Assembly (NCBI GenBank): GCA_000310025.1
Contig: FN649741.1
Coordinates: forward strand, 5,078,247-5,142,246
DNA: 64,000 nucleotides
Source of the DNA: Ectocarpus siliculosus
Lineage: Eukaryota > Sar > Phaeophyceae > Ectocarpales > Ectocarpaceae
Reading direction: 5' to 3'
The position numbers were made by a program, and so were the translations under genes. Numbering within the stretch: the stretch's first letter is position 1; every line of letters starts with the position of its first letter. Below are positions 1 to 64,000 of the stretch, one piece after another. The notes under the pieces are model-generated. The model ran no database searches, had not been told where the DNA came from, and saw only the letters and a list, made by a program, of their open reading frames with translations.

Positions 1-245
1 AGGCAGCAAAGAAAGCAAGGAAAAACAAGCGTCTGGGTTCCAGAACAACTAACGGCCCTCAAGGGTCGAAGATTTTCCCATGCCAAAGACGCAGCAAAGA
101 AAACAAAGAAAAACAAGCGTCTAGGGTCCAGAACAACTGACGGCCCTCAAGGGTCCATGAAGAAAAATCGGGGTAACTTCCACAAGAACCAGAGAGCCTT
201 GTTTTTCTTTGCTTTCTTTGCTGCATCTTTGGCATGGAAAAATGA
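1..245. repeat. 88-bp tandem duplication with an inverted third copy, inside an ATPase intron
   Basis: The motif gcagcaaagaaa starts at 3 and again at 91 (period 88), each time followed by a copy of the same CTCAAGGGTC-containing sequence. Bases 196-244 are a near-perfect reverse complement of 72-120, so the stretch can fold back. No coding frame is convincing here. It lies upstream of the first visible ATPase exon and is probably intron. A further 23-base direct repeat (tcgcacaggcgcc...) occurs near 342 and 420, next to a short TG run. Confidence 0.7.
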
Positions 246-589
246 AAGCCTTATGTTTGGACCTGGTAGGCGGCCGGGGGGTGAACAACCCGTAAGCATG
301 TATCCATCAACGTCACTTGTGTGAAAAATATGTGATATGTATCGCACAGGCGCCTTTTCCCGCTAAAAATATGTTTAAGAAAGAATACCTGGGAAATGTG
401 TGTGTGTGTGTGTGTTTTTTGTCGCACAGGCGCCTTTTCCCGCTTCAATATTGCTCTTCCTCCCACGGTCCACCCCGCACCCCCGTGTTGTTGCTATCTG
501 CCACCATGTTTATTGTCTTCCTAATTTGTTGTCTGTGTGTATCCGCGATGGTGTTTCTGCCTCTCTTGCGCCTCGCACTGTATGCATAG

Positions 590-3295
590 GATGACATCAT
601 GAAAACGGCCCCGAGAAGATTCGTGAAACCGCTGGCGCCTCCCGTGGTAGCGGATAGGAGCGAAATGGAGGGGCTCTCGCGGATCAAGGACTTCGAGGTG
701 CGTGAACATGCTGTGTACAGCGGTCGCCATTTCTTTTATTCTTAGTTTTTGGATGTGGTAGTTGCGACGGTGGCGGCGGGGGCGGCGGCGACGGGCGCAG
801 CGTCGTGGGGTATTGTGGCGTAAGCGAAGCACTCACGTGCTCTGTCTTGACCCTTGTTATCGGCTTGTCGTTCCTTGCCGTTGATATCCGGCTGAGGCGG
901 GCGGGCGGGCGGGAGTTTTTATTAGTGCCACGTGGATATATCCGTTAATTGCTTCTGCTTGGTGTTGTCCTTGTCGCCGCCTCTGCTGCCGTTGCCACGT
1001 GGATATATGCGTCGTTTGCTTCTGCTTGGGTGCCGTCCCGGCCGCCGCCTATGCTGCCGTGGCCACGTGGATATATCCGTTGAATTGCTTCTGCTTGGTG
1101 TCGTCCTGGTCGCCGCCTGTGCTGCTGTTGTTCGATCTTTCCCCCCCGTTCATAAAACGCCAACACCCCGAGCCGACCGCTTCTGCTCCAAACAATCAGG
1201 TCGAAGAGGTTGATGTGCTGGCGTCCGAGCACCAGGCGGTCGCCCACCGTCTCGGGCTGTTCTGGTTCAAACCGACGCAGATGTCGGTGCTGGGGAGGAA
1301 CGAGGAGGACGAGGTTCTCGTCGACAGCTTCGTCTTTGCGTGGAGCTACCTACAGGTCGGTACACCACCGTTCTTGGAGGGGTAGCGGTGGTTGTTTCTG
1401 TTGGGAGTTGTTTCTGGTGGGTTCAGCTCTCCTCTCGCGCTCGCCCTGACTCCGACAAGGCTTTTTTGCCGCGTGCAACCTTGCAGCAAGAGATTCCCTC
1501 ACCGGGAAGCTTCCCGACACTTTTAACCGCACAAAGAAGCGGCTGCACTCCGGCGGCATCGCCCCCTGCCCCCCTGCTGCTGGCAACCGCCCGATTTCCC
1601 TGTCAACAACGCAGATCGGTGTGATCACTTCGGTCGCGGGTCTGTCGGCGTATTTCTGGGAGATGTACCTCAGGGGGATCTGCCCATCAGACCTTCTCTG
1701 GTCCTCGGAGGAAGGGTACTTCGACGACGGCGCGGAAGATTTCGTGGTGAGAGATGGACCCCAGCAGCGCTACGGACTTTATTTGTCTCTTGTCTTGTCT
1801 CTTGGCGGTCTGTTCTGCCTTGATCGTTTTTCTTGCATGGGGCGACGGTTTACGGCCCGGCGGTCGTCGTGCATGCCCCCTCGAGTGTCGGGGCACCCGA
1901 TTACCCAACACTACGCGGGTCTTACATTGTAGCCTCTTGAGGCCGCCTTTGGTATTGTTCGGCCTTTTGGGGCTCCTTTTGCTCTTTCGTCCCCCTCTTG
2001 TCGGAGGATGGATGGTTCCGAACCTTGGCCGTTGTCGCCGCCCGCCGTGTTTCAGTGTGTGTCATCGTGTCGTTTGCGCTCTTTTTATGACCGATTTTTG
2101 ACCTTTCCCCCCCCCCCCCTCGACCATCATGGCCGTCCGTTTGCGCGAACGACGAATCCGCGAACCAGACGTGTACTGGTCTCGTTCTCACCGATGTCGC
2201 TCAGATGGAGACACTGTACAAGGCGCAGAGCGCGTACTTCGTTTCCGTGGTACTGTGCCAGATCGCCACCGCGCACGTGTGCAAGTTCCGGAAAGGGTTG
2301 CCGTGGGGCTCGCGCTTCCTCATGTGAGAGATGGAGCCACCTATGTTTGTTTTTGATGTTCATATGCCGTTTTTTGTTTTGTCGTTTTCGCATGTCGACG
2401 GCTGGACGCATAGGCTGGTCCACTACAGCAGTGCGCCATGACACATGGTCGGAAGAGGCGTGCGTTGTTGTTACCTCTCCTCGACCTCGAGCTCAGCCTT
2501 TGCCTTACAAATCTGACCCTTGTTTCCCGCCACGCTGCCTGCTGTACCTCGTCGCAGCAACAAGAGGACGTACGTGGCGTGCTTCTTCAGTTTTTGTTTT
2601 TCGATGTTCGTCATCAACTGTCCGGGGGTGCGCTTCGTCCTGTACGCAAGGCCGTTCAGCGCGATCGTGGCGACGGCTCCGCTTATCGGCGGCTTCTGTA
2701 TCGTCATCTACGAGGCAGTCAGAAGGTGCGTGCTTGTTGTTAGCTGCAACACGCACGATGCTTGGTGCGTGCGTCTAATTTTTGCAGAACACACGCTGGC
2801 GAGCTTGAGCTTGCTCTTGACCCGACCTTCGTGCGCTGTTTGTTTCGTCCCCTTAGTCCGCGTAATTGCGTTTGTTCATTTCATGCAACAGTATAGTACT
2901 TAATACTACTTCTATTTTTGTGGGAGTCCCCAGCTCTCTCTCCGAGTTCTCTGCATCGTTCGTTTGCGTTTGAACTCACTGCCTCTGCATCGTTCGTTTG
3001 CGTTTGAACTCACTGCCCGCGTCTCACTTGACGACTTCTCGGCCCCCTTTTTCTTCTCTCGCCGTCGTCGGGCGCACTCACACCACCGTACGGGAGCAGA
3101 ACGCTGTACCCGACGATGGGCTTCGTCCCTCGGAAGCGCCTGAAGGCGGAACGGGAGCGGCTACTGTCGGCAGAGGGTGGCGGCTCGGGTACCGGCGGCG
3201 GTAGCGGTGGCGGCGGCGGCGGCGGAGGCGTTATGGATTTCCTGGGAGACCGAAAAGACCCCAAGGTCAGGCTTGAGATACGGATGGTTGAGTAG
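590..3295 (+). CDS. Na+/K+-type P-type ATPase alpha subunit, C-terminal six exons (5' end outside the window)
   Basis: P-type ATPases of this class pump cations across a membrane using ATP. The visible part is the end of the membrane domain (M7-M10). Proposed exons are 590-697, 1200-1355, 1615-1746, 2169-2323, 2558-2725 and 3100-3295. Phases agree at every junction, donors are GT (gtgcgtg, gtcggt, gtgaga) and acceptors follow pyrimidine tracts. Together they give about 304 residues ending at TAG 3293-3295. Landmarks match the family: DDIMKTAPRR in the L6-7 loop, YFWEMYLRGICPSDLLW at M7, AQSAYFVSVVLCQ at M8, NKRTYVACFF leading to NCPGVRF (compare YCPGM in Na/K pumps), and IVIYEAVRRTLYP where the family has YDEIRK. 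Oddities are a longer acidic insert before M7 and a glycine-rich run (GGGSGTGGGSGGGGGGGG) in the tail. The nucleotide-binding and phosphorylation domains are not in the window, so the transported ion is inferred. Confidence 0.85.
927..1130 (+). repeat. Three tandem units of 67-68 bp in an ATPase intron
   Basis: The motif gccacgtggatatat starts at 927, 994 and 1062, each followed by a TGCTTCTGCTTGG block. It lies inside the intron between the exons ending at 697 and starting at 1200. The units stay open in one frame but have no protein-like character. Confidence 0.8.
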
Positions 3296-3867
3296 GGCCG
3301 AAGCACCGAAGATTAGGGTGGGGTCAAGGTAAACACAAAATGAACGAAACGGGTAATTCATGCTCCGGAAGGCGGAAGATTGACTTTGGCACGTTTGGGT
3401 TGTTTTAATCCGCCTAGTACTGGAAGCCCTAATAGCTAATGGGGACACTTTGGGGACACAGCACTCAAAGGCCTATTTACCGCCCCGCAGCCACCCTAGG
3501 CTCCAAGTTTGCTGACTTGGCTTCAGTATGAACATTATGCCCACGTGTGTTGGGGATACTTTTCATGCTGAAGCCGAGTCTCCCTTTCGTCTGGCATGGA
3601 GCTCTTATTTTTTGGAGGGACATGCTGAAGCCGAGTCTCCCTTTGTCTGCCAAGGAGCTCTTATTTTTTGGAGGGGCTGTAGCCCCTCCACCAAAGGCTG
3701 GCAATTATTTTTGCGACTTTTTTTGATGCGGAGGACTGGGCGCTAGGAGGGTAAAGGTTTCGTACAAGACGGTTGACGAGAAACCCCGAGTAAGTCAAGT
3801 GCGCCTTGCCGTCCGCCGGGACACGACACACGATGACACGGACCAGGCAACGCATAGGATCGTGCTT
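3296..3867. other. Intergenic spacer with a 57-bp tandem duplication and a hairpin
   Basis: This is the gap between the ATPase stop and the end of a minus-strand gene. The motif atgctgaagccgagtctccc starts at 3565 and 3622 (period 57). Directly after it, 3670-3678 and 3681-3689 form a perfect 9-bp hairpin with a 2-base loop, GGAGGGGCT/AGCCCCTCC. A small mobile-element remnant or a termination-region hairpin are both possible. No gene is supported. Confidence 0.5.
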
Positions 3868-4047
3868 TCAAGGGCGGGGGCCGTGGCGTTTGAGGATCCG
3901 ACTCTTTGTGTGGGGAAACGCTTCCGGGGGCACATTTTCGCTTCGTACAGCGTCTTGTTTCGCGTTCCCTTCCTCCTGCTGCTTGGCCATTTCGTCGATA
4001 CCGACAGTGACGCCGACGGCGATAGGCGTTATAATTGGTGTTGTTGT
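3868..4047 (-). CDS. Terminal exon of an unrecognised minus-strand gene
   Basis: On the minus strand an acceptor (cattcacctag) precedes an open frame from 4047 to a TGA at 3870-3868. It gives 59 residues beginning TTTPIITPIAVGVTVGIDEM, with a charged Glu/Gln/Lys-rich middle (AKQQEEGNAKQDAV) and ending LKRHGPRP. Composition looks like real protein, with a hydrophobic start and then a hydrophilic helix, and unlike the noise in other frames. Upstream exons were not identified. A related DNA segment at about 4195-4290 recurs near 10905-10990, which could be a paralogous upstream exon or a repeat. Family not recognised. Confidence 0.45.
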   Translation of the reverse strand, partial: TTTPIITPIAVGVTVGIDEMAKQQEEGNAKQDAVRSENVPPEAFPHTKSRILKRHGPRP

Positions 4048-5561
4048 CTAGGTGAATGGTGAGATGCTTATGTATGTTCCGACGGGGTCTGCTGCTCCTC
4101 ATCGCCCCCCACCTCCTTCTTTGGCTCAAAATGCGCTCTCTCGACCCACCCTTCCCCCCAAACTCGCAACTCGCAGTCGTACCGCCATACAGTCGTCCAT
4201 GACGTGGAGAAGGGTGGCGTGTCCGCTACACTGTGAAGACGAGGGCCAGGAGCATGCTGCCACCGAGGGGGCTGCCGTGATGGCGCGGAACGCCCAACTT
4301 CGACGCGCTCGGTGGTTTCCCCTCGGGGAGAGGCGTCGGGGAATTATTATGTTGAGTGTTTCCCTTGGTTCGGCGGACCTGATACACAACACATGTACGT
4401 GTTTGGTTGTGTGTGGAGTTGGTGATGAACGGGTGCCGCTCAACGATACCCGTTGTTTATTAGAGGCATGTTCGTGCGCCCTTTCGTTTTTTCCGCGCGT
4501 AGGTGTTTTCATGAACGTTGTTTGATCGCCGTCGTGGGTACACACGCTGGTGTTGCGCACTGGCTTTGGTTCCCAGTCTGGCGCAACGTGGGGACGATCC
4601 TCGAGACCCTCGTTTCTCGGTTTTGGATGTATTTGGGTTTTGGATGCATTTGTTCCAGGGACTTGCGGGGTGTGCATACGTGAGTAGGATTTTTTGGGGG
4701 GGTCTCACACTTCCCTTTTACCAGGTAGTCTAGGTCGGGCTGCGGTCTGCATCCCTCGTCTGAGTGCGTGCCTCTTCCCCGGGTCGCGAGCTCTGCGTTG
4801 TTTGGTTTTTTGCTCTTGTTGTCATCGGTTGATTTGACATCATGTCGTAGTTTTGACGTCGATCCTGGACCTTTCTCGCTTCGTGCTCTTCGAGGCTAAA
4901 AACATTATTTCCTCTGTCAGAGGCTAGCAGAAGATACGCTTCAAAACGAAGACCCAGTTAACGGGCGCATATTTGCAGCGAAGCTTCAGTCCGGAAGCAG
5001 AACATTTCTGGTTTGCGCGTGGTGCACAAGTATTGGTCGAGATCGGAGCACAAGTCCTTTGTTTGGTGTGGTACGGAGCGCAATTACATTTTTTTGGTGT
5101 TTGGTAATGATTTTTTCCTTCACAGTGGTATTTATTAAGTTGTTCGTTTTTTTTTTGTGGGGTAGGGGTTGGAAGACATGGTTATTGAAGGCGGGGAACA
5201 AGGAACAAGGAGCCAGAAATTTGCTTGAAAGGGCCCGCCAAGACCGCTTTCACCTCTGATACGTGGACATTTCAACAATATCATATGAAAGGGAAAGCAC
5301 AGGGGTTGTGCTCGGGTTCGTCGTGTGAGTTGCTGGCATCGATATTTGCAAGGGAATACGAGGCGTGGAAAAAGGTGTTTTCGCTGCCCCTTCTTTTCCC
5401 TTCACGCGAACGTGGTTCGCCCATCGAAATTTTGGCGTGATTTTCATGTTTTTTGTTTGTTGATACGCCTACACGAACATGTTCAAGATGACACTCCTCT
5501 GTACGTGCCCCCTTCGAGAACATGATCGGACAAAACCGCACCTCAGACCAAGCTATACTGT
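4048..5561. other. No supported gene; T-rich intergenic or intron sequence
   Basis: No frame here has both splice signals and protein-like composition on either strand. The stretch 4195-4290 resembles 10905-10990, both holding a block close to tgccaccgaggNNNtTGCCGTGAT. I see nothing else that I can support. Confidence 0.4.
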
Positions 5562-5975
5562 TCACCGCTCCCGGAAATGCTGCAAACGAATCACGCTGTG
5601 TTCACCCCACGATTGAGTACGGTTCACCGCTTCCAGAAGCCAAGACACCCGGCCGATTTCTCTGGCAACCCATACAACACAAAGCATATATTTTAACTCA
5701 TATAATTTTAACTCATTTATTGTTCGCGTCTGTCGCTTATAGTCTAGGCTGGCGACGGCGTCGTCGTCGTCGTCGTCCGTGTTCCCACGCCTGCGCTTCT
5801 TGTTCTGGTCCCCGCCGACCTCGGTCGAAGACTCTCCCGATCCGTTAGCATTCACGTTCGAAGCGTTGGCGGTGTCCGTGTCATCTGGAAGTGTGAACCA
5901 ATTGCCCTCGATCAAGAAGTCGAGGAGACTGTTGTCGTCGTCGAAAGTGACCTCTCCCGTCGTGTGCTATGTATA
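5562..5975 (-). CDS. Possible exon of an acidic, NLS-bearing nuclear protein (unrecognised)
   Basis: A minus-strand open frame reads TFDDDNSLLDFLIEGNWFTL near its start. It then has an Asn/Ser/Gly-rich linker, a basic KKRRRG cluster next to an aspartate run (from a GTC repeat on the plus strand), and a less convincing tail ending at 5562. Acidic and basic patches with low complexity are common in transcription regulators, but no domain is recognisable. The upstream boundary is unclear: a stop lies just before the threonine and a weak acceptor (catag) follows it. Confidence 0.3.
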
Positions 5976-7527
5976 TTTCGTCGATGCTAACACTTGCGTT
6001 GGGAATGAACTCGCCGAGGTCGGCGCCCAGGGAGGAAGAAAAAAGTTCATGGCCGTTTCGTCCGAGCCTCGGGGAGGGAGCCGTTTCGGAGTCAGTCTTG
6101 GGTCAGAGCGGCCACCACACTTGGTGGCAACCTCGCAACCGTCGGCGGTGGTATGGCTAGATGGTGGATTTCTGTCGGCAAAATGTTAGGCTCAAAAAGT
6201 GGGGAGTGAGTGCGAGGGAAGCCGTTTCCTTCGAATACTATCGATGTACATAGGCTGCGCACCGCCCTGCTTCTCTGTTGCCCGGTGATCTACGTATTAT
6301 AGCAACTAAGTGTAGACGGGAGTGAACGGGACCGCCGTGTGTGAGACGGTGGCCGTTGACCAGCCGCGACAGCATCTTCACACGAGAGCGAGGCACCCAC
6401 CCACGGGGAGCGATCCCCGCGGCGCTCCGGTGTAGTGCCAACATGACCTAACCCGAAACCGAAAACAAATCGACGGAGCGCGCGTACGTACATACGTAGC
6501 ACCATAATATCGTAGCGACCGACACCGGCACGCGCCTTGTCTGTCCTTTCGAGGAACACCCAGGGCCGTGCGTGCCCCTCCAAGCCCACGGAGGGAACCT
6601 TGTAGGATAGTTCCCCTTACACAAACCCCGCCTACTCTTGCGGCTCGCTGCCGCAGCAAACGTTTGGCCACCCTGAAACGAGCGTCTTGCTCCCGCCTAG
6701 AAGGGCAGCGCCCGCGTAGGTGCTGGAGCGTAGTCCCTGGACGGGGGTGGCGGGGAACGGGGGAGCACGGCGAGGCTCTCACGGGGGGTACGAGGGGTAC
6801 AACGGCGGACACTCGAGGCTACGCCCACAAACGACGCGCGCAGGGGAAAGAGGAACGTGTCCGATACAGGCGCTGCTGTCGAGCCAAGCACAGCCCGAGA
6901 CAAGATGACCCATCCAGCTACCCATCCTTATCTACACCAACCGGCATCGTTTGCTCACCTCCACGCACGCCACCTCCCCCATGCCACATCGTCTGAGTCC
7001 CGTTTCTGCCGACCTCCGGCACACACGACAGCCGACAGCCAAGGAGTGAATTAATTCAATCGACACGACGGAAATATCAATCCTGTCAGAATGCCCGTCG
7101 CTCCCTCGGAAGAAGCCCGCCTCTACCAGCCGTTGCCGCCGACAGCATCATCCTGAACCCTCGCCAGCACAGGGTCCCCCACACCCCCCCCACACCCCAC
7201 AAGGCCTGTTCGACACACAACATCAACATCAAGAAACACAAAACAAAACAAAACGGTGAACGGTTGCCACACTCGCACGGAGCGGGCCGACGGCGGTGAC
7301 CAGCGAAAAAGAGCATGCAACCCAGTACTCACTGGAATGAAAATGAAAATGAAAACGCTAGCCCGCCCCTTGCCCCGACACCCCGGAGCTGGATCGCAGT
7401 GGGTTGAGCTCATCTGCCCTTGAGAGGTAGTTTCTGGGAGCTGCGTGGACGTTCAGCACAGCGCTCACGAGAATAGGGAGCTGAGTCCATCCCGAGAATC
7501 ACCCTTGTCCGAAACCCAGAGACGGAC
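5976..7527. other. No supported gene; GC-rich spacer
   Basis: Long open frames on both strands overlap each other and show the Arg/Pro/Ser-rich composition expected of GC-rich non-coding DNA. I see no conserved motif. A segment at 7370-7460 resembles 10190-10250 (cggagctggatcgcagtg against cccagagatggatcgcagtg), so part of this spacer is repetitive. Confidence 0.4.
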
Positions 7528-7674
7528 CGCAGTCTCGGTAGCCGAACCTCACACCGCCCATCCCCCCGGCCGCGGTGCCGTCGATCCCGACACCCTCAAC
7601 GTCGAACGAGGCGAAGCCCTCGTGGGCGACGTGGTTGGACACCATGGTGGTCTTTCCTTTACCCGAAGGGGTAC
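7528..7674 (-). CDS. Possible internal exon of an unrecognised minus-strand gene
   Basis: An acceptor (gaaactactcag) on the minus strand precedes a frame beginning TPSGKGKTTMVSNHVAHEG, then FASFDVEGVGIDG and a glycine-rich stretch. A GT donor follows at 7527. The glycine/lysine run resembles a phosphate-binding loop, but the spacing does not fit a Walker A motif, so no ATPase function is claimed. No neighbouring exon is certain. It could be a fragment. Confidence 0.33.
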
Positions 7675-7925
7675 CTGAGTAGTTTCACGGCAGGACGAGA
7701 GGGGAGCGCGAGGCAGGGGCAGCGTGCCGCGTCTTTGCATTGTGAGCATGTCTAACGCAGACTTTCGCCTCGGCGTACCGCCACCGTCTCGGCAGAGCTG
7801 TGGACAGGGACGGGACCACGGAGCTTGGAGGGTCGAGGGTCCAAGCCCATCCCGAAAAAATACTCTTGCCCGAAACCCAAAGCAAGAAAGCAATGTTTCG
7901 GCTCGAACACAAGCTTTGGTTCCTT

Positions 7926-8098
7926 GCCAAAACGAAGCATCGATTCCCTACAAACTAGACGCTTCAAAATGGCACGCGTTTTGTCTTGGGGTTATGCCAA
8001 AACGAAGCATCGATTCCCACATAAACTAGACGCTTCAAAATGGCACGCGAGTGCTGTGCCAGAACGAAGCATTGATTCCCTATAAACTAGGCACCTCC
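7926..8098 (+). repeat. Three direct repeats of about 62-70 bp
   Basis: The motif gccaaaacgaagcatcgatt, with minor changes, starts at 7926, 7996 and 8058. Each copy includes aaactagacgcttcaaaatg. A wider related block (agaaagcaatg with a following agctcg) recurs near 7888, 8104 and 8272. No gene is supported here. Confidence 0.7.
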
Positions 8099-8154
8099 GT
8101 AAGAGAGCAATGTTTCAGCTCAACCAAACATGAGCTATCTGTTCTTCTTTCTCA

Positions 8155-8582
8155 AGGCGGCATTATCAGGACCCCGTGTTCATTCTTTAGAGCTCTGGAC
8201 GAGGACGGGTCCACGGAACGGAGAAGGTCAAGCCCGTCCTGGAAAAGGCTCTGGCCCACATCCCAAAGTAAGAAAGCAATGCTGCAGCTCGGCTGACCAT
8301 GAGCTGTGCATGTGTTTATACTCGAGAACAAATCTGTAGGACCCGTTTGCCTTCCTCGGAGTCGCGGACCTCCCCCCGCTCCCCTCCACCCCCTTACTCT
8401 CACCTTGCCGCCAGGCGTCCTCCCGCTCCATCCGTTGTCCGGAACCGCCAAGTCTCTGAGCTAAAGTAGACCCCCTCGACCCGCCCCCCGCCTTCAAGCC
8501 GTCACCCCGCCTCTCGTGTCAGCCAGGAGGTGGATTCCCCCCGCCCGCGGCCCATCCCAAAACGCGGACTCAACCCTTACAT
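8155..8582 (+). repeat. Diverged dispersed repeat, copy A (copy B at 10258-10545)
   Basis: Blocks appear in the same order in both places: aggacccCgtgttcat, then ctcaccttgcNgccaggcgt (tccCagacgt in B), the cccgctccatcc block, gagct before tagac, and the cggcccatcccaaaa block (cggcccaacccaaaa in B). The two copies are about 2.1 kb apart in direct orientation. I judge them clearly related but diverged. No open reading frame is shared. Confidence 0.6.
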
Positions 8583-10189
8583 TATAGACACGAAAAAACA
8601 ACGGAGAGCGAGACGGGCACAAGGGTTCGCGTTGGGCCGGAAAACAAAGTGAAACACCACAACGGAGGTGCACCACTGCTGTAGCAAACACACGCCGTTC
8701 GAGCGAAGCGACCAACGCCACCACGACTGCTGGCGCCCGGTGACTGAAGCAAGGAAGCCACGTGGGAAAGCGAAATGCTACAGCAGCGATAAGCCCGAGA
8801 CAACGACACAGCAAAACGCTCTCGAGAAGAAAGGGGGTGGACCGAACAGGTGAAGCGTGATCGAGCACAGCAGTCTCGGGCAGGCGGCGTACGCAATGCC
8901 CAGTACAGTAGCCGAGTGCTTCCCCGGACCGCTACAGTAGCACAAGTCTCGATTGCCTGGGAATTCATCGCCATCGCGTGAAACGACGAGAGACACCGCA
9001 GGCTTTTTTGGGCGAACAAGGTACCACACACACTAGCGAACGTGTACCGCGCGCAGATTTGTGACACCGTGCTCCACCCATGTTAAGGACGCACGCCAAT
9101 CAGAACGCAACACCGTCGCAGGTGCAAGCGAAACGACGGTGGACACGACTCACCCCCAAGAGCACGAGCTCTCGGCGACGGCTCTCCTCTCGCCCAGGAC
9201 AGGACAGGACCACCTCGGACAGCTGGACCCCCCCCCGTCGATTTGAGGAGGATGGAGCACCGCATTAGAGCTTAGGAGCCTGCGGAGAGAAGGGAGAATA
9301 AAGATCGAGCGTGGGTGCAAGAGGCGCGGCGCGGGATCCTTTAGTGTACCCATGGCAACAAGCGCGTGCGAACGCTTGCACTGTAGCAGCTATCAATGGT
9401 GGACATCGGACGGGGGCAGGGGGTGAGGATTGATTGGTTCGGTTTGGTCCGGTTGGTCCACCGGAGCGGCGTGTCCATGGCAAAGGGACGAAGGACCCCG
9501 CAGAATGCATAAATGGATAATAGTGCATAATGAAGGGCAGGCAGGTAAGAGGGCGAGAGAGCGAGAGAGAAAGAGAGAGCGGTGCCAAGTGCGAGAGCTA
9601 CGAGATCGAGGCACACAAAGAAAGACCAACAACAACAACAACAACAGCAGCAGATGATGGCGCGTGCCGGTTTGAGGAACAACAAACACTGCGAGCGAAG
9701 ACCACCCCACCACACGGCAGGCTGATGTTTTCCCATCTCCAAACCACAAGGTCGACCATTCTTTTTGTCTTGCTACCGGGGCCAGCACCAGCACCCTCCC
9801 AGCCTCGCAACCTCCTAACCCGGGAGATATATATATATAGTTTTTTTTGGGGGGGGGAGGGGAGCGCGGTACCTTGGCTCTCGGCAACGCAGCTGTGCCC
9901 GCCTGAGACAACCCGTGATGCATCTTTACGTAGTTGAATCCACACGCGATACCATGACAAGCGGAAAGGGCATGCGCCCTGGCGGCCTGTAAGCCTGCAT
10001 CATCTACACATGCATGTGTATCGCAGAGGTCTCGGTCTGACGGCACAAGAGCTTCGTGGGCGAGAGCTGAGCTGAGCGACCGCTTGCGCGTTTCGGAGGA
10101 GCGAAAGAACGTGAGTCTCCCGAAGATGAGAAAAAGGGGGAGAGCCCCAGCCCCAGCCTGTACATAGGCCATCGGGTACACGCCGGTTC
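8583..10189. other. No supported gene; several simple repeats
   Basis: There is a purine (GA) run near 9550-9580, a CAA/CAG microsatellite at about 9627-9652, and a TA run followed by poly-T and poly-G at 9827-9858. A long minus-strand open frame across 9393-10238 crosses these simple repeats and looks spurious. Confidence 0.45.
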
Positions 10190-10257
10190 CGTCACTGCTG
10201 CCCGACACCCAGAGATGGATCGCAGTGTTGCACTTCAACTCCAGATGGGCCGTGTGT

Positions 10258-10545
10258 TTCTCTCGAGCGGCAATTTCGAGGACCCGTGTTCATCCCTCAG
10301 AATCTTGGACCTCCCCCCTCCTCCCCTCCTTCCCCTCGCTCTCACCTTGCTCCCAGACGTATCCCCGCTCCATCCCATGCCAGGAACGCCGAAACCCCTG
10401 AGCTAGACCTCTCGCGCCGGCCCCCCTCCCGCCCCGGAGCGCAAAACAGCAGCCGGCCTTTCAGCCATCACCCCACTCCCTCGAGCCAGCCGGTGGATGT
10501 CCCCGCGGCCCAACCCAAAATGCAGGGCCCAGCCCTTGGAGAGGA
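10258..10545 (+). repeat. Diverged dispersed repeat, copy B
   Basis: This is the partner of 8155-8582, with the same block order and a pyrimidine-rich centre. The 10190-10257 stretch just before it matches 7370-7460, so a larger segment may have been duplicated in direct orientation. Confidence 0.6.
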
Positions 10546-11577
10546 AAAGCCGCAAAAGCCGAGGCACGCGCGCACAAGGACGTTGGGCGAGACAACGAGG
10601 TGACAGGTCAGACCTTGTTCCCCCTTGTTACAAAAAAAAAATCATCGAAGCAAAAACGAGCAAACCGACCCGAGTTGGTCGCGGATTGTGCTGATACTCC
10701 GCGGCAAGCAAGCCAGAGCTACTTCCATAGAAACCTAAAGCCTGGAAGCACAGGACGATCACGTACGATGTAACTGAGCACGGCCTGCCCAACCCCAGCG
10801 ACAGTCGGGTGGTGCGTCCACAGTACCGCCGGCGCGCTAGCGCTGTTGTACAATACTGGGGCGCAAGACACGGTATAACCAAACGCCTCATGACGTCGCG
10901 AGCTCGTCGCGGATACACAGCCTTGACGTCTTGCAGCAAGAAGAGTCCTCGGTACGGTACAATGTGGATCGGTGAAAAGCACGTTGCCACCGAGGCTATT
11001 GCCGTGATACGTGCGCAGGAAGGAGGAGAGGGGGGGATCCGAAACCTCTGCGACACATTCGTACCCGTAAAACAACCTCCAGGCTACACACGTTGCGGAG
11101 GACGCGCAACAGCAGAGCACACCCTCGCTTCCCCCTGTCGTTTCTGTTTTCTTTTTTCAGATTGCCGGGCGCTCGAGACACCTTCTGGGATGAAAACGGG
11201 AGAGAAAGCTCACGCATCACCAGCCAACCAAGTCATGTACGGCAGGTTTTTCGGGAGGGGTATGCACTTGATAATCACCCGAATCTATCCCGACCATCTG
11301 TGTTGGGCACAACAGTGCAATGTCGACACTGGCTAAGAATCGTTCCACATTGAAGGGGTCTTCCACGATGCAGGTTTTACACAATTACGTCACCCGGGAT
11401 ATCACGCCATCTCTGACGCGTCTCTCTACAAAACCAGTGAAGACATCACACACACCCAGCACCTATATTCGGGGGAAAACGAAATAATTAACAACTCAAC
11501 ATGTTTGTCCGTGCGCCGCGGGTCGATGTCGTCCGTGTGCTCCGGTGCCGCTGCTCCGGTGTCGCTAAGAGTCCGTC
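10546..11577. other. Mostly non-coding; one weak minus-strand frame at 10719-11120
   Basis: A minus-strand frame ending at 10719 has stretches that look protein-like (GYTVSCAPVLYNSASAPAV), but two other frames over the same DNA look equally open. I do not call it a gene. The 10905-10990 part resembles 4195-4290. Confidence 0.35.
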
Positions 11578-12243
11578 CTAGTATGACGACACTCGACCGC
11601 TCCGTCCGTACACGCTCTCTTTGCTGTCCTTCCCAGATAATTCCTCGCTTTCTCCCTCGTTGCACTTAAGGTTCTTGGTCTGAAAAACAAAAATTCTCGC
11701 GCCGAAGGGGTCAACCAGCCCAATCTTCAGCTCGTCACCACCTGCCCCCTCCTCCTCCTGTGATGGCGAAGCCAGGTTACTGAGACAGTACAACTCCCTC
11801 TAGAAACCTAGGGCCGTGTACATAGTGCCCGTCCACCTTTCTGATGGTGTCTTGCCTCCGCGCACAAAAGTGAGATGGGCATTGCTGCCTACACCGATGG
11901 CCAAAAAAATAGCCCGCGCATCTGCACTTCTGTGCCTGACCCACCAGTGCCGACCCAACTCCACCACGCGCACGCCTCGCGGCGGATGCACAGCAGCAAG
12001 AAGGTATCGGTCCCTTGAGGGTGAGTCTAGCCTTGCTCGCTTGAAATACCCCCCCCCCTCGCTACAGGCCATGTCCAGGCCAAAAGCCTTGGAAAGGCCG
12101 CGAGGGGAAGAAGGAAGTTCTGGCCGTGGATGACCGTACGCTCAGAAGATTCAACTGGTTGACCAAGATGTTCTCCTGTGCAGTGCGGTGTTCGGTTATG
12201 TGCGTGGACAGGATACGTGAGTGGGGGGAGGGTACGAGTGGGC
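11578..12243 (-). CDS. Last three exons of an unrecognised minus-strand gene
   Basis: Exons 12243-12135, 12013-11866 and 11757-11578 join in consistent phase on the minus strand. The first follows a strong pyrimidine-tract acceptor (ctctccctctctag) and encodes RILSTHITEHRTAQENIL and NQLNLLSV. The second reads DRYLLAAVHPPRGVRVVEL and ARAIFLAIGVGSNAHLTF, ending at a gtgcgc donor like those of the ATPase gene. The third reads DELKIGLVDPFGARIFVF and ends in a Ser/Lys/Glu-rich tail with TAG at 11580-11578. The donor of the first exon (gtcatc) is weak. About 145 C-terminal residues are visible. The family is not recognised and no membrane segment or catalytic motif is evident. The 5' part should lie to the right of 12243, but I could not find it there. 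Confidence 0.5.
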
Positions 12244-12761
12244 CTAGAGAGGGAGAGGGGGACACGTGACGTGCGTAGTTTGAGGTTCTTCATCGGCCGT
12301 TCCTGGGAACCTTAGTCGCCATACTTAGGGGCGCGTCCTTCTGTACGGAAATAGTACGCTGAAGTAGAAAATTAACCTCACCTCCAGATTTTGAATTTGC
12401 CACAAGCCGGTCAGGCAATCGTCCGTCCCGCCCTCAGATTTCCACGCGTCCACAAAGACCGGGCGTATGTTCTGCACCACCAAACATGAAGGTCAAGTCA
12501 TTTTGGGGTGGCATCTTTTTTTTACATATACAGTGTGTCACTTTGAAGCATAAACAATATATGGAATTTTACTTCAGCCAGGCATTTTATAATATGGGGG
12601 TAGTTTGTGCTCTGGAAACGGCCACTTGTATCGTGGTATTTTTTATTTTTCACCGACGCTCATTTTTGAATTATAGTTTCGACATTTGTACTAAAGTTCG
12701 TGTGGACCAGTATCCACTTGAGTATGGTATGGCAACTTTTCCAAGCCAGTGATCGTTCCAT
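12244..12761. other. Spacer that turns AT-rich at about 12485
   Basis: The base composition shifts sharply near 12485 from GC-rich host sequence to AT-rich sequence that continues through the ORF starting at 12762. The AT-rich edge has long T and TA-containing runs that could act as a promoter. Nothing else is supported. Confidence 0.4.
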
Positions 12762-13346
12762 ATGTCTCAACAACCAATCAATATGCCTAGCAACAAGAAA
12801 AATAAGAGGGCCGTGAGGAGGGAAGGGGGATCTCAGCGTGTGTCCGACAAAATCGGGGTTTTCAGAACGGACGACATGAAATTCTGCAGCACACATAACT
12901 TTATCATCGCCAGTAGCCCGGAGCTCCACCACCTGATGGATTGGGACACGATGTTACCCAGAGGTTTCATGTCAATGTCCCTGCTAAATAGCATAAGAGC
13001 GATTGCTCTTTCACAGAAAGTCATTGACGACCGGCACTGGAACCCAGTGCAGCAACAACATCTCATCCGACGCCTTGAGAAACCAGACTTTGTCATCGGA
13101 GAGAAAGGACGTGCTATCGTCTGGGCAGCTGTGATTGAATACGAGGCATATGAAGTAGCAACTTGGATGATGGACCATGGTTTTCGGGGGACTGGTGTTG
13201 TCCCAGATGATACTTCGGAGTGGGTTTCGTGGGTGACAAAGCAGTTGGAACTCGAGTATCAGGCTGATTTGTTTCTGAATTCGATGGTGACGGACATGAA
13301 CACCTGTGGATACATTGGACGATCAGCATATAACGTGTCAAATTAA
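12762..13346 (+). CDS. Unknown intronless 194-aa protein in an AT-rich island
   Basis: An ATG at 12762 opens a 194-codon frame ending TAA, with no introns and a base composition unlike the flanks. The N-terminus is basic (NKKNKRAVRREGG). The rest has a helical, mixed character (KPDFVIGEKGRAIVWAAV, VTKQLELEYQADLFLNSM). I do not recognise a family, and no signal peptide or membrane segment is visible. Together with the AT-rich ORFs at 34.8-35.6 and 40.5-41.2 kb it forms a set of short, intronless, AT-rich genes in an otherwise intron-rich, GC-rich genome. Lateral or viral origin is one inference, but the sequence alone does not show it. Confidence 0.6.
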   Translation: MSQQPINMPSNKKNKRAVRREGGSQRVSDKIGVFRTDDMKFCSTHNFIIASSPELHHLMDWDTMLPRGFMSMSLLNSIRAIALSQKVIDDRHWNPVQQQHLIRRLEKPDFVIGEKGRAIVWAAVIEYEAYEVATWMMDHGFRGTGVVPDDTSEWVSWVTKQLELEYQADLFLNSMVTDMNTCGYIGRSAYNVSN

Positions 13347-13994
13347 AATATTTTTCGCTGTATAGGAGGCGCGAAGTTAGGCGTCGTAAAGGGGTGATTT
13401 GTTCATTCAGGTGGTATGGTTTCGCAGGTTTGTCCTAGGGCACAAATGAACAAAGATAAGGATGATTGCGAAACATGGAAACATATAAAAAAGGCCCCAG
13501 CTGCAAGCCTAAAAGGGATCCGAGGCACAACCGCTGGAAAATCCCACTGCATTTACCAGGCACCACCGCCAAGCACCGCAAGCACCGCAGGAACCTCAAA
13601 CACGATCAATCCCTGCTCTCTCCCGCCTCTCTCACACACACGAACAGCAGTCCCAACGCCAAACTCACGGTCCCTTTCGTTCTATTTCCACACCTTTCCG
13701 GTGACCTCGTTTCGGTTCGTTCGATGGGTTCGGCGGCTGGTGGGGGGGGGGGGGGTTGTGCAGGCAGCGAGGGCGTGAAGCAGGATAAACGAGGGGGCAG
13801 GAGATTAACAGAGGGCACGGTGAAGGCAAATATGACCCTGAGCACCCAGCAAGATAAAAGCCGAAATCGAAGGTCACCTCGGGGATAGGCTCAGGCAGCT
13901 CCCGCAGCCGCCCGGCGTCTCCTCCAACCCGTGCGTGTCTGCGGTAAGATAGGCCGGAGAGATCCACGTATATACACATTTCTCGTCGGTGATG
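13347..13994. other. No supported gene; poly-G run
   Basis: After the AT-rich ORF the composition returns to GC-rich host type by about 13500. A run of about 15 G lies at 13741-13755. No exon is supported on either strand. Confidence 0.4.
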
Positions 13995-14500
13995 TATCGA
14001 ACAGTAACGGTGATTTGCACAACGCTAGAATAGTCTACACTTTTAATTCACGGCCACCGTCAATGCAAACAACCACGCGTGGGCTGGTATCGTGCTCGAA
14101 AGTACGGGGTGATTTGGGGGGTGTTATCTTTCGTGACTCCTGCATGTTTTGGACCAACAAAGGTGCATGTACATACTCGGCGTGAAAGCAAGCTGTAGCA
14201 ACGGCGCTCTGCACATACCTAGGTATGGTCAATACCTCTCATTGGGCCCCCCCGCCAATGCGAACAATCAAGCATGGACTCGTGGCCTGGCACGCGAGTG
14301 GGGGGTACTTCTGGGGTGGGGTCCCGACGGCAAAATCGGTGGTGTTTTGCTGCGATACAGATGCATGTACATTTCACAACGTGGATGTAACGCACAGGAA
14401 AGGTGCTTGTACAACGCTTTAGTCTGTATCTTTCATTCGCGGGCCCCGACAATGCAAACAACCAAGCGTGGGCTGCTAGCCGTGTTCGTGACTACAGCCT
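13995..14500 (+). repeat. Three tandem units of about 195 bp
   Basis: The block gtcaatgcaaacaaccacgc and its variants recur at about 14059, 14253 and 14449. A second block (ggtgcatgtacat, agatgcatgtacat, ggtgcttgtacaa) recurs between them. Period is 194-196 bp, close to a nucleosome repeat. Units are diverged and show no common open frame. Confidence 0.7.
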
Positions 14501-14549
14501 TCGTCTGGTTGGATGCACCCTCCGAAAAAGGGTGTTTTTGGGGTCAAAC

Positions 14550-14720
14550 AAGTGTGGTGGAGCTCCAGAATTCTCCGGAACGCAGGGGATCATACCTTAT
14601 TCCATTGCATCTGACTTATTCCATTGCATCTGACTTTTTTGTAGGCGTCCTGAGCAACTTCATGAAACAACATGAGACAAAGCGTTTGTTCCCACCGTTC
14701 GGGAGGCCAAAATATGTCGT
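14550..14720 (+). repeat. Dispersed repeat, copy 1 (copy 2 at 33935-34085)
   Basis: Shared ordered blocks are gtggagct, ccggaacgc against ctggaacgc, ccttattccattg with atctga, gagcaacttca, and tcgggaggc before aaaatatg/aaaatacg. The two sites are 19 kb apart in the same orientation. The word ttattccattgcatctgact is itself doubled here at 14597-14636. Confidence 0.6.
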
Positions 14721-14730
14721 GAACTCGGTC

Positions 14731-15101
14731 TATAGAAGCCGAAATCAAACCATTAGAGATCTCTGACTAGTCTCTAATGGTTTGATTTCGGCTTCTATGA
14801 AAGTTAGTCGTGGGGTTCGTGAGCCCCGTCACTTTCACTTCCGAGGAGGGTGACTTCCCTTGCCAGCGCTACTATCCGTCCAATCTTTATTTCGCTTCAT
14901 GTCACTCGCCACCCACATCCTGCAGAATGTTCAAGGGTCCACGAGTCCTTCCGTCACCCATACTCTGGCCGAGAGTATCCAGGGTCTCAGGAAAAACAAA
15001 GTATCCAGCCTGCGTCTCGAACCCACGACTAACTTTTATTGAAACCGAAACCATTAGGCTAGTCGCCTGACTAGCCTAATGGTTTGATTTCGGCTTCTAT
15101 A
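14731..15101. mobile_element. 371-bp foldback (MITE-like) element with 4-bp target duplication
   Basis: The ends are a perfect 10-bp inverted repeat (TATAGAAGCC/GGCTTCTATA) flanked on both sides by GGTC (14727-14730 and 15102-15105). Each end is itself a hairpin: arms 14732-14759 and 14771-14798 on the left, core arms 15048-15064 and 15069-15085 on the right. A further inner inverted pair (gttagtcgtgggg near 14803, cccacgactaac near 15022) makes the whole element able to fold back. It carries no coding frame. On the minus strand the right half holds gggttcgagac, which fits a Pol III B-box. A tRNA-related origin is possible but unproven. Confidence 0.7.
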
Positions 15102-15690
15102 GGTCTCACATGCTCCTGCTGTAGACCAGCTCCCAACGGACATTTTTCCGATTTTGAAGCTTCTTATCTGAGTTTTGTCACGAAACCGAGGGATAACACT
15201 AATATTAAAGATCCTTGGATCCGAATTGGGTCGTTTCCGAATCCGTTTGATATGTCTGTATAAAAGGTTCCTGGGTTGTGCTGTATGTGTTGGACAATGT
15301 CATGACGATGTTGTGCGTGATTCGCTGGGTCACAAGGGCTTTCCTAGAAATTGCTCCGAGAAGACAGGCCCCATCACCAATTCCATCCAAAATATTCCAT
15401 GCCGATGACGGCGGGGTAGGACGAGGAGGAACAGGAGCTGTGGTGTTCTGCATAGACGTTCAATATCGTCGGGGATAGGAACCAAAGGCCCCACAACTTA
15501 CTTGCCTCCTGAACAACAGTTGATTCTTTCTTCTGCCCATGTCCAAGCGCTGCAGTGCCTGCAACGCTGGTTTCTTTCATGGCGAATGCTACTGGCTCGA
15601 AAGACGTACTCAACAGGCAAGCGAATGGAAAGGTCCCCAAAAGCGACAGCACCCAGGCGACGACCATCGGACGTGATGTTGTCTTGGAAG
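15102..15690. other. No supported gene
   Basis: Frames on both strands are short and overlapping with no splice-signal support. No repeat is seen until the tandem array that starts near 15692. Confidence 0.4.
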
Positions 15691-15691
15691 T

Positions 15692-16025
15692 ATATTCTCC
15701 CGTACAAACGGAAAAACACGCAACAATGCCGGTCTAACGTCCACAAGAAGCGGACGTATCAACAACAGCGAACTGTACCCCTCTCGTTCTAACGGAGGAT
15801 ACGCAACAATGCCCGTCTAACGCCCACAAGAAGCGGACGTATCAACAACAGAGAAATATATTCTCCCGCACAAACGGAAAAATACGCAACAATGCCAGTC
15901 AAACGTCCACAAGAAGCGGACGTATCAACAACAGCGAACTGTATTCCTCTCGCACAAACGGAGGATACGCGACAATGCCGGTCTAACGCCTTCAAAAAGC
16001 GGACGTATCAACAACAGCGAAATAC
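15692..16025 (+). repeat. Four tandem units of about 83 bp arranged as two A/B dimers
   Basis: Each unit contains acaatgcc, then gtctaacg or gtcaaacg, then aagcggacgtatcaacaaca. Unit starts are near 15692, 15775, 15857 and 15941. Units 1 and 3 share an attctcccg...cggaaaaa type, units 2 and 4 a ctctcg...cggaggata type, so the higher-order period is about 166 bp. Confidence 0.8.
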
Positions 16026-16033
16026 ACAAACTC

Positions 16034-16342
16034 TCAAGAGTCAGATTCTTCGAGAAGCTCGTCGTCCGAGTCCGGGGCGAGCGCCGCGAAGCTGACCGTC
16101 GCTTCGACGCGGGAGCGCTTCTCAGCCTGCTTGCTCTGCGTGCCCTGTTGCTTCTTCTGATACTTCGCACGCCTCTCGTCTTGTTCCTTGTATATGGCGC
16201 GGATTAGGTCCTTGCGGTTGGCGCGCGCGCAGGTGTAGTGGACTACCTGCCCGAGCGGGGCAGTACCCAGCAGGAAATCCCCTTCTTGGAATACGGGACC
16301 GTCGGGGGCGGTGCAAACGGGCGAAATGCAGTCCTTTCCCAC
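16034..16342 (-). CDS. Possible terminal exon of an unrecognised protein with a basic helix and acidic tail
   Basis: The minus-strand frame begins near GKDCISPVC, continues GPVFQEGDFLLGTAPLGQVV and a Lys/Arg/Gln-rich helix (YKEQDERRAKYQKKQQ), and ends SDDELLEESDS before a stop at 16034. A pyrimidine-poor AG precedes it, so it may be a last exon or the 3' end of an old transposon gene. The DIRS element lies 0.8 kb to the right on the same strand, but the frame does not look like part of it. Family not recognised. Confidence 0.4.
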   Translation of the reverse strand: MGKDCISPVCTAPDGPVFQEGDFLLGTAPLGQVVHYTCARANRKDLIRAIYKEQDERRAKYQKKQQGTQSKQAEKRSRVEATVSFAALAPDSDDELLEESDS

Positions 16343-17019
16343 CTTTCACAAACGATCGGGCAACGAAAAATCGGGGGGTGGGGGGGGTGGGGAGGGTAAT
16401 CAGACGAAAGGAGGACCACACTATAACACAAATGGCAGAAGGACAGTGGGTTATGCTTTCTGAAATAAGTGGCTGTGTGGCGTGATAGGAGCACTTCGTT
16501 AATTAACAGCAGCAGTTTGTCGTGGTTCCTTAGAAAAAAAACTTGTGCATGTCGCAGTTATTAAGGCCTTAATTTTGTAGCGGAGATGCGGAGAGGAAAG
16601 GAGAACAAAAATAGGAAGGTAAAGAACATATTTCAGAAGTAGTATTTGGAAAAAAATAATAATACAACAAACACAATTAATAAGAAGAAAACACGTAATA
16701 CACTAAACAGTAAACAGAAGTAGTATAATTTACAAACGTATCCATCCATTGTCTGTTTGCGCTAGCCAAAAAGGTGAAGAAAATCCAAGCATGAATCGGT
16801 GCTCACGTCTCTGCTCAGGGCCTTGGACGCGAAGGCAGAGACCTCCGTCCCAGGGGCCTTGTCCATAAAAAAATTCCGGTGATGGACGTTGTGGTACGCT
16901 GTTGATCCACGGAAGAAAGAGAGCGGGGACAGGCAGCAGGAACAAAAAGCATCTGCACGATCTATAGTTAGTGGCAATGTGGTATGCCTATCATTTAATT
17001 ACTGCGGGATAGTTGTCAA
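16343..17019. other. AT-rich spacer, no supported gene
   Basis: A poly-G run at 16375-16399 is followed by AT-rich sequence to about 16745 with ataataataca-type words. Short frames on the minus strand (16730-16977) have no supporting features. Confidence 0.4.
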
Positions 17020-17024
17020 CGATG

Positions 17025-17146
17025 TAGAGTTTGGGATGAAATGAAGCCTTCGGCTACGGCACGGGATCCACCCATACTTTGCCTTTTAGCTATTCATGCT
17101 GTGTCGGTGCCTGATGTCTGATATTTTATCCCAAACTTCAAACTAG
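17025..17146. repeat. Inverted repeat just beyond the DIRS recombinase end
   Basis: The left arm agtttgggatgaaat (about 17027-17041) and the right arm attttatcccaaact (about 17124-17138) pair with one mismatch across roughly 80 bases. Given its position a short way past the 3' end of the DIRS recombinase region, it may be part of that element's terminal structure. Confidence 0.5.
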
Positions 17147-17171
17147 TAAACCGAGGGTCGGACTTAGTAGT

Positions 17172-19935
17172 CTATATCCCGAACGCAAACGTTTCCGCGA
17201 AGCCTTCTTGCAGTGGCAAATCCACTGCTTGGAAATACCGCTGCTCCTGCTCCCTCCAATCCGGATCTCGCGGACGCTTAGCGGGTGAGCCCCCCCCGTG
17301 TATCATGGAGCCTACGTATCGCTGGGCTACCCTTCTCGTTTTCAACCCCACTAACTCCATAAGGGCTTCCACTGCCGTCCCCGCGCGGGACTGGCTGACG
17401 GCTCCTCCTACCCTAAAGGAGTGCATAGTATACAGGCCGTGGTGGTCGTTCAACCGGCCGTCCCGCATATGACACTGCAGAGCCGCTGTCATGCGAGCTG
17501 CGCTCCACTGGGATGTCCCCCTCGAGCCGTCTCCCTGGATCTCGGGAAACAAGTACCCCTCACGCATATTCCAACCCACGGACTTCGCGACGATGAAAAA
17601 TTCTTGTACCGCCCGGACTGGACACAGTTCGTTACACTTCTTATCCCTTTTAGCAACGACTGCGTGTGACGAGCTGCGGAGCGTCTTGCCAAAGTGAAAG
17701 TTGAAAATCATCCCTTGGCCTTCGGGGAGGCGCAACACCTGTGCTGCTAATGCGCATGCCAAATCGAATCCCCGCTGCATCGTGTGGAAGGCGACTACAA
17801 ACGCCGCAACGTCTCTACTGCGAGCCACTCGCTCCCCCACGGTTTGTAGCTGATCTGCTGTGTTGCGCATGTGCCGCAGAAGTAGCGGGGCCAACATGGG
17901 CCTAGCTTGTTTGACGGTAACTCCCGCCCGGCGCTGCTCGGTCTGGGCGTACGAGAGGTACCGACGAACGGCCGCGCTATCGGCCGCATTACCTCGCTTC
18001 TCCCTCTCGTCCCACGGATCAGACTTTCCCAATATCTCGACCATGGCTCTCTTGAGTTTCGTGATGAATCCTTTGCTCAATGTTTGGGCCGCGTATCTCT
18101 TCTCACACGTACTTCCCGCGCTACAGGAGTCTAACGAATTTGACCCGATGGCGACACAATCGACTGCGTGAACCACCTTCGTGCCGTTACCGTGAGAATC
18201 CAACCAACACAACCAGTCATGTACGTCTGCGTCGGTGGCGCTCTCCCACCCCCGGCTCCCTGCTGTGTGCGCTCTCAAAAACGCGTCGAACTTATCCGCG
18301 ACGGCGGATTTCCGGCGTTGCCCGGCTGTATTCGCGGAAGCGACCTGGACGGCTTCTTTCCGTGCCGCCAGTCGACCGGCGTCGATGACCACGGTTGCCC
18401 CGGGAACACGCGGCTCTAAAAGCCCCCGAAACGGCTGTACCCCGCAATATTGACAAAAGTTGAATGTCGCTTCGTTTTGTGCCCCACACGCATTACACAA
18501 GACTTGTGTACCCGGTCCGGAGCGCGCGTGGCCCCGGGAGGGATGCGCTCTAGCGCCCCCTGGTCATAGTGCTGATGACGTACGAACGAAACGAACGATA
18601 ACAAGGAAGCACCACCTGTCAACTCTCATACGGTATCGTTTCAATAATGACGAAAATCCAATTCTACCGCGCGCATTCCGTGTCGAACGTAAACGTATTC
18701 GCGAAGACCGTCCTGATGGTGGGGATATCCAAAACTCCCCCGTCTCGGCACCACAAGCGATTTGACAGTAGCTCGCCCAACCCGCGGTAGCCAATAATCG
18801 TGTACATCCGGTATCACGATTACGGCGTGGGCCCGGCATTCGGCGAGATGCTGGATAACGTGACCCACCATGACCGGAGGTGGAAAGCAGTACCCAAACG
18901 CCGGCGTGCCCAACCCCGGTGTGACCGCCACATCCTGACGTAAAACATCTACACCCGCCGTTCCTTCGCACGAGTACCGCGAGAAATATGGTGTCGGCAC
19001 CTTGCCCCTGTGCCACGCTCGACCTCATACTGGGCATTCTCGGAGGACGCCATGAGGTCTACCGTGAAGTCGCCAAAAAACTGGCGCAACCTCTCAAACG
19101 CTGTCGGCCGGAGGCAGACGATCTCTTTCCTCCCCGGCCGCGTAATGCTATCAGCGACTGCGTTCTCTGCTGATGGCACCCACCTCAGGGTGAGCCAGAA
19201 ACCGTGTGCGACTTGCAACTCGAAGAGACTAACCAGCATCGCATGCGTAACTGAGTTGCTCGACCGCCCTTTCCGAAACGCATCAACGGTAGCTCTATTA
19301 TCGACGTCCATCAGCACCTGGGCCCGCCTGAGCTCCCCCGACCGTTCGCGACAGCACTCCTTCAATACTTCGAGCAACGCCAACATTTCTTTGCCGTTAA
19401 TGGGGCGCGACAACCATTCCGGGGGAAAACCCCCTCCTGCCGAAAAACGACCACTGGGCAGCGACACGACGCCGCCATACTGATTAGACGACGCGTCCGA
19501 CGACGCTGTCGTGGTAGAAACGTCGTAGTGTCGCGATTTATACCACGGCCCCTCCTGCGACGTGGACGACAGGTTAAGCCATACACGCAGCTCCGCGCGG
19601 AGATCATGCTTATCTTTCAACTGAACCACGCGGCTTTTCGCCTTCTTAATCGCTGCAAACATGTAGTGCGTCCAGAGAGACGCTGGCCGAATCGCCACCG
19701 ACATGCTGACGCATTTCCCCCCGATCTTCTCCAACATTCGTACCGATACCGATCCGTCCGCGAGCACTTTGCTGATGAGGGCATGAAGCTTGTGCAGCTT
19801 ATCTTCCGGAATCCGATAGGAAGTGGTACGTGAATCGCATATGATGCCCAGGTACCGCTGCTGCTGCGACGGATAGAGATCACACTTTTTGATCGAATAC
19901 CCTCATGTTGCGTAAGAGATCTTTCCGTGCACAAT
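17172..19935 (-). mobile_element. DIRS-type tyrosine-recombinase retrotransposon, broken and 5'-truncated
   Basis: On the minus strand, in order: the tail of a reverse transcriptase (near 19900-19750), an RNase H-like domain (19767-18949; DASSNQYGG, LMDVDNRATVDAF, LRWVPSAENAVADSITRPG), the usual DIRS/Ngaro downstream domain (to about 18641), and a tyrosine recombinase (18500-17172). The recombinase has the family's R (FHTMQRGFDLA), HxxR (MHSFRVGG) and Y (AQRYVG) motifs. An N-terminal zinc ribbon CNACG...CQYCG precedes it. Most of the reverse transcriptase and any certain gag are missing. The element is not intact: about two or three breaks plus the truncation. Age cannot be judged because no terminal repeat pair was found, but the well-kept motifs suggest it is not very old. 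Confidence 0.85.
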
Positions 19936-20590
19936 GCGGCAATGTTTCAACGAACTGGCCGTGTTGCCCTTCGTAAATGAGCCAATGGCCACGGCTGCCC
20001 GGCCCGTAAATAACCAACATTTCGCCAAATATCCCTTCACAATGAATTTGCGAAATGTTGTAACACGAAATCAGGTGCAATTGCGAGCGACAAAGAACGG
20101 TACCCAGAGCGATCCCACAGTAATACGTGTGCAATTTCGAGCGACAAGGAACGTGCTTCCTTTCACAATTACTTTCCGAAGTATTGTGACACGAAATTAT
20201 GCGCAACAACGCCCAACACGTACAGACGCAATTACGTTACCACACGAGTACATGCACAATGTCGAGCGATTACGAGCGGCGAAGAACGGTGCTCAAAACT
20301 ATCCCAGAGGAAAACGCCAAATATAAGTGTGCAATTTCGAGCGACAAGGAACGTGCTTCCTTTCACAATTAATTTCCACACACATGAATACGTCTACAAT
20401 TTCGAGCGACAGGGAACGTGCTTCCTTGCACCATGAATTGCCAGATTATTGTGACATGAGATCAGGTGCAATTACGAGCGGTGAGGAACGGTGCTCAGAA
20501 CTATCCCAGAGCAAGTTCGAGTGACAGGAACGTGTTTCCTTCCACAATTAGTTCCGAATTATTGTAACCCGAAAACAGGTGCAATTGCAA
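19936..20590 (+). repeat. About eight degenerate tandem units around gtgcaattNcgagcg
   Basis: Variants of gtgcaatttcgagcgacaag followed by gaacgtgcttcctttcacaa, or by gaacggtgctcag with actatcccagag, begin near 20077, 20128, 20252, 20329, 20393, 20467, 20515 and 20579. Unit length is irregular (about 50-75 bp). The array abuts the truncated end of the DIRS element and may mark where the rest of it was lost. Confidence 0.7.
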
Positions 20591-21340
20591 GCGGCTTGCG
20601 AGTGTCGTTATCAGCGCTGGCGCTCACCTCCGGATTACCGTGCGACGATTCGAGGAGAGTCATGTATTCCCCGTCCGCCGCCTTCGTGACATTGTGGTTC
20701 AGGACTTTCTGCTGTTGCAGCGTCGTAGAGACCGAGTTCGAGGCGGCTGCAGCGGCCGCGGCCGGCGCTGATACGGATCCCGGTTTGTCCGCAGGGGCGG
20801 GTGCAGGGGCGGGTGCAGCGGCCGCTCCTGCTGCAGAACTGGTGCTGCTGTCGTCGTAGCAGACGCGGCGGGTGCCGGTGCCGAAGCCGGCGTTGGCTCC
20901 GATGCGGCCGATCCACCTCCCCGCGCAGGTGCCTTGCCTGACGAAGACGCGGCTGGTAGCACAAGACATCCTGCCGTCTCCTTCACATGTTCACGCAACA
21001 GATCGATGATCTCTCCCATGAACGCCCGAGCCCCGATCACCTGCTTGGCCGCCAGCGAGCCCGTCGCCCCTTTCTCCTGAGCTTCCGCGCTGCGATAAAT
21101 GTCCGTCACCTCCGTAGATATAGCGACTCCCAGTGCGGTTACCAGAGGAAGGGCCATGGCAAACATTCCGACGCGGTCCATGGTCTCGATAGAGGCACCA
21201 CCGTGTTGGCATACTCGCGAGAGGGCAACAGTCGGCAACGAGCCGAGCGTGGCGCTGCTGTCGTAGCAAACGAACTCCTTCACCGCCTTCCCTGAGTCCA
21301 CGACCGTGGCCGCGGCCACCTGAGCTTCGGTTAGCTGCAT
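20559..21340 (-). CDS. Unknown Ala-rich protein, possibly gag-like
   Basis: An ATG at 21340 on the minus strand opens MQLTEAQVAAATVVDSGKAV. A helical region follows (MFAMALPLVTALGVAISTEV, then KQVIGARAFMGEIIDLLREH), then a long Ala/Pro/Ser-rich stretch and an Arg/Pro-rich end of doubtful reality. It sits on the same strand and upstream of the DIRS parts, where that family carries its first gene, but I recognise no gag motif. It could also be an independent host gene. Confidence 0.4.
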
Positions 21341-21577
21341 GGTAGTATGCTGTTCTTCCTACCGTACTTCCTCGTTAGGGTTGGGAAGGCTTGTCACGAG
21401 TGGGTGCTCTCTCCAAGCTTCTCTGCAGTCAGTCTGTTCTCATCTGCAGAACCCTTTCGCGGTTCCATGATTTCGACATTAATTTACCCAAAAGGAACAA
21501 TGGTGACACCACAACGCATTAATTTTCACTTTGTAGCGGTGTAACAAATGTTGTGCATATTATAGTATAGTAGTGCC

Positions 21578-22436
21578 CTGGCAAGTTGCTGACAGAGGGC
21601 AGAACACACCGCGGCTGAAACTTAGAACATGCTGGATTGGATGCAGCACTGGCAAGTTGCTGATAGAGGTCAGAACACACTAGCTGAAACTTGGAACATG
21701 CTGGCTTGGAATACACGCAGCACAGTTCTGGCCGAAATGTTTTCCAACAGTCAGAGGATACACGGCCCAGAGTCGGCACAACAGGCCGACTTGTCACGGA
21801 GGCAAGGGTGTGCATGCATTAGCGTGTCCACCGCATACAAATAAAAAGGCAGCAGGCGCCCAAACAACGAACGATGAAAAAAAACCCGACGTGTTTGTGT
21901 TTTTTCACACATCCACGCGCACGTTCGCCGTATGAAAAAAAAGTCGGAATGCACGTTTCGCAACGGAGAAGTTGACAGTCATGATGATACATAGACCACA
22001 GAGTCGACACAACAGGCCGACTTGTCGCGTACGGGGGCAGGTAGGGGTGTGTGCGTGCAATAGCGTGTCCACCGCATAAAAAAAAAGGCAGCAGGCGTCC
22101 AAACAACGAACGGTGAAAAATATAAAAAACGTTTTTTCACACACGCACGCACGCACACACGATGGCCGCATGAAGAAAAAAGTCGGAATACACGATTAAG
22201 AACGAAGAAATTGATACAATAGCAAGCCGTGGCATAACTGCGGTTCACGATGCACTGTCATTATTACTCCGATGGTAGCAAGGATGGACCTGTGGCTTGG
22301 GCTGAGTCTGACTATATACGATGGCACCTCAGTAAAGCGTGATTCACGATGCAGTGTCATTATTACTCCGATGGTAGCAAGGATGGACCTGTGGCTTGGG
22401 CTGAGTCTGACTACATACGATGGCACCTCAGTAGTG
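21578..22436 (+). repeat. Three neighbouring tandem duplications (periods about 71, 230 and 99 bp)
   Basis: First, ctggcaagttgctga recurs at 21578 and 21649 (period 71). Second, acaacaggccgacttgtc, the block containing gcgtgtccaccgcata and ggcagcaggcg recur between about 21776 and 22195 with a period near 230. Third, ttcacgatgcactgtcatta at about 22243 recurs near 22342 (period 99), nearly identical through to cacctcagta. Three independent duplications in under 1 kb suggest a locally unstable region. No gene is supported here. Confidence 0.75.
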
Positions 22437-22632
22437 TGATTTGCCTTTCGTTGTGAAAACTAACACCGAAACACACCGATTGAAGATAGATGTTTGTCGA
22501 TGCGTTCACCATAAAAAAAAACAGTGAAGAAAGTTCTCCACACCCAGCAAGCAAGCAGCAGGTTTGAAAACAGGTAGCACGCAATAATCAATCTACACTG
22601 CGGCGACCAACCAATCCGTACACGACACTCAC

Positions 22633-23094
22633 CCTTGTCTCCGAGAGGGAGATCGTGCCGGCTGGGATCGAGCGGTTGCACATGAAGCACGTGAGGTCAA
22701 ACTTCATAAACGACCCCCCTCCGGCGCAGTCCCTGTCCTTGCACTTTGCGAACGTGACCCCCTTGTCGGAGTTCGTTCCCGGCGGGACGAACCGTTGGAG
22801 AAACTCCTTGCAGACAGGGCGGTTGCACTTGACGGGGGGATCCAGCGGGAAGAGGGTCTCCTGCTGTTTCGTTGGGGTCCACCTCTCGGCGAAGGCGGCC
22901 GCCGAGTCGGGCGCGACCGTGTCGGTAAGCGAAGGTCATTTCCCCTTCTGGGGCGGGGTGTTGAAGGAGGACGGTGCAGCCCCGGCCGCAGCTCCAGCAC
23001 CACCAGTGGTTGCGGGAGGAGAACCAGCAGCAGCCCCGTCAGCAGCGCGGCCAGCAGAGGCACCAGCGCGACCACCACGGCGGCCGTTCGTCAT
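22633..23094 (-). CDS. Unrecognised gene segment with a zinc-binding-type cysteine cluster
   Basis: On the minus strand an ATG at 23094 begins MTNGRRGGRAGASAGRAADG and a Gly/Ala-rich stretch. Further on come FAERWTPTKQQETLFPLDPP, CNRPVC, FAKCKDRDCAGGG and FDLTCFMCNRS. The C-x4-C, C-x4-C and C-x2-C spacing looks like a zinc site. The segment ends at a strong gtgagt donor at 22632, which suggests a host exon. The two halves are not one clean open frame, so an intron or a break lies between. A link to the nearby DIRS element is possible but not shown. Confidence 0.4.
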
Positions 23095-24455
23095 TTCTCG
23101 GGAAGAAAGACCAGTTTCCACACCAGCTCCACAGTTGCGCACGTGGAGTGAGGTGGGGGGCGGCACATGCCTCCCACAGCAGACGGCTGGGCGTGTGCCT
23201 CCGACAGCCGTTGTTCTACAAAATGGACCTTGCACTTCTCTGTGCCCATTGAATTTGTTGCTGTGTTCATTCTTTGCTTCGAAGGGAGTCGGCGGGATCT
23301 GTTTCACGTTACGAAGGTGTGGTCTGTTCTAGCGCGACCGCCCTGAAAAGAGAACATGAAAGACTCTGAGAGTGCAAGACGCAAACCTGCTGCAAGATGC
23401 AAAGAACCCGAGAGACTTTCAAGTCCTGGATACAGAAGGCGAAAAGAACACCCGAACAGTTCACACTGCTAACGACCAGCCAACACAAATGTATAAATGT
23501 TCGTACATGACTGCTGTAGCAAAAGTAGGTACTTTCTGACGCTAATGAATTCATTGCTAATCTGTCTCAGACTCTTTTCTATGATAGAGATGGATTCGTT
23601 GTGTCATATTAAGAAAAAAAAAAAAAGCAGTTGTGCTTCACACCCCTCATTTCTCTCTTTCCCTGGCCCCTCTTTCCCTCCTGGCCCCTTTAGAGCGCAA
23701 GAATGGGGGAGTGGTAATCATCGTAACTTAACTTATGGGGGCGCCCCAGGGCCGATCGTTGACAGTTTGGCAAAGACACACGATGGGGAAACACAGGAAG
23801 CGGATGGTAGACGCAAACCATGCATAAACCAGTCGTGGTGCCTCGTTTTACGCAGTTCAGGCGTTCAGGCAGTAAACTGGTGTGATCGCACATCAAAGGC
23901 AACTCGGCCGTTGAAGCATCCAAGAAGCGGCGGGATATACTGAGACAGAGCAAACGAAAATACACACACCTTGATCATTCCGCGCGGAAGCCGTGTTCGC
24001 TCACCGAGCTTCCACAGTCCACTCTCACAGACGTCTACCGTCGGAACCTTATGCCTCCCTCCTGTCCTTACCCGTGCGGATGCTCTGCTCTGAAACACCA
24101 CACACATGCCCCCCTCCCCCTTTCCCCGCATTTTTAATATGATGACTGCATAGCAATCCGTTGTAAATTAGTGCGTGCCCCCCGGCCTTTGTTTTCGCCG
24201 CGCAGCAAGGGCACACATCGCGGGCAATTAACACGAGTAGTCAGTGTGTGTATTGTGCTCAAGAACAACGGGTTCCAGCGCCACCGTGCATCTACCGTTC
24301 CTGCGCCTGCAAATCGAGCGTGCCCATAGGTGAGAGAGTGCGGACAGATTCTCCGACCAAAAGTTAACTTGGGTCTTCCAGAAGGCAATATCGTGGTCGC
24401 GCATTTGTAGTGCAACTGGCGCACAGCGGACGAAGTCGCGAGACAGGCATGTTGT
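23095..24455. other. No supported gene
   Basis: Short overlapping frames occur on both strands. A poly-A run lies at about 23612-23624. The sequence close to 24456 is the left flank of the LTR insertion. Confidence 0.4.
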
Positions 24456-24537
24456 TTCCCCAGAGATTGTCTGCGTATGGCCTGACAAGCAGAGATGGGT
24501 GCCGTCCGACCTGCATTTTATTTTCCGCTGACGCTGG
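24456..24537 (+). repeat. Left unit of an old 82-bp tandem duplication, split by the LTR element
   Basis: ttccccagag at 24456 through gacgctgg at 24537 matches 27728-27808 (ttccccagagg through cacgttgg) with several differences. Removing the LTR element would place the two diverged units directly side by side. Confidence 0.75.
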
Positions 24538-24902
24538 TGTTCGTGAGGTGGATTATGCCATCCTTACGAAGGCTACTGCGGTAGTACTCATGTGTGGTTT
24601 TGAGCTATGCAGGTGCGCAAGTGCGTGACCGTCCATCGGTCATTTGGATCTTCGGGGTATCTCCGGTAGTAGGATCTTTGGCAAGTTGTCGCGCATTCCT
24701 TGCTGTCATGTATTCCGAGTTCCGAATGCGTCTTGCGACTGTTGCTCGCGTGCCTCGGTGTTTGTGATGCACCTGGGTGCCCACTCTCTTCCGTTGCTTG
24801 TGTCTACGAGGACGACCAATAAAACGACTTTACCATCTCTTCACATTGTCAAACGGGACAGCCGTGCTCATCCAGCAGCACTCGGCTTGGGGCCAATCAA
24901 CA
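24538..24902 (+). repeat. Left LTR (365 bp)
   Basis: Starts TGTTCGTGAGG and ends CCAATCAACA. Contains aataaaacgac near 24818, a likely polyadenylation signal. I see no difference from 27358-27722. Confidence 0.9.
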
Positions 24903-24952
24903 CTCTAGAGTTCTTGTGGCGTTAACGTCATAGTCTAGTGCGGCAGACACAC

Positions 24953-26280
24953 ATGTCTTCGAACGACTCTGTGAACTCTGGCGGGGGCGAGGCTGGCCCG
25001 ACTCATGAGGAGCTTAGGACGGCCATCGACGACGCCGTGGGCGACGCCAGCACCAGAATGGAGAAGATGGTGACGGAGAAACTGGAAGGCATCATGAACA
25101 CCTTGTCCCGGTTAGTGCCCGGGACACCGCCCGCCGGAAGTGCGACCGCAGCGGGCGGCGGGGGGGAGTCACAGGGGAGGACGCACGCCTTCCCTGGCGC
25201 GGGTCAGCTAGACCAAGCGCCGAATACTGGACGAGGGCTCGAGGGAGCGAGAGGACTGCGAGGCCCGGAAACACGAGAGCCTACACCACCACACGGTGCT
25301 ATCTCGCGAGAGGGAATCAGCAGAGAGGAGCAAGCTTCACGGTATGCTTTCAGCTCGCATGCCCGTATCCCACGCCTGAAACAGTTGGACTTCAACGGAG
25401 ACGAGAAAAACTGGCTGATGTTCCGAAACGATTTCATTACGCAGGTTCAGACTTGTGGGATGGGTCGCGCCTTGAGCGACAGCAGAGACATTGAGGTCCT
25501 AGGCGTAGACGATGATGGCATGATAGAGCAAGGAGTGGAAGTAGGAGAGATAGCCATGTACCGGGATTTGTGGGGGATGCTGACCGGAGCGATATCCAAC
25601 AACTCCACAAAAATGCTGGTGTACGATCGAAAGGGGCCCTCGGCAGCGTGGCGTGCGTTAGAAGAAACATTCACCCCCTTGACCGGCGGCGAGCAGATCT
25701 CGCTGATCGGAAAGTTTTATAATGCCCAACAAGGGAAGAACCAGGAACCCCGAGTGTTTTTCCAGGAGTTCAAGTGCGTAGTGACTAACCTAGAGTTGGC
25801 ATTCGACCAGCCCATCCCAAAAATGCTCGTGTATGCACGGTTCCTCGATGCGCTTTCCCCGGAATTCGAGATTCAAAAGCAACAGCTGCTCGCCCAGAAA
25901 ACACTCGATGAAGAAGAGATTTTGAGAGTGCTTCGCACACGGGGCTGGGCAACTGAAAGCGGAGGAAAAGAAGGGGAAGAGTGATCGGCGAGCGAACCAT
26001 CATGCGTTCGTAGCAGTAGAGGGGAAGGGGGGAGGAAAGAGACGTCCGAAACAAAACCGAGGTTACGAAGAGGCGAATATAGCTAGCGATAAGAGAGTCA
26101 AGTGCTACGTCTGTGATGGTGACCACTATGCGAGTGCATGCCCAGAGAAGCTTTGCCAGAGGTGCGGAAAAAAGGGGCACAACGCGAAAAACTGCCCATC
26201 GAGAACTGAAACTGCAGTCGCCGCGATTGAAGTTGGAGTCGGTGGTGTTGAGTTGGACGTCGCATACGAAGCACTCTGAT
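24953..26280 (+). pseudogene. gag-like region of the LTR element (capsid-type part and CCHC knuckle)
   Basis: From the ATG at 24953 there is an N-terminal low-complexity part, then a capsid-type region (LKQLDFNGDEKNWLMFRNDF, AWRALEETFTPLTGGEQISL, FDQPIPKMLVYARFLDALSP) of the kind found in copia-type gag. A zinc-knuckle coding part (CYVCDGDHYASACP) follows at about 26100-26215. The region is broken at least once. No pol follows. Confidence 0.75.
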
Positions 26281-27357
26281 GTTGTCTAGATCTGTTTTCC
26301 CAGCGGTGCATCAACGCCCGTTCGCTTTCGTGCCTTGCGTGCAATTCGGCTCGTCGGCATTTCCCCATCAAGAGCCGATTTTGATGATACGACTGACGAA
26401 AGTACAAAGGGGAATTTTTTCTGGCCTGTTACTTTTCCGCCGTTCGCTCGTTGTTTTTTTTTCTTGTGTGTTCGATAGGGATACGAACGCAGTCCACGAA
26501 ACTCGATGTTGCCTGTCCGGTATACCATGCGCATCTCAGTCACTAACCGCGTAGGTTGAGCCATGATGAGGCTTATTGCGGCTACCAGCGTCTCTCATAT
26601 TAGCAGGTACCGGCAGGCTGGTTGATGAACTGTTTGTGATTGATATGCTGCTTCGATCGTCCTCTGATGTGTAGGCTGAGAGGGGGCACCCTCCCCTAAC
26701 ATGTGGTTGATTGCCCTTTTATATGATCTTTCATTGATGTACAGACCGAGGGGGGCACCCCTCACTGTCATGTGATCGACAATGGTGATCGGGGTTGGTT
26801 GCAGACGCGCCCCGTTGCTAACAGCAGCTGGATACAGCAGTAGGGATCCTGTTGCTGGGAGGGAGTTACTTGTGAAGGAGTAGCAAAAAATGTCTAGGTC
26901 CAGTGTCTCTCGAAGCGGGGTACCGTTGTGGTTGAGATACTGCTTGATCTTCCTCTTGGTTGATCGCCCTCTATAAAAATGTCATTTAGCGATGTAGCGT
27001 TAGGTTTTACGTTTTTCCGCTGCAATTTGGCATTGGTGCTTGTGGCCTTAGGCGCGCCGCGGTGCTGACAGCAACTCGATACAGTAGGGATCCTGTTGGC
27101 TGGGAGGGGACTACTTGAAAAGGGGTAGTACAAATGCCTGACAGTTGTAGACGTGTAGGTTTGCAACTTTGTGACTGCTGTGTTGATTGTGTTGACAGTT
27201 CAATCAGCAGGATGACCCGTGGGGGCGGAGGGTTTTGATCCGGTGGCCGGGTTTCCCTTCGTTTGTTTTATTTTTGTTTCTTTTTGGAGTTTTCTATGAG
27301 TACCCTGAGCGCTTTGGTTTTGAGAGCATTCGTTATGATGTACAGAATCAGGGAGGG
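26281..27357. other. Non-coding internal part of the LTR element
   Basis: No pol-type frame is present. A block containing ggggggcacccctca/gagggggcaccctcc occurs near 26690 and 26750, and gcgcgcc/gcgcccc with ctgttggctgggaggg occurs near 26800-26870 and 27050-27110, so this filler includes internal duplications. The purine tract before the right LTR is at about 27349-27356. Confidence 0.6.
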
Positions 27358-27722
27358 TGTTCGTGAGGTGGATTATGCCATCCTTACGAAGGCTACTGCG
27401 GTAGTACTCATGTGTGGTTTTGAGCTATGCAGGTGCGCAAGTGCGTGACCGTCCATCGGTCATTTGGATCTTCGGGGTATCTCCGGTAGTAGGATCTTTG
27501 GCAAGTTGTCGCGCATTCCTTGCTGTCATGTATTCCGAGTTCCGAATGCGTCTTGCGACTGTTGCTCGCGTGCCTCGGTGTTTGTGATGCACCTGGGTGC
27601 CCACTCTCTTCCGTTGCTTGTGTCTACGAGGACGACCAATAAAACGACTTTACCATCTCTTCACATTGTCAAACGGGACAGCCGTGCTCATCCAGCAGCA
27701 CTCGGCTTGGGGCCAATCAACA
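27358..27722 (+). repeat. Right LTR (365 bp)
   Basis: The sequence matches 24538-24902 throughout. It is followed by GCTGG, the right copy of the target duplication. Confidence 0.9.
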
Positions 27723-27727
27723 GCTGG

Positions 27728-27851
27728 TTCCCCAGAGGTGGTCTTCGTATGGCCTACCAAGCAGACTTGGATGCCGTCCCACCTTGGTTTATTTTCCGCT
27801 CACGTTGGTGTCAAGACTTCTAGTCTTTTCCATCGAAGTCGCAACGGTTGG

Positions 27852-27885
<34 letters not shown>

Positions 27886-28296
27886 CTTCACATCCAAAAC
27901 CGTTCCGATCTCTCTCTACCCAGTACCTTCGTATGTCCGTACTGATCCAACACTCGACGCGGTCGATTCCCGTGGTCACAGGTTAACCTTACCCTAACAA
28001 GGTACGCTCAAATAAACTGGCCCGGAGGGGTCCGCAAGTCAATAGAAATCAACGACAGATATTCTGGAGTCCTCCACTCCCTCTGCGCGCTATGCGAGGT
28101 ATCAACTGAGACTAGGAGTCACTATCATGGGCCGGAGAGAAAGAGGTACACCCCCTTGGTTCAATCGTGGTACTTCACAACGCAAGCAGAGACAAGGCCA
28201 TCTGGCACAGAAAAAGAGAGAAAAAAAGAGAAAAAAAGAGAGAAAAAGAGAAAAAAGAGAAAAAAGATAAAAAAGAAAATAAAAAGGAAACAGTGA
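27728..28296. repeat. Right unit of the 82-bp duplication, GTT microsatellite and purine tract
   Basis: 27728-27808 is the right unit of the diverged tandem pair interrupted by the LTR element. A (GTT)n run spans about 27846-27884. From about 28210 to 28290 the plus strand is almost pure A/G (gagaaaaaaagagaaaaaaa-type), into which the next transposon inserted. No gene is supported. Confidence 0.65.
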
Positions 28297-29498
28297 GGCC
28301 ATTTGTTAAGCTGTCCTTTTTTGGGCTGTCCCTTTTCTCAAAAAGGGACAACTGACCAAGAACCACTTGTTAGGTGGTCTTTTTTTGCATTTTTGAACCT
28401 CCCGAAAAGGGACAGCGAAAAAAGATCGCCCCATCCTGTCCCTTTTTGGGCAACTTTGTGACAGGATGGGACGGTCCTTTTTTGTTGTCCTTTTTCTGTC
28501 ACAACACATGACACTTGCCCACAAACTTGAATATCTCGACGGATGATCCCCGCAAACTCTAACGGTATTCGCACGAGTCGTGTCATGTGACTGGTACGGA
28601 GTCAGTAGCCTCGGCGATAGACGTAATGTTGTCATTCGGCTGACCAGGTGGACAACCCGATGTGTGCGGCAAACAAGCGGCAAACGAGCCGAAAGAGCCT
28701 GGACGCAGCAGCGGTGGGTCTTTTTGGTGCACAGTCAACTTTTGCGAACCCAACTTCTGGGCGACCTATAGCGTCCTGGTCTGTATCAATCACCACACAA
28801 GACGAATCAGACGCACAGCTCATGGCGGATACCTTTGTCATCGCTGTTGCTTCGGTGTGTGACGAGGGAGCATCGATGAACCAAAGTTGCAACACGGGGA
28901 AAAAGAACAAAAAATATGCTTGGAGACGCGGCGGTCATTTTTCCCGCTTGTCCACCACTCTCGCGCTCACAACCTCTGACCGCCCGTCAGCCTCCTGGTC
29001 TGTATCAACCACCACAATAGACGGACCATACACATAGCTCGTGGCGGATACCTTTGTCATCGCTGTTGTTTCAGTGTGTGGCGAGGGAGCATCCATGAAC
29101 CAAAGTGGCGGCATGGGCAAAAAAGAGCAAAAAAAGCTGGTTGTTGGCGCGGTGGTTTTTTTCAAGGTGCTGTTGACTCTCGCCACCTCAGTTGCCGTGC
29201 CTCCCACTGCCCTGTGGTCTCGATCAGCCTCCACACAAGGCGGACCAAGCACCCAGCTCGCGGGGGATAGCCTTACAGTTGCTGATGCTTCACTCTGTGC
29301 GGAGATATCACCGAAAAACCAACTCGGTGCCAAGGTACTCATTGTGTGACGAACGGCCGTTGCACTTGTTGTTGCAGGGTTGCAGGGTCATTTTTTTTGG
29401 CGGATGAGCAAAAAGGATCGACCAGCACCGTAACAAGTGGGTCATCTTTTTGCTAGATTATTTTTTTAGCCCAAAAAAGGACAGCTTAACAAGTGGCC
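28297..29498. mobile_element. 1.2-kb DNA transposon with 31-bp terminal inverted repeats
   Basis: 28297-28327 (GGCCATTTGTTAAGCTGTCC...) and the reverse complement of 29468-29498 (GGCCACTTGTTAAGCTGTCC...) match with one difference. TGA flanks both sides (28294-28296 and 29499-29501), a 3-bp target duplication. Subterminal copies of CCACTTGTTA occur near 28362 and, inverted, near 29430. A GGCC start and 3-bp duplication recall PIF/Harbinger elements, though their usual target is TWA. There is no recognisable transposase, so it is non-autonomous. The centre is made of three 219-bp units. Confidence 0.8.
28690..29348 (+). repeat. Three 219-bp (73-codon) units inside the DNA transposon
   Basis: Equivalent points lie at 28822, 29041 and 29260, exactly 219 bp apart. 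On the plus strand the units read MADTFVIAVASVCDEGASMN, then VADTFVIAVVSVCGEGASMN, then a more diverged AGDSLTVADAS version. One stop (tag, just before 29041) separates the first two. Because the period is a multiple of three, both strands stay partly open, so coding is uncertain. The minus strand reads WFIDAPSSHTEATAMTKVSA over the same units. No domain is recognised. Confidence 0.6.
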
Positions 29499-29724
29499 TG
29501 AGAAAAAGAGAAAATAAAATGAAAATAAAATGAAAGAGAGCGAGGACAGAAATGGACCAGGCCGAAAATAACAAGAAATAAGAGGCAGAAACAGGCACAC
29601 GGTGGAGAGACCACTAACGAACATGCAAACCACCAACCAGCGATACATCGTAATGGTACGTCATCACTACTGGGGGGTTGGTGCAATGGTGCAGCGTTGG
29701 GGGGGGGAATTGGCTAAAAGAAAT
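29499..29724. other. Spacer between DNA transposon and LINE end
   Basis: The purine-rich target sequence (gagaaaataaaatgaaaata) continues past the transposon. The 3' end of the LINE probably lies in this spacer, but I see no clear tail or target duplication. Confidence 0.4.
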
Positions 29725-32700
29725 TCAATCCGGCACGTATCGTGCCACTCGGTCCGTCTCTTCTCGTTTGCTTTCTTCCCTCGCCGTCTCGTCCGTCTCC
29801 TGCCCCCCTCCCGCCCCATTGGTTGTTGGCTTGTGGTTTCGTTTGAGCGCTCGTTGTCGGCTGGCCTCTTCTTCCTTCTCGTGCCAGGAGGTCATGAACC
29901 TCTCAGCTCCCTGCAGCACCGCCGCATGCCAGGGTACTCCCCCCTCCACCTTCGCGGCTTCCGTCCACTTTAACTTCGGTGCCGTGCCTTTCGGTACCGG
30001 GATTCCGAGACAACATGGATCGGTTTTCGTAGATGCGTGGTGGGCCCCGAATGCCTTCAGGTCGTCGAGCACACACTTCGGCCAGTTCTGTTCCTGTCCC
30101 CCCCTACGTGGCTTCTCCCCCCCCGCCAGTTCGCCGAGCATCAGTCGTTTCGGGAGTCGCCCGTCCGGCTGCCTTGCCAGTGCTCCCGCGAACAGTAGGC
30201 GTCATTGTCGGATCGTGGCTTCAACGCTCTGGCATTCGACCCTCTTCAGCGTCTGGGCGTAAGAGAGCTGCCGGTAGGTGTCTTTCTTGCGCTTGTACCC
30301 GATAACTCGAAGGAGCAGTCGGTGGCGTGTCGACCGCAGCGTCTGATAGTGGCCGCTGAGTGGTGACCATGTCATGCAGCCGTACAGCAGTGCCTCCATC
30401 GCCTCCGCCTGGAGGAGGCGGATCTTGAGTCGGAATGGCGCTTTCGGTCTGTCGAAGAGCTCCTGACCATATCGCCTGAGGCAGGCCCACGCTCCTCTGC
30501 TCCTGTAGTTGATCTCCCGGGTGAGGTCGTCATGTTCGTTGACGAGGCCACCGAGGTACCGGAACTCGGTCGTCTGGGCGTATTTATGTCCCGCGGTCTC
30601 GATGGTCAGCGGTGGAGGCGGGGGGGACTGTGATGTTGTAGTCGACTTGTCCTTCGCGCGCATCAGGAGCGTCTCCGTCTTCTTCTCCGACACCGTTAGC
30701 CGAACTCTCCGAACACCTCAACGATGATGGTCAACATTCTCGCCAGTACCTCGATACGACGCCGGCATCATCGGCATACAGCATCCCCCATACTGCCCTC
30801 CGTACTCGGTCAAGGGGTGTCTTCCCCCCCCCCCCCGCTTCCGTCTTCCCCTCCTCCAAGCACACCAGGTTCCGCAGAACAACATCATCCTCGCTGAATC
30901 GGATAACGACGACCTCGAGGTCCTCGGCGAAGAAGATGTTGAACAGCAGTGGGGATAGCACACATCCTTGTCGCACGCCCTGTGTGACGAAGAACCAGTC
31001 CGATAGTTCTCCGTCGTCCATGCGCACCTAGGCCCGCATTCCATCGTGGAATTGGCGGATGACTTTGAGTAGCTTCGCGGGAATCCCGGCCCTGGCCAGC
31101 ACCTTCCATAGCATCTCTCGGTCCACCGAATCATACGCCTTCTTCAAGTCGACGAAGCACATGTAGAGCGGTATTTTCTTTCTCCGCCCCAGCTCCTGGA
31201 GGCGGCGCACGACGAACAGCATGTCGACGGTGGATCGCCCGGGTCGAAATCCGCACTGTTCCTCCGGGAGGATGTTGTTGGCTTCGCAGAAGGCGCTTAG
31301 ACGGTTGGTGATGATCTTGATGGGGACATTGCCTACGTGAGATAGTAGCGAAGTCCCCCTGTAGTGGTTACAGTTGGACCGGTCACCCTTCTTGTACAGC
31401 ACCCTGATGGTTGCATCGTTCCACTCTCGCGGGATATCTCCTCCGTTCCACACCTTGACGAGGATGGTATGGAGGTGTCCCAGGACAAAGGGTTCGTCGT
31501 CATCGATCTTGAGCAACTCGGCAGGGAGGGAGTAATGGCCGGGTGCCTTCCAGTTCTTGAGGCATTTCGCTGCCCGTGCCACCTCCTCGAGTTCTGGCAC
31601 CTCTCCCAACCGTTGAGTGTCACGTGTCGCTGGCCGCTGCGTCACTCGTTCGATGATGTCTGGGTTCAGGGTGGAGGATTTGGTGTTGAGTAGGGTGCTG
31701 AAGAATCTCGCCCACCGTTGGAGGATGTCGTCCCTGTTCCGGAGCAACACGCCGTTCTCATCCGCGATGAACTGCTGTCCCCCCGCTTGTCTCCCATTGA
31801 GGCCCACTGATCTCTTGAGGTGTTGATACAGTCCTCTCATGTCGCGATCTTTGTAGATTGCTTCGAGTTCAGTCACATATCCGTCCAGGTGGGCATAAAT
31901 GCCCGTTTCGACTGCTGTAGCCACTTCCTTACACGCTGCTTTGAGAATTCTCCACATTGCTGAGTTCCAGTTGCCCCTCATCGCCCGGCGCACTTCCCGC
32001 CGTTTGGTAAGGGCCTTCTCCAGCGCTGCTCTCGTCTCTGGGGTCTCACACCACTCCTGCGTGCGGCGTCTCCGCGGTTCCTCCCCTAGGGTCGTCCGCG
32101 CTGCTTCGAGGAGAGCATTGGTAAAGTCGGTCGCCAAGTCCGCGGCGGTGCTTGTTCGCTCGTCCAGTCGTGTGTCGAGGTTGAGGAGGAACCGATTAGT
32201 CACCGCACACCGTGCTGCTTCGAACTGCATTTCCCGTCGGTTGAATTGCTGCTGTTTCGGTTTAGTCCGGACTGCACGGTTGTGGGCAAGCCTGCCACCG
32301 AGGTTGACGGTGGCTACTACCATATTGTGGTCTGAGTCTGCTTTGACTGGGCGAACTGGCTGGGGGATGACAACCACGTTAGATACTCGGCCGTGATGTG
32401 CCTGCCTTGTCAGGATGTAGTCAAGGCGCTTGCAATCGTTTCCCGACACACCGTTGTATGTGTGCCATATTCCGCCCTTGCGTGTCTCGAAAAACGTGTT
32501 CGTGAGAGCTGTAGCCTGTTTTCCGTTGCGAAATTCAACAGTAGCATACCATTGTCGTTGAGCTCATCACGCCCGTACATTCCTATTACCCTGCCGTCCC
32601 CTCCGTCCAACCTATCTCCCGTCCGCGCGTTGGCGTCCAATAGGACATACACACATTCTTTGGAATGGATCCTCCGCACGAGACTGTCAAGTTTTCCCCA

Positions 32701-33423
32701 GAACACGCGCTTGCTGTCGGCGGTTGAAGGTTCGGTTGAAGCATACGCGGCTACGAAGTTGACCGCTCAACGGTGACCTGCCAACAGAAACCTCATGGCC
32801 ATAAGGCGTTCGTCGATAAACTCCGTAGTGAACGTGGATGTGTTGCATAGTGACTCTTTGACGGCTATCACCACACCATGGACTCCACCAGTCTCAGTGC
32901 CACAGCAGAACACCCGGAAACCCGCTGCTGCAAATTCCGTTCGACCTGCCCTCCGTGTCTCCTGCATTCCTACCACCGATACGTCTTGTCTCGCTGCCTC
33001 GTGTAGAATGCTGTAGGCTCGCCCGTATCCATTGGCCCCGTTTACAGCCATAGTCCGCACATTCCAGGTTGCTACCCTAAGAAGTTGACCCTGCTGTCTC
33101 TTTCGCGCGGCGCGCGCTGCTCTCTTAGCTAGCCTACGCGCCGCCCGACCCCTCCTTTTCCTCCATCTTCCCCTCTTTTTTTGTTTTTTTGCTATTTTCT
33201 TGCGAACACTCGGGCTATCGTGATAGTTACCCCGGTTCTTGCCTTGTTTCCCATAGAGTTGTCTTCTTGTCCCGGAGCGGTGTGGCCCTCCATCTCTGGA
33301 CTCTCTCCTTTCCTTTCTCTTGGGCATACCCCCACGGCGTGCGGTCACTCCGCCACCCTCACCGTGCTCTCTGCTGCTGCATGACCCCGGTGTCCAACCC
33401 GGGGCGTTAGGATCCAGTCTCAT
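29725..33423 (-). mobile_element. LINE with APE-type endonuclease and reverse transcriptase, decayed
   Basis: On the minus strand an ATG at 33423 starts a basic N-terminus, then an apurinic-type endonuclease domain (LLRVATWNVRTM, MQETRRAGRTEF, YVLLDANARTGD, RLDYILTRQ), then a reverse transcriptase (CGFRPGRSTVDMLFV, CFVDLKKAYDSVDREML, VRQGCVLSPLLFNIFF, MLYADDAGVV) and a C-terminal domain (EFRYLGGLVNEHDD, LLYGCMTWSPLSGH). The style is close to the RTE group. The frame is interrupted several times: a stop and frame change after the first endonuclease part (near 32767), an in-frame TAG at 31028-31030 just before RT motif B, a stop at 30731 after the YADD part, and a frame change near 30200. No target duplication was found. 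The length (about 3.7 kb) is near full for ORF2. Confidence 0.9.
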
Positions 33424-34576
33424 TTTGCAGCTACCAATGCTGGCGGTTCACGAGCTACCCCGGTCTCACGGCAGCAGTAACTCCCAACCGCCAAACTCAC
33501 GATCCCCTCCTCAACAGTGCTAGGGATCGTATATCCGTCTTCACTGGATGGTCTTTCGAGGCCTTGATTCACTTGCGGAACCTCGGCCTACCCCAGGGAC
33601 GCGGGGGGCAGGCCGGGGAGGGTGGGAAAGTTTGGTGCAGTCTTCCAGAAGCTTGTGTGTTGTGAGGCGCGCAGCCCCAGAAACGTTTAGAGAACTCGCG
33701 ATATTTTGCGAGAATGACGCTTATTGGAACCCGGTAACGGTCGGTGCGTGGCCTGGCAAGCTGGTTTGCGGTCACGTTTTTTTTTTGCTGAAGTTGTTGA
33801 AGCATGCGCGCGGTAAGGACACACCGTACTTCATAACTCGGGGGAAGGATCGGTGCAATCTCCTCCCAAGCAAAACGCCACTTTTTCCTTAGAAGTTCCA
33901 ATGCGTTGCGTGTCTCCCCCATATGCCCCCTAACGTGTAGTGGAGCTACGATATCTCTGGAACGCGGAGGTTTGTGCCTTATTCCATTGGATCTGAGTTT
34001 CGTATAGGTGTCAAGAGCAACTTCAGAAAAACGAGACCAAACGTCCGTTCCTACCGCTCGGGAGGCGAAAATACGACCTTGACATGGCATGTACTCGCCC
34101 GTTCCGTCCCTGCTGCTGTAGGGCACTTTTTCCGTTTTGGAAGCCGTTTCTTTCAGTACGGTCACGAGATCGAGGGAGGACACTCGTATACTACGCTTCA
34201 ACATCACTGTAGCGAAAAGAGTGGGGGATGCTGTACGATTGCTCACCAGCAATTTCGTGGAAAAAATCAAAGGATTTGTGCGCCAAAACGAAAAAAAAAT
34301 GTTGTTTCGGCGCTCGCCGGGTGGGCCGCGGGCGGTAGCAGCACCACCGGTATCTCGGCCCCTGGGAGAGCCCGTGAGTGCTTTGCGCCCGATTTTTTTA
34401 CTCAAATATGCTCGGGAAACATATGACCGACAGGTGGTAGGTAGATGTTAAATGATCCCCCACGAAATGTGCGGTTTTCCTACACTCATGTCATTTTATC
34501 ACCGTTATCACCCAGCCTCCTCCGTCTACCCCCCCCCTTTCCCAACGACACTATCCGCATATCAAGTCCCAGATAG
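33424..34576. other. Spacer with dispersed repeat copy 2
   Basis: This is probably the LINE 5' flank, then sequence whose 33935-34085 part matches 14550-14720. A minus-strand open frame at 33569-34405 is long but Arg/Ser/Thr-rich, lacks any motif and crosses the repeat. I do not accept it as a gene. Confidence 0.4.
33935..34085 (+). repeat. Dispersed repeat, copy 2
   Basis: Ordered blocks gtggagct, ctggaacgc, ccttattccattgg with atctga, agagcaacttca and tcgggaggcgaaaatacga match those at 14550-14720. Outside these blocks the flanks differ. Confidence 0.6.
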
Positions 34577-34683
34577 GAACTTCGGAGAGACGGGCTAGCC
34601 GCTGCGGCTGGAGAAATACGCGGGATAGCCGCTGAGGAACTTGTGGGGAAGCTTATTGCAGCGGCGGTGTCGATCACCTCGAG
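34577..34683 (+). CDS. Possible orphan exon of an alanine-rich helical protein
   Basis: A pyrimidine tract (ctacccccccccttt) and acceptor (cagatag) precede an open segment reading ELRRDGLAAAAGEIRGIAAE and ELVGKLIAAAVSITS, ending at a gtatgt donor at 34684. The peptide looks like one amphipathic helix. No neighbouring exon is found: the sequence to the right is the AT-rich island and long repeat region, which may have separated it from its gene. Family not recognised. Confidence 0.35.
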
Positions 34684-34829
34684 GTATGTAGGTGCATCTA
34701 AGGCAGCAAAAATATTGTGTTCTATGTGTTAAATGGCTTCCAATACTACCCCAGACTTTATAACAACCCCAGAATGTGTGGTAATTCTGAACGATTTACC
34801 AACATGCATGTGATTCAGCAAAGGTAATC

Positions 34830-35557
34830 ATGAATATATATGCCGTTTCGTTATCCCTTAACGACCTGTTTACTGAGATGTTGGACAAAGCTGCTACGCT
34901 AGGAGAATCACCATCTATGAACAACCTGAAACTCCTTACAAAGGCAGGGGTTATCTACATGCCTGTTACAGGGGAAGGAGTAAACATATACATGAGTGTA
35001 TACCATCTGGTAGAAGTTCTCGTCAGAGGAAGAGTGACAGAGGCCACGAGCACGCCAAAAATGTATTTAAGAAAATATGGACCAGTTACAACAACGATGT
35101 CAGTTACATGATCTCTCTCATACCTGAAACTGAACTCATAGACCAGGCCATCACAGATATGAGAAATGACCTATCTTTACATACCCTACAAGATGTGACA
35201 CAATTCCTAATGGGTATACTGGAAGGTGGACGGGTGACGGTAGTTGAACGTGACAAGTCGAGATGGTCACTGTACTCAAAATACACCCCAAAGATAGAAG
35301 AGTACCACCGCCTGTTGTCTCTGTGCAAGTTTGATCAGACGATGGTACTAAGTGTGGTCAAGGTCCTTCACTTTTTCGCCTACCACAACATTGAACTGGG
35401 TCGTACCAGGATGTTTGAACTCATCCATAGGATATCAAAGTCTGATTTATTGTGGTCATTTTTGACACTCCGACGTACTGATAGTTTTTTGAGAGAGCTC
35501 GTAATCCAGGTGGGTAACCAATCATACTTGAGCATACCAGATATTCTGAAGCTTTAG
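34830..35557 (+). pseudogene. AT-rich unknown coding region next to the long repeat
   Basis: From the ATG at 34830 an AT-rich, intronless coding region runs to a TAG at 35555-35557. Parts read MLDKAATLGESPSMNNLKLL, YMSVYHLVEVLVRGRVTE, LHTLQDVTQFLMGILEGGRV and GNQSYLSIPDILKL. It lies in two overlapping frames, so it is broken about once. No family is recognised. Its last 10 bases are already part of the repeat that begins at 35548. It resembles the ORFs at 12762 and 40539 in style, though I see no sequence relation. A viral source is a possibility, not a finding. Confidence 0.5.
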
Positions 35558-36361
35558 CTTCAGTCTCATCTTTCAATATCCGTGGGTGGGTGGAACTTTT
35601 ATTCGCATAGCCCACCCCTTGCCCGACCCTCTCTAAAATTCCGATCTCGAGCTACAGTGTAAACCTCGTGGCGCCCGAAGTATGGTTCGGTAGGCAATCG
35701 CAAACCATTACCCCTCCCCGAGTTTCAGCAGCTTCCACCTGCTGTGGCCGACACGACTCGGCCTTGACTGTTCCTTGTCTGTTTCGCCATGGGAACGGCC
35801 GGTTGAACAGCGAAAGAGGGTCCTGCGTGCTGCGCGCCACAATCGTTTTTTTTTTTTTTTCTGAGTGACCATGCTGCTGTTGCTAATTGCTTCAGACAAG
35901 GTTGAAGGCTATCGTGTCTGTCGCTTTGGGGTGCACGCGTCGCGCAGAAGGCGATGCGCGTCGCTTACTTTGTCGCCTGCGTGTCGTTATACATGAAAAG
36001 CAACAGCAGCACAACAGTTGAGACAGACAACAACAGGCCTTTTTTCTCTCTTGCTGCATATGCATGGGTGGTATGCATCGTAGTCTAAGCGGCATATGCA
36101 TGGGTGGCATACATCGAATAAGGGTGTTGATGCTTTTTGAGTCTGCTGCGTAGTCAGTCGTAACTTGAGCGATAAGGAAAGGTAAAGGTAGATGGCAGCA
36201 CAACCTTATTTACAACAGAAAGTGAGGAATGACAACCAACAGCCTGCTCCTCTTGTGCAGCGGTGCACATCTATCGCGGACGGACTACTGTAGTTCGTCC
36301 GTGTAGTCATGATTTCTGTTCTCACTTCGTCACAGAAAGATGAAAGTCTGCACTGCTCTAG
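35548..36361 (+). repeat. Extra partial unit of the long repeat, left of copy 1
   Basis: gaagctttagcttcagtctc at 35548 recurs at 37047 and 47484, and similarity continues for about 340 bp through gcgtgctgcgcgccac and a poly-T run. From about 35890 the sequence diverges. It includes a doubled gcatatgcatgggtgg near 36056 and 36092. No gene is supported. Confidence 0.7.
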
Positions 36362-39300
36362 TCTAGTTCCAACTCGGCGACTTGTGGTTGTTGTGTTTGT
36401 TGTTACTGAGCCCACTTCGGATACCGCCGTTCGGTACAGATTTATGTCTGACAGCCTGCGGTGGGCCAAAGGGACGAGAGTGAGTGAGTGTCTTCTCGAG
36501 AGTGAATGCGTTGTCTTCTCTCCGCTCTCTTCTTTCAGTCTACCTGTCTCTCTCTCGCCTTTCGCCGGTGGGGTCCCAACAACATCAAACTACGTCAAGC
36601 GCAGTGGTTTTGCATTTTGCTGAGTAAGAGGCTACCCGTGCACCGGCTGCTGCATGAGAGGCAATGTGCGCTACCTGTTTTTTGTCAAGCAATGGACTTG
36701 GGGCCCTACCTAATGCTGGACATGCAGTACTATGTGACATGTTCCAGCGGCCCAGAGCGAGCGACGACCACGGTGGGTTTTCTATGCTTCTTTTGCCTCC
36801 TCCCTCAAGCCTGTCGCGCCTGGCTCACTTGTCTTTGATATTATTTTTTCATTTTTCATGCTTTGTTTGTTGGGGTCCCCCAGCGACCCGCCCACCATTA
36901 TTTTTTGTTGGGAGGGGTGTTTACTTGCCATGTTCATGACTGCGCCCCTGACATTTTACTCGCACCCCGTCCATTCCACTTGTCAACACACCACCATATC
37001 CTATTGTACCATGCCCACCGACACGTCCAAGGCTTGGGGAATTTTGAAGCTTTAGCTTCAGTCTCATCGTTCAGTATCCGATCCGTGGAAGTTTCATTCG
37101 CATGCCCCACCCCTGCCCGACCCGGTTTAAAATGCTGATCTCGAGCTACAGCGCAAATCTCGTGGCGCCTCGAGTATGGTTCGGTGTGGAATCGCAAGTC
37201 ATGAGCCGTCCCCGAGTTTGAGCGGCTTCCGCTTCCTGTGGCCGGCAAGAGTCGCCGTTGGCTGTTCCTTGCCTGTTTCGCCATGGGAACGGCCGATTGA
37301 ACAGCGCAAAAGGGTCCTGCGTGCTGCGCGCCACGTTTTTTTTTTTTTGCGTTTGTTCTTGAGTGACCATTGTACACATGCGGCTGCTGCTGCGGTTTCT
37401 GCTGTTATTGTCGGAATGTGCTGCAATGGTCGTACGGTTATCGTAGTCAGGTTTGACAACAGTCTGCTCGTTCGTATAGCGGTAGCGTTGCGCATCTATC
37501 GCGACGGCAAGCGCATTGAGATAATAGTTCGTCCGTGGTGCTTCTAGTCTACACAGAAAGATAGTCGTGTTCTTCGTTGTTGCCACTTCATACCAGAAAA
37601 GAAAGAAAGTCTCCACCAACTTAGAGTATCTCCACAGCAGTTCGGAAATGACGACTATTTTTCTTTTGTCGTGTTTGTTGTTGCTGAGCGCACATCGGAT
37701 GTCGCCGTTCGTTACACGTGTTCAAGCCAGCGGTGGACACAGGGATGAGAGTGAGTGTCTTCTCGACGAGAGTTCATGCCTTCTCTTCTCGAGTCTCCCT
37801 TCCTTTAGTCTACCTCTCTCTCTCTGTTGCATTTTCGCCGTTAGGGTCCCCAATAACATCGAACGTCAACGGCAATCGTTTTGCGTCTTGCTGAATTGGA
37901 GGCTACCCGTGTACCCGGCTGCTGCATGTGAGGCCATGGGCGCCGCCTCTTTCCGTCAAGCAATGCGCATGGCCCCTACGGTTCGCCGCACATGCAGTGC
38001 TGTGTGACAGCTTCCAGCGGTTCAGAGCGTCGACGGTGTTTTTCGCCGGTAGAGCCCCAGAACAACGCGAACCCTGCGATTGTTTCATTGTTTTGGGGTC
38101 CCCCACTCACCCACCCATCCATGACTTTCAGCAATTAGGTTTCGTTGGGGGGATGTTTTTCTTGGCATGTCCATGACGTCTTGCCCCGAGCGAGTATGGT
38201 TCGGTAGGGACTCGCAAACCATGACCCCTCCCCGAGTTTGAGCATCAGCTTTGGCCTCCTGTGACGGACAAGGAGACGGAAATTGTCTCGCCATCCAAAC
38301 AACAGTCGGCCAGTTGAAAACAAGAGGGTCCGGTCCACCGAAGTTTTTTTTTTTATGTTTCCCTGCCGACAAATAACCTCGGCTACGGCAGTGCAAATCT
38401 CATGGCGCCTCAAGTACGGTTCCGTAAAGAATTGCAAAACACGACCCCTCCCCGACTTTGAGTATAGTTTCCACCTCCTGCGGCGGATAAGACCGACGTC
38501 AAACCCTAGGTTTTGTCTGTCTGTGTCTGTGTCGCCATGTCGTCGCCATCCACGAACAGCAGTTGGAGAGTCACAACAAAGAGGGTCCGCTTCGCCACCA
38601 AGAAAACATTTTTTTTTTTCGATTCTTCTATTATAGCTGGATATGATGCTACCATGTATCGGGTATATAGCTGTGGTTGAGCTTGAGGGATATAGGGTCT
38701 ACTGCAGCATATTCTATGCGAAGAGTTAACGCCTTCCTCGCGTAACGATGCGCATCTCCCATGGCGAGCAGAATGGATGACGTCATCATGACGCTATTTC
38801 TTGTGACTACAAGTTCAAGTTCGCCCGGGCGTTATTGTTCTTGCCGGAGAAAGAGACTAAACTTCTGCTACGTACCAGTCCGTGCATGTATCCGGCTACT
38901 GCATGTGAGGTTGTGGGTGCTGCCCCTGCTGTTTTCTACGGTACATGGAAAGCGTCCAGTGGGTCAGAGCGGCAAGGGGTCTTGTTTCTTCACTTGTTTC
39001 TTTGGCTCTGCTCTCCTCTACTCCTTCTTTGTTTCCTGTCGCTGGCGGTCTCTCTTTTGTTATCGCCCTTCGTTCTTGCTTGCAAGAAACTGTGAGGATG
39101 TAAAATGGCTGAGTCTGACTGTTTCTTAGGGTCCCCCGCCCACCCACGACCCACCTGTCGGCATGATTCATTTGTGGTCTCCAATAATTTCAGCAGTAGT
39201 GGTCTATTACAGGACATACATGCGCTACTACTGCTGCGTCCATGGGTGGGTGCAACAGAAGAGCTCCGGGGACTGGTGGTCTTCTGACCTGATCGCAGAG

Positions 39301-40541
39301 AGAGGTTCCTGCCACTACCACAATACGACTCTTATGAAATGTCCATGACGGGGAACGCGTCCTACGCCTCTTCTCTTTTCTTTTTTCCCTCTCTCCCGTC
39401 CGGTTCTTTCGTTTCGGAGAGGAAACCTACTGTGAAAAACGCATCCTCAGGGGTCCGCATTCATTTAGTCCCGGATTCTTTCCCAGCGTGCGGAAGAGCG
39501 CGTTCTGAGTGTGGCCTCCTTTTCATTCGGGTGTGACGTGCGCACTACATGTATGTATGTAAACGAAAAAAAACAGATCAACGAGATGATTCTTGAAAGT
39601 ATGGAGTCCCTCGCCACAAAAAAGTGCGTGCGCATGGATGGGCGTAGTGAGATATGCCGGTCGAAGACTGACGGTTTTTTCGGGTGCGCGTGAGGTCGCC
39701 TCTAACATTCGTTTGCTCATTTTTTGCTTCATTGTCCCGTCTATAGTTACTACCTCGCATAGCGTATTGAAGCGAGCGGAGGGTCCTAGACTAATCTGTC
39801 GTCGACTTGCGGACCCTTTTTCGGGTCCATCATATTCTATAACTTTTTTGCGTAAGTTAGCCTATGACCACGGCGGGAATCGACCGCGTCAAGTTAAGTG
39901 TCAGACTATCATACAGAATATTAGTACCAACAGACGAAGGTACAAGAAGGTACTGGGTAGGGAGAACAGAACGAACACGATTTTTTGTAATTAATTGTGA
40001 AGACATCAACAACAACGGTACTGCTGGGTTCGTCCATGGATAGTTTTTGCAGCACTTTTTGTTTTTTTACTATTTGTGTATAAAACGACTTCTTCATGGA
40101 TGGGTAATGAGAGGTTTCAATTCAACTACTACAGTAACTTACCTACTACTTGGAGTATGGATGTTAGTCGTTGTTCTTATGCATGGCATGTACCGGCAGA
40201 AGTAGGTGACACAATATATCGCATCATCATCAATATTCACAGCTAGTAATGTTAGTCCACGGCGACGAGGATATCATACGATAGGATTGTGTCGGAAAGC
40301 TATCGGTGCCAACGCCGCCCGGCCACGATATTATATCAGCTGTGGAGTAATCGAGCCTTGAAAATTTAAAATTGTTCAGGGGGTGTGATATCTGATGTCA
40401 TCTACTCTGTGTATAGAACTCTTTGTCGTGCTCGGTGGGCGAGCGTGTCGCGGTGTGCGCCCTCGACTTTATTAACGGCTAAAAAACTGGAAAGCTTCAA
40501 ACAGGCAACGCGACGATACTCGTCGAGTTGCTATCACAATG
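36362..40541 (+). repeat. Long direct repeat, copy 1 (4.2 kb)
   Basis: The segment from tagttccaactcggcgactt near 36364 to gttgctatcacaatg at 40541 reappears at 46792-51171 in the same order and orientation, with high similarity along almost its whole length. Inside it are degenerate tandem units that start near 37047, 38187 and 38391. Each carries gagtatggttcggt or a variant, ccctccccgagtttgag, gtNtcgccat and then a poly-T run. Each later has a block like ggctgctgcatgtgaggc and a ggggtcccccacNcaccca block. The last 1.4 kb (39165-40541) is single-copy within the repeat. One small conserved frame is listed separately. Confidence 0.85.
39553..39693 (+). CDS. 46-codon ORF kept open in both long-repeat copies (copy 1)
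   Basis: Starts MYVNEKKQINEMILESMESL and ends GFFGCA. The copy at 50159-50299 has the same length. Of five base differences I count three as synonymous and two as replacements (V/M and S/A). It has three cysteines and no membrane segment. Coding is possible but the frame is short. Confidence 0.35.
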   Translation: MYVNEKKQINEMILESMESLATKKCVRMDGRSEICRSKTDGFFGCA

Positions 40542-41163
40542 GTAAGAAATCTGGAGGATATATTGGATGATCCCGCCCTGGTGACCGCACTAATGGCACA
40601 TGGGGTACCTTGTTTCCTCGATGGTATCACACTTACATTGTCCAATCTAGGTCTTGTGATTCGCAAGGATGAGACAAGTTTCAAGCTTCACAAATTCCAT
40701 CTGTCTAACACTGTAAAACGTGGTAAGGATATAGAAAATGACGACTGGGAGAAGCTGGCCAAGATGGAAAATATGTATGCCTCTGATAGCAGATGTTGTA
40801 GATTCACTGGAAACGAAGTTCATCAAGTCTAGAGGTGATCACATCTTTGAATTATTTCAAGAAGTGCCTAGACACGGGGAAAATAACACAACCCCGTTAG
40901 TTCGTGGAGACTACGAGATATCCGACGAGGGCGATGTGACAATCAAGACTAAAGGAGTAAAATTGGATGGTATAAAATACATTTGCCTGCCACTGGATAC
41001 TCTTTACATGAAGAAATATTCTGGTGACAGCAGAGTGCTTAGTATGAACAATGTTTCTCGGGTCAGCCGCAATGGAAACGTTATGCCGTTGGATATACCA
41101 GTTCGGTATTTTCCGGAATTTACGTTGACGAATATAAGTGACGTGGGTTTTGTCCCCATGTGA
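40539..41163 (+). pseudogene. AT-rich unknown coding region at the right edge of repeat copy 1
   Basis: The ATG at 40539-40541 is the last codon of the long repeat, and the rest is unique AT-rich sequence. Parts read MVRNLEDILDDPALVTALMA, GLVIRKDETSFKLHKFHLSN, RGDYEISDEGDVTIKTKGVK and LDIPVRYFPEFTLTNISDVG, ending TGA at 41163. It occupies two overlapping frames, so about one break. No introns, no recognised family. In repeat copy 2 the same ATG leads only to a few codons, so the gene belongs to the core and not to the repeat. Confidence 0.5.
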
Positions 41164-41186
41164 TCAACCCCAGCTCACAACCCCCC

Positions 41187-41870
41187 TCATCGCCTCGGGG
41201 AAATCAGTTTCATATTGAATTGATGGCCCCATCTCTTTCGACATGAGATCACAGTAAAGATAATGCATCTGGACTTGATGCTTGGGTCAAAGTCAGGAGA
41301 GCACACTTCTTCGAGCTTGGCTTTCAAGGCGAGCTCGCGTTCCGCCCGGGGCACTTCCACCTCGTCGAAATCCACTTGATACTTGCCGTTCGGGCTGTAC
41401 CTAATCCAGTAGATGGGGAGCTCGTAACCCGCCTGGATCAAGGCTGCTCGGACATCCGACATCCTGCTGAACTCGCACGATAAATTGTACCAGAAGTGTT
41501 GTTCCTCGTCCACCTCCAAGAGGACAATAGCCTTTGTGGCGTTGATGATGTGATAGTCCAACCGCGAGTAGGCACGCTCGGTATCTGGGAGACACTCTTT
41601 TCTGGAGGCGTTGATGGTCACCTCGGGGTCAAAATCGTACCCGCACGGTCAACATCTTGGTGACTCTTTTCTCTTGCTTCTTGTGACGAATCTGGCCTTT
41701 GACTTAATGTGTCTCCTCGTGGCGGGTGAGATGCGAGGAACTACTGAAACTCATGTCACACCCCGGGAAGTCACATGCGTGATCTTTTTGTCCCGTATGG
41801 ATCATTTTGTGTAGGTTTGTTGAGTTGGTACTCCTATAGTCGCAGTTTGGATCGTGTGGCCAATGCGTCC
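41187..41870 (-). pseudogene. C2H2 zinc finger plus PD-(D/E)XK-like nuclease domain, broken
   Basis: On the minus strand a frame contains zinc-finger parts (CDYRSTNSTNLHKMIHTG, CDFPGCDMSFSSSSHLTRHE) and stops in TAA at 41704. The following piece, 41621-41187, reads LDYHIINATKAIVLLEVDEE and QHFWYNLSCEFSRMSDVRAA, then YELPIYWIRYSPNGKYQV. The spacing of an Asp (RLDYHI), an E-x-D (LLEVDEEQH) and the downstream CEFSR helix suggests a restriction-endonuclease-like fold. This zinc-finger-plus-nuclease layout is, to my memory, seen in algal and large-virus proteins. Stops separate the two parts, so it is not functional as read. The N-terminal side runs directly into the PP2A fragment, leaving a chimeric junction near 41870. 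Confidence 0.5.
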
Positions 41871-42025
41871 GTCCCCGTCCAAATCTTAGACTGTAATCAT
41901 TCCCTCGGTCTTCCTCGCTGAGCATGAAGCATACATAGTCTTCGTATGTCATCGTCGCTCGGGGATCCGACCCATCTTCATTTCGTCGCCCTTGGGGAAA
42001 GGGTCGCGGTCCCACTGACATTATC
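41871..42025 (-). pseudogene. PP2A B'' regulatory subunit, second exon of a gene fragment
   Basis: After an acceptor (gatctcgcccag) the minus strand reads RIMSVGPRPFPQGRR, then MTYEDYVCFMLSEEDR. This matches the family block that follows the EF-hand (typically MGYEDFVYFILSEEDK). It joins in phase with the exon at 44792-44674. Just past SLRF the expected WFR-containing helix is missing, and LDGDGRIG appears in another frame before the sequence turns into the zinc-finger piece. PP2A B'' proteins bind calcium and direct the phosphatase. This fragment cannot. Confidence 0.6.
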
Positions 42026-42369
42026 CTGGGCGAGATCAATCATGTACCAGCCGTGGAAAAACTTCTCGGTTAGAACTTAGGCCGTACCCGAGGCCCATCG
42101 GCGGCAACGCTTTCGACGCCAATGCTGTACCCGCACCCAGTAAACGCGACATCCGATCCGTAGATTCGCAACCGTTTATTGGTTTTACGTCAAACTTAGC
42201 CAATCCCGTCAAACGATTAAACCATATAGATGTCAATTTGAACGCGAATTGAAACTATCCAATATACTTCCTCACAAAGAGATCCGCATACTGTTGACTG
42301 GGATAAGTTCCTTGCTTCCGTAAGACCCAAACTTTTAAGGGGCAATAACGAGACCCCATGAGAGACCTG

Positions 42370-43624
42370 TTAGGTGGTCTTTCGCTTTCTCCCGGAAGTC
42401 CTTGTTGCTTCCTGGTGTGTTTCAGAAGCACACCGAAGGAGAATGTTCGATGCTCCACTAATATCTCTACCCATACACAAGTTACACCTGGAACACTTGT
42501 ACACTTCAGCGTCACCAACATCCTTTTTGAGTACACCACACTTGACACATGTTTGTGTCGTGTAAGACTCATCCTGGATCACTACCGCGTGAGGAGTTAT
42601 ACTGGTCTTCATGAGAAGTCTCTGTCGAAACAAAAAATGACTCAGGAACCTGAAATGATCCTTGTTTGTTTTGTTCTGACTCTTCATGGACATGAGCTGT
42701 TGGACGTTGATCTTTCCGAGGATGATCACGTCGTAGTTGTCCATTAGAAACTTGATGGTCTTGAAATGGAAGTCCGTCACAAGATCCTTGGCTCTCGCGT
42801 TAACGCGGTAACAGGCTCTTCCGAGGTTGTTCTTCTTCTTGTCGTCTTTGGAGTCCTTGATGGCTTTCAAGATCCCATACGACTTGGTCCTGAGTTTTTC
42901 CATGGTTCCTTTTGTTTTGATACCGATTTCATCGATTCTCCCGTGGTTCGAAACACGAGTAAACGCCTTCCGTAGTCCAGGGTCGATACCCACGATTCTT
43001 GGTTCTTCTTCCGATTTCTTGGAGTCTTGCTCTGGTTCTTGAGCTTCAACGGTTTCAGGGATGATAAAGTACCACCTCCCAAAACAATATCCGATCTTAC
43101 GGGAATGTTCAGGTTGTGTCTCTGACTCACAGAGATCCTCGGATACTTTCAGGTTCATCCCGAACAGGACCAGGTTCTTCTTGTCCATACGAATACTCTT
43201 GGAGTCCAACTCAAAGGAGTCTCCTGGACTTGTGCTTGACCTCGAATCGTTTGTTGGTTTTGAACCTGTTCCTGGTTACATTCTGGTCCTTTCGCCGCTT
43301 CCTCTTGTTCTTCAGCTTTCCGTTCTTGACCTTCCTCAGTCTCTCCCTGTAAGCGGCTTTCGCACTGTTAAAGTTTTTGAAAAGGGCTCTTACCGCAGAA
43401 ACCCAGATGTGGGCGGGTGATGTCTTGATTCGTTCGAACTTGGTCCCTTCATCCGAGTCCCTTCTGGTCACAACGAGTTTCTTGAGGACCATGCTAACCT
43501 TGGCTTTCTTGTCCTTCACCAGTCTCAGGGCTTCGTTGTAGGTCTTCCTGTGTGTTGACATCCAGAATCGAAGAGATTTCGATTGTTCGGGAGTCGTTTT
43601 GATCCGTACTATCCTGGATCTCAT
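42370..43624 (-). pseudogene. Fanzor (eukaryotic TnpB-like) RNA-guided nuclease, one frame change
   Basis: An ATG at 43624 starts RIVRIKTTPEQSKSLRFWMS, typical of the TnpB N-terminal wedge, with a basic stretch (KNKRKRRKDQNVTRNRFKTN). The frame changes near 43210. The second part carries RuvC-I (VGIDPGLRKAFT), the RuvC-II region (VIILGKINVQQL, without the usual Glu), DESYTTQTCVKCG...YKCSRCNLC zinc-ribbon motifs and RuvC-III (GRDISGASNILLR). Lack of Glu in RuvC-II with an acidic residue just before the zinc ribbon (DES) is the rearranged active site described for Fanzors. At about 418 codons it is TnpB-sized, as in Fanzor2. The family cuts DNA guided by an RNA read from the element's end. Confidence 0.85.
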
Positions 43625-44208
43625 GGGGACCTTCGGTTCCTTGGACTTTTTGCTTTTTGTATCTCCTTGACCCGTGGAGTTTGCAGGAGAAGACGTGAAT
43701 GATGGCCACTAGATCTTCTGTGAGCTCTTGTTCTGTGGAACGTAGGACATGCTCTTGGACCACTAGATTTGTGTCTCCTCGCTTGCATACCCACCCGAGG
43801 AGATCAATGGCGAACCGGTAGAGTCTGTATCTTTATGCCCGATAACAACTTCTTCGACGTTTCCTAGCAGTATGGAGTCAACCATTCGCAGAAATCCTCG
43901 TCGCTTAAAGTTGATTCCTGACCCGATGTCCTTGATGATTTCGTGGTCCGGGTGGCTTTCTTTGAACGACTCTTCTTGGCGTCTGAGGGGTTCCTTTTGC
44001 TTGGAAGAGCTGACTCGACAGTAAGCAATCTTTCTTCTCTGGCTGTGCCCTTTTGCTTCTTTGGTTTTGGACCTGACGTTGAGGACTAACGAAAGTGTCC
44101 TCCGGCCGTTTCGATGCTTCTGATGGTCCCGTTACTTCTCCATCGTTTTGCCGATTAATTGGAGATTCCGTATTCTTTTCGGAGGGTGGCTCCGGACACA
44201 TAAGGCAT
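43494..44208 (-). pseudogene. IS607 TnpA-like serine recombinase with MerR-type helix-turn-helix, interrupted
   Basis: An ATG at 44208 begins MPYVSGATLRKEYGIS, a MerR-type DNA-binding start. After a stop in that frame the pattern continues as SAKRWRSNGTIRSIETAGG. The catalytic domain follows in a second frame: IAYCRVSSSKQKEPLRRQEE (serine in RVSS), EIIKDIGSGINFKRRGF, GNVEEVVIGHKD. It ends in a third frame: RLYRFAIDLLGWVCKRGDTN, ELTEDLVAIIHVFSCKLHGS. These are the hallmark blocks of IS607 recombinases, which move the element through a circular intermediate. One stop and two frame changes are visible, so this copy is inactive. Its end overlaps the Fanzor start, as usual in the family. Confidence 0.85.
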
Positions 44209-44673
44209 GCCGATCTCAATTACGCTTGAAAAACATGTTTTATTTCTTAGTTCAAACGCGGAAGATATGTCACAACTTGGACTCCAATAAATCAGTTTAT
44301 GAACACTTGAATCTATTCTGGGTTACTAGTCACTGTTGATCTATCGACATTCCGCGCATGCGCTCAACACGTGTGCCTGAAACAGAAAAGCTACTTACAC
44401 GGCTTATTTGAGATGCCCAATTTAAACTAACCCTCGGGTTTGGAGATGCACATCCCCACGCAAGCACATACGATCGTCTCGAAGCAAATATGTCACAGGG
44501 GAATTCCACCCGAAACGAACCATAAGTCCGCAGTGTTCAGATTGACAGAAGCAAGCAAGCGCGTTTAGTAGACCTGAAACAGCGCAGCGGAGGGCGACTT
44601 CACCGTTGTTCGATCGCTGTCGTGGACAAGCCAAACACATGCCAGATATTTCCGCAGTGATGTTCCCATTTAC

Positions 44674-44792
44674 CTGTCCACGATGAGGCGGCTCAAGCCA
44701 TGCTCGTCGTACTTGATGAGATCCTCTCCGTTCAACCGGCCATCTCGGTCAGCATCAAGCTCATAGAAGCGGCAGAACACGACGTAGAAGTG
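44674..44792 (-). pseudogene. PP2A B'' regulatory subunit, EF-hand exon of a gene fragment
   Basis: The minus strand reads HFYVVFCRFYELDADRDGRL and GEDLIKYDEHGLSRLIVDR, then a gtaaat donor at 44673. This is the EF-hand block of PP2A B'' subunits (family form HFYVIYCKFWELDTDHD). Phase fits the exon starting at 42025. On the other side no AG acceptor precedes it and a stop lies three codons upstream. The sequence before HFY is gttttaacgttttaac, which could be an AT-AC type acceptor or simply decay. No other exon of this gene of about 10 or more expected exons is found nearby, so this is a gene fragment. Confidence 0.7.
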
Positions 44793-44871
44793 GTTAAAAC
44801 GTTAAAACAGACAGACCCCAGCAAAAAGTCTTAATATTAAATTTGGCAGCTGCCTGCTTGTTTGTTGAGAG

Positions 44872-45090
44872 ATGCGTGGTCAACCACAGAAGTTTTTTGT
44901 TCCGAAAGTTTTTGTCGCTCCTGCACGTTGTAGCCAGCGTCTCACTGCCGCTTCGCACGCTACGGAGTCCGTAGCTCCGCCTGCCCCTGTTACGTCTCGT
45001 GCTCTTGCCGGTGTTTCCTTGTCTCGGGACCGTAATGCTTCTCCCGCTGCTTATGCCTCGTTATCCGTTTTCCGTCTGCTAGGTAATTAA
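44872..45090 (+). CDS. Small unknown ORF (72 aa) upstream of the 446-codon ORF
   Basis: An ATG at 44872 gives MRGQPQKFFVPKVFVAPARC followed by an Ala/Ser-rich stretch. It is basic and hydroxylated, like a targeting peptide, and stops at 45090. It is followed after 223 bases by the long ORF. Whether it is translated is unknown. Confidence 0.3.
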   Translation: MRGQPQKFFVPKVFVAPARCSQRLTAASHATESVAPPAPVTSRALAGVSLSRDRNASPAAYASLSVFRLLGN

Positions 45091-45313
45091 GTCGGACGTT
45101 AAACATTCCACCACATCAAGGACCTGATAGGCGCTGCTATACCACCTATAGCGAAGCCATATCAGTCATACTGCTCGCGACAAAACGTCGTCGGGACCTG
45201 GGGGACTAGCGGGAGTTACTGTTGGCTTGTGCCGCCTGCCGGAGGGACCTACCAGATTCTCGTTCAGCAGGCACAGCCGTTGGCGTCACCGTTCCGGGGT
45301 CCGGACGCTAAGT

Positions 45314-46654
45314 ATGGAGTTCCTTCTTCCATCCGCTCAATCGGAGGCCGGTTGCGGGTTGGTTGCAGAGGTCGACGGGGAGAGTTTTTCGGACACACTG
45401 TCCAGAGCCTCGAGGATCCTGTCAAACCGATTCGGCCCTTCACATGATATTCTAACGCGGTCTTTGTGTGTCGCCGTGTCCCGTCACTATATCGGAGGAG
45501 CCCGGACGCCGTCACTGGGCCAATATCTGGCAGCTTCAGACACCGACGGAGGATTGGCAATCGCCAGGCTGGTTTATGCAGCAGCGAAGTCTAAGGACTA
45601 TTCGGATTGCTGTGATTTCGCGGACTTGTTCGACGGGACCCAAGCCCCGAACTACGCCCTCCGTAATCGAGTCTCACCGGACCAAGGCGTCCGGTGGCTA
45701 CTTTGTTGGGCCGAGATGGAAGGGTCGTACAATTTGGTGTCGAGTGAGGATGATGGGGCCCGCGTGGTGCAACAGTACAAAGACATGTTGCCGGTATGCC
45801 CCCCGGGGGAGCCTAGTGTGATACTCATCGAAGGCACCCCGCAACCCCGGTATTCGCTGGATGCGAAGGGCTTCGTCTACTTCAAATCGAAACTCGCTCA
45901 CAAGTTAGCCAGGCTCAAGGTCGCGCAACAAGAAATGCAACGCTACAGCATCCTTCTCCCGGGAAGACTGTCACTGATGCAAATGATCGGGATATCAGGC
46001 ACCAACTTGATACAACAGTACGGGGACATCAATGCGGTATTCGACCTTGACACGAGCCCCCTCTCCTCGTCGGGTATAAAGGTGGGGAGGTCCGGTGAGC
46101 TATATGCCCGGAGTTACCTCCGCTGGGGGGGGGCTCTGGCAGGGTCTGTAGCGGTTATACTCGGTTATGTTCTGGCCTTCCTGTTCCTAGACCGTTCCGC
46201 TTACGGTGTGCTGGCGGCGTCCGCGCTAGCTTTGAGCTCGGGAGTGTTTGGGTCGCTAGCAGTTGGGAATGACTTCGGCACCCTGTTAGTGTCGGGGTTC
46301 GTAAACGTGGGCAGTGGAATTCCATTCGTGGGACGTGACTCTAGGGAAGTAGCGGTGGAGTGCTACAGGGCAAACGTCAACCCTTACAAGGAAAGCGATT
46401 GCTGGGCATCGGAAAAGCAGGGGGGTTGCATAGCACACGAAGGCTACAGGAGGGCTGACGCGCAGCAAGGTCGAGCCCATGGGAATCTATGGGTCACACC
46501 CGGTGGCGAAGTGCGGGAGATGGTGCGTACCACCGTGCAAGGCACTGTTCACGCCGTCAAGAGAGATGGGACCGAGGTCGTGAGTTATGTCGGTATGATT
46601 TGGGACTGCGTGTCCCTGTCAGGCCCGGAACGAGTATCGCAGCCCGGAAACTAA
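45314..46654 (+). CDS. Unknown intronless protein of 446 aa with a double hydrophobic segment
   Basis: The first ATG is at 45314 (the open frame extends upstream to about 45227 without an ATG). The N-terminal two thirds are soluble (TDGGLAIARLVYAAAKSKDY, VRWLLCWAEMEGSYNLVSSE). Around residues 270-320 there are two hydrophobic stretches (GGALAGSVAVILGYVLAFLF, GVLAASALALSSGVFGSLAV). The C-terminus is Cys-containing and soluble (RANVNPYKESDCWASEKQGG). No introns, unlike host genes. It fills the right part of the core between the long repeats. I do not recognise the family: it could be a mobile-element, virus-derived or lineage-specific gene. Short inverted words aggtcgtgg/ccacgacct flank its 3' region at about 46654 and 46782. 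Confidence 0.6.
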   Translation: MEFLLPSAQSEAGCGLVAEVDGESFSDTLSRASRILSNRFGPSHDILTRSLCVAVSRHYIGGARTPSLGQYLAASDTDGGLAIARLVYAAAKSKDYSDCCDFADLFDGTQAPNYALRNRVSPDQGVRWLLCWAEMEGSYNLVSSEDDGARVVQQYKDMLPVCPPGEPSVILIEGTPQPRYSLDAKGFVYFKSKLAHKLARLKVAQQEMQRYSILLPGRLSLMQMIGISGTNLIQQYGDINAVFDLDTSPLSSSGIKVGRSGELYARSYLRWGGALAGSVAVILGYVLAFLFLDRSAYGVLAASALALSSGVFGSLAVGNDFGTLLVSGFVNVGSGIPFVGRDSREVAVECYRANVNPYKESDCWASEKQGGCIAHEGYRRADAQQGRAHGNLWVTPGGEVREMVRTTVQGTVHAVKRDGTEVVSYVGMIWDCVSLSGPERVSQPGN

Positions 46655-46791
46655 GGTCGTGGTAATGGTAGGTTCTTTCAGGAAGATAAGATTTTGTGAA
46701 GGTTCAAAGCAGGGGTTGAGCCTGCTGTTGTGCGTGGGGCCTTGATGCGGGCTACTGTGAGCCGCCGCCGCCGCCCCGCTCGCCACGACCT
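46655..46791. other. 3' flank of the 446-codon ORF up to the long repeat
   Basis: Contains a ccgccgccgcc run and the word aggtcgtgg inverted at the two ends. A stem could form across it. The long repeat begins immediately after. Confidence 0.4.
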
Positions 46792-49700
46792 ATCTGGTTC
46801 CAACTCGGCGACTTGTGGTTGTTGTGTTTGTTGTTGCTAAGCCCACTTCGTAAACCGCCGTTCGGTACAGATATCTGACAGGCTTGCGGTGGGCCAAAGG
46901 GACGAGAGTGAGTGAGTGTCTTCTCGAGAGTGAATGTCTTGTCTTCTCTCCGCTCTCTTCTTTTAGTCTACCTCTACCTGTCTCTCTCTCGCCTTTCGCT
47001 GGTGGGGTCTTAACAATATCGAACTTCGTCAACCGCAGTGGTTCCGCATCTTGCTAAGTAAGAGACTACCCGTGCACCGGGTTGCTGCATGAGAGGCGAT
47101 GTGCGCTACCTGTTTTATGTCAAGCAATGGACATGGGGCCCTACCTAATAATGCTGGACATGCAGTGCTATGTGACATGTTCCAGCGGCCCAGAGCGAGC
47201 GACGACCACGGTGGGTTTTCTATGCTTCTTTTGCCTCCTCCCTCAAGCCTGTCGCGCCTGGCTCACTTGTCATTGATATTTTTTTTTCATTTTTCATGCT
47301 TTGTTTGTTGGGGTCCCCCAGCGACCCGCCCACCATTATTTTTTGTTGGGAGGGGTGCTTACTTGCCATGTTCATGACTGGGCCCTGGACGTTTTACTCG
47401 CACCCCGTCCATTCCACTTGTCAACACACCACCACATCCTATTGTACCATGCCCACCGACACGTCCAAGGCTTGGGGAATTTTGAAGCTTTAGCTTCAGT
47501 CTCATCGTTCAATATCCGATCCGTGGAAGTTTCATTCGCATGCCCCACCCCTGCCCGACCCGGTTTAAAATGCTGATCTCGAGCTACAGCGCAAATCTCG
47601 TGGCGCCTCGAGTATGGTTCGGTGTGGAATCGCAAGTCATGAGCCGTCCCCGAGTTTGAGCGGCTTCCGCCTCCTGTGGCCGGCAAGAGTCGCCGTTGGC
47701 TGTTCCTTGCCTGTTTCGCCATGGAAACGGCCGGTTGAACAGCGCAAAAGGATCCTGCGTGCTGCGCGCCACATTCGTTTTTTTTTTGCGTTTGTTCTTG
47801 AGTGACCATTGTACACATGCGGCTGGTGCTGCGGTTTCTGCTGTTATGGTCGGAATGTGCTGCAATGGTCGTACGGTTATCGTAGTCAGGTTTGACAATA
47901 GTCTGCTCGTTCGTATAGCGGTAGCGGTGCGCATCTATCGCGACGGCAAGCAAGCGCATTGAGATACTAGTTCGTCCGTGGTGCTTCTAGTCTACACAGA
48001 AAGATAGTCGTGTTATTCTTTGTTGCCACTTCATACCAGAAAAGAACGGAGGTCTCCACCAACTTACAGCATCTCCTACAGCAGTTAGTTCGGAAACGAC
48101 GACTAGACTATTTTTCTTTTGTCGTGTTTGTTGTTGCTGAGCGCACATCGGGTGTCGCCGTTCGTTACACGTTTTCAAGCCTGCGGTGGGCCAGAGGGAT
48201 GAGAGTGGGTGTCTTCTCGACGAGAGTTCATGCCTTCTCTTCTCGAGTCTCCCTTCCTTTAGTCTACCTCTCTCTCTCTCTCTGTTGCATTTTGGCCGTT
48301 AGGCTCCCAATAACGTCGAACGTCAACGGCAATCGTTTTGCATCTTGCTGAGTTGGAGGCTACCCGTGTACCCGGTTGCTGCATGTGAGGCGATGGGCGC
48401 CGCCTCTTTCCGTCAAGCAATGCGCACGGCCCCCACAGTTCGCCGCACATGCAGTGCTGCGTGACAGCTTCTAGCGGTTCAGAGCGTCGACGGTGTTTTT
48501 CGCCGGTAGAGCAGCCGAACAACGCGAACCGCGACTGTTTCATTGTTTTGGGGTCCCCCACTCACCCACCCATCCATGAATTTCAGCAGTTAGGTTTCGT
48601 TGGGGGCATGTTTTTCTTGTCATGTGCGTGACGTATTGCCCCGAGCGAGTATGGTTCGGTAGGGACTCGCAAACCATGACCCCTCCCCGAGTTTGAGCAT
48701 CAGCGTCGGCCTCCTGTGACGGATAAGAAGACCGGAAATTGTCTCGCCATCCAAACAACAGTTGGCCAGTTGAAAAAAAGAGGGTCCGGTCCGCCGAAGA
48801 TTTTGTTTTTATGTTTCCCTGCCGACCAATAACCTCGGCTACGGCAGTGCAAACCTCATGGCGCCTCAAGTACGGTTCCGTAGGGACTTGCAAATCACGA
48901 CCCCTCCCCGACTTTGAGTGTAGCTTCCACCTCCAGCCGCGGATAAGACCGACGTCAAACCCTAGATTTGGTCTGTCTGTGTCGCCATGTCGTCGCCATC
49001 CACGAACAGCAGTTGGAGAGTCACAATAAAGAGGGTCCGCTTCGCCACCAAGAAAACAGTATAAATCATCAGTGTATAGACTTTAAAAGACTCGAAATAA
49101 GTCCAGTACCCAGCCGGTTTCCCTTCACTCACTGAAAAGACTCCACCACATCCCGTTCGACTGTGGGTATATCTCGAATGGGTAGTCTTTCTGTGTGTGT
49201 TTTCATTATTCCTTAGGTTTTTTTTGAATTCTTCTACAGCTAGATATGATGCAACCATGTATTATCGGGTATAGCTGTGGTTGAGGTTGAGGGATATAGG
49301 GTCTACGGCAGCATATTCTATGCGAAGAGTTAGCGCCTTCCTCGCGTAACGATGCGCATCTCCCATGGCAAGCAGAATGAAGTACGTCATCATGACGCTG
49401 TTTCTTGTGACTGCAAGTTCAAGTTCGCCCGGCCGTTATTGTTCTTGCCGGAGAGAGAGACTAAACTTCTACTACGAACCAGTCCGTGCATGTATCCGGC
49501 TACTGCATGTGAGGTAGTGGGTGCTGCCCCTGCTGTTTGCTGCGGTATATGGAAAGCTTGCAGTGGGTCAGAGCGGCAAGGGGGTCTTGTTTCTTCACTT
49601 GTTTCTTGGCTCTGGTCTCCTCTACTTCTTCTTTGTTTCCTGTCGCTGGCGGTCTCTCTTTTGTTATCGCCCTTCGTTCTTCCTTGCAAGAAACTGTGAG

Positions 49701-51171
49701 GATGTAAAATGGTCTGATTGTTTGTTAGGGTCCCCCGCCCACCCATGACCCACCTGTCGGTATGATTCATTTGTGGTCTCCAATAATTTCAGCAGTAGTG
49801 GTCTATTACAGGACATACATGCGCTACTACTGCTGCGTCCATGGGTGGGTCCAACAGAAGAGCTCCCGGGACTGGTGGTCTTCTGACCTGGTCGCAGAGA
49901 GAGGTTCATGCCACTACCACAATACGACTCTTCTTATGAAATGCCCATGACGGGGAACGCGTCCTACGCACGTCTCTTCTCTCTTCTTTTTTCCCTCTCT
50001 CCCGTCCGGTTCTTTCGTTTCGGAGAGGAAACCTACTGCGAAAAGCGTATCCTCAGGGGTCCGCATTCATTTAGTCCCGGATTCTTTCCCAGCGCGCGGA
50101 AGAGCGCGTTCTGGGTGTGGTCTCCTTTTCATTCGGGTGTGACGTGCGCACTACATGTATGTATGTAAACGAAAAAAAACAAATCAACGAGATGATTCTT
50201 GAAAGCATGGAGTCCCTCGCCACGAAAAAGTGCATGCGCATGGATGGGCGTAGTGAGATATGCCGGGCGAAGACTGACGGTTTTTTCGGGTGCGCGTGAG
50301 GTCGCCTCTAACATTCGTTTGCTCATTTTTTGCTTCATTGTCCAGTCTTCTATAGTTACTACCTCGCATAGCGTATTGAAGCGAGCGGAAGGTCTGTCGT
50401 TGACTTGCGGACCTTTCTTCGGGTCCATTTTATTTTCGTATAACTTTTTGGATAAGTTAGCCTGTGACCACGGCGGGAATCGACCTCGTCAAGTGTCAGA
50501 CTATCATGTATGATAGTACGAACACACGACGAAGGTACAACAAGAAGGTACTGGGTAGAGAGAACAGAACGAATGGTTTTTTGTAATTAATTGTGAAGAC
50601 AACAGCAACGGCACTGCTGGGTTCGTCCGGTTTTTTGTAATTAATTGTGAAGACAACAGCAACGGCACTGCTGGGTTCGTCCATGGATAGTTTTTGCAGC
50701 ACTTTTTTGTTAAGTATTGGTGTATAAAACGACTTCTTCATGGATGGGTAATGAGACGTTTCAATTCAACTAACTTACTTACTGGAGTTGGAGGGTGCTC
50801 GTTGTTATTATGCACGGCATGTACCGGCAGTAGTAGGTGACACAATATATCGCACCATCAATATTCACAGCTAATAATGTTAGTCCACGACGACGAGGAT
50901 GTCAAACGATAGGTTTGTTTCGGAAAGCTATCGGTGCCAACGCTGCCCGGCCACGATTTCTGCTGTGGAGTAATCGTCGAGCTTTGAAAATTAAAAATTG
51001 TTAAGGGGCTGTGATATCTTATGTCATCTACTCTGTGTATAGAACTCTTTGTCGTGGTTGGTGGGCGAGCGTGTCGCGGTGTGCGCCCTCGACTTTATTA
51101 ACGGCTATAAAAAAACTGGAAAGCTTCAAACAGGCAACGCGACGATACTCGTCGAGTTGCTATCACAATGT
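46792..51171 (+). repeat. Long direct repeat, copy 2 (4.4 kb)
   Basis: Counterpart of 36362-40541, ending at the same gttgctatcacaatg. Copy 2 is longer mainly through an insertion of about 165 bp at about 49060-49225 and a 54-bp tandem duplication at 50574-50681 (ttgtaattaattgtgaagac twice). By eye the copies differ at a few per cent of positions, so the duplication is not brand new. No long coding frame is shared apart from the 46-codon ORF. Confidence 0.85.
50159..50299 (+). CDS. 46-codon ORF kept open in both long-repeat copies (copy 2)
   Basis: Same start and length as 39553-39693. It differs at two residues (M for V, A for S) and three synonymous sites. Its role is unknown. Confidence 0.35.
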   Translation: MYVNEKKQINEMILESMESLATKKCMRMDGRSEICRAKTDGFFGCA

Positions 51172-52844
51172 TGACATGTACCTGGTAATTGGTACATACT
51201 GTTATCAGTAGAGGACACCATGAAGAGGCTTCGTGCGTGCTGGCACGTTCAGGTTTGCTACTGGAGCTGAAATATCGAAGGTTGCAGCAATCTCTGAAAA
51301 CAGTCCGAAATCTGCGCCGGAACCAAGCGGCATCCAACATTTGTCACAGCCGTGCTCACCGCCTAAATAGCATTTTTTAAATTAAACTTTTAAAATTAAA
51401 TCCACCCTGATCGTCATCATGCCCTCCCCTCCCCACATCAATCAGTCCAAGTCGAAGGGGCGTCGCAACGGTGACGGGGGAGGCGGAGGGGGTGCTGCTA
51501 TCGTCAACGGAGGGGGGAGGCGATGCGAGTTCCCCGGTGTTTTCTGAGAGGCACCAACTACGGTGAGGAAAAATCTTTGCAGAGGGTGTTATGGAATTCA
51601 TTTGTTTTTGGTATGCGTACACTATCCCCTCTGTGTTTCTTCCTCTGTTCTTGCGGCCTTGCCCGTCCCGCAGACGTAGCTGCTTGTGTAAACACCTAGA
51701 GTCCAGCCAGCATTGCATGCACGCTGCGCCGAGAGGTATCGTTTGGTTCATGTTCACCTGTTTTATGTGATGTGTGATCCCCGCTGAGTCACCCTGAAAA
51801 ATATCCCGAACAGTGTACCGGTTGGATGAGGCAGATACACACAAGAAAACAGACAGGACAGCGCGTGTCCTTTCGCGATTGTTACCCTGCTTCAAGATTC
51901 CGCGGCTTTTAATTGGACAGCCGGCCGGTTAGCGCGGTCGATTCTTGCTATGGAAACCCGCACACACGTGTACCACAGCATGTTGGAGTGTTTGTCGGCA
52001 ACTCTTGCTGTTTGTATTTCTGGTGTGTTTCGCTCTTCGGTCGTGCGTGTCTTCCAGCTGAGCCGACGCCGTGTTTTATGAATGAATTACTGATGCACGA
52101 CGCCGTTCGTAACGCTCGTGCCCCCTGTCTCTGCCTGTCCTTCTCGCACACACACCCCTCAATGACATGGGTACCCCCCCTACTCCAAGTACGTGTCGCC
52201 GCCGATCCTTCTCGCGCACCCCGACCTCCATCTATGCCATTCGTAACCGCCGTCGTGCCCCCCCCGCCCCTGCTAGGAGCGAGGGCTGGCACTCCATCCC
52301 CGACGCCGTCCCCCCGGGGCACCTGGAAGGAGAAGCGACGTTCACCTTCGGCAACGGTGATAGGTTGGCGGCGGCTACCGCCGAAGGCTCGCGGGGAGAG
52401 GCTAGTGGCAGGACAAGTTGGTCGCCTAGAGCTGGATCGCAAATCGTCTGGTTCGGGGGGGGAGCGGGTCAACCCGGATCGTTGCACCTCCGGTGCGTCC
52501 GTCGTCCGCTCTCTTTCTGGGAGAGAGTTCGTCCAGCGGAGAGACGCCGCCAGCGCTCGATCTGCTTCGATCAGTTGTTTGCTCCGAGCCGCGAGTAGTT
52601 GTTTATCAGTATGTATGCTGTAGAACTGGCGGGAGCCTCGCTCTCCGTGCTGGCGGATAGCTGTCTGTGTTTCGTGGTACAAGATACTCGACTGTTCTGG
52701 ACACACAGTCCTTTGTTGACGGGTTTTGTTTTCCCAGGAACTACTGATGTAGGACGTCGTGGAAGGTGCTGGAGATCACTTACCCGCCTTGCGAGGCACG
52801 GCAAAAATGAATGGTTCGAGGTGGCCGTGCGGCAATTTTTCACC
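51172..52844 (-). other. Region with a possible minus-strand gene; exons not resolved
   Basis: A minus-strand stretch ending at 51377 reads ENTGELASPPPSVDDSSTPS and ATPLRLGLIDVGRGGHDDDQ after an acceptor (tgcctctcag). Further right, 52700-52080 has a Ser/Pro/Arg-rich minus-strand frame (SPPEPDDLRSSSRRP). Equally long plus-strand frames overlap the latter. A disordered protein is possible, but strand and exons are uncertain. Confidence 0.3.
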
Positions 52845-53625
52845 CTGGGCAACGTCCTTCTACGGTCCAGAAATCGCAGACCTTGGACAAGGTTCGCCTT
52901 TGAGGTGACGTTGGGGCCATTTTACCTTGCCCAGGGTAGGTACAAGGTTACAGTTCCGCTGGACCTTGCCCAACGTTTGACCGTGCATAACCTTGGGGCA
53001 TTTTTTACCTTGCACAAGGTCCTTTTAAGGTCCAGAAATCGCAGGCCCTGGACATGATTCGACTGTTAAGTGGACCTTGAGACCATTTTACCTTGCCCAG
53101 GGTGCGTGCAAGGTTACAGTTCCGCTGGACCTTACACAAGCTTCGACCCCATGTGACTCTGGGGCGTTGTCCACCTTGCGCAAAGGTCCTTGTAAGGTCC
53201 AGAAGTCGTCGACCTTAGAAACCGTTCGACCTATTGTGATCTTGGTGCTTTTTCCACGTTGTCCAAGGTCCTTTCAAGGTCAAGAAATCGTAGGCCTTGG
53301 TCATGGCTCGCCTTCTTGGTGACCTTGGGGCACTTTTACCTTGGACAAGGTCCTTCTAAGGATCGATAAATCGTAGACCTTAGACATGGTTCGCCTGTGT
53401 GGCCACCTTGTGGCTTTCTAACTTTGCCCAGGGTGCGTGCAAGGTTCCAGTTCCGCCGGACCTTGCCCAATGTTTGACTTCGCATTACCTTGGGGAATTA
53501 TTTACCTTGCGCGAGGTCCTTCTAAGGTCCAGACATCGTAGACCTTGGACTTGGGCACCCTTGTGGTGACCTTGGGGGCATTGTTACCTTGGCCAGGGTG
53601 CGTGCAAGGTCTGTCCAAGGTACCG
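52845..53625 (+). repeat. Minisatellite of about nine 85-bp units in two variants
   Basis: Variant A has aaggtccNNNaatcgtagaccttgg followed by ggttcgcc and gtgaccttggggca. Variant B has cccagggtgcgtgcaaggtt, cagttccgctggacctt and a similar end. They alternate irregularly. Each unit is rich in CCTTG/CAAGG words, giving many short inverted repeats. Units differ enough that the array is old. Confidence 0.85.
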
Positions 53626-54873
53626 GTGGTGGGTCAAGCTTGGGTAGGGGGGGGGTAGCGTCCACCTGTAAGTGGTTGGGGCGTGTCTCCGCCAGCGCAC
53701 ACGGAGTCTATTTTCCCACTCCTTTAACAAGGAAATTCCACCACTCCACTCTATATCCATACAAGACAAACAGGCGACACGGCGGGAGCTCAATCGAGCA
53801 AGGTTCATTAAATGTTGTGGAATGCCAACGTGGAGATTTATGATGATGGGACAGAGGTAGCCACGATTCCGCAAAGCCTAGATGAGAAAAATCCTTCATT
53901 TTCAACCAAGACTACGGGGATCGGCCCGCGGATGGATCCCCCTCGCTCTCCCTTTTTACTGTCTCAACAAGTCATCTGCCATCGATTCCCAATCTGCCGT
54001 ACAGGGTGTGACGGTGAAGACGGCACCCGTCGCCCGGATCTTCAGTCATGTCTGTGATTAAAGTTCCGCCGCAGGTATTGACCAATCAGAAAACTGCGTG
54101 CCACGAAGCCTCTTAATACTCCGTAGTACTGTACACGGTAGGTGATTTCATTCTGAAAAACAGTACCCTTTTATGAAGCAGTCATCAGTCATTCCTCTCC
54201 CAACTTTTCATGGGGAACGACACACTTTCACTCTTCTTCCCGAAGCGTTGACATACGCCATACATACAGTGTACAACAGTTCCTCCGGTACGCCAGTCGA
54301 CGACCTGCCATCTCGTCCACCTTTGTCTGCCCTACAGCGCCAAGAACCAGCCAATACTACTTGCTGCGAACACGGTCACTTGGAAGGTGAGCACGAACAT
54401 AGGCAGGGGTGTTTGGGGAAGGATTGGACTGTACGACGGTCGCCTAGACCACAGCCGGTATACCCAACTGCTGCTGATAAGGTAGCTCCACATCGTTCTC
54501 TGCGCCGACATAGTCTAAATATTCCTCTTGCCTATGTGCATTCATGCATTCACCTTCAACGCTCCCTCCCCTCTGCTGCAGGGGACAGCCACAATCTATT
54601 GGAGGTCGAAAGGACGGCCTAGACTACATAGACTTCATGCTCGGCGAAATTCTGTGTTACCTATTCTCGCTCTTGTGTTGGATAACACATGAAGTGTATT
54701 GGACTTGTTTGGATTTGGCCTCCTTTCCTAGCTCAAGAACCTACCCAAACTTCGTCCTGTAGGTCCCCCCCCGTCATGAGTCTATGAACCGAAGCAACCA
54801 CATATACCTGTAGCGCCATGCAGAGCCCGAAACACACCCTAAACCTCTCGCGAAAATCAATCGATCCGCGCGC
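53626..54873. other. No firmly supported gene
   Basis: Protein-like fragments occur (plus strand near 53820: NVEIYDDGTEVATIPQSL; also RELNRARFIKCCG near 53790 in another frame), but they overlap in different frames without clear splice sites. The frame 54173-54622 lacks motifs. Confidence 0.35.
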
Positions 54874-55048
54874 TCATTGTACATCGTAGACTATATCATC
54901 CACCTCACGCGTTTCGGAGGCGCTAGAGTTGTCTCCCCATATGTACAGTCCCTCGGAACCCGGCTCGATTTTCCAGCCACCGATCTGCATGATTTCGCCT
55001 ACTACCGTGGTGCTTGCCGGGGATTCTCCCCACGGCGAAATGTTATTG
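54874..55048 (-). CDS. Possible terminal exon, minus strand (unrecognised)
   Basis: After an acceptor (cacgcgttacag) the minus strand reads NNISPWGESPASTTVVGEIM, then GGWKIEPGSEGLYIWGDNS and an acidic end (REVDDIVYDVQ) with a stop at 54874. It looks protein-like. It conflicts with the plus-strand exon proposed at 55070-55190, because each exon would lie in the other's intron. Only one may be real, unless the two are overlapping antisense genes. Confidence 0.35.
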
Positions 55049-55069
55049 CTGTAACGCGTGAATCCACAG

Positions 55070-55190
55070 CAGGAGATAGATGATGTGGTTGAGGGCTTCG
55101 GACTGCTTCTGGAAAACCTCAGACAAGAAGGGAATGACCCAATTGCAGAACAACAGCTTGATCCCATGCTGACCAAACTCTTGACGGACG
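55070..55190 (+). CDS. Possible internal exon, plus strand (helical repeat-type protein)
   Basis: After the acceptor gtgaatccacag the plus strand reads QEIDDVVEGFGLLLENLRQE and DPIAEQQLDPMLTKLLTDG, then a gtattc donor at 55191. It looks like an acidic helical segment such as occurs in HEAT-repeat proteins, but no family is assigned. See the competing minus-strand exon at 54874-55048. Confidence 0.35.
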
Positions 55191-56028
55191 GTATTCCTCT
55201 ACATACGTCAACGCGTCATATCTGTGTGTTGCGAACTCCCCAATACTCCTTTGTATCAGCAAACGAACGTTGGTAGACATCGTATCCAAGGCACCATTCG
55301 AAGCATCTTCGGAGTTAATAAAATACCAATCAACAAAATAAACTGAATCCCAGCAAGGCTACAAGTAGTCTGACTGTTGAGCCTACTCTACATAGTCTGC
55401 TACACAATGCAGTCTACTGCAGTTTTCCCGGGATTCAATCCTCTCTGACTGACGGAGCTTCCTTCCAAAGGTTACTTGCACAGTCGCCCGCCAAGAGACG
55501 TGTAACGTAGCTAATCTATGCACATACATCGAATATGTACCTCCAAATTCTCCATGACCTCCCTCTTCCCACCAAGGACCCTTGACGGACTTCATGCGTA
55601 CTTTTTTCATGTCGTTCATCTTCGAGGCGATCTTGACATGGGGCGTATTTGTGCATGGACCATTCCCCATTTTTCGATTGAAGCAACCCCGGATTCCAGG
55701 CACGTTGAGATGCATATATTCATTCCTGCGAAAAGACGGAATCGGCCTCGACACACGTTCAGGATGTGCCTAGATTATTGCTATGCTACTGTTTATGAAG
55801 GATACCAATACAACAGGCCCTTTTACTTCTTCGTTGATACGCAAGAAGGCTACTAGCGATATGTCTAGCTGCACCCATCAGAAATCTCACCGCGAAGCCA
55901 ACGTTTCAAGAAGGGGGCCGTCCTCTTCATGATGGGGACCTCCACGGTGTGTTTCCCAAAATACATATATCGTGTTGGTGTCCGTTCACAGGTCCAGGTC
56001 CCGAGGTCGACTCTAGAAAGTATTCACC
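55191..56028. other. No supported gene; 5' region of the SAP-like gene
   Basis: Open frames on both strands at 55383-55856 overlap and neither has motifs. The last part before 56029 should contain the promoter and 5' UTR of the next gene; caccATGG at 56025-56032 is a good eukaryotic start context. Confidence 0.4.
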
Positions 56029-56892
56029 ATGGCGCAGCTTGCGGCGGTGTGCGACGCCGACGAACCTGCTCTTCGGACGTACAGCGAGTCAACGCTCCGC
56101 AGCATTCACAAAAACGATCTGATAGCTTTTGGAGAGAATTTCTGCGGCATCAAATTCCCTGAAGGGGCTAAACAGGACGCTGTCGTTCAACGTGTCCATG
56201 CTCACATCGCTCTGAAGGGACGCGGCAGCGAACACGTGGCACACCTCGTGGCACAGGTAGGTACATCGTACGAACTCTGGGTCTGGCGACGGGGAAACAA
56301 CGGCTGTATGGACGTCCATCTGTTCGGACGCAGTTGTTGTTATGTGTTGGTGATAGTGGCGTGGCGACCATCGTCGTCGTCGTCGTCGTCGTCGTCGTTC
56401 GTTCTCGCATCAACTCACGGCTGAAGCTTCCTTATGATCTCAAGCGGATGATCTCGAGCAAGGGCCACGGTACGAAAAAAGGGGACGATGATGATTAGCG
56501 TTGAACGGTCGCAGCTCCGCATTCTCTCTGCTCCTCCTTGCGGTGTTTGTTTATGCTTGGCAGGAGCCTAACATGCTGATACCGTGTTCATAACACCTCG
56601 ATTCGTCGTCGGCGCGTAAGTCGCTTACCATAGCCTTCGGGGGATCGTCTTCGTTACGGACTTATCTTGTCAGGCACAACAAAAGAGCAAGTTGAAGAAA
56701 GAGGAAAAAAAAACAAAAAAGGCACTCAGTGACGCGGACGCGAGACTCGCGACTGCTAACAGGAACCGCGAGGTCGCCCGCAGAGCGCTTGAAGCCGCCA
56801 CGGCCGCGGTCGAGCGGGAAATTCAGAGCGTGGCAGCAGCTCGGGCGGCCTACGAGAGCGCACAAAACAACACACGGAACTTCTCAGCATGA
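56029..56892 (+). CDS. Small two-exon protein: SAP-like N-terminus plus coiled coil (148 aa)
   Basis: Exon 1 is 56029-56256 and exon 2 is 56674-56892. The intron begins gtaggt and ends cttgtcag, and phase is 0. The first part (LRTYSESTLRSIHKNDLIAF, then FCGIKFPEGAKQDAVVQRVH) has the helix-extended-helix pattern of SAP-type nucleic-acid-binding domains. The second part is highly charged and helical (KLKKEEKKTKKALSDADARL, NRNREVARRALEAATAAVER), almost certainly a coiled coil. The start codon has a good context (caccATGG). Such proteins often act on chromatin or DNA packaging, but that is inference here. The intron contains a (GTC)n microsatellite at 56373-56396. Confidence 0.75.
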
Positions 56893-58161
56893 GCAGAGGC
56901 TCGCCATCTCCTCCCCCGCGGACTGCATACAATAGTCTACAATCATTAAATGTCGCAGCGTTCCGCAATGAGGAGGAAGACAATCTTGTTGAGATCTTTA
57001 CGTTTTATACCAGGATATCTGCCGTGTGTTATGGAGTGTTGAATACATGTAAGTGGTTCTATACATGTTGTAGGAAGGCGGTGGGTGCTAACGTACACAG
57101 TGGCGTTCGTTCTGTGGGCATCACCATGTGTGTGTTTTCTTTGAGGTGACGGATGGTAACGCGAACGGGGCTTACAGGACATGAGTCATTCAGTGCTTTG
57201 GGCGTCAAGCTCCTTGCTGCCCTCAATTCGTAGGTGAAACACCGTGGTGGGAAAGGGGGCGTGGAATATGATGGTAGAGACGAGAACAAAACGTTGCGGA
57301 CGGAGCACGCAGTATGAAATGCTCGGCATCGTGTAGGCGTTGTCGCCCCAATGTTTGGAAATCATTTATTGTATTCCCAGACGTTTATGGTACCCACCAA
57401 AACCTCTTTCTGTTCCTCGTGCTGTTCAGTGCGATTCTACAGCTTTTGACGTTTTTCTTCGTGTCTTGCTCGCCGATTCTTGATTCAGCTATGTACGTCA
57501 TGGAAGGAAGGTTTGTTTGTTCCAAGTCTAAGAATCCATTCCACAAAATAGATTTCTCACATGACGTTACAGAGGGGAGCTGGAAGCGTGAGGCGCAGAA
57601 TAAACGTTGCTCTGATTCGCCATATTTCCGGGTTGGCAACAGGTCGTGTGCTCGATGTTGATGTGCCCTGCGAGACTAATGCCCGGAAATCGCATCCCGA
57701 CGCGTCTCAAAACGAAGACAGGACAACTCGAATTGATACAGCGTAACAATTTCCCACCAAGGCCACCTGTGACACAGCATGACTTCTTCAGTGGCCCAGA
57801 CAACAACGAAGGGGAAAACGTTCTGCATAAGCAGTAACCGAAGAGGCGTAAACCATCGGGTCGATCAACACATGCCAAACTCGAAAAAGCTCATACCAAT
57901 GCCGATCCTGTTGGGATGCGTACTCAGTCTCTTCGCACCTCTGTACAGCGCGATGAAGGGAAATATACCTTCAAACGGTATCAAGAAAAACACACAATTA
58001 CCTTGCAACACCTGCCCATATTCACCCTGCCCATAACCCGAAGTCCGAAGTCTGGTTATTTCTAGTCTACTACCCATGGTCTTTACCGTTTGTTGGTGGT
58101 ATGCCTATCCCCTGCACGAAGCCCTCACTTACAAGATAATAGAAAAATAGATACGGTACGG
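56893..58161. other. No firmly supported gene
   Basis: A plus-strand frame at 57314-57661 has a hydrophobic stretch (LFLFLVLFSAILQLLTFFFV) but is overlapped by an open minus-strand frame. I cannot choose between them. No repeat is seen. Confidence 0.35.
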
Positions 58162-58731
58162 TTAATCGGATGCAAGAGTAGCTTTCCTCGGCGGATAGGC
58201 TGTTCTTTCATACCGCCACGATTGTTTTCCTACTCCTCCAGATAGTAGCAACATATTATGTAACCCGTCCTTGTCTGCAGTGGCGCCCCGCGTCACCCCC
58301 TCGTACCCCTGCACGTCGAATTTCACCCCTTCCCCGTCTGCAAGCATGCCATCGTACAAAGAATACGGGTGCTGAATGACACCTGTCCCCAAGAACCACA
58401 GCGACGGCCAAAGACCCGAGCGACCAGTAACGATGACCAGAGAGATAGGGCAAGCAAACGCTTCGAACTTTGCAATGTGCAAGCATGTCATCAAACATTT
58501 GTGAATCCTGCAGTTGAAGGCATCATGCCGAAAACGGCAGGACTCACAAGTTGGTGGCATTCCTAACAAGTTGGGAACGAGCAAGCCTTCGTCCGCGATT
58601 GTCTGTGCCATGACCTTCAAAGCAGAAGCCGATCCCTGGCGAACCCATTGCACCGACAGTTTCGGGATACTAGTAGCTTCCAAACACCCAAAATGTTGCG
58701 AAGCGGGGGCATCGAAGACCCGAAAATTTTA
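58162..58731 (-). CDS. Unrecognised minus-strand open frame, possibly one or two exons
   Basis: An open frame without a clear initiator reads LSVQWVRQGSASALKVMAQT, IADEGLLVPNLLGMPPTCES, then GVIQHPYSLYDGMLADGEGV and ends RKATLASD at 58162. The middle has a competing frame (FDDMLAHCKVRSVCLPYLSG), so an intron may lie within. No motif is recognised. Confidence 0.35.
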
Positions 58732-59741
58732 AGCTCGTTGGCCAACCCGTCACATCCGACGAGAGCCAACCTTCAAAACTTAAGCTAGTGTACCTTTGTG
58801 GCCAGAGGCATCCAGGCCGGAGGCCTTTCTTCACCACTAGAGCAGCTCAATATCTGACGAACGTGAACACCCCTCTGTCCTACTGCCGTGATGTCCTGCC
58901 GTGTGCTCTGTGGCTCTGCTCGTCGCAGCTACTTCTCGCCGTGCTTGCTGTTGCTCAAGGTCCTATTCGTGATGCGCGCAACAGAAACGCGAGAGACGGC
59001 CAATGGGTGAGGGCGGAAACGACAACTCCGCAACCAGCCTTGTACACCTCGTCCCGTTGTGGTCATCGCGTCGAACCACTTACGATAAAGCACGAAGCAA
59101 CCAATTCGGTGCTCGGACAGCGTGTAAACAAGATTGACCGCGTGGGCAACATGGAAAAAGCAACGGCGACGGCGACCTGGACAACAAAACGCAGACCAAC
59201 GGTACGACAATTTTTCTCTCCACAGTAAGTTCCGTGTTTCCTGTCGATGTATGCACAGAGGAGGAGTCTACTCTACATACTTTTTTTGCCTCGGATATAC
59301 GCAGTCCGTCAACCCGGGTCCGTCCTATGGCGAGCGTTTCGCAGGCCCCCTGGAGAGAACCATCGTTCCCTGCGGCAAGACCACTCTACTGTACCATCAA
59401 TGACGAAAGTTACATGAACAATCAGTTGGATGCTCTGAACAATGAACGAAAATGACCAAGACAATACTCGATGGTTGTGCCGTTTTTTCTATTAACACAC
59501 CTTGCCATTGCAAGCGCGTCTTTCGGTTCTCCTCTCGTTTTCGTGTTCTGCTGCTGGTCCAGATGCTCTTGCACCTCCTCTTGGCATTCTGTCGCACTGG
59601 CTGCTGCAGCAGTATCAGTTGGGCTGGTGAGTAGCCCTTCTGCCAAAACATTGATGGAAAATACAGAGACAAGGAACGCATTCCAAAACAACGATATCGC
59701 CGGCCGATGAGTTACCCCAAAGCTCATGTGAATGAGGGTTC
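58732..59741. other. No firmly supported gene
   Basis: A plus-strand frame ending at 59455 (VCTEEESTLHTFFASDIRSP, INDESYMNNQLDALNNERK) looks partly protein-like, as does another frame of the same DNA. Splice sites are unclear. The right end is the 3' flank of the sulfotransferase gene. Confidence 0.35.
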
Positions 59742-62680
59742 TCACCGGATGTGGTTTAGCCCGTTCCAAGATTTTGCACGTAATAGTCGCAATGGGTCAG
59801 CATCACTGTTCTCCAGTGGTGCAAGACGTACACAGACACACGGGTACGCACCGACTTCGCCCCTGTAGACTGTATGGCGGAACGCCCGCACTAGTTCTTC
59901 CCGGTTGCTGACCGAGGCTGGCGTCTGCCTTGCCGTCTGCGCGAGGGGCGCGGGGACGCGAGCGTCTAGCCCCAAGAAGTCAGCGATGCCTCGGAAGGTG
60001 CTGCCCCTCGCACTGCCGCACAAGTCTTCGTACAACACCTCGTGGAACGCCTGTCCCGCCAGAAGACGGGAGTAGGTGGCGTAGCAGCTCTCGTAGTTGG
60101 CGAGGTGGTCCTGCAGCTCGTCGGGGTCGATGCGGATGGAGACATTACCAGGCTGCTGCACCTGGAGAAACTGCCCCGTCAGCAGTGCGCGTCGCTGGGA
60201 AACGTACGCAGCCACCGCGTTGCCGCGGCGCAGGACGATCTTCTTGACGGTAGCGTCGGCGAGCAGAGAGGCCATGGTCTCCGGGTCGCGGTAGATGTGC
60301 TCGGGAAAGAGCTTGAATCCGATGGCCTGCTCCGGTCTGTCCGAACGCGCCCAGACCTCAGAGATGAACCGTCTCGGGTCGGCATCGCGGCGGGCCACCG
60401 TCCATTCCCACTTCTCCAGGCGGTCTTGGTGGTAGGTGTGGATGGCGCGGTTGTGGAATATTTCGTTGTGCATGAAGACACCCGAGTGGTTGTGCAGCAG
60501 ACCACACAGCAAGTTGCTCCCAGTACGCTGCCACGCTAGCACGACGAACCGGGCCGGCGCCCTCTGATTGGTGGCCTTTCTCCTTGCACCGGGTGTCTGC
60601 CACCTGAAGGGCATGACTAGCCCTGCAACGACCACGAGTGAGCAATGCAGGCCGTATCCGAGCGCCGCGCTAACGCCGATCAAGAGGTTTCCGGAAATCT
60701 TGGCAGCGTGGAGCACCCTTGAAGCAGTCCGCCATTTGTGCCCATCCGTCCCATCCATCCAGTCGAAGGACAAGAGGAGTTGGTACAGATTGCCTTGCGC
60801 CAGCTTGGTGACAAGACGAGCTACATCCTGCACCATGCTCGGAATCGGGGCGAGGAGTACCGCAGACCAGGGCTCGGCCCCGGTGGTCCCCGGGTAGACG
60901 TGGGCCAATCCCTCCAAGAACTCCACTGTTCCAACAACGCCGGAGGCCGTGAGACACTGCGTTACGCTCCAGATGTTTGCGACCCCGAACACCAACCAAA
61001 TCAAGACGATGGTCTCCGCCCAATCAGGGGCGCGATAGAACGTGGAGTGCGGATGAAAGCTGAGACAGAGGGCGTCGCCTCGGGCCCATCCCCACACCTG
61101 GCGAATGGGGTTGGCCCAGTAAGGGTGCGTCGCCGCAGCTCCCGGCACCGCCACAATAGCGTCACGCCCATACTTCTGCCTCGTCTTCAAGCAGAAGTCT
61201 ACGTCCTCGCCACCTCCAGTTTTGGGGTAAGCCGGGCTAAACCAGATGTCTCCCGATCGTCCGCTCACGCACAGATTGGCTGTGACGCCCCAAGGCGGGT
61301 AGGCGACGACTTTCGCGATCCTGTAGAGTGGCACAGGTTCGATGCGCGCACAGCATGTTCGATCACGGTATTGGCAGGAGGGAAACGGGTGAACCCAACC
61401 CACACGCGCGCTTTCGGGAACCGATCGATGCCGCCGAGGTAGGCATCCAGAATGTGGGGTTCGGGCACTACATCGTCATCCAGCAGTACGACGTGATCCG
61501 AAAACGCCTGCGACAGTCCGATGTTGCGACTCTTGCTTGCCCCGAGGTTCTCCTTGTTGACGGAAACTCGTACGACGTGATCCTTTGCGTAGGATGTCAA
61601 AGCATTCACTTCTTCAAGCCTGGCGGCACCAGGGCATTCCACCACCACGATGATTTGCACAGACACGTTAGGGTAGGCGGCTGACTTGAGCGAAACAATG
61701 TCGCGGAGCATGGAAATGTCGCACCTGAAAGTAGGCACCACCACTCCCAAGCACCTGAAACGAGGCCCCGTGGGCCGCACTAGCCTTGAAAATCGTTCGA
61801 TCTCCCTCGTGAGAATGGCCCCTTGCCAGCGGACTCCAACCTTCGGGTACCGAGCTTCCTCTTTGCCGCCCACGAGGTTCTTCAGGGAAGCGGTGTCCGC
61901 GAAAGCGGAGGCACCAAAACGACGATACAGCTCGAAGAGGAATGGGTCACCACCTTGGTTTACAAATTCCGGAGGCAACACAGCTCCGAAAACCTCCACG
62001 TGACGGCGGTGGATGACTGGAAAGCTCGGAAACGCAGGCATGGTCAGGTCACGAAACGCCACGCACGCCATCCCCAGAGGCAGTCCGGCAGCCTCAGACA
62101 CGTTGCGCATGGAGGCCTCGATCTCGCCCTTCCACCCTGGGGTCTCCAACTCAACATCGTCTCCCACAAGGACTAGGTAGTCAGCCTTGCAGTCTTCGAC
62201 AGCTTTGGCCGCCAGAAGGTTCCAAATCGTGCAAACATTTCCGAAGAACCCAGGGTGTACCATGGTGACCTGCACCCTTGCCAAGCCGCAATCGTTGAAG
62301 AATCCAACCACCTTTCCCTTTGTGTAGACGGGGTCGCCATCATCAATTGCGACGCAAATGGAGATAGCACTGCGGTCATCCGCAGTAGTGGTACTCAACA
62401 GCGAGCCTTTGAACCGCTCAAGCATTCTCATGCACTTAGCGTTATCCTGTTCGCCAATGCCGAAGGAAGTGATGGGCAGCAACAGTGCCCAAGGAGAAGT
62501 AGCGGTGACATCGCCTGGCTCAAAGGTATTCCGTACTTCCACATTTGGAACGAGCGCCTGGCGCTGTTGCCATGCAGAACAAGGCCGAGGGATCGTGCGG
62601 CATGTCTCCTCGGGGCTTTCAACTGCGTTCAAGCCGACCGCCGCCCTCGCATTGTGGAGGGCGTCCGCAATGCCAGTCAT
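59742..62680 (-). CDS. Glycosyltransferase-sulfotransferase fusion protein, one frame change
   Basis: An ATG at 62680 begins a first GT-A-like domain (WALLLPITSFGIGEQDN, DYLVLVGDDVELETPGW), then a clear GT2 domain (LGVVVPTFRCDISMLRDIVS, NLGASKSRNIGLSQAF, VVLLDDDVVPEPHI, GGGEDVDFCLKTRQKYGRD). Two hydrophobic segments follow (IVLIWLVFGVANIWSVTQ; LLIGVSAALGYGLHCSLVVV), then a PAPS-dependent sulfotransferase domain (FVVLAWQRTGSNLLCGLLHN as the 5'-phosphosulfate loop, KKIVLRRGNAVAAYVSQRRA as the 3'-phosphate site). The protein should polymerise and sulfate a polysaccharide in the Golgi; the substrate is inferred. The gene is intronless. The frame shifts near 61350, between the DDD and GGGED parts. 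A sequence error, a tiny intron or a real lesion are all possible. Stop TGA at 59744-59742. Confidence 0.85.
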
Positions 62681-63504
62681 TCCCCAACAGCCGTGGTCGT
62701 TTCCGAGGGCAGTAGTGTGGTAACCCTCTATCGGGAGACACGAACGAAGGCGCGAAGAGAAACGGAAATGCAGCGCGACAGCGACCCTTTCATGGGGATT
62801 TACTGCTTTCTATTCCGAGAATGGACTACTGTAGTCTATGTATTTAAAGCCGAGAGAGATACAGAGAGCCAGCTCTTGTATCACCCGAGAGAGACAGCAG
62901 TGAGAGCCAGTTCGTCCGTAACTACTGTTGCTGCTGTTCTTCTGTAATTCGTAATTTGATGTGTACTGAGTACACTTTTCTGACTGTATGCGCATGACAT
63001 GAACCTCCCTCCCACTTGCTCAGTTTTCACCGGAATCATCGCAAGGGTAGGATGATCCAGCCCCCCGGGACCAGGCCACAAAAAGACAAAGGACAGAGTA
63101 CAGTTTTTTTTTATTTTTCTTAATAATATGACACCACGAAACCATACACAGTACAGGTTTTGTATCAGTGCTGCACATTTTCGTTCCAAAAACATGTCGG
63201 GGGCAGGGAATTTGAAATTTGAATGGATGAAGCATCTCTCTCGCTCGCGCACTTCGGCACAGACTACTAGGTCAGCCGCGCAGAATCGCACCCTCCTCGT
63301 TGTGATAACACAATCTACAAACCTGGATTGCACATAAGGGAGAGAGAGCAGGGGAAAGAGAGAACTCTCAGCAGCCAGGTGACAGGGCCCTGGACCGTCT
63401 CCGGAGAACACGCGGTCAAGCGGTCAACCCCACAGTAATTGCGCCGCCTCTCTCTGACGATCAAGCCCTATGCGCACATCGACCTTTCGCCTGGCCACCA
63501 CCTA
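62681..63504. promoter_or_regulatory. Divergent intergenic region, probable two-way promoter
   Basis: The sulfotransferase gene reads leftward from 62680 and the Fe-S carrier gene rightward from 63505. A TATA-like tatttaaag lies at 62840 and GAGAGA-type words follow. A poly-T run is at about 63104-63119. No gene is supported. Confidence 0.4.
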
Positions 63505-64000
63505 ATGCTAGCCCTACCATATACATGTAGGTGGCACCCACTTGCTGGGAGAGCGCGGGCGAGGCATTTGGTCGATGTCTCCGTCCGACGTAACAAGCCC
63601 ACAAGTTGCAGCACAAGTCGCAGAGGCATCAAGGTGGCCGGAGCTGCGGCCCAAGGACGTCGGACGGCAGCAGCATCAGACACTACAAGCACCATCGCGG
63701 CACTGCTGTCTCCCCAGATCTTACAGTCACGACGGTTTATCTCTACCGCTCCCGGTCCCAGTCTCGCCACGGACGTCAGCTGGCACGTCGCGCACTACAG
63801 GAACGGTGGCAATGCGCGGCAGTTGCCGAGGAGAAGGCACATGTCTCTGTGGGGCGGTTGGGGGCAAGGGACGTCGGGGGGGCCCAACAGCAGCCCGGAG
63901 GAAGAACTGGCGCGTCGTTGGCGGCAAGAGAAGGAGGAAGAGGTGCTGGCGATCCTCTCGGGTGTTGTTGAGCCATGCACGGGCAAGGATGTGGTGGAGC
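63505..64000 (+). CDS. Mrp/NUBPL/HCF101-like Fe-S cluster carrier, N-terminus (runs off the window)
   Basis: An ATG at 63505 opens a frame that stays open for 165 codons to the window edge. The first ~90 residues are Arg/Ser/Ala-rich with few acids and contain LQSRRFISTAPGPS, which looks like a mitochondrial (or plastid) presequence with its cleavage site. Then SSPEEELARRWRQEKEEE and VLAILSGVVEPCTGKDVVE follow. The last block is the start of a MIP18/DUF59 domain (family pattern L..V.DP.tGkdiv), which sits at the N-terminus of Mrp-type P-loop Fe-S carriers. The P-loop itself lies beyond the window, so the assignment rests on this domain; a stand-alone MIP18 protein is the alternative. Confidence 0.65.
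   Translation, partial: MLALPYTCRWHPLAGRARARHLVDVSVRRNKPTSCSTSRRGIKVAGAAAQGRRTAAASDTTSTIAALLSPQILQSRRFISTAPGPSLATDVSWHVAHYRNGGNARQLPRRRHMSLWGGWGQGTSGGPNSSPEEELARRWRQEKEEEVLAILSGVVEPCTGKDVVE

What the first reader, a model, noticed from the sequence alone, without database searches (positions are those of the whole stretch)
42255..44210. IS607-type transposon pairing a serine recombinase with a Fanzor nuclease in a eukaryotic intron
Both partners of the bacterial IS607 layout are visible on the minus strand: a MerR-HTH serine recombinase (RVSSSKQKEPLRRQEE, KDIGSGINFKRRGF) overlapping a TnpB-sized Fanzor (IDPGLRKAFT, CVKCG...CSRC, RDISGASNIL). It lies between matching splice sites of a host-type gene fragment, showing how such an element can persist without disturbing coding sequence.
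Basis: partly seen in the sequence, partly recalled or inferred. Interest (0 to 1): 0.9.

Follow-up and report, generated by a model that had tools for sequence, protein, structure and literature searches.

The report
Broken IS607-Fanzor2 transposon in an intron
A eukaryotic genome carries a worn-out copy of a bacterial-type jumping gene that once paired a DNA-rejoining enzyme with an RNA-guided nuclease, lying inside an intron of a broken gene fragment; such pairs are a known kind, but relatives suggest that the two genes are written almost entirely on top of each other.

Summary
On the minus strand an IS607-type serine recombinase (TnpA) is followed by a TnpB-sized nuclease of the Fanzor2 lineage. 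It keeps DPG in RuvC-I, the moved glutamate, four zinc cysteines and RD; the closest solved structure is mimivirus Fanzor2 L79, its sister in my tree. The pair lies in a 2648-bp GT-AG intron whose two exons splice in frame into part of a PP2A B'' subunit.

The copy is broken: tnpA needs three frames and has an in-frame stop in its HTH; the nuclease needs two frames. The host gene is itself only a two-exon fragment, so it cannot show how a working gene tolerates the element. Eukaryotic IS607-Fanzor2 elements are in print, so this is a decayed new member of a known kind. Ends, empty site and guide RNA were not resolved.

A broader point came from the relatives: in the pro-Fanzor lineage the nuclease frame is open through most of tnpA (72 stops against 290 expected in 59 elements), with slowed silent change in tnpA. 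The window keeps the matching +7 start but cannot test the rest. In the passages I saw, nobody describes this.

The parts
44674..44798 (-). host exon, PP2A regulatory subunit B'' (EF-hand part)
   Evidence: joined with 41881-42025 matches 4mew, E 4.8e-14; tblastn 43% identity
42026..44673 (-). intron GTAAAT...CCCAG, 2648 bp, holding the element
   Evidence: junction restores the PP2A B'' frame at D-R-I
41881..42025 (-). host exon, PP2A B'' continued (MTYEDYVCFMLSEEDR); the match ends at 41881
44089..44208 (-). TnpA N-terminal HTH piece, ATG at 44208; in-frame TAA at 44157; TAG at 44088 just after it
   Evidence: TnpA profile 9-49, E 1.2e-4
43826..44053 (-). TnpA catalytic piece (YCRVSSSKQK, DIGSGINFKRRGF, GHKD), second frame
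   Evidence: profile 57-132, E 5.3e-27
43605..43838 (-). TnpA C-terminal piece (RLYRFAIDLLGW...IIHVFSCKLHGSRRYKK), third frame; the break falls in the conserved HKDRL motif
   Evidence: profile 128-205, E 2.5e-20
43211..43624 (-). Fanzor2 N-terminal piece from MRSRIVRIKTTPEQ, with HTH_OrfB_IS605
   Evidence: (TnpB profile 97-275 over 43834-43229, E 2.8e-18)
42370..43275 (-). Fanzor2 C-terminal piece after a frameshift near 43215: RuvC-I D 42984-42982, moved RuvC-II E 42570-42568, zinc ribbon, RuvC-III D 42465-42463
   Evidence: (profile 271-511 over 43152-42412, E 2e-45)
44199..44201 (-). ATG in the +1 frame, 7 nt after the TnpA ATG, where the overlapping nuclease frame starts in some relatives
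42026..42369 (-). non-coding stretch after the nuclease in which the right end and guide RNA should lie; no end or structure identified

Best explanation
It is a dead copy of an IS607-type transposon of the Fanzor2 lineage that inserted, in the sense orientation, into the intron of a PP2A B''-like gene copy in a eukaryote, and has since decayed. While alive, TnpA (serine recombinase) would have cut and rejoined double-stranded DNA at short dinucleotide sites, leaving no inverted repeats and no target duplication. The nuclease, guided by an RNA from the element's right end, would have cut the emptied donor site or empty alleles, so that repair restores the element (inferred from what is published on TnpB and Fanzor; not tested here). 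Shown: family identity, order, strand, intron position, the broken frames, and the catalytic residues still readable. Inferred: how it moved, its guide RNA, and arrival by horizontal transfer. Relatives keep the nuclease frame open through most of the transposase gene; the window retains a matching start 7 nt after the TnpA start.
For: Domain and profile matches for the pieces, none in the reversed window at E below 0.05. Active-site columns: D-P-G, moved E, last D and four Cys are all present; the canonical RuvC-II column is G in the window and in mimivirus L79, P in 83 of 83 other relatives, E in both canonical rows. Tree of 51 rows: window and L79 together, 99/85. Predicted fold of the C-terminal piece (mean pLDDT 79.2) matches mimivirus Fanzor2 9b0l best, Foldseek E 4.2e-12. 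TnpA piece on the same strand at the front of the nuclease frame in 17 of 17 viral relatives; a TnpA hit somewhere in the locus in 84 of 98. Spliced host exons. The TnpA frame changes fall at adjoining profile positions, leaving no room for introns.
Against: The transposon ends and a recombination dinucleotide were not found, so 'inserted as one unit' is inference. No guide RNA structure: fold z-scores -1.04, 0.87 and -0.22 in the three stretches after the nuclease, no Rfam match. The window's long branch makes its exact place unsure, and L79 is the only Fanzor2 reference. In the 87-row tree a canonical row joined the same branch. The nuclease has one frameshift only and could have been intact until recently; a tiny intron at 43152-43229 is not strictly excluded (profile positions 271-275 recur across 77 nt).
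Confidence: 0.85

Rival explanations
1. The element is intact and the breaks are sequencing or assembly errors.
For: The three frame changes are indels, a common error type. The catalytic residues are kept.
Against: The TAA inside the HTH is a separate, substitution-like change; three indels plus a stop in about 1.8 kb, next to a host fragment that is also truncated.
Confidence: 0.13
2. A living element read by recoding: TAA/TAG read as an amino acid, and programmed frameshifts.
For: The HTH frame continues past TAA with fitting residues (GISN*SAKRW).
Against: Recoding of stops does not repair three frameshifts. In 17 of 17 viral relatives the nuclease is one frame; in 14 of 17 TnpA is one frame of 172 aa or more (L015, L016 and L017 are broken or partial).
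Confidence: 0.02
3. The element arrived inside a larger endogenous giant-virus insert rather than by hopping into a host intron.
For: Closest kin are mimivirus L79 and L003, a 62.9-kb viral contig with a neighbour weakly like poxvirus NPH-I. Endogenous giant viruses of the brown alga Ectocarpus carry an IS4-family transposon with a Fanzor gene (PMC13236599, passages).
Against: It is bracketed by two exons of one host-type gene in the right order, strand and phase. A scan with the neighbouring frame 41187-41648, which reaches close relatives only, found no viral relative.
Confidence: 0.12
4. A bacterial contaminant or chimeric assembly.
For: IS607 elements are common in bacteria (all 5 genomes searched have one).
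Against: It is flanked by spliced exons of PP2A B'', which I know only from eukaryotes (recalled), with an RT-coding frame nearby; the nuclease groups with mimivirus L79, apart from the cyanobacterial rows.
Confidence: 0.02

Closest known systems
Mimivirus Fanzor2 L79 (PDB 9b0l)
   Same: Same nuclease lineage: DPG, moved E, G in the canonical E column, C4 zinc ribbon; best sequence and fold match.
   Different: 28-31% identical over the fragment compared; a protein of a virus, with a solved structure, whereas the window copy is broken and in a eukaryotic intron.
Fanzor2 IS607-type elements of eukaryotes (ACa-1, ACa-2 of Acanthamoeba; Bao and Jurka 2013, PMC3627910)
   Same: Fanzor2 with a TnpA_IS607-like serine recombinase, no inverted repeats or target duplication reported (passages).
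   Different: The window copy is decayed; sequences of those elements were not available here to compare.
Cyanobacterial pro-Fanzor IS607 elements (Yoon et al. 2023, PMC10711439, passages)
   Same: DPG and moved E; IS607 TnpA upstream; nuclease frame overlapping tnpA.
   Different: P, not G, in the canonical E column (83 of 83 rows, viral ones included); prokaryotic or virus-borne; many unbroken.
Canonical IS607 (L099 Microcystis phage LMM01, L101 Acidianus tailed spindle virus)
   Same: TnpA then TnpB on one strand with a short overlap.
   Different: Canonical E; annotated tnpB starts 23 nt before the tnpA end, and the +1 frame of tnpA holds the stops expected by chance.

Membership tests
IS607 family | TnpA: N-terminal MerR-type HTH followed by a serine-recombinase domain | tested here: met
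   present but in three frames, HTH weak, NCBIfam score under cut-off
IS607 family | tnpB-type nuclease gene downstream, same strand | tested here: met
IS607 family | No terminal inverted repeat; GG-type dinucleotide at both ends; no target duplication | tested here: inconclusive
   Only short inverted matches in the intron; ends not located
Fanzor2 | DPG in RuvC-I and a glutamate just before the zinc ribbon | tested here: met
Fanzor2 | Closer to eukaryotic/viral Fanzor2 than to prokaryotic TnpB | tested here: met
   99/85 with L79; only one Fanzor2 reference row, long branches
Fanzor2 | RNA-guided DNA cleavage | not testable with these tools
   no bench work possible
Fanzor2 | Guide RNA at the right end | tested here: inconclusive
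   nothing above chance
Active IS607-Fanzor2 transposon | Continuous reading frames for both proteins | tested here: not met
Intron insertion in a working host gene | Complete host gene around the intron | tested here: not met
   two pieces only in 64 kb (query recalled)

The most novel reading that the evidence does not exclude
The element belongs to a lineage in which the RNA-guided nuclease and the transposase are encoded in almost completely overlapping frames: the nuclease frame commonly has its first ATG 7-76 nt after the transposase ATG, and an N-terminal extension of 103-216 residues (median 198 in 28 rows) is largely overprinted on tnpA. That would tie the two genes together, so that tnpA can hardly change or be lost without damaging the nuclease, and the eukaryotic Fanzor2 elements would descend from such a nested pair. 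The window keeps the +7 start.
Probability: 0.5. Interest if true: 0.65.

Novelty: new member of a known kind. Interest (0 to 1): 0.42.

Why it matters
A readable fossil of a two-gene bacterial-type transposon inside a eukaryotic intron adds a case to the route from bacterial TnpB to eukaryotic Fanzor, and its kinship points to giant viruses. The by-product may matter more: in the ancestral lineage the nuclease frame seems to run under selection through the transposase gene. If translated, it would change where these nucleases are taken to begin, give a reason why the pair travels together, and suggest testing longer forms of pro-Fanzor proteins at the bench.

Tried and rejected
Close-relative scans of viral contigs with the nuclease, the TnpA piece, the neighbouring frame 41187-41648 and a 41-nt exact pattern found no relative; only the alignment query worked. 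Guide RNA by folding and by Rfam: nothing. Terminal repeats in the intron: only short matches. Recoding of stops: rejected, since it leaves the frameshifts. Other copies or an empty site in the same genome: not possible. Overlap test on the window's own three TnpA pieces: +1-frame stops 0, 1 and 2 against 0.4, 1.7 and 1.9 expected, uninformative. The 87-row tree (15 of 98 loci dropped beforehand as near-duplicates by my judgement) pulled a canonical row onto the window's branch, so it was rebuilt with 51 rows, both outgroup rows and every second genome locus dropped. A first control with pattern-based classes ('proF' 8 stops against 72.4, n 13; 'other' 21 against 39.7, n 5; 14 of 32 loci without a pair) was muddled: of the five 'other', one search put L118 and L119 with the pro-Fanzors and found no intact tnpA in L116. 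It was replaced by the profile-based.

Full report
What is there. On the minus strand, 44208 down to 42370, lie the pieces of two proteins. TnpA profile positions 9-49 match 44211-44089, positions 57-132 match 44053-43826, and positions 128-205 match 43838-43605, each in a different frame; the nuclease profile matches 43834-43229 in one frame and 43152-42412 in another (profiles from 56 TnpA and 92 TnpB rows without the window; no hit in the reversed window at E below 0.05). Pfam, NCBIfam and PDB searches agree: Resolvase, transpos_IS607, 3lhf and 3ilx for the recombinase; HTH_OrfB_IS605, Cas12f1-like_TNB, guided_TnpB and 9b0l for the nuclease. The NCBIfam scores are below the whole-protein cut-offs (67 against 110, 84 against 100), and OrfB_IS605 is below its Pfam cut-off (25.5 against 30.5), as fragments may be.

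State. An in-frame TAA stands at 44157 in the HTH; a frame change follows between 44088 and 44053; a second falls inside the conserved HKDRL motif near 43830; the nuclease changes frame near 43215. The gaps in TnpA are too short for introns; at the nuclease break 77 nt are available, so a tiny intron is unlikely but not excluded. The copy is best read as dead. Broken TnpA is not rare: a study of other IS607 loci% of TnpAs pseudo-proteins (PMC11061315, passages).

Nuclease lineage. In an 87-row alignment the window keeps the RuvC-I D with P-G, the moved glutamate, the last D and all four cysteines; in the column of the canonical glutamate it has G, as does mimivirus L79, whereas 83 of 83 other relatives have P and the two canonical TnpB rows E. 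Among those 83, DPG is kept in 81 and the moved E in 81. In the 87-row tree a long canonical row joined the branch of window and L79 (97/86); in a 51-row tree without the two outgroup rows the window and L79 are sisters with 99/85, and L003 comes next. All three branches are long and L79 is the only Fanzor2 reference, so this supports Fanzor2 but is not a fine placement. The predicted fold of the C-terminal piece (mean pLDDT 79.2, 23 rows) has mimivirus Fanzor2 as its best Foldseek match, E 4.2e-12; the Spizellomyces and Parasitella Fanzors (Fanzor1, recalled) rank 42 and lower.

Host context. The exon 44798-44674 and the exon 42025-41881, joined at GTAAAT and CCCAG, read through without a stop and match PP2A B'' (4mew, E 4.8e-14), the junction falling at D-R-I. 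A tblastn with a recalled human sequence found only these two pieces in the 64 kb (E 1.4e-9 and 0.049; the other 13 listed rows have E 0.57 or more; capped at 15). The frame of the second exon runs on into a zinc-finger-like stretch, and by eye no clear acceptor precedes the first exon. So the element sits in an intron, but of a gene fragment. Two direct repeats (36362-40541 and 46793-51170, 88-93% identical) flank the whole stretch. The organism is unknown; a eukaryote follows from the intron and the PP2A gene.

Relatives. An alignment query found 17 viral contigs, 17 of 17 with a TnpA piece on the same strand overlapping the front of the nuclease frame; in L015, L016 and L017 TnpA is broken or partial. 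One scan of bacterial and archaeal genomes kept 79 loci (the best 80 of 310 relatives), 71 of them cyanobacterial by title; over all 98 loci 84 had a TnpA hit somewhere in the locus (its motif patterns are not anchored and were replaced by the alignment). L003 has a neighbour weakly like poxvirus NPH-I (E 1.9e-6), so it may be a giant virus (inference).

Overlapping frames. In many relatives the nuclease frame is open, stop to stop, from near the tnpA start. Test 1: synonymous codon shuffles of tnpA in the 59 elements of 98 loci that passed the filters (TnpA frame of 180 aa or more, same strand, neighbouring; near-identical copies included): +1-frame stops 72 observed, 290 expected, none at all in 10 of 59; +2 frame 753 against 791. 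The nuclease lies in the +1 frame in 58 of 59. Controls: canonical IS607 L099 19 against 18.3, L101 27 against 28.0. Second set, 30 loci from 5 genomes plus L099-L101 (33 loci, 6 without an intact tnpA): pro-Fanzor 33 against 104.7 (n 17, of which L123 and L131, the latter doubtful, hold 25 stops), canonical 63 against 70.3 (n 4, L099 and L101 among them; L102 has 2 against 6.0), no TnpB found 55 against 55.2 (n 6; two of them, L103 and L114, below expectation). Test 2, in 58 elements: fourfold sites changed in 270 of 1431 (0.19) in tnpA against 810 of 2271 (0.36) in the downstream nuclease gene, lower in 18 of 18 pairs that share no locus, picked greedily from 76 pairs; first positions of tnpA, which are third positions of the overlapping frame, changed more than in the nuclease gene in 12, equally in 3 and less in 3 pairs (rounded values). 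The first nuclease-frame ATG lies 7 or 10 nt after the tnpA ATG in one group and about 67-76 nt after it in another, with exceptions such as L010 (238) and L013 (TTG at 217, ATG at 241); in some loci the first-ATG rule picked a wrong tnpA start, so I give no count. From the start codons that I chose, the extension before the core is 103-216 residues, median 198, in 28 rows. It is mostly disordered in the prediction for L026 (residues 1-63 under 50), with short blocks at 56-78. The nuclease profile, whose front end is this extension, also hits the window's overlapping frame inside tnpA at 44052-43813 (E 2.9e-9), but conserved tnpA bases alone could give that. Evidence against: no proof of translation; slower silent change could have other causes; L79 aligns to the extension of L003 only weakly and from its residue 48 on. 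In the window the three pieces have 0, 1 and 2 stops against 0.4, 1.7 and 1.9 expected, so it neither supports nor refutes; the +7 ATG is present.

Known state. Bao and Jurka 2013 report TnpA_IS607-like recombinases in Fanzor2 elements including two of Acanthamoeba (PMC3627910, passages). Yoon et al. 2023 describe DPG, the moved E, and cyanobacterial pro-Fanzors (PMC10711439, passages). That IS607 ORFs often overlap is stated in eLife 2018 (PMC6188088, passages), and 'overlapping or separating' in PMC9956272 (passages). A nearly whole-length overlap under selection was not mentioned in the passages seen; 'overlap' has no occurrence in the held main text of Yoon et al. or of Bao and Jurka. My searches for it were made; apart from the papers just named and PMC11061315 I saw only their listings. 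Supplements were not read, and most subscription papers are not held.

Verdict. Real, correctly named in outline, decayed, and of a known kind. The claim about harmless persistence in a host gene is not supported here. The most interesting lead is the overprinted nuclease extension in its relatives.

Noticed in passing
L001-L098 (for example L021 1965-3696, L003 3112-4798): The nuclease frame of pro-Fanzor IS607 elements runs open through most of tnpA (+1 frame), with stops depleted about fourfold in 59 elements and fourfold-degenerate sites of tnpA slowed in 18 of 18 pairs.
   Followed up: yes
36362-40541 and 46793-51170: Two direct repeats of about 4.2-4.4 kb, 88-93% identical, flank the element's region; by eye no TG..CA ends or target duplication. 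Very long terminal repeats or a segmental duplication.
   Followed up: partly
41187-42039 (-): A zinc-finger-like frame (41704-42039, C2H2 just under the Pfam cut-off) followed by a 153-aa frame (DYHIINATKAIVLLEVDEEQHFWYNLSCEFSRM) without a convincing Pfam match, abutting the truncated PP2A fragment; no close viral relative found.
   Followed up: partly
24536-27722: LTR retrotransposon with two identical 367-bp LTRs and a frame 24926-25984 with a weak copia-type gag match (E 0.055); apparently recent.
   Followed up: no
31028-32563 (-): Frame with a reverse transcriptase match (PF00078, E 2.3e-13) and a weak endonuclease match, probably a LINE.
   Followed up: no
28296-29499: 32-nt inverted arms, 97% complementary, 1.14 kb apart, around a 219-bp tandem array: perhaps a non-autonomous DNA transposon.
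   Followed up: no
59742-62809 (-): Overlapping frames matching a sulfotransferase (Sulfotransfer_3) and a family 2 glycosyltransferase.
   Followed up: no
45152-46654 (+): 500-aa open frame without a Pfam match, just upstream of the PP2A fragment.
   Followed up: no
L001 2160-3867: Microcoleus phage My-WqHQDG carries a pro-Fanzor annotated as hypothetical protein from the long overlapping start (about 562 aa); a tnpA frame overlaps it and is not listed as a feature.
   Followed up: partly
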